A model generated the notes under the pieces. The model was not told the origin of the DNA, ran no database searches, and saw only the letters and a list, made by a program, of their open reading frames with translations. A DNA stretch of 64,000 nt from Loxodes magnus. Lineage: Eukaryota > Ciliophora > Karyorelictea > Loxodida > Loxodidae. Positions within the stretch are counted from its first letter, which is position 1, and every line of letters starts with the position of its first letter. The position numbers were made by a program, and so were the translations under genes. Positions 1-64,000 of this stretch are shown in pieces. The stretch spans positions 930,001 to 994,000 of the forward strand of contig CAMPDV010000007.1 of assembly GCA_946699065.1 (NCBI GenBank), in the 5' to 3' direction.

Positions 1-1245
1 AATCTCCTATACTTATTTTTGGTAGATACGAAACTTAAAGTATAATGGAACTTAATTTTAGTACCTAGAAATAAAAAATAAAACCTATATAGGCAAGAGA
101 GTTTGAGAGTGGATAAATTATTTTATAAATGGATTAATGCCTGGTAATTTCAGGTGGTGTGAATTAGAGATATAATCTTAATTTTATGGAGTAGGAAAAA
201 ATAAATTAATTCTAATCTGAAAACGAATGATTTGAACATGGTGCTTCCTTAGATAAAGGAAAAGGGATATTTCTTATAGCAGGCGAATACAATTAAAACA
301 AATGTGAAATTTTCAAATTCGGTGATTAAAATTTCACTTAAATTGCTGATTATCCAAAGGAATCAGCTGATCTTAGTTGCACAGTAATGAATGATAAACT
401 TTTTAGTTTTGGAGGTATTGATCTTACTGAAAGTTCAGAAATGAGTAACATTTTTTCATATTGTTCATGTTTAAATATTTGAAATGAAAGCGATCAAAGC
501 CTTCCTTGACAATCTGAGACCCTTTCCCTTACTATTCCTTAAAATTGCATACTTATTTTTAACCGAAGATTCGATGAGCAGAAAAAAATATGTATTTTTG
601 ATGAAAAAGAAATATTTGTGTATTCTGAAGATTACAAAAAGGATGAACCAGCAATATTCCATAATACAAGCAAGGAAAGATATACATCTATGATAATGAT
701 CATCAGCTTTTTGTGTTCAATATTAAAAATAAAAAATGGGTTTAGATAATATTCCAATAACAATAATTTTACATTTATTTTTTCTAAATAAAAGTGACTA
801 AATTATATCAAACTTAAATAATGATCAAGTTCTTAATTATTTAAATGAAGTCATTTTTTATTCACAAAACTTGGAAATTAATAAAAATCTCAATTAGTTA
901 GTATTTTAAAAGTTTTTAGTATTAATTTAAAAATAACTAATTTAAATTTATAAAACGGATTAAAATGGTTAAGATTATTCTTAAAATAGGGTTTAACAAT
1001 ATTCGAAAAAAAATTATATTTATATCTTAAAAGAAACATCAAAATATCAAGAGACAGAATGTTAGTGCTTATTGAAAACAAAATAAATAATTTTAAGATT
1101 TAAAGCAATAACATTACCTAAATTTATGAATATTTTAATACCTAACCTTGATGATATACATAAGCAAATACAAAACTAAGTGTTTGACGTTCTTGGAGGT
1201 ATTTTAATCTCTTTTCTGCTAATCTCTAGATTATCTAGAGGCTTA
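1..1245 (+). pseudogene. Kelch-repeat protein, 5'-truncated by window edge, frame-broken
   Basis: Read with UAR=Gln and UGA=Trp, frame 3 from the left edge gives kelch-like blades, e.g. LVISGGVN near 140-165 and LFSFGGID near 400-425, each a hydrophobic strand followed by a Gly-Gly pair. At about 635-640 the frame slips at a run of A; the continuation in frame 2 reads GKIYIYDNDHQLFVFN and ends a blade with KKW near 739. A second slip of the same sense, near 740-800, leads to an Asn/Gln/Lys-rich tail (NNDQVLNYLNEV and onward to about 1245). The beginning is outside the window. Kelch proteins form beta-propellers used for protein binding; the partner here is unknown. Two frame slips in one gene, neither fitting a GT-AG intron of sensible size, make a pseudogene or assembly deletions in homopolymers the likely reading. 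Confidence in the kelch assignment is moderate. Confidence 0.6.
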
Positions 1246-2057
1246 ATATAAAAGTTTAAATGTTTTTACAACTCTTCTCCTTGTTGCGTATACTGTCACT
1301 GAGATATCCATTTGCCTAGATAATGATTGGCATTTATGATCTTTTTTATTTTTCTAAATTTATTGCAATATAATCTTTCTCTTTCTCTTTTTATTTTTAG
1401 TTGTTGTTGCATCTTATTTCTATTTTCCAATTTCTTCTAGTAGTTTCAGCATTCTTATTTAAAGTTTTGAAATTTCTAGCATCTTTTTCATAGATAAGTT
1501 CGAGAGTTACAATAATAGCATCTTTTTAATTCTAGTTTAGACTTAAATCTCTAATTTTTTCCCCTTCAATAATCATTGGCTGATTTACTTATTCTTGTAG
1601 GTCCATTTAACGCTGCAATTCGTACTGATTTTCTTTTTTTTATTTGTTGGCCAGTTCTTTCTGTTTCTATTGTTAGTGCTATGATATACTGCTATAGTCT
1701 TGTAAAATGTTTCAAAATACATTATGGTCTCTTTCTTAGGTCATGAGTCTCGATTCTATTTTCTCTGTAAGTTCAAGTTTTTCCGTTAACTTCTTATTGC
1801 CTTTCTTCAACTTTTTGACCTCTTCCTGAGGTCCAGTACGACTTTAATCATCTAATCGTAGCTTATTTACTATTTTGTGGTGAGATTAGAGGCTTCCAAA
1901 CGCATTATATTTTTAGCCAATTTCCTATACATTTCTTCAGAGGTGGGAGAATCATCCTGATGGGAGATCTTTTCGGTACCCTTTTCCTGGCCTAACCTTT
2001 CTAGGATTTCATTAATTCCCGCTCTTTAGGAGCAGCGAAGAATCTGAACCCTGACAT
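1184..2057 (-). pseudogene. Gag-like CCHC/coiled-coil element ORF, decayed copy
   Basis: On the minus strand, ATG at 2057 opens a frame that must be changed three times, always by one missing base. The pieces align to the intact copy at 30312-31169: IKVVLDL then QEEVKKLKKGNKK, then EKIESRLMTQERDHNVFWNI against GIESRFMSQERDLNAFWNI. One break is visible directly: CCTCCAGG in the intact copy is CCTCAGG here. The zinc knuckle reads CYYCNSRTYLWKRC, so the expected His is Tyr. A KRERERLYCN segment follows, matching KRIYCN of the intact copy. Just past the coding end lies a perfect 7-bp hairpin (1224-1240). Role by family resemblance: Gag/ORF1-type nucleic-acid binding protein of a mobile element. 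This copy is surely non-functional. Confidence 0.7.
1224..1240. repeat. Perfect 7-bp hairpin at 3' end of gag-like copy
   Basis: CTCTAGA, a TTA loop, then TCTAGAG. It lies downstream (minus-strand sense) of the decayed gag-like ORF, in the same relative place as the hairpins that follow or close the copies at 6783, 30312 and 38515. Confidence 0.6.
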
Positions 2058-2310
2058 ATTTTTTTATTACTTTGAAAATGATAAATGTGAAAAGCAAAGT
2101 AATTATAAAAGAGATTATTAAGAAGATTGCTTAAATAATAAAATGAATAATTAAAATTATAGTATAATTATTAATTAACAGATAAGTCATATAAGACTTT
2201 AGATATATATGTTACTAAAATATATTAAAACTGCTGCTTATTGCAATGGTAAAAATTAAGGAGATATTTATTTATAAAATAATTATAAATTAATTAATTA
2301 AAATTATTAT

Positions 2311-2345
2311 AGAGCGCGTAGCACTTCATTGGCGCGCAGCTCTTT
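2311..2345 (-). repeat. Dispersed AGAGC...GCTCT palindromic element, long-loop form
   Basis: The arms AGAGCGCG and CGCGCAGCTCT flank a 15-20 nt loop. In the minus-strand sense it closely matches 29558-29590 at the end of the upstream ORF of the unit-2 element, including the loop (GCCAATGAAGTGCTA here, ACCAACGAGGTGCAA there). It sits about 250 nt upstream of the decayed minus-strand gag-like ORF, i.e. the same order as in the unit-2 element. Related but shorter or diverged copies are at 2740, 9122 and 46645. Confidence 0.7.
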
Positions 2346-2349
2346 CAAA

Positions 2350-2722
2350 ATTAATATTTAATATTAAGAAAATGTTCTCATATTTCTTGTTAAAATTCTA
2401 GAGGTCCGATGAGTCATGTCAGCTTCTCCAAATAGGAAATCTTCTTATTAAAAATTATTCTTAAATCTTGAGTCAAATGCTTCAGTCTTCTTGAATAAGG
2501 TCTGAATAAGAGATAGTTATTAAGTCGGTAATTAGAAGGCCCGTCAGTAAAACTTTCATACTGCTAGAGAGAACCCTCGGGGTAAGTTAGATATGTCTCA
2601 ACGGAGCTTAGCCACCCTTTTCCATGGTGGCATCTAGTGCGAGATTACTCGCAATGCAGTATACACTGCACCAGATTACCTACTAATTTGGCTGAATCAA
2701 TTGACATCCATTTTATAATATA
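2350..2722 (-). other. GC-richer structured segment, coding-like on the minus strand
   Basis: This stands out from the AT-rich surroundings. On the minus strand an ATG near 2717 opens a UGA-readable frame with protein-like text (KRVAKLRWDISNLPRGF, VWKFYWRAFQLP, LIQTLFKKTEAFDSRF). On either strand it also holds three consecutive perfect stems: CCACC/GGTGG (2612-2630), TGCGAG/CTCGCA (2638-2653) and TGCAGT/ACTGCA (2655-2670). The segment between palindromes 2311 and 2740 resembles 9140-9410, which shares an ATGTCTCA box followed by a stem-loop. It could be coding sequence of a mobile element, a structured RNA, or both. I cannot decide from sequence alone. Confidence 0.4.
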
Positions 2723-2739
2723 TAATAAACTTAGATTAA

Positions 2740-2754
2740 AGAGCGCGCAGCTCT
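2740..2754. repeat. Dispersed AGAGC...GCTCT palindromic element, short form
   Basis: AGAGCGCGCAGCTCT. It has the same arms as 2311-2345 but lacks the long loop. It lies on the other side of the structured segment 2350-2722, so the two palindromes bracket that segment. Confidence 0.6.
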
Positions 2755-3143
2755 TAATAATAAAATTTTAGCACTATTTAGATGGTTTTTTATGCTAGGG
2801 AATTTCTTTAGATAATAAATGAAAACTTTTAATAGCCATTGAAAAATCATTTTATTTCAGCTGTAATTTTCCTTTGCAAAAATTAACTTTGTAGTAAAAA
2901 CATTAAAATTTTTTAAGGTTTCTTTTAGTTTAATTTCGTCAGCTAGGAAAAATTTTTAAAAAGCTAAAATTTTTATTTTTTGATAGTTTAACAGCAATCT
3001 CTTTAAAACTATAAAATTGTTTTTAATATCAAGAATGTAATTCACAAACAGATATTTCGAATTAAATTAAAAAATATTTATAAGATAGTTTCATTGGGCT
3101 TATTCAAAGAAAAAATTAACTTAAATTTTTTATTATAAATAAA

Positions 3144-3270
3144 ATGGCAATTAAGAAATAACAGACCTTTCCAATAAAGTCTAATAACTCTTAGTGGATG
3201 TAACCAACGAAATATACCTCCTTTTGATGAAGAACTAGAATTAAAAAATGCTATTAAGTAATCTTGATAA
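3144..3270 (+). pseudogene. 5' fragment of a gag-like ORF
   Basis: The start ATGGCAATTAAGAAATAACAGACC gives MAIKKQQT, which matches MAPKKQQT at the start of the copy at 6783, with a similar AT-rich leader before each ATG. Similarity fades after about 10 codons and no coiled coil or zinc knuckle follows, so this is at most a truncated or badly decayed 5' end. Confidence 0.4.
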
Positions 3271-3544
3271 CGAATTAATTATTTAAAAAATTATATGAAA
3301 ATTTAAAATCGGAAAAGATGACTATACGATAGGAATTAGCTCTAACACGTCTTTGAAGTAATAATTTTAATTCTATTTTATTTTAATAATAATACATCTA
3401 GAACCTTTTCATTTTTTGAAATGGAAAAAAATCAATATTTATGAAATTAAAAATTTTAGATGTTATTTATTGATTCTCTTATAGTTAATTTAAAGAAATT
3501 TCATTTTTTATATAAACTCATTATTCAAAAGCTTTAATTAATTA

Positions 3545-3724
3545 ATTAATTAAAATAATGCTTGTCTTTTGACTAGATTTTTGAAACATCTTTTTAAAGT
3601 TTGAAAGATTCTTCTTTTTCTAATAATTCTTTGTTCTTCGTCTAGTAGTTCTTGCTTTCTTCTTCGGATCTTCCTGTCGCTCAATGGAAAGAAAGGCGTT
3701 GCTTTGTATCAGATCGAACTCCAT
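3545..3724 (-). pseudogene. Charged coding-like segment, possible relative of the element's upstream ORF
   Basis: Minus strand from ATG at 3724 reads MEFDLIQSNAFLSIERQ, then after a one-base slip SEEESKNYQTKNKELLEKEE. Base composition is clearly richer than the flanks. The opening vaguely resembles MELFNIIRD of the upstream ORF at 29114, and it lies upstream of the minus-strand palindrome and gag-like copy, the order expected for that element. The similarity is weak and the assignment is an inference. Confidence 0.3.
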
Positions 3725-4231
3725 GTAACTTTTCTAATTTTCTATTTGCATGTTATATAATTGTTTTGAAATTCATTATTTATTTTATAACAAAAAATTT
3801 TAATATTAATATAATTATAAAAAACATAAGTTGGCAAATTAAATATTGGCTCTTAAATTTGCAACCTATTTTTTTCCAACTTCTTGATTGTTTTAGAGTC
3901 TATCAATAATAGTTCAAATGCTTCTACCACTGCTCTTTTTTTGCTTTATATATATATTTCTTGTGATAACCAGATTTAGTTTCAATTTAGATATTTAATA
4001 TTTACTTAAAGGTAAACTATTGTGCGCAAATATTAAAATTTAAGAATACCTTTTAATTTAGTTTAAAACCATAAATTTTATAATCTCTAAATAGAGGAGA
4101 ATATGTTTAAATTTTCATTTTGAATACTCTGATAAAATTTATTTTATAAAATAAATTTTCTCATTTTTTGCCTTTTTAGTCTTAATAAAATTAGTGAATA
4201 TATAATTTAAAATAATGCTTTTTTACAATTC

Positions 4232-5132
4232 ATGGAAAATCAATGATAATCTTCTAGAGAGAAAAAGAAACATGAAGGAATATAAAAAATTGCTCATCAG
4301 GCCTAGTAACAAAAATCATTCAAATATTCATTAAAGCACCCCGCAGCATAATTAGACACCTTTGTCTGCTGAGAAATCTTAGCAAAAGTAATAGACTTAG
4401 CCTCCTCAATTAGTTTATTTAAACTCCAAATTTAGCGTCCTAAGAATGGTCGTTGTTGAACTTTAGCCGATTTTAAAGAAGCTCAAGCTGGAAAATCATC
4501 TGAATAAGCAGCTATCAATCAGAATTTTGCAAAACTCTAATCGCATAGAGAATAGACTTGAGTCTAAGGCCCAATCATTTAAGGTAGAGCTTGCAACTCT
4601 GAAATAGAAGTTAAAGGTAGCAAAGAAAGTAAATTAAAAGAAAATTAAAGATTGGAAATAGTGTAAAAGATGGAATTAAATACTAATTAAGTTCTAAAAC
4701 CCCAGTGGTTTTTATGAAGTAGAGCAACTATCCCTCCTAAATTGCTTTCGACCTTTTTTTATTAGAGTTAAAACTTATAAAAGATCATAGAAAAATATAA
4801 TACTTATGGAAAAACTTGATACTTCTATCAAAACGTTTCAGAATTTGAAAGGAGTTAGAAGCATACTGAAGTAAAATTTACAAGTAAGAACGAAGGTGTA
4901 GCGGATGGGAAAAATCTATAATGGAATGTATTGCAATTCATAAGGGAAATATACAAAAGGAATATACTGGAAGCAATAATGGAGCCAGAAGTAATGATGA
5001 GAAATATCTTATATGAAGAAGAGAACATATCTTTCTTCGAGTATGATCTATCAGCCTGGTTTGAGTACCAGAAAATTCTCCTGTCTATGACTGGAATAAA
5101 CATAAAAAGATCAGAAGTTGAAATATCCTAGA
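4232..5132 (+). pseudogene. Gag-like element ORF, decayed copy
   Basis: ATG at 4232 opens a basic, Gln-rich N-terminal part. After a frame slip near 4455 the coiled-coil part appears (LKKLKLENHLNKQL, then NRIENRLESKAQSFK), matching IESRFMSQ of the intact copies. In 4815-4990 another frame gives KIYNGMYCNSQGKYTKGIYW, matching the post-knuckle KRIYCNPDGSIYK of copy 30312. No intact CCHC knuckle was found between them. Segments from more than one frame and the missing knuckle mark it as dead. Confidence 0.5.
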
Positions 5133-5815
5133 AGTATTACTAATTTTTTAATTGATATTACCTTCTATTTACTTTATAAATTACTTGAAAATTAAATAAT
5201 TTTAACATTTATAAAATATTTATAGATATAAGTGATACCTTTTATTTTAATTTAAAATATAAACAACAATCTTCAAATATTAAAAAAAAAATATTTTTTT
5301 AGAACTATAGAAATTATAATTTTCACTTTATTTGAATTTAATTCCTTTTTTAAATAAATATAATAAAATAAAGAATTTAATGAAAAACTTTTTAAGAAGT
5401 AATATTAAAAAATAATTCAAATAATAATAATTAAATTTAAATTTTCCATAATAAATTAAATCAATTTTTTAGTTTATATAAAATATAAATAAAATAGTTT
5501 AAAAAACACATTTTTGACTTCGAACTATCTAATAAAGTAAATAATATTAGATTGTATTTAATTTATTTCAACTATATTTTTAGTTTAATTTTAAGTTAAA
5601 TTTACCGCTAATAGTAAAAATCTTATTTATGATTAAAAAAATTTGATTTAATCCAGTTTCTTTTCTTTAAGATAATATAAATGTTAAAATTTTATATAAT
5701 GATTTTTTAATTAAACTAATTTAAATATAAGTTTATTTAATTTTACTTTAGATTTTTCTTAATTTACAAATAATATTATTTTTATATTAAAATTATTTTT
5801 ATAATTAATTATGGT
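5133..5815. other. AT-rich intergenic DNA
   Basis: Extremely AT-rich with long A and T runs. I see no gene-like frame, hairpin cluster or repeat that I can support. Confidence 0.5.
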
Positions 5816-5819
5816 ATTT

Positions 5820-6110
5820 AAAGGTAATTGAAATGCTACAAGGAATCTAAATCCAAATTGTTATTTTGGTTAATTGTGCCCTTTGATTGTTTCACGCGGT
5901 AACGTTCTTGTTTAATTTTTTAATGAAGATGATGTTTCGATAAGGACGATTAAAGTCTAATCTTTAGTAATACCTGTCTTGAATTACAGACTTGATGATG
6001 GCTTACACTGCCTAAAAAATAGACGGATTAAATCAATCCTCAAACATACTTTTCGTGTTGATATTTTGGTTTTATTTACTGACTTCTGAAAATCCGAAAT
6101 CCTGAACTTT
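5820..6110. other. Composition island, possibly a coding remnant
   Basis: A roughly 290-nt stretch with noticeably more G and C than its flanks. The best protein-like reading is on the minus strand from an ATG near 6050: MFEDWFNPSIFQAVQAIIK, then RLDFNRPYRNIIFIKKLNK. FNP also occurs in the gag-like family (FNPSGQM, FNPYMD), but nothing else ties it to that family. The plus strand also has an open hydrophobic frame, so strand is uncertain. Confidence 0.25.
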
Positions 6111-6114
6111 TTAG

Positions 6115-6780
6115 GATACTTAATAATTTCATTTATTCATAAATTCGAAATTATTTTTATTTCTCTTTATAATTATAGTAATTTTAAAGTTGAAGTTCTT
6201 ATAACTTTGATAAATAAGATTTAAAAAAATAATTATTTAAATTTTTCGAATCCTTATTTATAAATATAAATTATAATTTATCTTTAAATTAAGTTCTAAA
6301 ATTTAAAATTTATATTTGCAATTTTATTATTTTAATGTATTTTTTGATTTTAATTTGTATTATATATTTTAATAATTTATCCCAATTATTTTTTTATAAA
6401 TGATATTTCCTAAGATACTTTGATTTTAAATTTCATTTATATAATATACTATAATCTTAAAGCAAAAAATCTATTTTTTAATATAATAAATTTATCTTTT
6501 TTAATTAAAAATATCTTTTTGTATAATTTAGATTTTTTGATTGCTAAATATAATGTTAAATATTATTTATCTTAAATTTTCGAATAAATTTATTTAATTT
6601 TAGCTTTAAATGTTATTTTATCTGATTAAACTTTAAAAAAATTAATTTTTTTATTGGATAATTATTAATTTGATTATTAATCTTATTATAAATATAATAA
6701 TATATTTATTTTTAATATTCTTTTTATTTTATTATTATATTTTTAATAAGATTTTAATACTAATTTTAATTTATTTAATA
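6115..6780. other. AT-rich intergenic DNA
   Basis: Almost pure A/T. Nothing supported. Confidence 0.5.
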
Positions 6781-6782
6781 AA

Positions 6783-7600
6783 ATGGCACCTAAGAAATAA
6801 TAGACCTCTATTAACGAATACTTGAAAAAATAAGAATAACCTAATTTAATTGAAGAATAGCCTTAATAAGATAAAGATTAATAATCTAAGGAATCCTTTG
6901 CATAATCAGATCAGCAAAGGATATCAAATATCTAATATGACTTGAAAAAGCAAAGATAAAAAAAAGAAAATTTAGAAAACTTACTAGAAAAATTAATGGA
7001 ATAATTAAACCTATAATTCCCATCCATAGATGAATTATTAAATAAAATCTAATCGTAAATAGTAATTAAATTGGAATAAATTGATAAATAGATTAACGAA
7101 GTCCCCTCAAATGTTCCAATTTCATTTTTCTTAAATTGAATATCAAATAAAGCAACTTTAAGAAAAATAAGAATAATAATAAGTAATAATTAAAAAATTA
7201 TAAGATTAATAAGATTAATAATCAAATATCCCAATGGAAATCGAATCTGAATTCTAATAATAAGAAATAAATAAGATCAATTATTATCGCAAAAAGATTC
7301 GGTGCTATTTATGCTAGAAAAATAATTGTTGGAAAAAATGTTGGAAGAAACAAGAAATTGAAAAAATTACCAAGTAATAAATATTAGACTAACTTTTCAG
7401 AATATGACCAACAAGAACAGGATAAGTATACAGAAAGAAATTCTACAACTCAAGAAACAACGAGTTTTATAAAAATGGAAGAAGAAACTATAACGATAAT
7501 TAGTGGATGAGGGAGAGACAAAGATGGCGGACTAATGTAGTCCTACGCAGTCCTTTAGTTCAGGAAAGAGCAGGAACAAAAACAAGTGAACCCTGGAGCT
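6783..7600 (+). pseudogene. Gag-like CCHC/coiled-coil element ORF, partly decayed
   Basis: ATG at 6783 gives MAPKKQQTSINEYLKKQEQ, then a long Lys/Glu/Gln coiled-coil region (DLKKQRQKKENLENLLEK). Around 7120-7200 the frame shifts by the equivalent of two missing bases, and the new frame reads NIPMEIESE followed by a modified knuckle CYLCQKNNCWKKC: first Cys pair intact, His replaced by Cys, spacing one short. Then RIWPTRTGQVYRKKF follows, the family's C-terminal signature (compare YPTRNGEIYKKK at 12946). A perfect hairpin GGACTA-ATG-TAGTCC sits at 7529-7543. Likely role by family: RNA/DNA-binding structural protein of a mobile element. The frame break and altered knuckle argue against activity. 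Confidence 0.6.
7529..7543. repeat. Perfect 6-bp hairpin near 3' end of gag-like copy
   Basis: GGACTA, loop ATG, TAGTCC. Its position near the end of the gag-like reading frame parallels the hairpins at 1224, 31198 and 39209. Confidence 0.55.
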
Positions 7601-7620
7601 CTTTTCTAAAACTATAAGCT

Positions 7621-9118
7621 TAATTTTATCCTTTATCCTTTTTTAAATCATTTGCCTTATTTAATTTTATAAAAGCCTCAATTAAATTTAAGTTAATTGA
7701 TTGCTAATCTTAAATTTATCATAAATTTTTTTATATAATTTTGATTTTAAATTATTTTGTTATATTATATACATTCGTTATAAAATAATTAGATCTAAAT
7801 TTTAAACTTATAATTTATTTTTAATTTTTATTTATATCAATTTTAATATTTAATTAAAACAAAATTATGAAAAAATTTCTTAAAATATAAAGCTTTTTAT
7901 TATTGATTATTTTCTAAATTATATTTTAATCAAATAAATTTAAATATAAATTGATATTTACTTTTCAAATTTTTAATTTATTAGAGAATTCATTTATATT
8001 AACATTTTTATTTGCTATCTTTATAAAACTATTTCGTTTTTAATTTTTTAATTTTAATTTTTTTCAAATTTGATTAATAATTTATTATAAAATTAAATTT
8101 TAAAATTATTTTTTTTTTACATAATTAGTAGCATGCTATGAATTGATAAATTAATTAGAATTATAATTTTTATTTAATCAATATATTTTTTATTTTTAAA
8201 TATTTAACTTCATTTTTTATTATTGAGTTTTTATGTTTTGATTATATTACCCATTTTTGATTCACTATATTATATTAGATTAGTGAACTTATTTATGTTA
8301 AAATATTAATTATTTCTTTAAATAAACTTTTAATTAACTGCAAATTTTTAATATTTAATATTTATTTGCCAGGAAAAATTACAAAATTATTCATTTTTTT
8401 GTTAAGAAATTGAAGTTGAAAATTCTAATGAAAAGATAAATCTAAAATAAATAATTTTTTTAATTACTAGTAGTTATTTAATTACTTTAAAAATAATTAT
8501 TATTATATTCAAATTTTTTATTTTTGAAAGCTTAAATAATTTTAAATTATGCAAAATTTAAAAAAGGAATATTATTTTTTGATTAATATATTTTATTTAT
8601 AATTTTAACTTTAAAAGAGAAAATCTAATCTACTATCTTCTTTTTTATTGACTTTGATAGGAAACTATAGAAAGTGGAATTAATAATATGGTAGAGTAAA
8701 TTATATTTTTTTAATTATCTTTCTCAATTCATGTTTATTACTCGAGTTCTTACATGAGTTAGTGTATGCTTTTCGGCAAATGATATAAATTAATGTAAAT
8801 GTAAATCTAAAAAATTATCTCGTAAACCAATCTGAATCATCGTTGGAAAGAATAAAAGAAATTAAATAATTAAAAATAAAATTAGCAAAAGCCTTTTAAT
8901 TGCGAAAACTATATAATGATGTTGAGAAGAAAATCTAGTCAAATAACAGGCAAGGAAACGAAGAAAAAAATTGATAAAATTGTGATATGAATTATTTAGA
9001 AAATAAATATAATAATTATTTAAAAGTTTAAGTCATTTAAATGATATTAATATATCTCTATGTGTTTTATTAAACACCTTTATTATTATTATTTTTCTTA
9101 TTCTTAAAAAACATAGAT
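7621..9118. other. AT-rich intergenic DNA with a short ATT-repeat
   Basis: No supported gene. Around 9080-9093 an ATT/TTA microsatellite-like run precedes the palindrome at 9122; similar runs end the gag-like elements at 31262 and 39328, so a repeat copy may end here. Confidence 0.4.
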
Positions 9119-9121
9119 TAT

Positions 9122-9136
9122 AGAGCGTACAGCTCT
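9122..9136. repeat. Dispersed AGAGC...GCTCT palindromic element, short form
   Basis: AGAGCGTACAGCTCT preceded by TTAT and followed by TTAA, the same flanks as at 2311 and 46645. It borders the structured segment 9140-9410 as the 2311/2740 pair borders 2350-2722. Confidence 0.6.
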
Positions 9137-9139
9137 TTA

Positions 9140-9410
9140 ATTAAAGTCTTTTAAAGTTTAAAAGTGTACTATGATGCATTCTTCCCTGTACTAGCATCCC
9201 TTGGAAATTATTTTCCCCTATAGGGCCAGTGTTGGAGTGCTTCCCTAAAAAGACCTTAATCTCAGGCATCGTTCAACATATTGTTACTTGATGTCTCAGT
9301 TTTGACATACTTGGCTCCAGCCAAGATTCTTGTTCATGTCTTCACACAGGGTTCATCCTAGTTACTGAGTTTCTTTCAATCATAGTGAGAGGATTTCTCC
9401 TCCCTATTTA
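9140..9410 (-). other. GC-richer structured segment, relative of 2350-2722
   Basis: It contains a perfect stem CTTGGCT-CC-AGCCAAG (9310-9325), a CCCTATAGGG palindrome near 9216 and GAGGA/TCCTC (9389-9402). An ATGTCTCA box precedes the main stem, as at 2590-2600 in the other copy. On the minus strand two frames read as plausible protein (e.g. SVTRMNPVWRHEQESWLEPS), so coding is possible but not settled. Together with 2350-2722 this may be a repeat family whose core is RNA or DNA structure. Confidence 0.35.
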
Positions 9411-9601
9411 AAATAAATTATTTAGTACTAGATTAAAAATATATTTAAGATTAGAACTTTATAGAAAATAAAGAGTAAATAATATTAAATTATATAATTA
9501 AAGTTAATATTACTTTATTTTTATACATTTTCAAAATTAATTAGGTGCATTTCTTTGCATCTTATTTCATAATTAAATGAACTAAGAAAGGTATATAACT
9601 A

Positions 9602-10020
9602 ATGAAAAAATTAAATCTAAAATGTTCCTGAAATAAAATACCAATGATTGATTTTATAGATAATCTTACAAATAATTTAAATTAACGTGACTTTATAATT
9701 ATTAGGTTAACCACAAGTAAATAAGATACATCTTGAAAAATGGAGTCACGGCAGGTTACGTCCCTTACGAATACCAAAAAAGTGCTCATTTATCATCCCA
9801 TTTCAGATTCCAGGCCAAATAACTGAGCAGAAAATCATTCTGTTCCAGATTTAAAGAAAAAGCAAAAACAGTGGAAGACATTGTCTATTATGGCTATTTA
9901 ATTCAAACCTATGATGAAGCTATCCTTTTCATCATCCCTCAATTGATGATTTAAGTTCCTTCGGAGATATACCAAAAAAACAAGCTAAGCAAGATAATTC
10001 TTAGGAGCATACATCTTAAT
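9602..10020 (+). CDS. Unknown small gene, may contain a mini-intron; possibly decayed
   Basis: ATG at 9602 starts MKKLNLKCSWNKIPMIDFID and continues NLTNNLNQRDFIII. Removing a candidate 20-nt GT-AG intron at 9706-9725 (GTTAACCACAAGTAAATAAG) joins DFIIIR to YILKNGVTAGYVPYEYQKS and HLSSHFRFQAKQLSRK, FKEKAKTVEDIVYYGYL. The joined text is far more protein-like than either frame alone. The 3' end is unclear: two frames remain open past 9950 and no nearby in-frame TGA is convincing. I recognise no family. Neighbouring DNA is repeat-rich, so a partial or dead gene is possible. The end coordinate is only where the composition drops. Confidence 0.35.
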
Positions 10021-10024
10021 ATTT

Positions 10025-11635
10025 TATAATAAACTTAGATAGAAATTATACTAAAATATAATATAATTTTTAGAAAAATAAAAATTTATGGTAGTAAATA
10101 TATGATTTATTTATTCTTTTTAATATGATTATATTAACTATTTATATTTTTAAGGAATTCAATAGAAAATAATTATAGAAGACAGAAAGTTGCTAAAATT
10201 AACTATAGTAATAAAAAAGATTTTCTAGTTTTTTAATGAAAAGAAAACTTTTTCATATTTGAGAAAAATAAATACTTCTATATTTCATTTTATATCAGAA
10301 AATGAAAACTTCATAGCCATAATGAGTTTAAAAGGAACATTTCAAATTTATAAAATATGATTTGCTAGGAGTAGAAAAAGTTACTTAGTAAGCCTTCTTG
10401 AAATCTTTTACAAACTTTTTTTCAAGTTCATCCAAAACTTTAGTTGTTCATCTTTGGCTACTCTGTGGAATTTATTCTTTTCCTAATTCAAATTTAGATA
10501 ATGTATTAAATCTGTACAAAATTTTAAAATGCAAAAAGTCGCATTCCTCTCATAAAACAATATAATTTTTGTATTGCAAATAATTTCTTAATTGCAACTT
10601 TTTTGATAGAGGATTAAAAAATTTTTATGATCGAAGAATCTAATTAACCATTTAAACATCTTATTAATAATTATTTAGAAAGCTCTCATTATTTTACTTA
10701 ACTTTATTTTTATTTTAAAATGCAAAAAATTTTTTGAATTTCTAGTTTTTTTGTTTTAACTAGATAAATATTTTTAATTTATCCATTATTTCCATACAAG
10801 AACTCTATAATATAGTTATTTATTTATTCGCAGCTTTAAATCTAGTAATTACATAATATTAATTACTTTTATTCTCTTTCTAGCAAGCCTCCTATAATAA
10901 TTTATTAAATTTTTTTATATCTGATAACAGAAAGAAATTTAATGAGACCTTCACCCATCCTCTTTTCTTTTTCGAAGTCATATGAAACAGCTACAATAAT
11001 TTAGCTTATTATTCATTCTATTTAAAAGTTATGAATATTTTAAATTTAATTAATCTAATGACCTGAAGTGGTTTTTTCTCTTATGTTTAGAATAAATCTG
11101 TAATGTGGCTAAAATATTATCTGTATAGATTCTATTATTTGATGATCTTATAAATTGATAGAAATTAAATTATATATCGCAATTGTTAAAAATTATAACT
11201 ATCACTAGAAAAATTTTACTATTAAAGCAGCTTAAGCATAACAAAATAAATAACTTATTAATTGCAAGAATTATAATAAAATAAAATCTACAATCTTTAA
11301 TATGCTATTTACAATTTTACTATCCTAGTATAATTTACCTATTGAATCTTTTCTGACTAAAACATTTAGATTGCAACTCTTTAAGATAATATATAAGTAT
11401 ATTCAATAAATTCATATTTTATTCATATTTTTATATATAAATCATTGAGCACAGAGCTTTTTTAATTTAGTTAGCAAAATATGTCTCTTTTTTCTTTGGA
11501 ATAATTTTTTTGATGCATTAAAGTTCATCTTAATCAATAAGGTAACAATATAACACTTTTAGTTACGTAGAAATCTTATAAATTTCTCTTTAATGGATTT
11601 ATAAGGAAAATAGCAAAAATATTATAATTTCTCTG
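10025..11635. other. AT-rich intergenic DNA
   Basis: No gene-like frame that I trust, no strong repeats. Short better-composed patches near 10390 and 10950 do not extend into recognisable protein. Confidence 0.4.
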
Positions 11636-11639
11636 CTGG

Positions 11640-12600
11640 TATTTGATTATTTGGATAAAAAAGATTCATATTACAATGTTCTAAGTATAGCATTTAGGAT
11701 AAATTTAAGTTTGAATCATAGGTTTTTACTTCTTTTGTTTGCTTACAAACATGTGAGATTGGTCCTTCCAAAAACAAACCAGAATCAGAAGATAAGGAGT
11801 CAAAAATCCAGGAAACTTGTGAACAATGAAGTATCGAAAAGAAAACAAATAAAGGGCAGAAGATTAATAAAAAAATAAGCAAAATTTTGTCATTGGAAAA
11901 AAGATAGACAGCCAAGAAGAAATTAAAATTGCATTCATTAATCAAGCAGAAAAATAAATCTGTATCTGAGTAATACAAAAATAAGAAAGTTCTCAGCAAG
12001 TAGGATAAATTAATCTACAATCTTTTAGAAAGAAAAAAATTAATTACATATATTGAATAACTGAACTTAAAAGTATAACTTATAGAAACAACTTGATTTA
12101 AATAAAATTGTAATAAAAGAACATCTTTATCTTCAATCCTAATTATACTTAATAAAAGAAATTTAAATAATTTTTGAAGAACTAATATTCATATCGGGAC
12201 TAATTAGTAAAAGATAAATAAAAATTATTTAAAAGAAAAAACTTAAAGATGGGAATACTTGAGAGATTTGCTTTCTCTAAAATGAAAAAAAACTTAAATT
12301 ATGTTGATAATGCGATTCTTTTCAACATTTGATGAAAAATTTCATTAAATTAAAAATCTTAAAAAATAACAGGATTAAATGAAGATGAAGATAACTTATT
12401 TAGTATTATTAAATAATAATATGATTTGCACATAAAACTTTGGGAAAGAAGAAAGCTTATTATATGGAATAGAAGTGATAACAACTACTTTAAAAAATGG
12501 AAAAAAATTCAACTATAATAAAAAATGGACGGCCAAAATCATAAAAAAACCAGAGAAAGTAAAATTTTTGATGAAAATAACTATCAAATTATTTGTCGAA
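11640..12600 (+). pseudogene. Gag-like element ORF, strongly decayed copy
   Basis: One frame is protein-like from about 11700 to 12330: a Lys/Glu-rich stretch (SKNKPESEDKESKIQETCEQW, KTNKGQKINKKISKILSLEK) with UGA as Trp. After a slip, near 12300, LCWQCDSFQHLMKNF appears, which is the family's CX2CX4HX4C knuckle with the last Cys replaced by Phe (compare LCWCCKSNQHILKNC at 38515). TTLKNGKKFNYNKKW follows near 12490, in the position of the TPTRNGEIYKKK signature. The order coil, knuckle, C-terminal motif identifies it as the most decayed recognisable copy. Confidence 0.45.
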
Positions 12601-12945
12601 AAAAAAATTAATATAGTTCATTTTAATTTTTACAAAATATATTAATAAAAAAGGTAAATTAATTCTAAATTTATAACAATAAATTTATTATCTATGAAAT
12701 TATCATAAATACCATTATAATTAAAGAGATTTTAATAAATCTTTTTTCTAATGCTGTTAAACTATTTTATTAATATCATTCTTTAACAATAAAATTAAAA
12801 AATTAAATAACCAAATTAGGCTTTCTTTATAAATTATTTTATATTATTTTAATTGTAATATCAATTTTACTTAATATTTATATTTAAAATATTATTTAAA
12901 GAAGTAATAATAAAATTATAATCTCAATTGTTTAAAAAAAAAAAT

Positions 12946-13860
12946 ATGGTAGAAGGTTTCAAAAAGGGCTTCTATACCACCTCTTTCTAAGCTAAAAAGG
13001 AAGAGAGGAAGCAGGAAACCTAAATTTCTAAACACCACACGTCATCTTCCAAAACCAAACCTTCTTCTTAAACCATATAGTGTAACTCTAAACAACACCC
13101 CCCAGACAACCCTAGAAACACTAACATGCAACAATATCGACTGAGGACCTTCCCAAGAAGCAAAAGATTAGTAACTTTCAGGCCTAGATTAGGACATTCA
13201 ACCCCTACATGGACCTCGGAGATCTCAATAAAGAACAAATCTTAGGAATGACGAAGGAGGAAATGGCTAAGCTTATCTTAGCATTAATAGGAAAAAATAA
13301 AGATTTGGAAAAAAAGATTGAAGATTTAGCTTAAGAACAGCAAGAGCATTTAGAAGATGAGGAAACCCATGCTCCTAGAAACTTAAACCAGGCTGCAATG
13401 AATATCAGAATAGACGAATTCGATAGGCAGCTGGAACAATTATACGAATCGAATGAAAATATTCATATCAAATTGGAAAATTAGAGACAAGTGTAAAATA
13501 ATAGGCTATGCAATCTATCCCAATGGAGATCGAATAAGAGAATAATAAGCCAATTGAGTAAACTAAAGAGAAATATTTTAGGAAAAAATGTTACATCTGC
13601 AGGAGAGCAGACCACCTATGGAGACGATGCTGGAAGAGAAAGGAGATTTAATAGAAAATATGGAATGACCTAACCTAATTTTACCCAACCAGGAATGGAG
13701 AAATTTATAAGAAGAAAGCAAGCTATATGAAGAGACAACCATTCCGAAAACTTGACAGTGAAGGGAGGAGAAGACCACCTAGAGATCAAGTTCCTATTGG
13801 TTGGATAGGGAAGTAGGAAGCTTTTAAGTAGACGATCCTTCTTTAACACTTTAATTTAAT
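12946..13860 (+). pseudogene. Gag-like CCHC/coiled-coil element ORF, two frame slips
   Basis: ATG at 12946 reads MVEGFKKGFYTTSFQAKK, nearly the same as the start of copy 30312 (MVEGFKSGFYTTSSYAKK). The frame slips by one missing base in a CCCCCC run near 13105; the new frame gives RTFNPYMDLGDLNKEQ and a long coil (KNKDLEKKIEDLAQEQQEH). A second slip near 13490-13500 leads to SIPMEIEQENN, then a perfect CCHC knuckle CYICRRADHLWRRC (C, C, H, C at positions 1, 4, 9, 14), and the tail YPTRNGEIYKKKASYMKRQ. Alternatively GT-AG intervals of 17 nt (GTAACTTTCAGGCCTAG) and 14 nt could be spliced, but alignment to 30312 favours base loss. Role by family: nucleic-acid binding Gag/ORF1-like protein. It could be intact if the two slips are assembly errors. 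Confidence 0.65.
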
Positions 13861-13864
13861 TTAA

Positions 13865-14205
13865 TAATCCCAATTGTTTATTTATTTTAATTTCCTTTTA
13901 TTGTTTAATTATTTTAGATATTTTAATTAGATCTCATTTATTTTAATTTATTTGCAAAAAATCGGAATCTAACATTTTTTCGAGTCTTTTTATTCAGTTC
14001 CTAAAATATATTACTTAATCAAAATTATTAAAAAAATCTTTTTATAAAAAGAGAATAGTTTTAAATTAAAACATTCTAAATCCTTATTTTAAATAAATTA
14101 GTTAGAAACTTTATGAAGAAAGTATGAAATTAGCTCTAGAAAAATGTATTTATTTTAAAATTTATAAATTAAGTTTATGTTTATAAAAGTTTGCAAATTA
14201 GTTTA
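13865..14205. other. 3' flank of kinase copy 1, AT-rich
   Basis: No gene. The part from about 14050 is a diverged version of the flank that is nearly identical after kinase copies 2 and 3 (23323 and 32913 onward). Confidence 0.45.
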
Positions 14206-14208
14206 ATA

Positions 14209-16104
14209 TCATTTTTAGTAAGCTAATTTTAAAGATCCTGTTACTTATGCTTTATTTATCTCTTCTCTATTTAAACCGAAAATAAATTGTAGCATATCCT
14301 CATTTTGTAAAAACCAATATTAAGATAATATTTTTCATATAATGCCGCTATATTCAAAATTACTTTATTCATGATAAAAAATAGGTCCTCCTACAGGGGT
14401 TCAAATTTCATGGAATCTACTATTTCCAATAATCCTATTATCATATTAGTTCTTTAATCATTTATATCTATAGAAAGGAAAACTTTGCTTAGAAAAAAAA
14501 TCTGTAACTTTATAGATTTTCCCTTCATTAAATTGATCTTTGATATCTTATACTAATTAAAATTGGCCAATTTAGATTTATTTTGGGAAATTACTAACAA
14601 AATTAGTAAAATTGCTCCATAATTTATAAAACTTTATAAAGTTTATTTTAGCAATTGTAGTTTTATAAGATTCTTCGAAAATATAATCTACTTACTCGTA
14701 ATAATTTATTTACTTCTTTATATCTTCTAGTTTTTGTTCCATAATATTAAGCATTCCTTGGTTATTTTTTGCTTCAATATATTTTTCTTTTTAGTTTTAA
14801 AAGATTTGAAGTCATTCTGGTATTTCTTATTTGTTTTCATAGTATTCTAATTTCCATAAGAGTTAAATTTTGACTTCGAAGGAGTTTTCGAAAGTTGAAA
14901 ACATACTATTATCCCAATAAAACTCAAAAAACACCAAATTAATTCTACTATCATTGTCTAATCATTTATTTATTCTAAATGTTTCTTTTATTTTCTCAGG
15001 TTTGTATGTATTTAAGACATCACATTCATAAATTTAATTATATAACACTAACACATAAAATCATAGAAACCAAAACTTAATCTAAGCATATCAGAAATTT
15101 AAACTAGCATTAACTTTTTCTGTATTCGATTCCCGATATTTTTATTAACAAATTTATTAAATTCCGAATTATTCTTCGTGATATCTTTTGAGATCTAAAA
15201 AAATATCCTCTGATGAAGGTCTTTATTTTGGATTTTTATTCAAGCATCTCCTTAAAGTAATTAAATTTTATGGCAAATCTTATTCATCTAAGAAATCACT
15301 TGTTTTATATAAAAAGCAAGCTATTCTTCCGAAACTGTATATATCAGTCTTTTCTGTTGGTATTAATTTTTACTCTTACTCAGGAGACTTATAATTTTCT
15401 GATTCTACAAAAATTTTGTTACTTCAGTTAAAGTCTGTCGAAAAGTCAAAGCCAGATATTTTAGCGACATAATGTTCATTGATTAGAATATTCTAAGGCT
15501 TTAAGTCCTAATGAATAATCTTCTTGCTATGAATGAAATATAATCCTTCTGCTATGTCTTTCAGAATCTCTAACTTTATTTATTCTTTTTTTGCATCTTC
15601 TAGTTAGTTAATTTCATCTATGCAATCTTCCAATGTTCTCTTGCTTTAATACGGAAATATGAGGTACATTTTATTTTAAGAAAAGCAAAATCCTTTGAAG
15701 GTTAGAATGTTTGGATGATTTAGTTTACCATGCTACTTTAATCCTTACAAAATTAGATTTGATTTGCTTAAGTCAACAATTTTAACTACTAAATTTTATT
15801 TGTTTCATTCAATTTTGTACACGGAAGAATTTTTACCCTCAAAAATTAAGATTTTTTTTTCATCAAAATTAAGTTTTTCAAGTGAATATTCCTTTAGAAC
15901 TCCGAGTTTAGCATATTATCTCAACTAATGAATAACTTATTTATTGGTTTCCATTTAAGTTTGATAATATTTGAATTTATTTACAGTTTGACTAATATGA
16001 CTAACTAAAATTAACTAAATAAACAAAATTGAAATTAAAATCTTAGTATTTAGAGCATTATTGTCTATTTGTGCTTATTCTAACTACTCAAACTTAGAAA
16101 TCAT
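14209..16104 (-). CDS. Membrane-anchored Ser/Thr-type protein kinase with coiled-coil C-terminus, copy 1
   Basis: 631 residues, ATG at 16104 (conserved in all three copies), stop TGA at 14211-14209. Order: a hydrophobic helix at about 22-38 (ILISILFIQLILV); kinase domain about 75-325 with glycine-loop remnant FEGKNSSVYK (88-97), ATP lysine in VVK (108), HPN (130-132), catalytic HQDLKPQN (198-205, Arg of HRD is Gln), SPE near 239, and NPKQRPSSEDI closing the domain; a second hydrophobic helix near 330-345; then a long charged, coiled-coil-prone C-terminal domain ending in an aromatic-rich block. The DFG position reads GFD (218-220), so the Mg-binding Asp is lost and activity is doubtful. Family: TKL/RIP-like by loose motif match. 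Upstream of 16104 the sequence stays open but is not conserved in frame among copies, which supports this start. Confidence 0.85.
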
Positions 16105-16109
16105 AAAAT

Positions 16110-16690
16110 GATTTAATATTTCTTTTACTTTCTTGATAGATGCTTTATTTTTGCTTTTTTTTAGATTTTATAAAGTATAATTTCTCATAAATAAACTTAT
16201 AAGCATTGAAGGAAATATCTTGACTATTATACGTTCATTTTTAGTGCTAAAAAATATTTTATGTACTGAGATTTTAACTCTTACCTGAAAAAATATAAAG
16301 AAAAATGATTACTTTTATAATTTATAATTTAAATTTATTCTACTAATGATAAAGTTACTATGAAAATAGTTTATATATAACCATATAACCATATAACCAT
16401 ATATCCAAGATAAAAGATAAATAATTAAACTACATTGCTCTTAATTATTGAAATTATAATCTAACTTGATATTATTTTGATTTTCTATATTTTTACTTAA
16501 GAGATCATGTTCTATGAAAATATTCAATGTTTTTCTTATAAAAAAGTTAAAAATCAGATAAGATAACAATTCAACTCAAGATCCTTAATAGATTTGAGAA
16601 CAATTTCACATAAATCTTTTTTAAAACGATATATCATCTTTCTATTATTTTCAGATTCTTTCTATCTTTAAATTTTACTTTATACTTTAC
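16110..16690. other. Upstream region of kinase copy 1
   Basis: To about 16230 it resembles the region upstream of copy 3 (35022-35130), but with a one-base difference that breaks any shared frame, so it is likely 5' flank. 16374-16403 holds about three and a half direct repeats of CATATAAC. No gene is seen. Confidence 0.45.
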
Positions 16691-16699
16691 TATAATTTT

Positions 16700-17260
16700 C
16701 TAACCCTCTATACTTTTAATTCATATACGAAGAATATTCCTTTCAACTTTTAAAATACGAATTTGATTTTATCTTATATTTAAATTTCTATTGATTTCTA
16801 TATCTATCTTTAGTTAATTTTAATCATCATTAGATTTTTTTTTCACATTTATTTTAAAATCTATTTATGCTCAGTAATGAAGCGAGTTGCTAGTCAATTT
16901 CTTCTAATAATTAAAATAATGAGTCTTAGTTTATTTCGTTTGAAATATGCTGCTTCTAATTATAGGACTTTCATCTCATTGTATTTTCTTTGAATACTGT
17001 TATTATTTCTATATTTAATTTAGAGCATAAAAAGCCAGTCACTTAATAAATTCTTGAAGTCTTTTATTTTTTAAATTTTTTATCTAGTAAGTATCCATCT
17101 GAGCTATAGCTTAAGGAACTTATTATAATAGCATTGAGATTTAATCTTTAGTCTTTAAGCATTTCTATACTCTAGTTGTTTTAATTCCCCCAATTCTTAG
17201 TTTGATATCCGGTATCAAAGTTTAGATAGAAATTAGAAAATATCCAGCATGTTCTTTAGT
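16700..17260 (-). pseudogene. Unknown gene remnant of the tandem unit (SDG family), copy 1
   Basis: Minus strand, best frame: NFDTGYQTKNWGNQNN, then LNAIIISSLSYSSDGYLLDK and NEINQDSLFQLLEEIDQQLASLL. It is clearly related to 26380-26810 (PETIKIDLLNYCLDGNLLILK) and 36180-36610 (PETIKISNLRYYSDGNL), in the same place and strand in each unit. I recognise no known domain. The copies differ a lot from each other and flanking frames are broken, so all three look like remnants of a gene that was duplicated with the kinase. Confidence 0.45.
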
Positions 17261-17264
17261 TTAG

Positions 17265-20200
17265 TAATTCTTGTTTATATTTATTAAATAAAATAAAGCC
17301 TAGAATATAAATAAGTTTAACTAGCAATTGTAAAGATAATTTACAAAGCAAAGGAAAAATTAACTAAAATGCTTATATATAATAGAAAAATTAACTATAC
17401 CTATTGCTGTTGTTTCTATTTGGTTATATCAACTAGAGATTAAAAAGCTATTAACAATATTTAAAATATTTAAGATACTCTCATATTTATCATATCTTTC
17501 AATCTAGAAGGACAAGTAAGAGTTTCTTTTATATAAAATTTAAAACTAAAGCTAAGTAAATATGCAAATATGATAAGTAATTATTCCCCTAAACTTATTG
17601 CTAAAGCAAGCATTATAATTATTGTTTTAAGTTAACTTAAGATAATCTATAATAATAATTAACTTTAGAAATATCTCAATGCATTAATAATAGCCATTAT
17701 ATCTTAAGACTAAGAATATATAATAAGATATAAGAAGATTTACTATAACCTAGAATATTTCTAATTACTTTATAAACTTTACTTTATAATAATAATATCA
17801 AACTAGTAACCTCTAACTTCTATAATAGCCAAACATGTGACTGCTTAATAATTATTAAATGAAAGCTAATTTTAGTAAAGCCATTTATAGCCTAAATAAT
17901 ATCTTTAATTATTTAGTTTAGTTAAAAGAAGCCAAATGCAAATAATTACTAAGTAACTAACTTTAATGTTCATTACATTTATTAATTAATATATTTAATG
18001 TGCTTTAACTTTAATTAGGAAAGTATGAATATTAAGAAATATACAAAAATAGTTTTAGTTTGGCTTTCTAATATACTTATAGCTTAAATAAGAGAAGACA
18101 CTCATAAAAGAAAAAACAATTAAATAACTTTATAGAATTCGCTGCTTTAGATTTATGCTAATTTAATTACATTAAATGCTTATCTAATTACTTATGAATT
18201 TTCTAACTATTTAGAGAAATCTTTTTAACTAGTATATTAGAAAGTATATTAATTAATAATCTAAACTAGATTTTATATTTAGTAAAAAAGAGTTAAAAGT
18301 AAAAGCTAGCAAGCAAAAGATGCATTTAGTTATAACTAAACAATTTAATTTTAATAAGTTTATTAAGGCATTTAATCAAATAATATGTATGTGATAATTA
18401 TCTTACTTGCTAATAAAGTATTAAGTTATTAAAGGCCTATCATTTATACCTTATTTTATGTGTTAGAAATAAAGTTTTTTTGCTGCTTTAAGCTTAACCA
18501 TATTAATAATAAAACAATAATAAGACTTGTATTTAAAACTAATAAGAAAAGAGTTAAATAGATTTCTTTAACAGCAGACAATGCAGTCAATTTAATCCAG
18601 ATAGATATAAAGTTTCTTCTTAGTGGATTGGTACTAAATTAGGGAAGGAGATAATTTAATAGTTTAGTTTAAAGATAAAGCAAAAAATGAAAATTCAAAA
18701 ATAGCATGAAATATCCTAAATTATAGTTATGATCTTAAGAAAAAAGAAATTATTTTGACTTAATATTTGATAATATTGTCACAGTAGAAAGCTAAAGTTG
18801 TAAGCTAAATTATCTTATTTTCATTGGTAATTTTCTTAAGAAAATCAATCAATTACGTTATATAAAAATATATCTAGATAAAAGGAGATGTCTATATTTT
18901 AAAATTAAGAACATTTTATAAAAAATTAAGGTGCGCTTTAAATAAATTGAATTTCTAGATTTTTGAAATAATAGCTATCTAAAAGAAAGAAAATAATCCA
19001 ATTAAACTTTTAAGAGTTCATTATGAAGAAGTTAATTAACTCTCGAAAAACTAAAGCTCTTAAAGACATTTTGAGGAAATCCTAAAAATATTTGAAAGAT
19101 TAAAAGAAAAAGGAATCTAACTATTTGATTCTAATTAGAAATAGATTTTATTAATTATATTAAAATTTATAATTTTGAGCCTGTATAACTAAGATTTAAT
19201 GTTGAAAGTTATAACATACTTATGAATCTGGATCTTTGCTATAGCATATATTATAAAAGAGATATCAAGGTTGATTATGAAACAAGATAGGAATTTAAAA
19301 TAATAAAAAATACTTAGATTATTGAAGATTCTTCCTTTTCTTTTGAATAAATAAAGAATAAAAGAAAAAACTTATTAATTAATTAAAGCTTTACAATTTT
19401 TATTACTTTAATTTATTATCTAACAAGAATTAATTTTAAGCGATTAAATAAATCTTTTAAAATAGTTAATCATTTTAGTACAAGTTATAAGAAAAAGACT
19501 TTTGAAGCTCACTTAATTATGTCAAAGTAGCATATATCATTTCTTTATATGTTTTAAATTCCGGATAATTTTTAATTTAAAATGTGAGTGCATAAGATAA
19601 AACAATCTATATGCATTTTTCTTTCTATAATTTCTGGTTCTTTTGTTATTTTAGCTTTTATTATTAATAAAGATTAAATAAAGTAGATATAGGAAGGATT
19701 TGAGAACTTTATTTAGAATTTTTTATAGCATTTATATCTTTAATAATATAGGAAAAGCTTGATGATGCTATACATTGATAAGGTTAAATTAATCTTTATT
19801 TTAACTAAGTTTCTACTTGGATCTTAATCAAAATAAAAAGATAAAGTAACTTTTCTAGATTTATTATATATTCTAGAACAATTTTAAGTGTCTCTGTCTT
19901 AGTTTAATTAAAGACTAATAAAGCTTTCTTATAGAATAAATTCTGATTTATTTATAAGCAAATAAATTAATAATATACATTAGTCTTAAGTTACTTACTT
20001 CAATCCTTCTTTTATACTACTTTCATCTTTAGTTATTTTAAATTAAAGTTATTTATTGAAAATTTTGAATAAAAATTCGATGCAGAAAAGAAAAATCATT
20101 AATAAGTTAGACTTTAAAAAAAAAGAAAATTAAATTATAATTATATAGAGAGTTTTATTGTAGTGCTAATTAAGAATTCCCTTGTATAAATTATCATGGG

Positions 20201-20475
20201 AACGCTCTATAACAATAAAAATTAAGTCAAAAATATTAAATTAACGAATTACTTTGCATTACAAGGCTTTAAATAATTAAAAGATCTAAGAAATTATTTA
20301 AAGAATAATTTCATCGTATTGATTCAAATGAAGTAGATAAACAATTAATATATAAAGATACTTTTTGTTAATAAATTAAATTAGAAGCTTTTAGTAGATA
20401 TTTTAATATCAAGCCAATTTAAATAAAATTAGATAAGGAAAATAAATTAATATATGCTAAATTAACTTTTTTAAT
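17265..20475. other. Intergenic part of tandem unit 1
   Basis: AT-rich. 17620-18130 is a diverged relative of the 505-bp block conserved between units 2 and 3. 19560-19690 matches 28960-29095 in unit 2, up to the point where the gag-like element begins in unit 2. No gene supported. Confidence 0.45.
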
Positions 20476-20479
20476 TAAA

Positions 20480-21760
20480 AAAACTAAAAGAAATTAATAT
20501 TAGAGTGCTAGAAAAAGAAATTATCTTTATCATATTTTAAGGTGACTAATTAAAAAATGCTAAAATTTAAAAATATGTAACTATGAAATAATGATTTAAA
20601 TAAAGCGAGCACGAAGAAGATTATTTGAAAAATTAAAAAAAAAAGGCAAAAGAAATTTAATGATATAAGTTCTGATTGCATATAATTGAGTAATATCTAG
20701 AAGAAATAAAAATGTAATAAAAATATGAAGAGCAATATGATAAGCATATTTTGTTAAAATTTAAAATCAATTAAATCTTAAAAAAGCCTTCTCTATTTAA
20801 AAAGCAATATTAAAATATTATGACTGAAGTATTAAACAAAAAAATTAATAATAATAAAAATTATCTTACTTTGCTAAAACTCAAAGTATATAATGAACTT
20901 TTTTAATTTAAAAAATAACGGAATAAAGAAATTTGCAACTAAGAAAGAAATAAATAACAATAAAAAACTATTTAATCCGAAAAATTATAATAGATACCAA
21001 GAATATTAATAAACTTATTGTAAAATAATACGAAGAGACTTATAAATAAGGAGAACAAAATAATGAAGCATTTATTTTATTATAATAGACTTAAAAATAT
21101 CTTATATGAAAGTCTTCTAATAAATAAAATATATTAATAGTCTCAAGAAGTTTAAATTATTTGAAATTTATTTGAAAAATATAGTAAGAAAATCTGAAAG
21201 CATTGAACAATCTCAAAATTCTTTAGCAGATCTTGGATCTTTAGAGAAGAGGGAGAAAATAATAATTTTTTATAAAAACTATGCATATGGAACAGATTGG
21301 AAGGTATTCTTTTTGGAGTGTTAGTCTGAGATCTTGAAAAAGATATAAAGGGAAAATTCATGAAAGCTCAAGATTAGTTTTTATTAATGAAGCTTGAGTT
21401 TTATGATTTTATTGATAAGAGTAAGCTTGAAATCTAATTCTCCTGCATAAATTATTAAAAAGACAGCAACTCCATAGGTTCAAATGAAAAGTAATAGTCA
21501 AACTGTTTTAAAAGCTTTTTAACAAACTCCTATCAACTATTTTTATCGAATTTCGTAGAAAGTAATCTGATAATCGAAAAATAAAGCTCGTAAATTAAAA
21601 ACATGCTTAGCAAGTTAAAAAAATTGTACAATAAAATATCTTATTTGATATCTCTAATTCAGTAAAGCATCAGAAGAAAGCAAACATATACAACTTAATT
21701 CAATTACTCTAAGTAATACTATGACATTTAATTCCAAGTGTCAATTACGTAAAGAAAGAG
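20480..21760 (+). pseudogene. Decayed relative of the 505-residue protein gene at 57958
   Basis: The clearest part, near 21290-21345, reads EQIGRYSFWSVSLRS then KRYKGKIHESSR. It aligns with EQIGKHSFWKIDLRSGERYQAKIHKSPR of the intact gene, and nucleotides for SPAEIIRKPETP are also recognisable downstream (near 21440-21480). Upstream, 20900-21150 gives Gln/Lys-rich coil text similar in kind to the middle of the intact protein. Frames are broken several times. Sequence homologous to its 3' flank occurs in unit 2 at 31550-31900, but the recognisable coding core is missing there. Confidence 0.5.
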
Positions 21761-21764
21761 ATTA

Positions 21765-23530
21765 AGAAGAAGTATGCGCAGCAAGAAAATAAGAAATTTA
21801 ATAAGAATTTGAAGATTTTTCAAAAGAAAATAAAAAATAGAGAAAAGATTTGAATAGTAAACTAAGTAATAGTTAATGTATCTCCATATAAATTTTATAG
21901 AAGAAATAAATTTTAGAGGATATAATTAATTTAAAAATGATTGATGCAAATGTAAAGCATAGATATTTCATACTTTTATATAAATTTTTGAGTTTAATAT
22001 ATTAAGATGAAACTCATTTTGAAATTTTTAAGTATATTTTACAAGAACGTAAAGCACATAAGAAGAAAAGATAGGATGGGCAAATAAAATATTTCTAAAT
22101 CAAGAAGTTACATTAATTACTAAATTTTAGAAATGTATGTGAATATTTTGTTGATTTTTAGTTAAATTAAAAATAATTAAACAATAGCTTATTGCTCATA
22201 TTTTATTATCATCTTTATGTAAAAGAATGTTTTAATTTTTTTTATGGAAAGAATATGTTTTAAACAAATTAGTCATTAAGAAGGAGCTAAAGAAAATGTT
22301 TTATATTACTAAATTTGATAAATTCTGCCTATATTCTTTTGTTGCTGATAATTTAATATTTTTCTTGCTAAAAAGATTAAAATTTTGCTGTATAAAACTT
22401 TTTATTTATTTAAATAGTAAAATTACAGCCATTTTTATATATTTTTAGTTCTTCAATTATCTTTGCTAATATTTTGTTTGCTAAAAAACATAATTATCAG
22501 CTTTTAAAAAGTTGAGAGATCTTCTAGATCATTATAGAATTTATTATTTACTTAATTAATTAAAAATATAACAATTCATTTAGTATCTTATAAATAGCCA
22601 CTTCAAATATTCTTATAAGCCTATTCTCATTTTATTTTAAGAAAGTTTGCATAACTTGGTTAAATTTTTTAATTTTTTTTACAGAACATATTTAGTGATA
22701 TTTATGTTCATCTCATATCTTTTAACTTATACGAATGAGATACCAAAATTTAGCATATTTTAATTTAATTTATAATTCTGTGGGGATTTGAAAATAAAGC
22801 AACTTTAATGATAAAGAATATATTTATTCCTTTTATGTTTTAGTTTAAATTTGTAGCAAGATTTGAAAATTATCTAAATCAGGCCTATTGATTGATAACT
22901 TCGTAATCTATGGAAATTAAAATTATATTTCATTAATTCCTAATTATTACTTTTTTTCACTGAATTTTCTGCAAATGAAATGTCTCTTAAAACTATTATT
23001 TGAATCTTTAATGACTTGCAACTATTATTTTTCAATAAATACTTACAACTCTAAACTTACTAATATGTAATTTAAATTTAGCTTGCCTAATTTATTAATA
23101 GTATGAGAATCTTCCAAGAACAGAAAGCATTAAATTTGCAACATTTTTAGATAATTACCAAGTATTAGTAAAATAATTAATGGATAGATTCATATTTTAT
23201 CCATTTTTATTTAGAATATTGAGATTAAGCAAATATAGCTAAATAAGTAAATTTTGTTTCTCTTTTCTTTAAAATTATAATATTTAATTTAATCAGATGC
23301 TGATAAAGTTTATGTATAACACTTTGGGTTTTCATTTATAAAATTTGAATACAAAAAGAGAAAATAATTTAAATCTTTCTAAAATAGGTTACTTTAAATA
23401 AGTTTCTAAGAACTTTATAAAGAAAATAAGAAATTAGCTATGCAAAGAGTATTTATTTTACTATCTATAATTAAGTTTATTTTGGTAAAATTTAAATAAA
23501 ATAGATTAATACCATATTTAGCAAGTTTGG
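21765..23530. other. Unit 1/2 junction region, AT-rich
   Basis: The left part is homologous to 31690-32900 of unit 2. From 23323 on it is the 3' flank of kinase copy 2, nearly identical to that of copy 3 from 32913. No gene supported. Confidence 0.45.
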
Positions 23531-23532
23531 TT

Positions 23533-25407
23533 TCAAGGTGATGTTGCCTAAGGTTCATTTAACTCTTCACCATTTTGGTTAAAAAAAAATTGTAATATTT
23601 CCTCATTTTGTAAGAATCAGTGTTCTGACAATATTAATCATATAGTGCCACTATATTCAAAATTACTTTATTCATGATAAAAGATAGGTCCTCCTACAGG
23701 GGTTCAAATTTCATGGAATCTACTATTTCCAATAATCCTATTATCATATTAGTTCTTTAATCATTTATATCTATAGAAAGGAAAATTTTGCTAAGAAAAA
23801 AAATCTGTAACTTTATAGATTTTCCCTTCATTAAATTGATCTTTGATATCTTATACTAATTAAAATTATCCAATTTAGATTTATTTTGGGAAATTACTAA
23901 CAAAATTAGTAAAATTGCTCCATAATTTATAAAACTTTATAAAGTTTATTTTAAAAATTGTAGTTTTATAAGATTCTTCGAAAATATAATCTACTTACTC
24001 GTAATAATTTATTTACTTCTTTATATCTTCTAGTTTTTGTTCCATAATATTAAGCATTCCTTGGTTATTTTTTGCTTCAATATATTTTTCCTTTTAGTTT
24101 TAAAAGATTTGAAGTCATTCTGGTATTTCTTATTTATTTTCATAGTATTCTAATTTCCATAAGAGTTAAATTTTGACTTCGAAGGAGTTTTCGAAAGTTG
24201 AAAACATACTATTATCTCAATAAAACTCAAAAAACACCAAATTAATTCTACTATCATTGTCTAATCATTTATTTATTTTAAATGTTCCTCTTAATCTTTC
24301 ATTATTTATTACATCGAAAAAATCTTCATCATTAAAATAATTAAATAAGACCAAAATCAAAAATCATAAATACCATAATTTTATTTGTGCATATCAGAAA
24401 TTTAAACTAGCATTAACTTTTTCTGTATTCGATTCCCGATATTTTTATTAACAAATTTATTAAATTCCGAATTATTCTTCGTGATATCTTTTGAGATCTA
24501 AAAAAATATCTTTTGCAGAGGGTCTTTCATCGGGATTTTTATTTAAGCATCTTTATAAAAAAATTATTTTAGGGGGCAAATCATATTCATCTAAGAAATC
24601 ACTTGTTTTATATAAAAAGCAAGCTATTCTTCCGAAACTGTATATATCAGTCTTTTCTGTTGGTATTAATTTTTACTCTTACTCAGGAGACTTATAATTT
24701 TCTGATTCTACAAAAATTTTGTTACTTCAGTTAAAGTCTGTCGAAAAGTCAAAGTCAGATATTTTAGCGACATAATGTTCATTGATTAGAATATTCTAAG
24801 GCTTTAAGTCCTAATGAATAATCTTCTTGCTATGAATGAAATATAATCCTTCTGCTATGTCTTTCAGAATCTCTAATTTTATTTATTCTTTTTTTGTATC
24901 TTCTAGTTAGTTAATTTCATCTATGCAATCTTCCAATGTTCCCTTGCTTTAATACGGAAATATGAGGTACATTTTATTTTAAGAAAAGCAAAATCCTTTG
25001 AAGGTTAGAATGTTTGGATGATTTAGTTTACCATGCTACTTTAATCCTTACAAAATTAGATCTAAATTGCTTAAGTCAACAATTTTAACTACTAAATTTT
25101 ATTTGTTTCATTCAATTTTGTACACGGAAGAATTTTTACCCTCAAAAATTAAGATTTTTTTTTCATCAAAATTAAGTTTTTCAAGTGAATACTCCTTTAG
25201 AACTCCGAGTTTAGCATATTATCTCAACTAATGAATAACTTATGGATTGGTTTCCATTTAAGTTTGATAATATTTGAATTTATTTACAGTTTGACTAATA
25301 TGACTAACTAAAATTAACTAAATAAACAAAATTGAAATTAAAATCTTAGTATTTAGAGCATTATTGTCTATTTGTGCTTATTCTAACTACTCAAACTTAG
25401 AAATCAT
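23533..25407 (-). CDS. Membrane-anchored protein kinase with coiled-coil C-terminus, copy 2
   Basis: 624 residues, ATG at 25407, TGA at 23535-23533, frame exact. Layout as in copy 1: N-terminal hydrophobic helix, kinase domain, second hydrophobic helix, coiled-coil C-terminal region. The catalytic loop is HQDLKPQN, and the DFG-equivalent reads DFD because the codon is GAC where copies 1 and 3 have GGC, so this is the copy most likely to bind Mg-ATP. The domain end is NPDERPSAKDI. The juxtamembrane stretch (24286-24390) encodes FNDEDFFDVINNERLRGTF and is unlike copies 1 and 3. The C-terminus stops 7 codons sooner than in copy 1. Similarity with copy 3 ends abruptly at 25432, just upstream of the start codon. 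Confidence 0.85.
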
Positions 25408-25434
25408 AAAATGATTTAATATTTCTTTTACTGA

Positions 25435-26375
25435 TTATTTTTATAATATCTAATTTAATTTTTGTATATTTATCCTACTTATGATTAAGCTAATATAAGC
25501 ATACTTTATATAGCATTATATAAATAAAAAAGGTATTTAATTAAATTAACTTATTTAAAGTTTCTTACATAGAGTTATTTTAATCTGACTTATTATTATT
25601 TTCTTTATGATATTATCAATTTTATATATTATTAAATCTAAGTTAATTTATAAGGCTAAATAGCATATCTTTGTAGTTAGCTTAAATGTATATAATTAGT
25701 TAATTGAAGTCAGATATAAAAGACACTAAGTACTTAATTTTAAATTATAAATTACTATTATTAAAATTAAGTCTTACTTGGTTGTTTCTATAATAGAATA
25801 ATAAAAAGCTTATTATTAAAAATACTAATATCCCTTTTATTTATAAAGTTTAGACAATGTTTTAGCAAAATTAAAGATAGACTTATTATTATTAATTTTA
25901 ATAATAGAGTATAATGTTGAGGTTAAATAAATTGAAACACTTTGCTTTAAGAATTTATACATATATGTTTTAACTAGTTTAAAGAGAATTTTTAGATTAG
26001 ATTAAGATAAATTTGCTTAGTTTAATAAGATTAGGTTCAATAAAACTTCTCATACCTCTATTTATGCAAAGGCAAAAAATAAATAAGTAAAAACTCGTAG
26101 GTTATTATTAGATTTGGGAACATATTCACACTAAACTATTTCACATAATATATCATCTTTTCTATAATCTGCTGATTTTTTTCAATCTTTAATTTACTAT
26201 AGCTTTCCTATTTCTATATTCTTATTTCCATTTATGAAAGAATCTTTCTTTAGCATTTGTTTATTCTTATTCATATCTTTTCAGATAAACTTACTCTTAT
26301 CTTTTATTAAATTAGCTATCGATTTCTGTATTAAGCTTTGGCTAATTTGCTATCTTTATTAAACTTATTTAATAG
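25435..26375. other. Upstream region of kinase copy 2, AT-rich
   Basis: Unlike copies 1 and 3, the sequence departs abruptly at 25432, 25 nt before the ATG, so copy 2 has a different promoter region. No gene or repeat supported. Confidence 0.45.
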
Positions 26376-26379
26376 CATT

Positions 26380-26810
26380 TTTACCTCTCATTTATGCAAA
26401 AAAATCCTTTTTATGATCAATAAACGAAATAAGTTGATGATAAATTTCTACTGATCACTAAAATAATGAGAGTTATGTTACTTTGATTGATGTTTGATGT
26501 TTGTGATTATAGAAATTCATTCTATAATGTTTTATTTGCATACTATTGTTTTTTCTCCGATATTTGCATTACTAGCAAGCAATTTAGAGAGTTATTGAGA
26601 TTTTTCTTCTTTAGTTTTTAAGATAAGTAAATTTCCATCTAAACAATAATTTAAAAGATCTATTTTAATAGTTTCAGGGTTACAATGTGCAAATAATCTT
26701 TATTACCTGCTTAGATTTACTTTACCAACACTCAGTTTGCTATTCTGCGTTAAAATTTAGATGGAAGTAGAAAATATCTGCCAATTTTTTATTTTATTTA
26801 TGCTAAAAAG
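26380..26810 (-). pseudogene. Unknown gene remnant of the tandem unit (SDG family), copy 2
   Basis: Minus strand: LFAHCNPETIKIDLLNYCLD, then GNLLILKTKEEKSQQLSKLL and ASNANIGEKTIVCKQNIIEW. It is the best preserved of the three related segments (see 16700 and 36180). The surroundings are frame-broken and no start or stop can be fixed. Function unknown. Confidence 0.45.
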
Positions 26811-26932
26811 CAACGAAATTTAAATAAGAAATTATAAAGCAAAGAAGTGAAATTAGTTTTAAAGCACAAAGCTATTAATTTAATTAAGATTAAAGAAGAG
26901 ATAGCCTTAATGGTTGAAATCAAAGGGTAAAT

Positions 26933-27437
26933 ATTAAATTAAAATAGGCTTTTAGTTTTAAGTATTATTAAGAGAGTATTTAATATCAGATGATAAAATG
27001 CTTTATAGCAGTTAATAATTAACACTATATCTTAAATAAAAGGAATATGCTAGAAGGTTTAATGTAACCTAGATATTTTAATTACTTATACATTTTTATT
27101 AAGAAACTTCATAATCAAAATAATATCAAATAAGTAAACTCTAATTTCAACAATAGTTAAATATAGCTGTTACTTAATGCTAATTAAATAGAAGTATGGT
27201 ATAGTCATTTATAGTAAAAATAATAACTACCTTAAATAAATAATTTTTAGTTAAAAGAAGCTTTTATAACTAATAACTAACTTTAATCTTTCTCATATAT
27301 TTGCTTAATTAATAAATTTATTTTTAAGCTTTAATAAGAAGGGTAGGAACATTAAGAATTATATAAAACTTACTTTTAATTTAACTCTTTATTAATACTT
27401 AGCGCATAAAAATAAGAGAGACTTTCATAAAGAAAAA
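26933..27437. repeat. 505-bp near-identical block, copy A
   Basis: It matches 36975-37479 over exactly the same 505-bp length with only a handful of substitutions (e.g. AATG/AGTG near 26999), while sequence on both sides is diverged. The related segment in unit 1 (17620-18130) is much more diverged. It holds no convincing gene. Confidence 0.75.
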
Positions 27438-27439
27438 GC

Positions 27440-29110
27440 TTTAAGTTTAGATTTAAAGGATTGAACTGTATTTTAAATATTTATTAAGCTATTTTTAAAT
27501 TTTCTAAGTTTATAGGGAAATGCTTTTAACTTGCATAAATAATAAAAGATATTATAAAAATATAAATAAAAGGTAAATTTAGAATTTATACTTCGTAAAT
27601 AATAAACTTCTTAAGGAAAATAGCAATAATTAACTAAAATAATAAAGCTTACAATCAAAACATTTAATTAGATATAGCTAAGCTATTTAATCTAAGTAAC
27701 ATAATAGAGACTTTAAATTAAATGATACTACTTATTAATTAATCTGTCTGCTAATAAAATAATTTATTTATTTAGTTTCCTATCACTTAAATCTTATTAT
27801 ATAACCTACAAATAATGCTTTTATTGCTAATTTAATCTTCATCACTATTATTTAAGAATTTAGGAATTTAAATGTTATCAAGATTAATAAGAAAAGAGAT
27901 AACTAGTTTCTTTTAGCAGAAGATAATAGGGGTAATTTAACGTAGGTTGATAATTATAAATTTTAGTCTTAATAAAATGATAATTAAAGCAGGGAATGAG
28001 CTAACTTATTAATCTAATGCAAAGGAAAAAGTGAAATTCCCAAGTAGTATGGTATAATCTCAATTATATTTTAAAACTTCAAGCAAATTACAATATCGAT
28101 ACTTAATATTTATAATTTTGACACAGTAGAAAGCTAAAAATCACTATTTAAACCACCTAATTTTCACTGATGATTTTTCTAAAAGAAATTGAGAAAGCTT
28201 AATATAATAAATATAGCAAATAGTCGTAAAATATAAATGACAAGTAAAAAGTTTTAACCAAGTTTATAGCTGCCCTGTCTTCAAAATTAAGAATTATTTT
28301 TTTAATTTAAAGTATGTTTTAATTATATTTGAACTACAAAGTTTTTAGTAGTATTAGTTCTCTTAAAGTAGAAATATGATCTAATTAAGCCAATACAAAT
28401 TATATAGCATAATTTATGAAGTTTTCGAAAAACTAGAACTCATAAAGTATTTTTCATAAAAGCAAGAAAATATTTTATATATAAAAAGGAAAAACAATTA
28501 AATTCTATGACTCTACAAAAAAATCATTCTATAAATTGCACTAAAATTTATTTATTTTGAGATTAAATAATTAAGACGAAAGATAGAGTTTTAGCATAAC
28601 TATAAAATTTGATCTAATTTTTAGCATTTAACCATAAAGGAGATACTAGCAGAAATCAAGGTTGAAAATAGGAAAAATTTACGATTGTGAAATATTAAAA
28701 TAATTAGATTACTGAGTATCTTCCTATATTTGCATATAATTACTTAATAAAGAATATACTCATTTAAGCAATTATACAATATAATTTGCTTTATTTGCAT
28801 TTATTATCTAAGATTACCTGCATTTCAAATTATTTAAACTAAATATATTTAAATTAATTATTCAATTTTAGTAATAGATATAAAAACAGGTTTATAATCT
28901 TGTTTGATATACGTCAATATATTATAACTATTCTTTCAAAAAAATTTAAATTTCAGATAATTTAAATTTAAAATAAGAGTGCATAAGATTATGCAATCTA
29001 TTTAACTACTTTTTTAGAATATTAATTTATGTTTCATTCGTTATTGTGATTTTAATTATTATTCAAGCTTTTATTATTATAATCTTAGAGCAATATGAGT
29101 AGAGAGATAA
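27440..29110. other. Intergenic part of tandem unit 2
   Basis: AT-rich. Homology to unit 1 (18130-19690) runs on and off up to about 29095, where the unit-2-specific element starts. No gene seen. Confidence 0.45.
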
Positions 29111-29113
29111 GGA

Positions 29114-29641
29114 ATGGAATTATTTAATATAATACGAGACACGGTCAAATTCGAGAAAATCATTAGAACCTAAGAAGAGTAAAAAAGATCTAAAGCTGAC
29201 TTGATAATAAAAAATTATATCAAAGATATATTAGAAAAAAGGAAAAGAGGATATATAGAAAAGGAAATTGAATGAAAAAAAGAAATAGAAAAAGACTATA
29301 GAGTAGGAAAAGGATAATTTTTATGAGTGTATAAAAGCTTGATCAAGAAGAAAATAATTAGAAATGAAAATTAGTAAGATATGTTAGAAAAAATAAAATA
29401 AGCTTGCAATAAAAATCTAATAAAGTGTAGATAGATAGAAGACAGAAGAACAAGAGATAATGTAGAGAAAAATGAGGAAGATATGTAACTAATAAGAGAA
29501 GAATTTCTATTACCTGAAGACTTACTTGAAGAAACGGACATATATTGAGATATGATAAGAGCTGCGCACCAACGAGGTGCAACGCGCTCTATAATCAAAT
29601 TTATTTATTATATCAATTGTATAATAATCAGTAAATTTTGA
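29114..29641 (+). CDS. Upstream ORF of the unit-2 mobile element, unknown function
   Basis: 175 residues from ATG at 29114 to TGA at 29639-29641, no break. Highly charged and helical-looking: MELFNIIRDTVKFEKIIR, DILEKRKRGYIEKEIEWKKE, QFLWVYKSLIKKK, then an acidic stretch (EEDMQLIREEFLLPEDLLEE). It ends in RAAHQRGATRSII, which is encoded by the AGAGC...GCTCT palindrome, and a hydrophobic tail. The gag-like ORF follows on the same strand 670 nt later. The last 30 nt (around 29609-29640) recur at 38229-38262, upstream of the intact gag-like ORF at 38515, so the two ORFs probably belong to one element. I recognise no domain; it lacks any visible polymerase or nuclease motif. Confidence 0.6.
29558..29590 (+). 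repeat. Dispersed AGAGC...GCTCT palindromic element, reference copy
   Basis: AGAGCTGCGC, loop ACCAACGAGGTGCAAC, GCGCTCT. It lies inside the end of the ORF 29114-29641. Copies or variants without that ORF: 2311, 2740, 9122, 46645. Confidence 0.7.
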
Positions 29642-30311
29642 ATGAAGCATATATAAAAAGAATATGAAAAAAGATTTAGATACTAGTATTATAGATATAT
29701 TTTTGTAAACGCAAGAGAAACGTTGTGATGCTGAAGATTAATAAAATTAAATACTTCTTTATTTTAATTTATAAAGAGAATACAATATTAATAAAGCAGA
29801 TTAGAATTTTATAACGTAACATAATTTATTATTGAGGTTCCATCTTTATTTTATTTATTATATAATAATTTACTATTTAAAAATATTATTAGCTCAAGTT
29901 TGATAAGATCTTCATTGTTATAAGTCTTGACAATTTTAATATTTTTTTCTTGATTTTTTACAATAGATCAAACCAAATCATTTTATATTGGATTAATTTA
30001 TTTAGATATAGGAAGCTTATTTTTTATTAGGAGCATAAATTTCTAAAAAGTAAATCTTCATTTGTTTAGTATATTTTAAATATATATTATTATTATTTTC
30101 CTATTATACTCTTTTATTTTTATTAACATTGGTAACAAATTCGTATTTTATGCCCTACTTGCTTGCAATATCAGAATATCATTATTTTCAGATTATAATT
30201 TCTAATGTTGGAGGTTATTAATCTATATCCATTGCTTCGTTGGTTCATTTTGGTTTAAAGTTTTTGGAATTTTAAATTTCTTTTATAATTTATTCTGTTA
30301 ATAAATAAAAA
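29642..30311. other. Spacer between the two ORFs of the unit-2 element
   Basis: AT-rich, no ORF supported. It presumably holds the leader of the gag-like ORF. The corresponding spacer upstream of 38515 is only about 250 nt. Confidence 0.4.
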
Positions 30312-31169
30312 ATGGTTGAAGGTTTCAAGTCAGGCTTCTATACCACCTCTTCTTATGCCAAAAAGGAAGGGAGGAAGCAAGAAACCAAGACTTAATAATC
30401 TTAAAAATTTTCTCTATCACAACCTTAACCAACACTGAACTAACAACTTGGAATCTAACAAATCGAACGAAAATCAACCTTAAATAATATTCACACAGAA
30501 ACTCCAACCTCAAGCGAGAAACCGAGGAAACAGATGAAGTCTGTTCTCCACCAGGAGGTATCAGAGTTCAACCCTTCTGGCCAGATGAGCATGGAGTAGC
30601 TCATCAAAGTGGTACTGAACCTCCAGGAAGAGATCTAGAGATTGAAGAAGGACAATGATATGCTGATGGAAAAGCTAGACCTAGCAGAAGGAATTGAGTC
30701 AAGATTTATGTCCTAGGAAAGAGATCTTAACGCCTTTTGGAATATCTCGCAAAGTCAGACTAACGAATCCTAAAATTAGCTTTAGAAGCAGACTGAACTG
30801 GATAGCAGACTCGGAAAAGTAGAAGAGAAATTGTAAACTTTTAAGAAAGAGTAAAGCGAAACTGGAGCTATAAAAATGGAAATCGAAGCCTAGAAAGAGC
30901 AAACAAATCAAGGAAAATAATTCAAAATAAAAAAGAAATGTTTCTGTTGTGGAAGCGTATGACATTTTTATCGGAAGTGTTAGAAATTCTGATAGAAATA
31001 AAGAAACTATTGGATAAAAGAACAACAAAAGAAGAAAAAAGAAAAAGCAAGAATGAAAAGAATATATTGCAACCCAGATGGTTCAATATACAAGATCAAG
31101 ATGGAACCATATCAAGTAAAAGGAAGGAAAACCTGGAGAAACCCGTGTTTTCAATCTCGCTAAAATTGA
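30312..31169 (+). CDS. Gag-like CCHC zinc-knuckle coiled-coil protein, intact copy
   Basis: 285 residues in one uninterrupted frame, ATG 30312 to TGA 31167-31169. N-terminus MVEGFKSGFYTTSSYAKK, a Ser/Thr/Gln-rich linker, FNPSGQMSMEQLIKVV, then a coiled coil (NLQEEIQRLKKDNDMLMEK). MEIEA precedes a perfect knuckle CFCCGSVWHFYRKC (C, C, H, C at 1, 4, 9, 14; its Trp is TGA-coded), then a Lys-rich helix and KRIYCNPDGSIYKIK. The knuckle plus coiled coil is the layout of Gag or LINE ORF1 proteins, which bind element RNA and multimerise; that role is inferred. After the stop come a hairpin (31198-31219) and an ATT-repeat tail (31262-31281). With ORF 29114 it forms an insertion of about 2.2 kb in unit 2 that unit 1 lacks. 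Confidence 0.75.
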
Positions 31170-31197
31170 ATGTCCCAAACATTTATATTTAACAGAA

Positions 31198-31219
31198 GGA
31201 GCATGAACTGCTGTTCTCC
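31198..31219. repeat. 3' hairpin of the gag-like element
   Basis: GGA, GAAC, loop TGCT, GTTC, TCC, with a 4-nt bulge (GCAT) on one side. It lies 28 nt after the stop codon and 43 nt before the ATT-repeat tail. Confidence 0.5.
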
Positions 31220-31261
31220 TGACGGGGTTGAAAATTCTTAAAACAGAAAACTCAAAATTAA

Positions 31262-31281
31262 TATTATTATTATTATTATAA
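31262..31281 (+). repeat. ATT microsatellite tail of the gag-like element
   Basis: About six ATT units. A similar TAT/ATT run (39328-39347) ends the copy at 38515. Simple-repeat tails are typical 3' ends of some non-LTR retroelements and SINEs, but here the link is an inference. Confidence 0.55.
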
Positions 31282-31284
31282 CTT

Positions 31285-33120
31285 ATTCTGTTAATGTAGC
31301 TCTTCCTTAAATTTCCACATGAACGGATTTAGAGCTAGTTACTATCATAAAATTGAGTTTTCCGATTTTTAAATTTCTGTAAAGTTTAGTAAATTATTAG
31401 TTTGTTGATAAAGTTCCTAATAGCCTTTTTTAATGCTTAGTTCTTAATCTAAAGAAGTAAAAGATTGTTGACTACATTCTGATAAAAATTATTAGATTTG
31501 CTGGAGAGGTCAGTTAATTCTTAGGCATCATTTTTTAAATATAATAAACAAGTTTAAAAATTTAACAATAAAATATCTTAAATGATCCCTAACTCTGTAA
31601 AAAGTAGGAAAGTAATATAATCTAATTCAATTACTCTAATGCCATTGATATTGAATTCTAAGTGTCAACTCGCAGTTAAGAAAAAAATTTGAAGACAAAT
31701 ATGTAGTGATAAATAAATTTCTAAGTAATATATTGCAGATTTTTCGAAAGAAATTAATTAAAAAATTAGGTTAGAATAGTAAATTATACAGTATTTATTA
31801 TGTCTCTATAGGAAATTCCATAAAGAAAAGTTTTTAGAGGATATAATAATTAAAAAATAATATATGTAAAAGAAAAATAAAAACAAATCATACTTGAAGA
31901 TTAACTTTTGAGGAATAATAATATATTAAGATGAAAATAATCTTGAAATTTTTTAGTTTCTTATAAAATAATGTATATCGCAGAAGAAGAAAAGAGATAA
32001 GATGAGCGAATTTATTAACTTGAAAATTTGAAGTAATTAACTTAATTTTTTTATTTCATGTGATTATTTTTATTTCTTCAATAAATTAAAAATGCTTAAA
32101 CCTCCAGCTAATTTATTCACCTTTTATAGTATTTTATATGTAATAGAATAATTAACTTTTTGCTTAATTGAAATATACTCTCTTAATAAATTAATCATTA
32201 AGATTGAATAAAAGATAATTTTATATACTTCTAAATTTGATGAATTACGAATCCATCTATTCCTAATAATTAATTTTTTTTCTTGCTATAATTTTTATGA
32301 AGTTAGGCTTTTCTTTGCTAAAAAATTAATCTCTTATAAGTATAACATTTTTATTCTTTTGAAAAAGTAAATTACTGGCATTTATATAAATTATTTGCTT
32401 GCATTCCTTCAATTATCTTAATTAATATTATAGTTTGTTTACTAAGTATATTATAAATAATTATTTCAAATATTCTTACTTCTTCTAAGTTTATTCCTTT
32501 TTTAAATATACATAACATTGCATAAATTATTGATTTGTTACAGAATATATTTAGTGACATTTATGTTTATTTCATATCTTTCAGCAAAAATAAGGGGCAA
32601 ATACCAAAATTTAGCATATTGATACTTCTATTAATAATTCTTTTAAGAATTTAAAAATAAAATTAATTCCATTGCCAAAAATTTATTTCCCTTTCATAAT
32701 AAATCATTAACAATATTTAATAATAATCTATATAAGTTTACTGCTTGATATCTCATAAATCTATGCAAATAGAATACATATTGCAATAGTTCATAGTTAT
32801 AACTTTTATCACTGAAGTTTTTAATGAAAAAAGTCTCTTAAAACTATTACTTGAGTCATTCATTACTGCAATTATTATTCTTTAATAATGTCTACAATCT
32901 AAAAATTTACAATTTGGGTTTTCATTTATAAAATTTGAATACAAAAAGAGAAGATAATTTAAATCTTTCTAAAATAGGTTACTTTAAATAAGTTTCTAAG
33001 AACTTTATAAAGAAAATAAGAAATTAGCTATGCAAAGAGTATTTATTTTACTATCTATAATTAAGTTTATTTTGGTAAAATTTAAATAAAATAGATTAAT
33101 ACCATATTTAGCAAGTTTGG
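31285..33120. other. Remainder of tandem unit 2
   Basis: 31550-32900 is homologous to 21640-23280 in unit 1, with many indels. From 32913 it is the 3' flank of kinase copy 3. No intact gene. Confidence 0.45.
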
Positions 33121-33122
33121 TT

Positions 33123-34997
33123 TCAAGGTGATGTTGCCTAAGGTTCATTTAACTCTTCACCATTTTGGTTAAAAAAAAATTGTAACATTTCCTCATTTTG
33201 TAAGAATCAGTGTTCTGACAATATTAATCATATAGTGCTACTATATTCAAAATTACTTTATTCATGATAAAAGATAGGTCCTCCTACAGGGGTTCAAATT
33301 TCATGGAATCTACTATTTCCAATAATCCTATTATCATATTAGTTCTTTAATCATTTATATCTATAGAAAGGAAAATTTTGCTAAGAAAAAAATTTTGTAT
33401 TTTTATATATTTTCCCTTCATTAAATTGATCTTTGATATCTTACACTATTTAAAGTTATCCAACTTGAATTTGCTTGGGAAATTTGCAAGTAAAATTTGT
33501 GAAATTGCTTCATAATTTATAGCATTTTATAAAATTAATTTTGTTAATTGCGGAGTAATAGGATTCTTCGAAAATATAATCTACTTACTCGTAATAATCT
33601 ATTTACTTCTTTATATCTTCTAGTTTTTGTTCCATAATATTAAGCATTCCTTGGTTATTTTTTGCTTCAATAAATTTTTCTTTTTAGTTTTAAAAGATTT
33701 GAAGTCATTCTGGTATTTCTTATTTATTTTCGTAGTATTCTAATTTCCATAAGAGTTAAATTTTTACTTCGAAGGAGTTTTCGAAAGTTGAAAACATACT
33801 ATTATCTCAATAAAACTCAAAAAAAACTAAATTAATTCTACTATCATTGTCTAATCATTTATTTATTTTAAATATTTCATCTATTTTCTCAGGTTTGAAT
33901 GTACTAAAGATTCCCTCATTTTAAAATTGATAAAATTAAACTAATACGTAAAATCATAAAAACCAAATTTTTATTTGTGCATATCAGAAATTTAGCCAAT
34001 TATTAACTTTTTCTGTATTCGATTCCCGATATTTTTATTAACAAATTTATTAAATTCCGAATTATTCTTCGTGATATCTTTTGAGATCTAAAAAAATATC
34101 CTCTGCAGAGGGTCTTTCATCTGGATTTTTATTTAAGCATCTCCTTAAAGTAATTAAATTTTATGGTAAATCTTATTCATCTAATTTATTGATTGTTTTA
34201 TATAAAAAGCAAGCTATTCTTCCGAAACTGTATATATCAGTCTTTTCTGTTGGTATTAATTTTTACTCTTACTCAGGAGACTTATAATTTTCTGATTCTA
34301 CAAAAATTTTGTTACTTCAGTTAAAGTCTGTCGAAAAGTCAAAGCCAGATATTTTAGCGACATAATGTTCATTGATTAGAATATTCTAAGGCTTTAAGTC
34401 CTAATGAATAATCTTCTTGCTATGAATGAAATATAATCCTTCTGCTATGTCTTTCAGAATCTCTAATTTTATTTATTCTTTTTTTGCATCTTCTAGTTAG
34501 TTAATTTCATCTATGCAATCTTCCAATGTTCTCTTGCTTTAATACGGAAATATGAGGTAAATTTTATTTTAAGAAAAGCAAAATCCTTTGAAGGTTAGAA
34601 TGTTTGGATGATTTAGTTTACCATGCTACTTTAATCCTTACAAAATTAGATTTGATTTGCTTAAGTCAACAATTTTAACTACTAAATTTTATTTGTTCCA
34701 TTCAATTTTGTACACGGAAGAATTTTTACCCTCAAAAATTAAGATTTTTTTTTCATCAAAATTAAGTTTTTCAAGTGAATATTCCTTTAGAACTCCGAGT
34801 TTAGCATATTATCTCAACTAATGAATAACTTATTTATTGGTTTCCATTTAAGTTTGATAATATTTGAATTTATTTACAGTTTGACTAATATGACTAACTA
34901 AAATTAACTAAATAAACAAAATTGAAATTAAAATCTTAGTATTTAGAGCATTATTGTCTATTTGTGCTTATTCTAACTACTCAAACTTAGAAATCAT
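33123..34997 (-). CDS. Membrane-anchored protein kinase with coiled-coil C-terminus, copy 3
   Basis: 624 residues, ATG at 34997, TGA at 33125-33123. Same architecture as copies 1 and 2. HQDLKPQN is kept; the DFG-equivalent is GFD as in copy 1, so the metal-binding Asp is missing. The domain end is NPDERPSAEDI. Identity is patchy: the last part of the gene and 3' flank match copy 2 almost base for base, the 5' side and upstream DNA match copy 1, while 33395-33565 differs from both. The juxtamembrane segment (33876-33976) encodes NEGIFSTFKPEKIDEIF, different again. Likely made by duplication followed by gene conversion. Confidence 0.85.
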
Positions 34998-35021
34998 AAA
35001 ATAATTTAATATTTCTTTTAC

Positions 35022-36175
35022 TTTCTTGATAGATGCTTTATTTTTGCTTTTTTTTAGTTTTTTCTAAAATATAAATTCTCATAAATAAACTTACAAGCAT
35101 TGAAGGAAATACTCTGAATAGTGCTTAGAAGTTTTTTATTTTAAAAGTGAGTATTGTATACACTGATTTTTTAAATCTTGCCTAGGAAAAATAAAAAAAT
35201 GTAAACTACTTAAATAATTTCTAATTTATTTGTATGCTTATACTACTTATATCCAAGTTAATATAAGCATACTTTTTATATAACCATATATCCAGGTTAA
35301 AAGTTCTATTATTAAATTAACTTATTAAATCTTCTAATTTTAAATTATTTTAATTTGGCTTATTATTAGTTTGCTTTATGATAAGATTGCTTAAAATATA
35401 TTATTAAATCTAAGTTAATTTATAAGGAAAAATAGTCTTTCTTAATAAATAGCTTAAATGTATAAAATTAGTTTATTTTTAATTAATTTAATTTTGATAT
35501 AAAGAACATTAAGTACTTAAATTTAAATATAAGATTGTGCTATTATTAAAATTAAATCTTACTTTATTTCTTCTTTATTAACATAATAGAATGCTTATTG
35601 TTATTTACTAATTATACTAATATCACTACTATTAATTAAGTTCATACTATTTTTAGCAAAATTAAGACGGCTTGCTAGCATGTATTTAGTAAAAGAGTAT
35701 AATGCTAATGTTTAAATAAATTTTTGCAATTTTCTTTAGTGAATTTTGCATATATGTTTAAGTTTTTTGAAATAGAAATTTTAAAATTGGGTTAGGAAAT
35801 TTGTTTGAGTAGAATAAAAAAATTTTAAATATCTCAAGTCTCTACTTATATAAATACAAAAACTTAGACAAGAAATTACCTTGCTCCATGTCACTAAAAC
35901 AGATTTGCGATAGATTAGAATTAGATTTTTTCTGCTCAAAATATTATCCCTTCTATATCTCCTAACCTTTTCTACTCTAAATAACTATTTTTAGTTTTAA
36001 GTAGAACTCCTATTTCTATTTTCTTATTTTCTCATTTACATAAAATATTTCTGTAGCATTCTTTTTTCTTATTTGTATCTTGTCAGATAATCTCACTCTT
36101 TTCTTTTATTAAATTTTATCGATTTATGTATCAAACTTTGGCATATTTTCTATTTTATTAAAATTATTAACTAGC
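35022..36175. other. Upstream region of kinase copy 3
   Basis: The first about 110 nt resemble the upstream region of copy 1. The rest is AT-rich without a supported gene. Confidence 0.45.
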
Positions 36176-36179
36176 TTTT

Positions 36180-36610
36180 TATCACGCATTTATTTTCAAA
36201 TCTTTTTTACACTCTAAAAGGAAACAAGTTGTTGGCAAATTTCTCCTAATTGTTATCACACTGAGGATTAGCTTACTTTGCTTATTTCTTATTAAAGAAT
36301 TTAATTCTATAATGTATTTATTTTGCTTATTACTCTTCTTTCTATATTTATCTTTTACCTTGCTATCAAATATATTAATGAAACATTGAGATTCTTGATT
36401 CTTTAGATTTCTTAATATAAGTTTCCATCTGAATAATACCTTAAATTACTTATTTTAATGGTTTCAGGCTTATACTCTGCTATTTTAAATATTTCTATTC
36501 TTTATTAGGTTTAGCTCCATCAATAGTTAGTTTATTATCCGGAATTTAAGTTTATATGAGGCTTAGAAAACATCTTTCAGTTTATTTAGTCCATTGATAC
36601 TTCTTATATT
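36180..36610 (-). pseudogene. Unknown gene remnant of the tandem unit (SDG family), copy 3
   Basis: Minus strand: EIFKIAEYKPETIKISNLR, then YYSDGNLYQEIQRIKNLN. It aligns with copy 2 (NPETIKIDLLNYCLDGNL). Frames around it are broken. Same relative place upstream of the kinase as in units 1 and 2. Function unknown. Confidence 0.4.
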
Positions 36611-36974
36611 TGCCTGAAATAATATAAAAATTAATAAGAAAATAAGAATATTTGACTAATAAGCAAAAATATCTTTCAAGCTTAGAGTTATTAATTTGGA
36701 TAAGATTAAACAAAAAGTAATTATATAAACTTAAGATAGTAAAAGCAAAAGTTTATATATTTAGCTAAATAGATCACTCTAATTATTATTTCAACTTTAT
36801 ATTTATCACTAGAAATTTGTGAATGCGAACAACAAATCTTAAATAATTTATTATATTAGCTATATAGAAAAACTAATATAGCAAGTAAGAGTTTCTATTT
36901 AGTTAAATTAATATCTAAGTAAAATAAGTTTCTATGTATCTATTCAGAAGTTACTCTTTTATTTTGTATGCTTA

Positions 36975-37479
36975 ATTAAATTAAAATAGGCTTTTAGTTT
37001 TAAGTATTATTAAGAGAGTATTTAATATCAGATGATAAAGTGCTTTATAGCAGTTAATAATTAACACTATATCTTAAATAAAAGGAATATGCTAGAAGGT
37101 TTAATGTAACCTAGATATTTTAATTACTTATACATCTTTATTAAGAAACTTCATAATCAAAATAATATCAAATAAGTAAACTCTAATTTCAACAATAGTT
37201 AAATACAGCTGTTGCTTAATGCTAATTAAATAGAAGTATGGTATAGTCATTTATAGTAAAAATAATAACTACCTTAAATAAATAATTTTTAGTTAAAAGA
37301 AGCTTTTATAACTAATAACTAACTTTAATCTTTCTCATATATTTGCTTAATTAATAAATTTATTTTTAAGCTTTAATAAGAAGGGTAGGAACATTAAGAA
37401 TTATATAAAACTTAGTTTTAATTTAACTCTTTATTAATACTTAGCGCATAAAAATAAGAGAGACTTTCATAAAGAAAAA
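36975..37479. repeat. 505-bp near-identical block, copy B
   Basis: Partner of 26933-27437 at identical length. Neighbouring DNA of the two units is diverged, so this block was copied or homogenised recently. No gene is visible in it. Confidence 0.75.
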
Positions 37480-37481
37480 AG

Positions 37482-38512
37482 CTATTTATATAAGTTTTTA
37501 GAATATGCATATTTAAATTTAAAATTGAGTTCATTCGTTTTAAATGCTTATTAAATGATTTATGAAATTATTTACTTAAATGGAAATCCTTTTAACTAGT
37601 ATTATAAATAAAAGATATTAATAATAAAAGATGAATTTAGATTTCTAAATAACTAACATAAGCTAATTTAAGAGAAAATTAATTATTTGTTAAAAAGTAA
37701 AAGTTTAGAATTAAAAGACTGAATAGTTATAACTAAAATATTTAGTTTTAGTAAATGTACTAAAGACTTTAAATTAAACTTTATAAAGCGTAGTTATTAA
37801 TCTATTTATCTGCTAATAAACATTAAGTTTATTAAGGGTGCTATCATTTATATCTTATTATTTATATATAGCTTATAAATAAGGCTTCTATTGCTAATTT
37901 AAGTTTAATCACTATTTAATAATAAAAAGCATTGAATCAAGTCATAAAGATTAATAAGAAAATAGTAATTTCGTTTTAAGCAATAGATAGTGGAGGTAAT
38001 AAAATATAGGTAGATAATTATATAATTGATATGAAATAGGTTTTGAAATTATATTTCATTATATAAAATATATAATATGCTACTTATTAAAAACTTTTTA
38101 AATTTCATATAATTATTAGATTAAATATGATATATGAGATTAATTAATCTATATAAATATTTATTATTTATACATTTATGCTTTGTTCTTTATTGTTAAT
38201 TTAATAACTATACAAACTTTAAATTATATCAATTGTATAATAATAAAGCTATTTTGAATAAAGACTTTAAGAATAATTAAAAAAAAATATATTAAAAATT
38301 AGACTTAAAGAAAAAGCTAAGAAGATTATAAGGAAAAAAATGAAGTATTATTGTGATAAAGAAAAGGTTTATTTAAGATTATAATTTTTAGACTTTTAAT
38401 AGTTATAAAAAAATCAAATATTATTAAGATAATCCAGTAATAAAAATAATTTACTAAGATAAATTTATCATAATGATTCTTCACACAATTAACAATTAAA
38501 TTGGCTAAAAAA
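37482..38512. other. End of tandem array; remnant of the element's upstream ORF
   Basis: AT-rich. 38229-38262 matches the last bases of ORF 29114-29641 (TTATATCAATTGTATAATAA and following), 250 nt before the intact gag-like ORF at 38515. No other coding sequence is supported. Confidence 0.5.
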
Positions 38513-38514
38513 AA

Positions 38515-39360
38515 ATGGATTAATCTCTTCGACTCTCAAAAAATTAACTTAGAAACCTAAAGAAAAAAGCGGCAAAAGAAATTTAGAAAAAATAATAACA
38601 ATAGGAGGAGTCAAGCTCTTCTTCAGAAGGTAAAGTTATGGTAGGATAAATAGAGATAAGTTAACCTAAAAACGAAACTAATCAAAAACTTTAAATTTAA
38701 TTAGACCAAATGTAAAAAGTAATCTCAAATTATGAAGAAACAACTTACAACTTAGGCGAAAAAATACGGGAACTAATGAGTAATATAGAAGATTAGAACA
38801 ACGAATTACTAATACTTAGAAGATAACTTATTTGTAGCAAATTAATAACGGAAGAATAACTCTGAACTTAATCATAATAAAATTTTAAATACGACACAAA
38901 AATGGAAATAGAAAAAATACCAATAGAATTAAAAACAGAATTGAATCCAGAAAAAGAAATGATTGCTACAAGTTTCATTAAAAGATTAGAAAATATAGAA
39001 AATAAATTATCATAAAAAAGAACGAAATAAAGACAATAATACAAACTTTGTTGATGTTGCAAATCAAATCAACATATTTTAAAAAACTGTTGATAATGAA
39101 AGAAAATAAACGAATAAGAGCAGAAAAGAACATGGAGACAACTCAATAAACTATGAATAACTCCAACAGGGATCTACAAATAAAAGCTTTTTGCAAGACC
39201 ACTTGAACGGTTACAGTGGTAACCTTCCACTTAATAAAAAGGTCGTGGATCACACCCACGTTAAAAAAGCTGTCCGCAGGAACTGGTTGCAATTCCAGAG
39301 AATGCAAAACTCTACTAACTTTAAGTATATTATTATTATTATTATTAACAATTAAATTGA
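38515..39360 (+). CDS. Gag-like CCHC zinc-knuckle coiled-coil protein, second intact copy
   Basis: 281 residues, ATG 38515 to TGA 39358-39360, uninterrupted. N-terminus MDQSLRLSKNQLRNLKKKAA, a Ser/Glu patch, then a coiled coil (NYEETTYNLGEKIRELMSN). KMEIEKIP leads to a perfect knuckle CWCCKSNQHILKNC (C, C, H, C at 1, 4, 9, 14; Trp coded by TGA) and LWITPTGIYKQKL, the family C-terminal signature. It is far diverged from copy 30312 outside these motifs, so it is a separate subfamily. The last 50 codons run through three perfect hairpins and the TAT-repeat, so the true stop may be an earlier TGA, e.g. after the knuckle, though the signature Trp argues against that. Role by layout: nucleic-acid-binding Gag/ORF1-like protein. 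Confidence 0.7.
39209..39298. repeat. Cluster of three perfect hairpins in the 3' part of the gag-like copy
   Basis: GGTTAC/GTAACC (39209-39224), CGTGG/CCACG (39244-39260) and CTGG/CCAG (39283-39298), in 90 nt that are much richer in G and C than the surroundings. A TAT-repeat tail follows at 39328-39347. Confidence 0.65.
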
Positions 39361-40517
39361 GAATAATCTATTTATTTGTTACATTACTCATACTAGATTA
39401 CTGCAAATTAAAGGTTTAAGAGACTAATTATAAAATTTTAAAATGAAGTGAATTTATAAAATAACTGGACTTGGATACCTTTCCAAATTATTTTGCTTAT
39501 TACATATCAATTCTACAAAGTTACTTTATTTAAATTTAAATAAAAAATAATTCTTTTTCTTTATCTTTGTTTGATATTCTTTATTAACTTTTCATATAAA
39601 TAATTTCTTTAATTTTTTATTAATTTAAATCTTTAATATTTTGATTATTATTTTTTTACTATTTAATCAAATTTTATGTTTTATTTTTAATTTTTCTTAA
39701 AATCGAAGTATCTTTTTAGATTTTTAAATATCTTTATTAATTAGCTTGATATACTATATATTTTTTTCAATTTTTATCGTTAACATAAAATAAAGTAAAT
39801 TAGATGCTTTTTTATTAAATTTTAAGTTTATTAACTATGATATTATAATTTATTTATTATGCAGCTTTATTATTTTTACCTTTTACAAACATGTATTGCA
39901 CAATTCTTACAATTAAGCAATAGCAATCTTTTGAATTATTTATTAAATAAGAATGTAAACTTAATTTATTGCTTTATTTAATAATCTATTTGATAAAACA
40001 TTTAAAAGCATTATTTATAAGATAAAAAGGTTTTTAAATTGATAAGAATTTTTAATAAATGTACTGAAAATGATTTTGTTAGTATAATATACTTTCTTTT
40101 TATTATTTTTGCAATAAATATTTTTTAATTTCATTTATTTTTATATATTATTTTAAGAAAATAGTATTAACATTAGACAAAATTGCTGTTAAATAATTTT
40201 AACTTTATGTTTATTAATTAATTTAATATCAAAAATTTTTATTTAGTGATCTATAAAAATTTTGCATAAATTTTAGGTAAAATTTAGTGAAATTAAATTT
40301 CTAATAAAAAAGATTAAAATAAAATATAATAACTTTAAGGCTGATTTATATATAGCTTATTTTACATTTAATTAGTAATAAATATATTTAAATATCTATT
40401 TTATATGTTTATTATTATATACATTTATTATATAAGTGCAATCTGAAGAAAATTATTTTATCAAAGTGAAAGATTTAAATTAAAATAGTTAAGTTTAGTT
40501 GGTTAAAAGCTTTTATC
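39361..40517. other. AT-rich intergenic DNA
   Basis: No gene, repeat or hairpin cluster supported. Confidence 0.5.
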
Positions 40518-42368
40518 TCAATGTTATTAATGATATTATATGACTCCTAGAGAAAAATTGTAACTCTTCTTTTCTTGGTTCCATTATACTTACAGTGATG
40601 TCTTGGTTAAGAATTTTTTTAAGTAATTAACTTAATTTACTTTTATACTTGTATAAGATATATCCAAGTATTTTAAGTTTTTGTAAAGATGTTAATTAAG
40701 TTCTAAATTTGGGAAAGCCTCTATAGTAATTTACTAGTTATAACTTATATCTAGTTACTGCAAATTTTTGCAATTAGAAATAATCCAGCAAACATCTTAA
40801 TTGCTTATATGGCATAGAGATAAACTTAATTGATTTAAATTCTGCATTTAAGATAACTCCTTTATGCAATTTTAGTCACCTAGTATGCATCGCTTGAAGT
40901 TAAGGCTTTTAAGTTAAATACAGTTATGCAAAGCCTGAATAGTTTCATTAGAGATATAAGTTAATCCTCCTAACTTAACTGAATTAAGTTTTGTACAATT
41001 TTTAAAGATATAGCATAAAGTTTCGGTAGCTATGTTTCCTGTACTTACAAGCGAAATTTCTTTATAATTTTATCCATACTAACCTATCTATTTTAGCACT
41101 TAATCACTAAAATTATTAATTAAATGCAAACTTAGACTTTACAACTACGGAGCATTTTATAATAAAAGTATCAAGTTGTTATCACTAAAAAACTATGTAT
41201 TATGTATTTCTATATGCAAAAGCTTGAGATGCTATTTAGAAAATAAACTTTCGTAACCTTTGGAAGAAAAGTTCATTTAGTCTTTGATTTTTAGTTGTAT
41301 TAAATTGTAATTTTTTACTTTTTCAAGAAATTAGTCTGTTTAATTATCAGTTTTAGATAAGTATATTGTATTTAGATTTGGACATCTGTCTATAAACTTG
41401 TCTATATATAAGTTCTCATTAATTTGTATTTCTTCTATCTATTTTCCTTTTATATCTAGATAATCTATGATTGTGCTTAGGTTTATATCTTTGTTTTGTA
41501 TTCTTATTATTTTAAGGTTCAATCTAAGGCAATAATCTAGCAAAAATTACCCAGTAAAGCTTTAAGTATGTAAATCATTATTTATTTCAATAGTTTCTAG
41601 GTTTATTAACTTCTCTAAAAAATTAAAATTTTCATCTTTTAGTTAATTATTCATGAAGACTAGCTTTTTAAGACTCTAGCAAAACTAAATATTTGAAAGT
41701 GGAAATTTAATTAAGTTTCAATTTTGAATTTATAACTCTTGCAAGTATTTAGAATTACTTTTCTATTGTACTTATGAATACTGGCATTAAATACATTTAT
41801 CCAATTCTTTCTATAATTAAGTGCATAATTTAATAGTAAATTTCTGCCCATTAACATTGAGAACTCTAACTTCTTGCTTAGATAATTATTTTAGTGTTCA
41901 TTGCATCTTATTTATTACGAATTTTTCATCTTCTTTGTAAATTTTTATTTCTAGTTTTTTTAGTTAAAATTTAAAGTTATTGAAAAATTTGCAAGCAAGT
42001 TGTAAACGACATATATCTTTATTTCCTAAGAATTGAAATATGTTTTATAGAATGTAACTTTTTTATCATAGCTAGTGATTTTTTATTTAATTTGCTAGAT
42101 ATTCTTTTGTTTATTATTTCGCTTCTTCCTATTTTTAATTATCTGCTTATTCTTCCTTAAGAAGTATTTAAGATTCATTGTTTTAATTTTACATTTTAGC
42201 ATTTAATTCATCCTTTATTATTAGTTCTTATTACCAAGCATTTATTGAAATTTATTTTGTTTTTTCTAGTTCCGATTCTTAGTTTTTTTCTCATTAGCTT
42301 TATATAAACAAAATTTTGGTATTTAGGTGATTTAATCTTTGAGTGGTATTTAAATTTTTCTCTGCCAT
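40518..42368 (-). CDS. F-box/leucine-rich-repeat protein, paralogue 1
   Basis: 616 residues, ATG at 42368, TGA at 40520-40518, frame exact. A Gln/Lys/Glu-rich N-terminus of about 100 residues is followed by an F-box-like segment (105-145): SYILQNIFQFLGNKDICRLQ then LACKFFNNF. The rest is a string of LRRs of the cysteine-containing (FBXL) type, e.g. LDYCLRLNLKIIRIQNKDI, RCPNLNTIYLSK, NCTKLNSVKLGGLTYISNE, LDISYNQQI. FBXL proteins are substrate receptors of SCF ubiquitin ligases, binding Skp1 through the F-box and targets through the LRR; that is the likely role, target unknown. Its neighbour at 44349 is a tandem paralogue on the same strand. Earlier ATGs were not found in frame. Confidence 0.8.
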
Positions 42369-44345
42369 TAATTATAATTAATTGAGTTTTAAATGAAATT
42401 TTCTCTTAATAATAAATAACTAAAAAGCTAGCCTTCATATGAATAGCTTTGCTTTATAATATCTATTGAATTATTTTATTTAGTCAATATTATAATCTAA
42501 ACACTATTTCCTCTTTATTTATTAAATCCAAATATTAAAGAAAAATAATATTTTTATTAAAATTAAGTAATAAATACCAGCAAATATATAACTAACTACT
42601 TTCAATATAATAAGTATAAGTATTAAGAATAATAAGCTAGCAAATATAATAATTTTAATACTATTAGCTTCAAATTAAATAAAGCTTATTGTAGTAAATC
42701 TTTTTTATTGCTTATTTTAATTTGTAATTAAGATTTAATAAATAAATCTAAATTACTGTTATTTGTACTAATATTTAATATTTAGGCATATATGTTCAAT
42801 TAAATTAATCTTTATAATTCCATAAGTAAAATTGTTTAAAATTTTATATTCTTAAAGCTTTTTAAAATTAAAATTTATTTAGAATGAATACATTTATTAT
42901 ATTTTGCTAAATAATATTATTGATTAAAATAATAATTATTTAATATAAAGATATTAATTTAAACTTATAAAGTAATACCTTATAAAAATAAAAGATTTTT
43001 TGTAAAATTAGTGTCTGATTAATAAATACTCCTTTATTATACAAATTAAAATTTTAATTAAAACCTTAAATTATAATCTTTAAACTGAGAATCAAAAGTA
43101 ATATTAAAAATCTTTTAATAAATGATTTTCTTTAGCAATTACCTCAACTATTTTAAAATATTCTAGCATATCATATTGTCCTAAATTAGTTTAAACGATT
43201 TGAAACTTTTAATATTTTGATATTTTCTCATCTATATTAATTATAAATAACCCTTTTCAAAAGTAAAGCTGTAGACTTTTTTCAATTAAAAGTTATTAAA
43301 TAAATAATTAAAAATAATAATAATCCGAATATTAAAATTATTTCCTTTTTTACCTTTTAGACTAAATTAATTAAAACCATTTTACTAAATTATTTTAAGA
43401 TTAAATTTTAAGTTAAAAATTTATTTTAATGTATTTAAATATTTTTATTTTATTCTAGTTTATTAAATAAAAAATTGAGTTACATCTTTTAAGAAAAATA
43501 AAAATGATTACCTTTTAGAAAAGTTTAGAATAATTTTAATTAAGGAATAATTAAAAATAAAATTTATGTAATTCTAACTTTCGATAACATAGAAAGAAAA
43601 ATTAACATTTGATATTATTGATTTGAATATTAGACAAATATAAAACTATAAAATATTATAGATTTTAAACTTATAAATTTATTATTAAATTAGATTTTTA
43701 TTTAATTATTTAATCTAATATTTAATTAAATACATAAGTTAATAATTAAGCATCCTTTTAATTTAATTACTTAGCTTTTTATATAAATTTTGATATAACT
43801 TATATGATATCAATATACTATAAGCTTTTTCTCTTTTTTATTAATTTACATTTTCTTTATATTAATGTATTTATATTTATATATTTAAAATGCTCTCATA
43901 GTTTATAATAGCAATGCATAATAAAGTACATAATTATAATTAAAATAAAAGCTTACAATAGAGTATCTTTTTAATTTAAGTTTTAACTTATTTGTGGTTA
44001 TTAGCATAATAATGGAATTATAATAGATAATATTTAAATTTTAAACTAAATAGTGCTATATATTTTATAATTAAAATTAAAATTTATAAGCAAATAAAAT
44101 ATAAATATAAACTTGCTGCTTTGTTGAAATTATCCTAAATTTAAAAATTATTTAATGCTTATCTCTAAATTTTAATATTTTCAATAATTGTTATTAAAAA
44201 TAATTTACTTTTATAAATAAATTTTGTTTAAGTAGTTAATGGAATTAAAAAACTTTAAATAATAATATGAATAATGCTTTTGAAACTATTTGACTAATAA
44301 TTTAGATAATTTATTTTAATTATTTCAATTAAAACTAATTTTAGT
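42369..44345. other. Intergenic region between the two F-box/LRR genes
   Basis: Very AT-rich, no gene supported. It contains the upstream region of paralogue 1 and the 3' flank of paralogue 2. Confidence 0.5.
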
Positions 44346-44348
44346 TTT

Positions 44349-46250
44349 TCATTTTTCAAATTTTGTTTAAACTTCTAAATCAAAATCCATTAATTTTCCA
44401 TTCTCTGTTTCATTGTCTATTACATTAATCTAAGCGTATTATTATCTTATTTATTAAGCTTATTTCTAATTTATTTTCGTTCCTTAAATGAATAAAGACT
44501 TAAGATTGCTTTAAATCAAAATTTACTATCCTCTTTCTTAAGAAGTTAAAAGAGCACTAAAAGTTACATTTTAGTTATAGTTTAGATTAAAATACTTCAA
44601 ACTTCTACATAATCTAATAATTTATCTCACATCTTCATCTAATAAATTACACCCATTTAAACATAATTTTTAAAGCTTTTTAATTTAAACTAAATATTAT
44701 ATATAATTATTGTCCTAAAACTTGCAATTGTTTATTACTAGTTCTTTTAAACTTTAGCAGTTTTACTATAGAACTTAAAGTGTTAATTAGCTTATTTATA
44801 CAATTTTGTTGAGGGTTATTTATTTTAGATTCCTACAGTTTTAGAAAATGATTTACAAAGTTTAGTTTGTAATGTTTTAGTTAAATTGAAGCGTTATCAA
44901 TTCTAAATTTTACCCATATTATCCTATTTTTTAAAGATCTCCTTCCTAGATTTATTTTAATATTTATAGATTAAGCGACTTTAGCTTAGTAGCATTTTAC
45001 ATTAATAGATCTAAATGAGAATTTCCAAAATTTTTGCAATTAACTATGCTTATTTATTACAATTCAGAATAAATTTAAGAAAAGTAGCAAAGAAAGTCTT
45101 AACTAGTAAAGTTTTCTGCATTATGTATTGCTAAATGAGTCAAACTGTATTATTTAAGTTTTTAGAGTATTGAACTCTATAGAGAGTAAGCATTTTTTAA
45201 TTCTATTCTTTTTAAATTTGGACAAAGTTCTAAAATCTCATTTATTTCTTAATTATCATTTATTATTATTTCCTCAATCAAAGCTCCTTTGACTTCTAAA
45301 TAACTTCTTATACTTTTGAAATTTATTGAAGAACTTTTTATTTTCAGCACTTTTAAATTCAAATTCTTACAACTCTCTATAATACGTGTCTTTTCATTAA
45401 AAGAGAATAGATTTTTTGTAACTATTTCAAGGAATTCTAAATTTTTACAATTTTCAAGAAAATTCAAATTTCCGCTATCCGTATTATAATTTAATGCCAT
45501 CCCCTTTACATATTTTAAAAGTTCTGTTTCCTTTTAGCTTATTTAGAATAAATTAAGGCATTTTAATTTCATTTCAAAAACATTCGATCTACTATTCTCT
45601 TTTTGATTCTTCTATTTTTATCTAATTAAAATACTTTCATTTACTTCTTTTAATATTTATTACTGTAAACTTTCTTACATTTCAGTAGTGTCAATTTCCA
45701 AATGTTATAAATCTGAATTAGATACCTATTTCAAGATTCATTTTGTCTTACTCTTTACGAATTTTTTATCTTCATTGAATTTTTTTATAATTAATTTTTC
45801 AAATTTATGAACTGTCTTGTATAAAAGTTTGTTTGCACTAATTAAACGACAAATATCTTTTATTTGTAAAAACTGGCAAATTAGAAAGATCATATATTTA
45901 TTTTAGAGTATATTTTAAATGTAATTTTTTGATTTTTTCTATTATTTATTTACTTGCTAAAGTTCTAAGCCTTCTAAACTTTCGCTTTCTATTTATCTCT
46001 TTATTTTGCATATCATTTCATTGCTTATCATTTAATTTTTTATTTTCTTATTCTATTGCCTAAGATTACTTTTTAAAGTCTTTTATTCTTCTTAAGCTTA
46101 AGTTTAAAAATTTGGAAATGGGTTATTTTATTTTTCTTTAGCCTGTGAGATACTTATTTATTGTTAAATAAGTTAGAAATTTTCTGAATCGAAGTTATTG
46201 ACTGGATCCCAAATAAATTTTGACTAAGTTCTAAAGTCTAGATATTCCAT
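44349..46250 (-). CDS. F-box/leucine-rich-repeat protein, paralogue 2
   Basis: 633 residues if started at ATG 46250 (MEYLDFRTQSKFIWDPVNNF); another in-frame ATG lies at 46031. TGA stop at 44351-44349. Gln/Lys-rich N-terminal region, then the F-box-like segment MIFLICQFLQIKDICRLISA with NKLLYKTVHKF, then LRRs: NLNFLENCKNLEFLEIV, ILELCPNLKRIELKNA, NATKLKSLNLQ, NCRNLKQITLNKI, NCQSLKELVINNCKF, LCRSLKYFNLNY. The C-terminal tail is acidic (DNETENGKLMDFDLEV). Same strand and layout as paralogue 1, so a tandem duplication. It shares F-box wording (KDICRL) with it but the LRRs have diverged. Likely an SCF substrate receptor by family. Protein-like text upstream of 46250 hints at a longer N-terminus. 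Confidence 0.8.
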
Positions 46251-46644
46251 TTATTATACTTATTAATGTTTATTGCATTTTTATTAATGAGAATAAAATA
46301 AGTAATTACACTATTAATTATATTGTAAGTCTCTCCTTTTCCATTAGATGTGAAGCTTATTTCTCTATTAAATCAGTAAAATCTAATAGTTAAAGAAATT
46401 TAATTAATTTAAAGTAATTTTATTCTAATTATTAATCTGCAACGATTCAGATTTTCAATTCTTATGATCAATTTATTTCATTGCTATTGAATAACTTATT
46501 TTTAATTTCAAATGTTACCCAAATATCTCTTTTTTTCAGTTTCCTTTTATTATGTATATTATCTAAAAATAAATAAATCTAAGATTTAGCACTATCTTAT
46601 ACATAACTCACTGTTTTTAGTTAATAAATAATAAATTCTATTAT

Positions 46645-46676
46645 AGAGTGCCTAGAACCTTGTTGGTTTACAGCTC
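46645..46676 (-). repeat. Dispersed AGAGC...GCTCT palindromic element, diverged long-loop form
   Basis: AGAGTGCCTAGAACCTTGTT then GGTTTACAGCTCT: imperfect arms, but the loop still resembles that of 2311 and 29558 (CTTGTTGG against CTTCATTGG). Flanks TTAT and TTTT are kept. Confidence 0.5.
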
Positions 46677-47711
46677 TTTTTAACAACTATAATTTCTTTC
46701 CATATATTTCTAGGAATTATATCAATCCACTAAATTAGAAAGTATTAAAGATAACATAGCTTTTTATTTTCTTCCTGAAAGTAAAATACTTATTTATAAG
46801 CATTAATAGCCATTAATGCTTAAATGATATTAAAGCTACTAAAATTAAAAAATATTAATAAGAGTAGCATTATTATAATAACATTAGTAACTTTGATTTA
46901 TCTCATTAATATAGATACACAATTAGTTCCTTTAATAATACACTAATAGCTAAATACAACTAATTTAAGTTTAAAATAATAGCATTGCAAATATAACTAA
47001 AAAGAGTTTCTATAGCCTAAGAACTAAATAATATAATTATTTTACTATTTTCCTCTATTATAGAAAAGATTCTATTTAAATAATCTAAAAAATCAACTAA
47101 ATAAGGATAAATGTAACAATCTTCTATATTTAAGTTGCTTTGACAGGAAAATAAAATAAAGACGAAATTACGAAAGGCTAATGAAATTTGATTACTAAGA
47201 TTTTAATTTTAGAGTCCGATCTTTTATATGAAATGATTTAGATTTATTAGATATAGTTGTCCTTTTAGAAGAGTAATTATTATTATATTTTCATCAATTT
47301 TATTAAAATTAAAAAATAAGTTAATTATATATCTATTCTTAAAACATGATACTTGATATACCACTCATCTAGTTTTTTAATAAGCAAGTTTAGATTAAAA
47401 GTAGTTGCAAAGTAAATAATTTAGTATTAATAGTTAATTAAGAATTTACTAGATATATATTTATTCTGCTTTTTATTTCATCAATTCCATTTCCTGCTAA
47501 ATATTTTCAAACTGAATAGCTTATTGTTTGAATCAAAGCAGATTTAATAAATCTCTATATTTTAATTATAAAAGTTTTAAATAACTTAAGTTAATTTAAT
47601 GAGAAACCTAAATAAAATAATAAAGAATTATTTTAACGTTAAATAGAATATAAAATAAATAAAAAAGAATAAACTATTTAATTATTTTAAGATTAATTAT
47701 ATTTATTAAGC

Positions 47712-47755
47712 ATATCTGAGTGCTAATACATAGATATCTGAGTGCTTATATATAG
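47712..47755. repeat. Two-copy 22-bp tandem repeat
   Basis: ATATCTGAGTGCTAATACAT and a second copy starting at 47734 (ATATCTGAGTGCTTATATAT). Only two units. Confidence 0.5.
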
Positions 47756-48379
47756 TGTTATTTTAACTATAATATTAATAATTTAAAATATTCATGCTTA
47801 TCAGCTTTATTATTTTTAGGCTAAGCTTTATCTATTTTTATAATTTTGCAATTAAGTTTATAAATTTATTAGAGTTATAAAGGGTAATCGCTTTATCTCA
47901 TTATAATTTTCAGTTCACACCAAATTATTGGTTATATACAAGAAGAAGTTTAGTATAATTTCATATTTAATACATTCATTCTAAACTTTATTATTCTTTC
48001 TTTCATTTTAATGAGATTTTAAATTAAATGTTTATATTGTATAACTAAATTTTTCATTTACTTATATTTGGGCTATATGCATTTTATTTAAAAAATAATT
48101 ACCAAAAGCACAAAAAAGACAGAACTGAGATTTTAATAAACTATAAAATAATTTTATCTTAAATGAGACTAGTGAAAGATACATCCTTACTTTAATTTAA
48201 ATTAATATCATAATCACAGAGAATTGTTATGAAGCTTTATTACTTATTTGCTATTTTCTTCCCTAATTCATATATTTTTTATTTTAAGTTTATTAAATTT
48301 TGCATTGATGAATCTATTTAGTTTTTTAATCTACAATAATTTAATGTTTAATTAAAGGATATTTAGATCAACTATTATA

Positions 48380-49861
48380 ATGAAGAAGTGTAATTATGGT
48401 TAGAAACGAGTTCGTAAGAAAATTAGAGATATATCTTATTTAAATGAAAAATAGAAAAAGATATAAATGAAAAGTTTATTATAAAGAAAGGAACTATTAC
48501 TTGCAATTATCTAGTATCATAATATAAATTAATAGCAACAGAAAGATATTTAGTTAAAAACTAAATATACAACTTTTAGATATAAATTATTAAATTAAAA
48601 TATTATATTTGCTTAAGAGCTTGTAAATGCAAGTATAAATTAACTATAAAAAAGTATATCATTTTAAAGATGGATCAACGAAGTAGACCTTCTTCGATGT
48701 GCGGAAATACAAGAGTATCAAGTTATTTAGGAATTATGTAATATACAGGGTGATTAAGTGCTTTGATTAAGATTTAAAATTCAATCTAAGTGAAAAAGAC
48801 GTTTACTATTTAAAGTGAATTTGCATTAGGAGATAAGCTTAAAATGAAGAAACAAATATGGAATTAATTAGAGCGCTATTGTAATCAACGCAATGAAGAT
48901 TTAATTGATATAGGAAATTAACTTTGATTTCTTCTAGTTGGAAGCAGAATACAGTAAAAAATTTGAGAAAAAAATAGATTTAAATAATTGCTAATATTTT
49001 AACTATGACATAGACTTTTGAGACTAAAGAAAGGACGAAGAATTAATCATACATTAAATCATGTTAGAATAGATTTGGCATGAAGTTTTGATTAGAGATC
49101 GACGTGAATGTTTTTTAATTTTAGAAGATAATTAAAAGAATTGAGTCATACTAAATTGGTAATAAATACAATCTTAATTTTTAAACTTTTGAATCTAAAA
49201 ATATAATAAAATATAAAAAGAATTAGCAATATGTAACTTTGTTCATACTAATGAGAAAATAAAACTAAAATCTGACCAAATTAATGAAAAATTTTTTTTT
49301 GCAAGATTAGACTTGAATTTAAAATCTAATGAACGATAATAATCTCCTATTAATTTATGTTCCAATATAACATTAATACTGATCATAGAGAAAATCTCTG
49401 TAGGTAAAAAAGAAAAAGCAATCAAGTGTTTTAACTCATTATTAAAATCTAGAATAAAAAGTTATTTGCCTAAAATTAAAACTTAAATATCTTAGAAATT
49501 TAGGTACAAATGACAGAGTTATAACACTTTAAAAAAATTAAGACAAAATTTATTTATATCTTCATGGCAGAAATGACAAGAAGTTATATAGGAAGAAAAA
49601 AATAACTCAAGCATTTTATCTAAAATGCAAGTTTTAACTTTACTTGACTTTATCATTTAAATCTCTCTTAGAAAATGTAAGAAGATAAACGTGGTGGATT
49701 ATTTAAGATAAAGAAACTTCTAACTGCTTTAATTTATTTATTGTAAAACATTAAAACTTCCTATTTTTAATTAAAACATTTAAATTTTTTTCATGTCTTA
49801 AAATAAAAGCTACAGTTATACTGAATATAATAAAGTCATAATGTAAATAGTAGAAATATGA
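48380..49861 (+). CDS. Unrecognised protein of about 490 residues
   Basis: One frame stays open from ATG 48380 to TGA 49859-49861. It begins MKKCNYGQKRVRKKIRDISY, a basic head; then FAQELVNASINQLQKSISFQ, RWINEVDLLRCAEIQEYQVI, LEAEYSKKFEKKIDLNNC, FWDQRKDEELIIHQIMLEQI and, near the end, KMQVLTLLDFIIQISLRKCK. It reads as a mostly helical, Gln/Lys/Glu-rich protein with many Trp, most of them TGA-coded, and no domain I can name. Between about 48760 and 48900 another frame also looks protein-like (NLSEKDVYYLKW), so a mini-intron or frame slip there is possible. The last 45 codons are AT-rich, and the real stop may lie earlier. No operon-like neighbours. Confidence 0.5.
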
Positions 49862-49864
49862 TAT

Positions 49865-52115
49865 TTTTCTTTAAGAATGTTAACTGAGTACTAATAAATT
49901 AAATAAATTAAAATTATCATTAGTTAGTGAAGATAAGATACTATAAAATATTTTATTTACCCTTTTAATAAATTTTATTTATGATATTAATGAGAAATAA
50001 AAATAGGAATAGCAAGCTTAATCATAAAATAAAAATTGCAAAATACAATAAAATTATATAAATAGCATTATGTATAATACTTACATCTTTATAAAATAGA
50101 AATCTGAAGACAAAGCACTTTATAACTAATAAAATTATTAATTGAAGCAGTTTCTATCTAGAATTCTATGTTCTATTTATGTGAAAGTTACAAGATTATT
50201 AATTTTTTTTGATTTTTTGATTTTTATTATTTATAATTTATTAAAAGTTCTCTTCTAGAAGTTGTTGAAGAAGATTGAATAATTCTCTTTAAATAATTTG
50301 TGTGACTTTAGTAAATAACACAATATTTAATAACTTGAGTTAAGTAATTTAAAATAAAATTTTTAATAGTTCTCTAACTCGTTTAAAGTTACTCTAACTA
50401 TCTATGAATTATACTTTTTTAAAATAAGATAATTTTGAATAATACGAACATAATTTATCTTTTATTTAATTTTAAATTCATTTTCATCCATTTATCAGTT
50501 GCTTTGATCCTGTGTTATAACTTAATCTAATGATTTAATTAAAATATAAAATATCTCCTTTCTTTATTTAACTTTGTTAAATTACTTATTAATTATAGCT
50601 TTAATTTTAATGCTAGAATTCTTCTTTTTTAATTATTCACTACTTAGTTAGTCTGTCTGTTTATTTTATTAGTTTTCACTACTAATAAGTAAGGATTAAA
50701 GTAAGCTAGTATCCTTCTTATAACTATTTAAATTTTGTTAATCATTAATTTATTCCTAAAATATTTAAAAATTAAATCTCTAGGTCTTCTTCGTAAATTT
50801 TGGCCTTTGTGATAATGCCAAAATACCTTAAAGTTTGGCTTAAAAAATAGATAATATTTATATTAGATTGTAAAAGCAGATACAACTCTAACTTAAAAAT
50901 CCTTTTTATATATTAATTACCTCTACTATAAATACTTTATTCTTGCTAAGGTTTATATAATTTGATTTGCTCTATTTATAATATAGATAATCTGTATTAT
51001 ATTTTATAGCTATTTAATAATATTGTCTCTTAATATTTTATAAATAATTAGAATATTTTTAAATTAGGCCTAAGTTTTGAACTTATAAATCCAGAAAAAT
51101 TAAATTAAATCTAAATTAGAAAATTAAATCTATTTGTGCTTAATTCTATTAGATATTCTAAAGCTCAGAGCATATTTTTGATATCTATCTTTACTATTTA
51201 AAGCCAGCATCTTTACGTTTTCTAGTTATACATAATTCTATTGAAAAAGAAATAGAAACTAGCTGTATTTAGGATATTATTTTACATATCAAATTATTTA
51301 AATCTTTAGTATAATAATATAAGAATTAAGCATTTTAATACTTCTGTATCTAGTAAATTAATTAGATATATTTATCTTTATTATCTAGCTCTACTAAATA
51401 AGCTACTCTTTATTATATTCCTATAGATCTGCTTATGCAAATTATCTCTCTTTATTTAATAAATATAAGCTATTATATTAAAATAGCTAAAAGTTTATAA
51501 GAAACAGTTTGAGATTGCAAGTTTTAGAGAAATTAAATAGAAGTTTCCTCTATCTTAGTAAAGCAATGATAGTTTATTATAATAAGCATTATCAAATTTT
51601 TGATGTTTATTCCTTAATAAAAAAATAAAGGATTAGCTGACTGAAAATACTCTACATAGTTAAAAGCGTAAAAAATAATTCAAAATAGAAAGTAACTTAA
51701 AATAGAAATTTATTAAATGAAAAGCTTGAGGAATAATATTAAGTTTGATTAATAAGTTGTAAGAATAGATTAAAGTAACAATGAAAAGCTTATTAAAAGT
51801 ATTTTAAATGAAGATTCATTATATTTATAAAGAGACTCTAGTACTTTTTAATAATTAACTTTTATTAAGCACTCTTCTTTTTTATAGCCCAGCTTTATTA
51901 TGGTGATTTATCTTCTAGAGGGATCTAAATAAAATAACGAAGAAATTTATAAATTTAATTGGTTTCTCCAAATAGATAAAGGAATAAGTCTAATTTGAAT
52001 GTTTGCTGGGTAAAAGTATTTAATTATATAAGCTTATTTTTAAATTTATTCTGAAAGATACTTAATAGCATTCTTTAATATATAAGCTTTAATTAATTAT
52101 TTGATAATTTAGTTA
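49865..52115. other. AT-rich intergenic DNA
   Basis: About 2.2 kb without a gene-like frame I can support. A few better-composed patches near 50780-50830 and 51170-51240 do not extend. Confidence 0.45.
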
Positions 52116-52117
52116 AA

Positions 52118-55100
52118 ATGGCTTTTGAGAAAAGCTTCTAAAGAAAAATTTAAGTTACTTAATTATTTTGCAGATACTGATCAATATAAAAAGAAATTCT
52201 AATAATCTGAATAATATTTGAACAAATGGCTTTAGCTTAATCAGCTTGCTCGTAATTTGATTCCCTCTGTGATAAATGTGATGATACTAAATGTCTATAA
52301 TGTGTAAATAATTTCCTAATTTCTAATGGTTAGTGCATTCGAAAATGTGATTAAGGCTATTAAGATTGAAATGGTGATGATATTTGTTAATTATGCTCGT
52401 CAAAGATTAGTAAATGTTTGGATTGCAATCAAGAAACATAAGAGTGCACAAAATGTTAGGATGGGCATTGATTTGATAGTGAATAGAATATTTGCATAGA
52501 ATGTAAATATTTTGATTAGAATTGCATAAAATGTTCTAATTCAACATGTCTATAATGTAGCAGTTCTTGATTGCTGTAAGATAATTAATGTGTAGGAAGA
52601 TGCTCTGGTCAAAACTAAGATTATGATAACGATTATGTCTGCTAGCCTTGCACATTTTACTTCTATAGCTGCGAAATATGCAATTAGTGAAAACAAAGAT
52701 GTGATAAATGCGACAATAGTTCTATATGAGATAACCAGATATAAGATTGTGTTGATAAAAGTTGCTATAGTTTAGATGCTAATTGTATTGCTTGCAATTT
52801 AGATGAAAAATTATGCCATAAATGCTAGAGTTAATATAAGATGCAATAGAATACATGTGTTTAGTCTTGTAGTTGGGACTATTAAGATTATAATAATGAT
52901 AATGTCTGTTAATTATGTGAGGATTTTATTCCAGATTGCCAAGAATGCGATCTATATTAGCAATGTATTAAATGCAACTAGAATATGTATTTATTTAATT
53001 TAACCTGCTTAAGTTTATGTCCTTAAGGCTATTAAAACCATTTAAAAGATTTTATTTGTAGACCTTGCGAAGATTCAATTTCTAATTGTGATCTTTGCTA
53101 TTTGAATGCTAAAATATGCACATAATGTGGAAATTCCTATTTTGTAAATTAAGAAGGTTTTTGCTCCAGTTGTAATGAAATTGAAGCTAACTGTTCAAGT
53201 TGTACTAACGATAAAATTTGCTAGACATGCTATCAACCTTTTAAACTTCAGGAGCATTAATGCGTTCTTTAATGTGATTCTTAATATTAAAACTGAAACA
53301 ATAACTAAATATGTGAAAGATGCAGTTCAAGTATTCCTAACTGTTTAGAATGCAATTCAAGTATAAGAGAATGTTCTAAATGTGAGAATTCTTATTATAT
53401 AAATGAAAATTAAACTTGCAGTCATTGTTCTCAAGTCCAAAATTGCACTGATTGTGATTATTTTAAAAGTTGCTAACTATGCGAAGATGGGTATGTTAGA
53501 GAAGATCTAGAGTGTAAAAAGTGCACTTATCTGTTTCCTTACTGCATAGATTGTTCTTTATAAGAGTGCTTTAAGTGTGAAGTTTAGTTTGATTCTAATA
53601 GCTATTGCTATTAAAATTGCTTGAAAAATTACAATGAATCAAATGCTTGCCAGTATTGCTATTAAGAGTTTTATGGATGTCAAAATTGTTCTTCTTAAAG
53701 TTTAGTATGTTATGATAGACAAGATTCAAATGAAAAAGATTTTAACCCTCAAGAGGCTTTCTAAAATGATAAAGATAATATAAAACTTTCAGTTGATGTT
53801 TTTAACATTCTACAAGAAATCAGCTTTGCACTCTCGCTTGGAATATGAATAATTTTTGGTGGTAAAACTTAGGGATTTTCAATGTTATGGCATATTTATT
53901 TTTTGGAAGAACTTTTGCTATTAAACGGAATGTTGCACATAGATAAGCCTATAAATCTAAAATATTTTTACAAAGTTTCTCTTGACTTCTACTTTCTAAA
54001 CTACGGCTTTGGTTTAAAGCACAGTTTTGAAATTAATGACGAACGCGTGCAAGTAACAAAAGGCTATTTATAATTGTATAATTACGAAACCTGCTTGATA
54101 ATACCTAACATTATTGCCTATCTGTTAAAGCTGTTAATATTGTCTCTGCTTTTCTTTGTGCTATATTTTTTCAAGAATTGCAAGGGTGAACAAAATTTAG
54201 GCTACAGATTTTATTTAACATTTTTATACTCCAATTGAATTAAGCTAATTCTATTTGGATTTGCAAATATATGAATCAGCATTTTTCTTTCATTGGATTA
54301 GTTTCAGTGTTACGATGCTTATACATGCATTAACTTATCTACTTCTTTATTATTGATAGTAAGCTTTTACTTTAGATTTTCCTAGTGGCAATCTAAATTT
54401 TGATTGCATATAAAGTCTGAAAATATTATTGGCTAAGTTAGGAGGTTTTTAAGAGATCTTTGCCTCTCAAATTTATAGAATAGTTAGATTTAAGGAGAAT
54501 GAAAGAAAAATAAGAATTAAAGAAAAAATGGGAAGCAGTGTTTGTAGGGATTTAGTATGAGAAGAGATTTATACAGGCTTTATTCTATATACTTTTCTTT
54601 ATTAGAAGAATATGAATTTCATTCACTCTCATTATCCTATACACTGTTCCTAACCTTTAAGTAGGCTTTTTTGTGCTAATCACAGCTCTATAATTATTTT
54701 ACCTCGTTTTTTTCCCCCCTTTCAAATAAAAAAAAGACTTGATTCTGAATTTAGTAAATGAGATGTTCATAATAGCAGTGTATCTAACAAACTTTGCTCT
54801 AAAGACTATTTACGAAGATACTCCAATAAATTAGGAGAAGTTCTATAATACTGGATTGGGAGTGATTATATTAACAAGTATCATACGTTACTTTGATGTA
54901 GTTGTCAGCTACTTTGCTATTTTATATTGCTTTTATTATAAATTTTAAAAGTCTAAGCAAAAGTAAGACTTGCCTAATACTACAAATGTTGCGGGAACAT
55001 AAAGACAAAATATTAAAGTTTATCCGTAAGATAAATAATTAAATCAATCGCTAGAATCTACTTTTAATGCAACCCATAACAATCAAGGAGATGCTTTATA

Positions 55101-55635
55101 GATTTAAGATTTAGATTGAAATTAAAGTTAGAGAAATAAGGTTAAAGACAAAGATTCTTATCTATTCTAAATAGGAGTATTTCCTACTACTGAAAGAAAA
55201 ATAGGAGATAAATATGTTAAGTATATTGGAAAATTTTCAAATTATATCAAGCCAGTTCCTTAAATAATACAAATGGACTAGCAAGATTTAAAAATTTCGT
55301 AAAAAAAATGAGATTCTAAACATAATGTGAGAGGCAAAAATATTAATGTATTTAATAAGAATGATTAGTGATTATGGATAAAAGATATTGACCTAATAAT
55401 ATCTAAATTATAAGCTAATCCTGATTATATCGAGTTAGAATTAGATAAGCTTTAAGCTGAGATTAATAAAATTGTTAAACCGAAACATCGAGAAATGTTT
55501 AATCCTAGTTAATGAACTATTAAGAATTTAATTTTGGAATTTTTTAGTAATTTAAAGAGAACTAAATCAAGAAAACTAGTAAAGAAAGCTAAAAAGTAAT
55601 TTTTAGACATGTTCAGTCTACGCTTCGTTAAATGA
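52118..55635 (+). CDS. Large cysteine-rich (furin-like repeat) multi-pass membrane protein
   Basis: 1166 residues after removal of a 17-nt intron; ATG 52118, TGA 55633-55635. N-terminal signal/anchor (EILIIWIIFEQMALAQS), then about 520 residues of CXXC-type repeats (CDKCDDTKCLQC, CIECKYFDQNCIKCSNSTC, CERCSSSIPNCLECNSSI), like the furin-like/growth-factor-receptor Cys-rich repeats of many ciliate surface proteins. From about residue 663, roughly seven hydrophobic helices follow (YLLKLLILSLLFFVLYFF, LILFGFANIWISIFL, LLLIIFLVAIQILIAY across the splice site, ALFYILFFI, GFFVLITALQLFYLVFF, MFIIAVYLTNFALKTIY, VVSYFAILYCFYY), and then a hydrophilic cytoplasmic tail of about 200 residues. Topology suggests extracellular Cys-rich head, membrane bundle and cytosolic tail; a surface sensor or adhesion role is inferred. 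Many Trp are TGA-coded, including inside the Cys-rich part. Confidence 0.85.
54359..54375 (+). other. 17-nt spliceosomal mini-intron, phase 0
   Basis: GTAAGCTTTTACTTTAG. The exon before is exactly 747 codons and the exon after reads on to the TGA at 55635. Without removal the downstream frame loses four membrane helices. Splicing joins LLLI to IFLVAIQILIAY, completing a hydrophobic helix. GTAAG donor and TTTAG acceptor are canonical. Confidence 0.8.
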
Positions 55636-55646
55636 TAAAGACTATT

Positions 55647-56049
55647 TCAAATTTTTAATTTTTAAGTATTTAATAAAATATATAATTAGAAAATGGATCT
55701 TTTATAGTTATTTTTCCTGTAGTGGTCAATTAATTTCTGATATTGCAAATCTAGAATTATTTAAGAGTAATCCTTTAATTTTCAGATTCATAAATTTCTC
55801 TTCTATAAAAGAGTCCAAAGTGTGTAGTGATGTATATCTAAGTAATTAATTTTCCTTAAATTATTTTCATATTTATAAGTCAACTTATTCGCTAAAACGT
55901 TAAGTTTGTTATACTGCTTTACAGCCTTTTCAAAATTCTTAATAATCTACCAATAACTTGCAACTACCTCACTGAAGAAAAAATTCGAATCTTAGATTTT
56001 TTTTTTCTAAGTTTCAATCAATTTGAAATTCCTAATTTTGGTTCTGCAT
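55647..56049 (-). CDS. Small unknown protein, 128 residues, with a 16-nt intron
   Basis: Minus strand, ATG 56049, TGA 55649-55647. It begins MQNQNQEFQIDWNLEKKNLR and, after removal of the 16-nt intron, continues HYWQIIKNFEKAVKQYNKLN, ANKLTYKYENNLRKINYLD, YTLWTLLQKRNLWIWKLKD. 403 nt minus 16 is exactly 129 codons including the stop, which supports both intron and ends. Basic, helical, Trp- and Tyr-rich (Trp mostly TGA-coded). No family recognised. It converges on the Cys-rich gene with 11 nt between the two stop codons. Confidence 0.6.
55957..55972 (-). other. 16-nt spliceosomal mini-intron
   Basis: Minus-strand GTGAGGTAGTTGCAAG. Removal joins FEFFLH to YWQIIKNFEKAV and makes the gene length a multiple of three. 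GTGAG donor, AAG acceptor. Confidence 0.6.
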
Positions 56050-56775
56050 AAATTATACTAAAATATAGTAGATTTATAATTATTGCTAGTGTAATAGAAG
56101 TATCTATAAATTAAATAAATAATTAAAAACTTAAGAAAAAATATATAAAAACCCTTTCCAATATAATTTATTTATTTACTTCTCTATTATTCAATTTTCC
56201 CTTATATTGAGTTTATATATTGATAATAAACGTTTAAAAATGAAAGAAATATAAAAATTATAAGCTCATAGTTGGGACTAAAAAGACAATATATAATTAA
56301 TAAATAAATATTCCTATAAGCATAATAAAATTAGCGTTTAAATGAAGTTATTAATAATTTTTCTTCTAAAGAAGTTTTAGCTTAATAACTAGCTTATATT
56401 TAAACAAATAGCTTTTTATTCTTATGTTAAATATAAGCTTATAATACTTAATATTTTTAAATGCTATATGTCTTCATTAATTATTATAGTGCTTATGTTT
56501 ATTTTAAAATTTAGATATATGCATCAAAATATTTTGCTTCTTTTTGAGAAAGAACAGCATAAATTTATTTCTTTGCTAAGTGATTTTAAATTGAAGACTC
56601 TTGCATAAGTAAAGTATTTCTTTATTTTATTACGTTTAATTTATCAAATTATATAAAGCATTAAGTCAAACTCATTATAATTAAATGCTTAAATCAACTA
56701 GCTTTAGTCTTCCGGTATTTCCTTATTTATATTATGCTTTAAAACCTCATTTTGATTAGTAGACTCTGGTTATTC
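56050..56775. other. AT-rich intergenic DNA
   Basis: Shared upstream region of two divergent small genes (55647 minus, 56781 plus). Nothing else supported. Confidence 0.45.
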
Positions 56776-56780
56776 ACTAT

Positions 56781-57405
56781 ATGAAGCTTAATTAGACTTA
56801 TATTTATAAATTTAACGTTGATCTGACGTCTGAAACACGAAACATGAGGAATTAAAATTGAAAGGTTAATTGTTAATGCAAAAGAATAAGGTCCAAAATT
56901 CAGAAAAATGAAAGGAGGACATAAATAGTCACGCTTTATTTTGGAAATTTCTTAGTCCTAGTCCGAATAAAAGTAAAAGAGAAACTTAGGAGTAAAAAGA
57001 AAAAAATGAAGAATTTTTTCAAATTTCAAAGAAGATTTAAATAATTAAGTTAGGACTCCTTTTGGATCAGGATTGACGTGGCTCAGAGTAAAATTCAATG
57101 GAAATTTAGTAGTTAGTTGCATACTAAACTAAGATAATTCATTAATGATGGAAATTGCTGTAAAAAAATATATCCTTATCACCATGATAGATCTATGGGA
57201 TTACTCCTATTATCTCAAATTCTAAGATTGAAAAGTTGATTACGTAAAAATATTCTGAAATATTTTTAATTAGGATAAAGTTGATGAGTTCTGCCTCAAG
57301 TCAATTCACTATGAAGAATTATACTAAATGCAAGAACCTTCAAAATTATAATAGGAACATAAAAATTTTAGCAAGATAAGCTACTAGTGTTTAAATATAA
57401 TATGA
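56781..57405 (+). CDS. Small unknown protein, start region uncertain
   Basis: The solid part is in one frame from about 56840 to TGA 57403-57405: GIKIERLIVNAKEQGPKFRK, KMKGGHKQSRFILEISQSQS, VRTPFGSGLTWLRVKFNGNL, SLMMEIAVKKYILITMIDLW, DKVDEFCLKSIHYEELYQMQ. An internal ATG at 56908 gives 165 residues. Upstream, ATG 56781 (MKLNQTYIYKFNVDLTSETR) is in a different frame and would need a mini-intron or slip of length 1 modulo 3; I could not fix its borders. No domain recognised. The region after RKMKGG has a mix of strands and charged residues typical of a globular protein. Confidence 0.5.
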
Positions 57406-57409
57406 TTAT

Positions 57410-57955
57410 CAAAATGATATACTATATCTAAATTATAAAGCTAAAGCATAAATATTTTATACTATCTACTTTTTGAACTTTGTATTTAGCTTAACCATCT
57501 GCTATAAGAATTATTTATTTTTATATCATATTATTTTATTATGCTATGGAACTAAATAAACTAATCTAGTAGATTATCTTTGAATTAAATTAATTGAAAG
57601 TGTGTTTAATAGTTTCTTTCTTATTCCTTTATAAGACTAAACTTATACTTATAAAATTACAAAAGCATTAGGATTACAAATCTATAAATTATTTTTCATT
57701 CTTAATTCTAACTTAAATTAATTAGATTAAGATTAAGGCTTCTTTTCGTTGATTGTTCATTTAATTTAAAGCCTAGAAATTAATTGAATCATAATAGCTT
57801 TGGTATTTCTAGCCAGATAAGCAAAGGGAAAAATAGTATATTAGAGTAGAGGTTCTTGACTTATAGCTAAAGTAGTAATAGATATGCTATAAATAATCTA
57901 TATTATTAAAGAATATCTTTATTAATAAATATTTGATTTGCTAAATAGAAGGTAA
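57410..57955. other. AT-rich intergenic DNA
   Basis: Holds the upstream region of the gene at 57958. No motif recognised. Confidence 0.45.
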
Positions 57956-57957
57956 TT

Positions 57958-59475
57958 ATGTCAAAGCCATCAAGTTTAAAATCGGATCTTCATGAATATA
58001 GCAAGCAAAGTACTTAAAAATAAACTTCTTAAGAGAACATTAACTGTACGCCTTAAAATGAGTCGGTTGAAGTGCCTAAAAAGAAAAAGCTTAAATTAAG
58101 AAAGAAAGTTTTGTCTCCTACTCCTAACATCGAGGCTCTAGTAAGTCCGAAAAGATAAGTTATTCTAGCCAAAAAGTTCGAACAAATTTCTAGTCCTTTT
58201 AATCCGATACCAGGTACTTTATATGCTGATTTTATACTAGAATCTATGCCTAAATAACATATGGGGTAATTTTTGAGTCTCGAATAAAATATTCTTTTAT
58301 CTGATAATCTGCCAGATTATGGTTTTCGCCCAATGACTACAGGTAGTATAAAAAGCTAAACAGGAAACAATAATATGTCGATAGGACCGAGATATGATAA
58401 CTAAAACAAAATAATACCAAGATCAATAGTTGGTGACCCAAAAACTTACAATAAGAAGCTTTAAGAGTTTTAAAAAGAAATGCTAGTAAGAGAAAATTCG
58501 CAAAAAAAGAACGAAAAGGTAGAAAAGCCTACGAAAAGGACTATGTTATGGATTACATCATAAATATTGAAAAGTCCAAAAAAGCATAATAGCGTTATTA
58601 TCACCGAAAAGCTTTAAAAGTTAAAATAGACATAGGAATAAGAAAAAAAGAAGTAAGAGAAATATTTAAAAACTCTACCAACGTCTGTATAGATAACTGA
58701 AAAAAGCCAAGAAAAAAAACTACAAAATTTTTTTGAAACTAATAGATATTGAGATAGAATTGGAAATACACTAGCTAATAAGACTTCTAAGCTAAAACAA
58801 GAGCTTGTTTTTAACAGATCTTAGATGTTTAGAGAAAAGAAAGAAACTAATGACTTTTTAGAAAAATGCAATACAATAGGAGAACAGATTGGAAAACATT
58901 CTTTTTGAAAAATAGATTTGAGGTCTGGAGAACGATATCAAGCAAAAATTCATAAAAGTCCGAGATAAATTTCTTATTTAATGAGACCGAATAGTGCAGC
59001 TTTATTGGTAAGAGGTGGCACTAAGCCAAATTCTCCTGCAGAAATTATTAGAAAGCCAGAAACTCCTATGACTGAAATGGAAAGTTTTCATGAGAGGTCA
59101 TTTCATTAAAATCCCTATTACCGTGATAAAATAGAATATTTAAAGTAAAAAAAACCTTTATTATAGAACTACATGAAGTCTGAAAACTGTAGAGATCTAT
59201 ATCTGTAAGGTAAAAGTCAATTAAACTTAGAGATTGAAGCCGTTAAAAACACGGGGAATGCAGTTATTGATCTAGATTTAGTTGATAAATTTTCACCCGA
59301 ATAGAAGAAGTAAATAATAAGAGATAAATTTGGTTCTTTAGTTAAAGAAAAGAAAGTAAATTAATTCCTTTTTGATGAGAATGAAAAATGTAAGGAACTT
59401 CTTGCAAAATTACCTTGCAAGGAAGAAACTTATAGCAATCATATTGAACCTTATGCCAAATGGAAATAATCCTGA
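57958..59475 (+). CDS. 505-residue unknown protein (RYWDRIGN / NRSQMFREKKE type)
   Basis: ATG 57958 to TGA 59473-59475, no break. Low-complexity basic N-terminus (VPKKKKLKLRKKVLSPTPN), SLEQNILLSDNLPDYGFRP, then a central charged region rich in Lys/Gln/Glu. The best conserved-looking block is NRYWDRIGNTLANKTSKLKQ, ELVFNRSQMFREKKETNDFL, IGEQIGKHSFWKIDLRSGER and SPAEIIRKPETP. The last third has an acidic/Lys mix ending YAKWKQS. No enzyme motif or membrane helix; it looks like a structural or cytoskeletal-type protein, but that is only an impression. A decayed relative lies in kinase unit 1 near 21290, which shows that the block EQIG-SFW-LRS-RY-KIH is the conserved core. Confidence 0.75.
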
Positions 59476-60975
59476 TGCCTAAACTTGTAAATCAATAATT
59501 ATATTAATTTATTTTTGACTAAATTATAAAATTTAATTTTTTCTGTGATAATTAATCAAAATAAATTCATTATTTTGATTCTTAAACCCCTATACACTCA
59601 ATTTCTTTATTGCAATTACTTTATATTATCTACAACTATCATAAATTATATTAACTAATATTTGATTATTTAAAAGGAGCTTATTTATGATGCACATGCA
59701 TTTAGTTAATTAAAATAATATTATAGTTTATATAGTTAGCATGATTCTTTGCTACTTATATAATGCTAATTTTAGATATTCTTTTATTTTAATTTCTCTT
59801 AATTATGAAAAGTTGCATTAAAGTTGAAGTTCTTCATCCTATCTCCATAGATAATTAATAAACTTTATTCTTTAATTTTTTATAGCAATGCATTTGGAAA
59901 ATATTCTTCAACAATTGACTTCTCATTCTTATAAATTTTAAACTAGTATTCTCTAATAAATTCTCTTATTTAGCAGTATTTCTATAATCTATTTTTGTTG
60001 TGCTTTATTGCAAATGCTTAGATATAAGTTTTGATAATAAATATAGTACTTTAATAAGTCAAATATGATATTATAATAATTCATCAATATAAGCTTTATT
60101 GCTTCAATAGCAAATTAACATCTAAAGTTTAGTACTATAAGCAATGCCAAGCGAATTAATATTAATGACTATCTCTTAGCCAGTTTCTGCTTAATATATT
60201 ACTCTTAACTTAACTGCTTAATAATTAGTTTGATCAGCTTATAACTTAAGTTTTGTGCACCAATATAAAGTTTATATTCCTTAAGGATAATTTTACTTCT
60301 TAAGAATGGAGGTTTAAATTAAGCTTGCTTCTAATAGCTTAATAATTTCTACTAAATTAACATTATTCATTTAATGCAGAAAATAGCCTAGATATCTAAA
60401 CCTATATGCTGCCTTATTATACCTTTGAACTACTCTTAAACTTATTAAATAGACACTTAATCTTTACTACTATTAGGTAGTTTAAAAATAGCTAGTTTCA
60501 TAAAAGCAGTACTGTAGCATTTCTATCTTTAATAAACTTTAGATCTATATGAAATAAGAAAGAAGTAGAGTGTTAGTTTTTGCCACTGCTAATAAATCTA
60601 TTAAAACTACCAATGCTTTCTGATACCAAGGAATTTAGCTTTCTAGCTTTTAAATCCTTCAATACTTTATAGTAAGAAGCAATGTTGAAAACTAGCTGTT
60701 TCCTTAAACTTAATGTATATTGTAGACAAGCTTGACATATCAAGCTTAAAGGTTATAGCAATAATTATATAAAATAAAAGGATACTAAGCTAAGCTTATT
60801 TTTCTATTTTAGCTTAAAAAGTTTAATTTAAGAAGCATGATTATATTAGTAGCATAAGATTAAAAGTTAGATGAATAGAAAAGATTAAATGTGATGCAAT
60901 TAAGGGATAAATTAAGAATAAGCAGATAAAGGGAACATTTAAAGTAACTATTCAAAGTCTTATTTGGAAAATAAT
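59476..60975. other. AT-rich intergenic DNA
   Basis: 1.5 kb without a supported gene. The patch 60180-60720 is slightly better composed, but no frame gives recognisable protein. Confidence 0.45.
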
Positions 60976-60979
60976 AAAA

Positions 60980-63868
60980 ATGAAAGTGGAAAATAAAATA
61001 AAATATCCTATTATTATTTCCTTATTCCTTATTTTCCTTATCTTCATTGTGTATAAAGTAGGAGTAAGTGAAGTATCTGCGTATAAGGATATAGATAAAG
61101 CTGAAGATATAATAGAGAAGTTCATTTTATCTGTCGTTAGATTCGAAACTATTTGCTAAGCATCTAGTATTAGCATAAGAATGTAAAAGCCGGTTCAGAA
61201 TGTATAAGATATATAGTACTTTTATACAATGCTAAAAGAAGGACTATTCAATCTCGAAAATTTTGATTAATACTAAGAATGCGTTTATAATAGAGAGGTA
61301 AACTATACGGATGATTATTTACAAAGTTGATATGTAAGAGAATTCGAAAACTGCAGTTTAGTGGACGAATATTCTAAGATGTAACTATTATTAAACGATT
61401 ATTTAGATTTAATATCAAGACCTCTTTTTGATTACTAATGAGACTCTAAGTATATTGCATTTGAATATGATGGATTGTTTGTTTACTATCCTATGAAAAT
61501 GAATTATATTTATCGAGATAACTTTACATATTCCAATTCATGCAGATTTGATACTGTCAAATGAGAACCAAGATGTAGAGGATGATATATTTAAGGTATG
61601 TAATATAGTAACCATTCTGCGTTTATGATAGAGCCTTATACTTTAGCAACTTAAGAATAAACTATTCTATATATGAGTGAGTGTATCACTCTCTGACTGG
61701 ATTTTGATAAAGACTAGAAAGGATTGCATGGAGTTGCTTGCGTGGATCATACAGCTAATCAGATAACTTCTTTAACAAACTTCAAAGTGGAAGATACATA
61801 AGTATGGCTAATAACAATGAATGAATAGGTAATCTCACATCAATATCAAGATATGGATAAAAACTGATCATAAAGTTTAGATACTCTGGAATATGGAACT
61901 CAAAATAGTTCAGAGAAAGAAGACTATAATAATAGCATATAATAAATATTGAAGGGAGAAAGTAACTATAGTAGCGAAATTGAATTTTTTAAAAATGGAA
62001 ATCGCTTTTATTTAGTCACTGAGCCAATTAAAATTCGTCCTCTTAAATAAAATAGAAGCTATTTCGAAATTTGGTATCTATTAGGAACAGAGTTGGATGA
62101 AACTAATATTCTGAAATATTATGACTAATTGAAAAGCGACTTTCTAGTTATAACTATAATCGAAGGTAGCATTCTTCTTGTAATCTTCATTGTTCTCTTT
62201 CTACTTAATTGGAAAATTCTAACCAAACTCGTTTCAGGCATGATATTTCCTTTAGTTAATCTATCAGAGACAATCTAAAAAGTCCTAGAAGATGATTTTG
62301 ATATAGTTCTTGTCAAACCTGCTAATATGTAAAGTAGAGATTTAGTGAAGCTATATGAAGCGTTTGATAGGCTGATTAGTGTATATAAGTTCACCAACAA
62401 GGTCTTTTTCAATGATTAGGATAGCATAAAACTCTTGAAATACGCTGATGCTAAAGATGTTTTCCAAACCTTGAATAACTCAAGAGCTGTAGGCTACTGT
62501 AATGAAAACATGGGAATTCTTTACCTTAAATTTGAATAGTGAACTTAAGCCTTAAATTGTTTTAGATAGTCCATAGAGCACAGAGATATATCTAAATTTG
62601 AGAAAATAAGCAAAAGTTAATCTGAAATTATGTTGAATAAAAATGATCAATAAATATAACAAAGAAAAAGCAGATATTACGGGTCCTAACGGTATTCCCT
62701 ATATATTCAATTAATAGACACAGAGATCATTGCAGAAGGAAAAAACAAGGAACTTATATAAATTTATTACAATCGCTTAGATCATTTAGCATTCTCTTTG
62801 TTCATGACTGCTAAATATGTAGAAGGAACTAATGTTAGACAGAATTATCTAAGTGCAATAGAGTATTTAAAGCAGTTAGTGGATTACTACGAAAATACGA
62901 ACCTTATTCTTAAATGCGTTAAAGCAAAACTTGATCTTTGCTTTGCCTATATATAAATTAATTACTGGGAAGAACTTGATTAAATATTGGAGTAAACTGA
63001 GAAATAAATTAAAAGCGAGGAAAATGAAAGAAAAAGGCAAGCTTGCTTATTAAAAAGCTATTAGTATATTTTGAAGAGTCAGTTGCTAATACATTAAGGA
63101 AAAAATAGAGATGCAGGGTACTTTTTAACAAAGAGCATTAAGTGTGGGGAACTATATGATATCCCAATGCGTAAAGATGCAGTTAATCTCCTAAAAAGAC
63201 TATTTGAAAGTTAAGATTTTGATGTTCATGATATAAATTAAATTTTTAGTGAGATGGAGTTTAAGAAAATATGTGTTTTTATCTTGGACACTAGTTGCAA
63301 CATTGAAGAGAGATTTTTTAAGAAGGCTCTTTGGTTCCTTGATATCTTTATTGAGTAATACTTAGGGGATAATGACAAAATAGCACTAATAACTGCTGAT
63401 AATGAACCAATTTTACAATTCCAGCCGACTAAGAAAATATTGAACACAGATTTCCTAAAGAACTAACTATTTAAGGCAGAGTAAACTAAATCTTAAAAAT
63501 TCGATTTTCAGGCCTCTGTTAAATTAGCATTGAAGATATTCAACTAGGAATATAAGTATGAAAGGCTACTTGTAGTTATAACAGAAGGAAATATATCAGA
63601 AGAAGGTAAATGCTTTAAATAAATAAAAGATCATGACATTAGGCCTATTATCATTGTTACTGATAAGAGCAATGAGAACATCAATAAATTAGAACATTTA
63701 ATATAAAGCAGTAGTGGATTATTGATTGATGCTAGCAACACCAAAAAACTTGAAAATACCTTTTAGTTCTACTTTGAAAGACCCTCTGTATATTAAGCGA
63801 AGAGTTTTTCTTTGAAGATGGGTTCGGATGAGTTTTTCGAGGGATTTTATTATCCTTCATTTACTTGA
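60980..63868 (+). CDS. Two-helix membrane receptor-type protein: Cache-like sensor, TPR-like region, vWA domain
   Basis: ATG 60980; first plausible stop TGA 63866-63868 (962 residues), but the frame stays open to the window end (KVDTFPQYSNLAKRFAIFIS), so the gene may be longer. TM1 at about 9-27 (YPIIISLFLIFLIFIVY), an extracellular domain of about 360 residues with a Cache-type feature PRCRGWYIQGM and KGLHGVACVDHT, then TM2 (FLVITIIEGSILLVIFIVLF). A HAMP-position helix follows (LVNLSETIQKVLEDDFD), then helical repeats resembling TPR (NENMGILYLKFEQWTQALNC, CVKAKLDLCFAYIQINYWEE). From about 760 a von Willebrand A-like fold: KKICVFILDTSC, KIALITADNEP, RLLVVITEG, PIIIVTDKS; the MIDAS DxSxS reads DTSCN. 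Architecture suggests a ligand sensor relaying to a cytosolic adhesion-type domain; ligand and partner unknown. Confidence 0.75.
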
Positions 63869-64000
63869 TTGGAGATATTTATTATTTTTAATCCTTTATT
63901 CTTTAATTATTATAAAGTAGATACTTTCCCACAATATAGTAATCTAGCCAAACGCTTTGCAATATTTATATCAAAAGATGAAATATCTATTTTAACTATC

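Follow-up and report, generated by a model that had tools for sequence, protein, structure and literature searches.

Which kind of mobile element occupies the interval at 29-31 kb of a 64,000-nt stretch of the Loxodes magnus genome (here called the window), and does it move without a polymerase of its own? An earlier note, made from the sequence alone, had read a 2.2-kb segment in tandem unit 2 as one gag-like element, possibly a split retroelement, with two intact ORFs and no polymerase. According to our analysis, the interval very probably consists of two independent retro-insertions of the TPRT type, namely a 5′-truncated copy of a LINE (LINE-A) and, separated from it by 0.7 kb, a full-length non-autonomous non-LTR retroposon of ~1 kb, named el. 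The Gag-like reading thus holds for the second ORF, which is Gag/ORF1-like and lacks a reverse transcriptase (RT), while the first ORF is the terminal portion of a LINE equipped with a polymerase; a split retroelement is not needed as explanation. All genome-wide searches and pattern counts refer to the 705.7-Mb Loxodes magnus assembly. Comparison of the window with Rfam gave no matches.

The LINE-A fragment

Homology between tandem units 1 and 2 ends at 19675/29070 and restarts at 21611/31549, and nothing in unit 1 can be aligned to the segment in between, as had been claimed. Unit 1 carries ~1.9 kb of different sequence in this place and therefore is not a simple empty site. The first insertion (29082..29611, + strand) corresponds to ~nt 4995-5529 of the 5.54-kb LINE-A and comprises the C-terminal end of the RT frame and the 3′ UTR. 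It shares 87% identity over 543 nt with LINE-A in locus L031 and has the same 3′ terminus with hairpin and TTTA tail; the palindrome described previously is this 3′ hairpin (29559..29590, +; 22-mer exact at 29559). A 29-mer differing by one mismatch from the hairpin in the window was counted 2264 times genome-wide at ≤2 mismatches. The frame of the first ORF is that of the LINE RT, of which it covers the C-terminal part. Its sequence matched downstream of the RT in the 20 RT loci examined (L009-L028), among 150 listed, which were the best of 3403 candidates. Tandem unit 3 represents an empty site for the LINE-A fragment, which is flanked by a short, imperfect target-site duplication of its own (7 nt exact). 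The supposed recurrence of the end of the first ORF upstream of 38515 turned out to be a repeat at ~38213-38311 of host sequence flanking the LINE fragment.

Ends, target-site duplications and copy number of el

The second insertion, el, extends from 30303 to 31275 (+; ~0.97 kb) including an (ATT)n tail, full length being assigned by genome pattern counts and by ends common to 39 further copies, all found among the 40 best-scoring of 7763 first-look candidates. It is flanked by a target-site duplication (30283..30302 and 31276..31295, both +) with 19 of 20 nt identical. The 3′ structure and ATT tail reported after the second ORF were both found, and (ATT)n is present at the 3′ end of the el copies displayed. 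The duplications are variable with ~12-20 bp; a duplication score of at least 12 was obtained for 18 of 27 distinct el sites versus 15 of 702 mismatched flank pairs serving as control, while nine sites scored below 12, six of them below 10. Thus, the search for genomic copies with common ends and target-site duplications proposed in the earlier note yielded many copies, and the lack of both, named there as speaking against a mobile element, was not observed: ends recur among the copies, and duplications flank most of the sampled sites. For el itself, the window did not reveal an empty site.

Genome-wide, 29-mers from the 5′ end, middle and 3′ end of el were counted 936, 1002 and 679 times, respectively (reversed-pattern controls: 0), and these pattern counts correspond to roughly 700-1000 genomic copies. 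The 3′ end was thus counted less often than the 5′ end, which is the reverse of the LINE pattern, with 2264 3′ ends versus 500 5′ ends for LINE-A (patterns uncalibrated). Pairing the places of exact 5′ and 3′ patterns (100 and 39) gave just five pairs. The exact middle was in place for 32 of 66 exact 5′ ends and for 9 of 30 exact 3′ ends, the latter indicating that many el 3′ ends are truncated or diverged. Each of the 40 copies in which both ends were read has a length of ~1 kb, leaving no room for an RT; these copies are a sample of the genomic ones, and RT-bearing relatives may exist among the rest. The data support el as a recently active retroelement without RT, encoding a Gag/ORF1-like protein.

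The el protein

The ORF of el (30312..31222, +; MVEGFKSGFYTTSS...) belongs to a family of ~303 codons with a predicted coiled coil, a CCHC knuckle and a C-terminal hairpin. The CX2CX4HX4C zinc knuckle is located at 30939..30980 (+) and includes a UGA read as W. In the copy in the window, the loss of 1 nt shortly before the end of the ORF throws the terminal UGA of the family (codon 303) out of frame. This copy is therefore not intact, and the intactness described for both ORFs was not confirmed, the first being the end of a LINE RT frame. In el, UAA and UAG are read as Q and UGA as W, and the terminal UGA, present as TGA in this column in 26 of 27 copies, lies ~50 nt ahead of the tail; the Loxodes code and its short 3′ UTRs have been published (PMC11441545).

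This code leaves almost all frames open, and an open frame therefore carries little weight. Between families, the N/S ratio was 0.39-0.50 in the ORF frame versus 0.78-1.91 in the other frames, and constraint was confined to one frame in eight of eight comparisons (four relatives with two references each, hence not independent). Recent el copies show no codon-position bias and look neutral, with a frameshift in 10 of 27. The ORF had no Pfam match at E≤0.001, and a sequence search of the PDB gave no matches to the protein. A structure model of low confidence (mean pLDDT 61.5) contains long helices and a hairpin only. Khazina and Weichenrieder distinguish ORF1 types I-IV with RRM+CCHC, CC+RRM+CTD, PHD and esterase, respectively (PMC4120745); by the same Pfam threshold and model, the el protein fits none of them.

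Relatives of el in the window

With the above code, exactly three perfect CX2CX4HX4C knuckles occur in the six frames of the window (30939, 13589 and 39049), which confirms the two additional ones noted before. Profile searching of the window revealed four more relatives of the el ORF, at 7111-7503(+), 13169-13819(+), 38683-39282(+) and 1805-1281(-), of which three had been seeds of the profile. Relatives thus exist, but the claim of at least six was not reproduced. The related element k13 (12935..13863, +; MVEGFKKGFYTTSF...) has its CCHC at 13589 in a shifted frame, a TTTAA-type tail and a duplication of 16/17 nt. For k39 (38504..39343, +), a CCHC at 39049, an (ATT)n tail and a duplication of 16/16 nt were found. 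The decayed relative r1 (1050..2058, -, ends approximate) has lost the knuckle His.

LINE-A and LINE-B as possible partners

Both LINE-A and LINE-B are elements of 5-6 kb with endonuclease and RT, a CCHC in ORF1 and (TTTA)n tails, LINE-A (~5.5 kb) also having the 3′ hairpin; they are perhaps identical to rnd-1_family-27 and -19 of PMC11441545. The 5′ ends of el and LINE-A aligned with a score of 23, where 2000 plain shuffles reached 14 at most, and the likeness of both ORF1 proteins is limited to ~10-13 N-terminal residues with the peptide FKxGFYTTS. A profile of the el type did not detect the LINE-A ORF1 in L029, L031 and L033. For the 3′ ends, the score of 14 was below the shuffled maximum of 17, i.e. 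there is no common end, and the el tail is (ATT)n in contrast to (TTTA)n in LINE-A and LINE-B, the latter compared by eye. SINE-like elements often have the 3′ end of their partner. LINE-A is thus only a candidate partner of el: the N-terminal peptide is common to both, but the 3′ end is not.

Two further hairpin similarities were rejected. In L034, the 3′ hairpin that an ORF1-type element seemed to have in common with LINE-A proved to be a fragment of a LINE-A tail in reverse orientation, and a LINE-A-like hairpin seen by eye in a MASKK-type element (L029/L080) aligned with a score of 16, below the shuffled maximum of 20.

Origin and proposed cycle of el

The best explanation for el is a HAL1-like, ORF1-only non-autonomous retroposon, which is probably moved in trans by a LINE. 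Transcription would start just 5′ of the AUG, as suggested by the 5′ end common to the copies, and the mRNA would be read with the karyorelict code as far as the UGA before the tail, in line with the sequences of the copies. From its domains, the protein is expected to oligomerise via the coiled coil and to coat its own RNA via the CCHC knuckle. The resulting particle would recruit a LINE's endonuclease and RT in trans, speculatively via the FKxGFYTTS peptide. TPRT at A/T-rich sites, which the observed duplications and tails point to, would then create the ~12-20 bp duplications and the (ATT)n tail.

Alternatively, el might be a half-LINE in the sense of HAL1, i.e. the product of a deletion in an autonomous LINE that escaped detection and has the same ORF1 and an (ATT)n 3′ end. 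We regard this as a possibility of some weight, albeit not the favoured one: HAL1 provides a precedent (PMC5753468), and since the el 3′ end is unlike that of any LINE examined, there may be a LINE that ends in (ATT)n. However, the 14 RT-bearing loci with 3′ ends read (L029, L031-L037, L083-L088; not L038, L030) are of the LINE-A or LINE-B type, except for L037, which is of an unrelated type with a different 3′ end, and in 12 further loci, covering 1.24 kb each at el 3′ ends, no match to LINE-A or LINE-B was obtained. The RT matches behind this comparison comprise the best 150 of 3403 candidates.

Less likely, and in our view improbable, is a family of host genes derived from Gag, of which the el copies would be processed pseudogenes. 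Neutral recent copies together with constraint between families would agree with it, but el copies number in the hundreds, and several families (el, k13, k39) each have their own tail and duplications.

That the 175-residue first ORF and the CCHC ORF form one element and move jointly without RT is very improbable. Both lie inside one segment without counterpart in unit 1, and in the loci read, 3′ fragments of LINE-A frequently have an ORF1-type element as neighbour. However, the 39 alignments to other el copies all leave out the first part, whose sole extra match is a 52-nt LINE hairpin piece beside the copy in C138, whereas in the RT loci described above this part follows the RT; furthermore, unit 3 lacks the first part, and the second part has its own duplication.

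LTR retrotransposons have flanking LTRs and fixed short duplications. A Gag region of such an element, to which a coiled coil plus CCHC would fit as gag-like features, is the least probable origin, because direct repeats of at least 60 nt around el are absent from the window and the variable duplications with a simple-repeat 3′ tail argue for TPRT.

Comparison with known elements

HAL1 (half-L1) of mammals is a short non-LTR, non-autonomous L1 derivative of several origins, which encodes ORF1p only (PMC5753468). el likewise is a short non-LTR element encoding solely an ORF1-type protein, with no RT in 40 of 40 copies read at both ends. In contrast to HAL1, which has the ORF1 of its LINE, el resembles the LINE-A ORF1 over the short N-terminal stretch only, its 3′ end is unlike that of LINE-A, and the el-type ORF is under constraint across diverged families. 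HeT-A of Drosophila is telomere-specific and encodes a Gag-type protein without RT. This combination is also found in el, which differs by its dispersed copies and ordinary duplications. With LINE-A and LINE-B, el shares the genome, TPRT-type insertion and a CCHC in ORF1, and with LINE-A also the 5′ start, but these LINEs are 5-6 kb in size and have endonuclease and RT, unlike the ~1-kb el. In Blumeria, the EKA family comprises >1350 sequences homologous to a part of a LINE ORF1 within a single genome; these are described as truncated retrotransposon copies co-opted as effectors (PMC4641428), whereas el is a short element with its own ends.

We tentatively consider, with more doubt than confidence, that el, k13, k39, r1 and the MASKK-type elements form a single ancient superfamily of short retroposons which encode ORF1 only and diversified independently. 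Its members would have kept a packaging protein under selection and made long-term use of the RT of LINEs with unrelated ORF1s, recruitment occurring via a copied N-terminal peptide instead of a common 3′ end. If true, this would be a long-lived class of protein-coding non-autonomous retroelements between SINEs and LINEs. Non-autonomous retroelements mostly are non-coding (SINEs) or deletion derivatives of LINEs. A coding ORF1-only family with a selected protein would make it possible to test directly why a parasite retains a nucleocapsid-type protein of its own and how a foreign RT is recruited. In the main text of PMC11441545, the terms non-autonomous, SINE, gag, zinc and CCHC are absent; el may explain some of the repeats listed as unclassified in the Loxodes magnus genome described there.

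Composition of the interval

The interval 29095–31285, taken in an earlier note for a single two-ORF gag-like mobile element without polymerase, is probably composed of an ordinary LINE tail and a member of an ORF1-only retroposon family; our confidence is not higher because the absence of reverse transcriptase (RT) rests on the copies of about 1 kb that were read. The whole 2.2 kb was searched against the genome (705,730,643 bases, 7843 contigs), yielding 42 matches from the 40 scored of 7763 first-look candidates. Besides the window itself, these comprised 39 copies (93–94% identity), all covering only the second part (el, 30303–31275, about 0.97 kb with an (ATT)n tail), a 75% second match adjoining the C248 copy, and a 52-nt LINE-hairpin match adjoining the C138 copy. 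Further genomic copies of the CCHC-ORF sequence were thereby found among the best 40 candidates, while the single two-ORF element was not upheld.

The first part (29082–29611) is the tail of a LINE of about 5.5 kb, LINE-A. It matched all 20 fetched RT-bearing loci (L009–L028, the top 20 among 150 listed RT matches) at 82–88%, in each case downstream of the RT, and the window matched nt 4989–5529 of LINE-A copy L031 at 87%. Copies L029, L031, and L033 show 97% identity along a 5.5-kb alignment; the domains Exo_endo_phos, Exo_endo_phos_2, and RVT_1 were detected, ORF1 contains a CCHC motif, and a 3′ hairpin is followed by TTTA repeats. The palindrome noted previously is present, but it is this hairpin and not part of the CCHC-ORF element. 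The joined flanks of the fragment scored 149 against tandem unit 3, the 5′ flank alone 107 and the 3′ flank alone 60, the latter barely over background (maximum 56 against 300 other window stretches). From these alignments, we read tandem unit 3 as the putative empty site. A weak duplication bounds the fragment: 7 nt match exactly, or about 10 when one gap is allowed. Whole-genome counts of LINE-A end 29-mers (≤2 mismatches; reversed control 0; uncalibrated on known copies) were 2264 for the 3′ and 500 for the 5′ end, as expected from LINE 5′ truncation. Two further LINE-A 3′ end fragments lie at 2283–2363 (−) and 46623–46679 (−); the former is on the same strand as the decayed relative r1 (1050–2058), which begins some 230 bp downstream of it.

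Copies and insertion sites of el

The 39 copies were read with flanks, and 13 sharing an insertion site with another copy were dropped, leaving 27 including the window; being the best-scoring copies, these are biased to young, full-length ones. Their median private divergence is 1.35%. Target-site duplications, as the earlier note anticipated, are evident: flanks share a repeat scoring at least 12 at 18 of 27 sites and at least 10 at 21, compared with 15 and 64 of 702 mismatched flank pairs. The duplication of the window copy matches at 19/20 nt. Twelve other copies, taken from 40 listed 3′-end matches, included seven full-length, three 5′-truncated, and two with an inverted middle at the same site. 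In the latter (L074, L076; two contigs) about nt 130–747 are inverted, with the ends in normal order.

el 29-mers occurred 936 (5′), 1002 (middle), and 679 (3′) times in the genome; within the set of 27, they match 26, 26, and 22 copies, respectively. These counts correspond to roughly 700–1000 copies without general loss of 5′ ends; the shortness of el alone may account for the contrast with LINE-A in 5′ end retention. Of the 66 exact 5′ ends, 32 also have the exact middle in place; for exact 3′ ends the figure is 9 of 30. Many copies are therefore diverged or truncated at one end.

Coding capacity of el

In genetic code table 27, UAA and UAG encode glutamine. PMC11441545 assigns this table to Loxodes magnus, with UGA as tryptophan or stop depending on context, and reports a 706-Mbp macronuclear assembly, 3′ UTRs that are short (mean 53 bp, median 41 bp), about 2,700 RVT_1 copies, and more than 30,000 elements classed as LINE. 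In-frame UAA, UAG, and UGA co-occur in our RT matches (8 TAA, 4 TAG, and 7 TGA in the best one), and the window has a G+C content of 22.6%. Because nearly all frames are open in this code, openness carries no evidential weight here.

Translated in the frame of 30312, the sequence reads MVEGFKSGFYTTSS...; heptads resembling a coiled coil can be made out by eye, and it contains CFCCGSVWHFYRKC as well as a YCNPDGSIYKIK motif. An AlphaFold model, usable for local features only (mean pLDDT 61.5, pTM 0.23; k13 alignment row frame-shifted over the knuckle), contained helices at 94–203 and 215–249 and strands at 265–269 and 272–276. Pfam returned nothing at E ≤ 0.001 for this ORF; two matches (0.018, 0.02) fell under their own cut-offs.

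Observed/expected N/S between families was 0.39–0.50 in the el frame in 8/8 comparisons and 0.78–1.91 in the other two frames. The comparisons (el or L004 against r35, L8s, r1, and k13) have sequences in common, and k13 offers only about 95 comparable sites. Within the 27 copies, codon positions 1/2/3 carry 100/110/111 singletons and 44/38/37 shared variants, and 10 copies have a frameshift. Therefore, constraint acted on the lineages separating the families, and copies appear unconstrained once inserted. TGA occupies the terminal column in 26 of 27 copies. Among 21 copies with a script-recognised start, it falls in frame in 12, as codon 303 or 304, and the knuckle UGA lies at codon 215 or 216 in 19. 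The presumptive terminal UGA precedes the tail by about 50 nt, in keeping with the 3′ UTR lengths cited above. The second ORF, previously called intact, is not so in the window, where a 1-nt deletion shifts the frame ahead of this UGA.

Relation to LINEs and known elements

The starts of el and LINE-A align with a score of 23 (maximum 14 in 2000 plain shuffles), and by eye the differences across FKxGFYTTS are mostly synonymous, pointing to the peptide. LINE-A as partner is disfavoured by the 3′ ends, which score no better than shuffles (14; shuffle maximum 17), and by the TTTA-type tails of the LINE-A and LINE-B (a second LINE) copies examined; L034, a 71% relative of LINE-A, ends in a T run. 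No LINE with an (ATT)n tail was found, with scoring confined to the best 150 of 3403 RT candidates, and an el-type profile search did not detect ORF1 of LINE-A. el would therefore be mobilised in trans by some LINE, not specifically LINE-A.

According to PMC5753468, ORF1p is the sole product of HAL1, which had several origins; ORF1 types I–V are defined in PMC4120745. No el-like element in ciliates appeared in the titles or abstract openings listed for open-licence PMC articles on Loxodes or karyorelict retrotransposons, ciliate non-LTR ORF1, or ORF1-only elements; papers on Paramecium (PMC5405496) and Tetrahymena (PMC6564038) were covered at that level.

Relatives and other repeats

The window relatives k13 (12935–13863) and k39 (38504–39343) are flanked by duplications of 16/17 and 16/16 nt. 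k39-type sequence also occurs in L037 and in the near-identical L085 and L087, and in L029 the LINE is adjoined by a MASKK... element that carries a CCHC-like motif. LINE fragments and ORF1-type elements were often neighbours in the loci read. A truncated LINE-A (L032, about 4551) and a LINE-A tail (L063, 3′ flank) each lie directly against the (ATT)n tail of an ORF1-type element, suggesting that such tails are insertion targets; that A/T-rich tails serve so is our guess.

Directly 3′ of el, a repeat of about 230 bp (31329–31557) resembles 3121–3345 at 73% in opposite orientation. The three tandem units (9.3–9.6 kb each) share a core of about 2.1 kb (14027–16129, 23334–25432, 32909–35022) at 89–94% identity, the remainder reaching only about 65–83%. 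A 566-codon open stretch runs on the minus strand from 34453, and the core is perhaps a gene under selection. Stretches 20802–21492 and 58365–59085 are 63% alike over 742 columns, perhaps as coding sequence or as another diverged repeat or gene family. In contigs C5131 and C20, RT matches recur at 2532-bp spacing, either an assembly artefact or a tandem array of LINE pieces.
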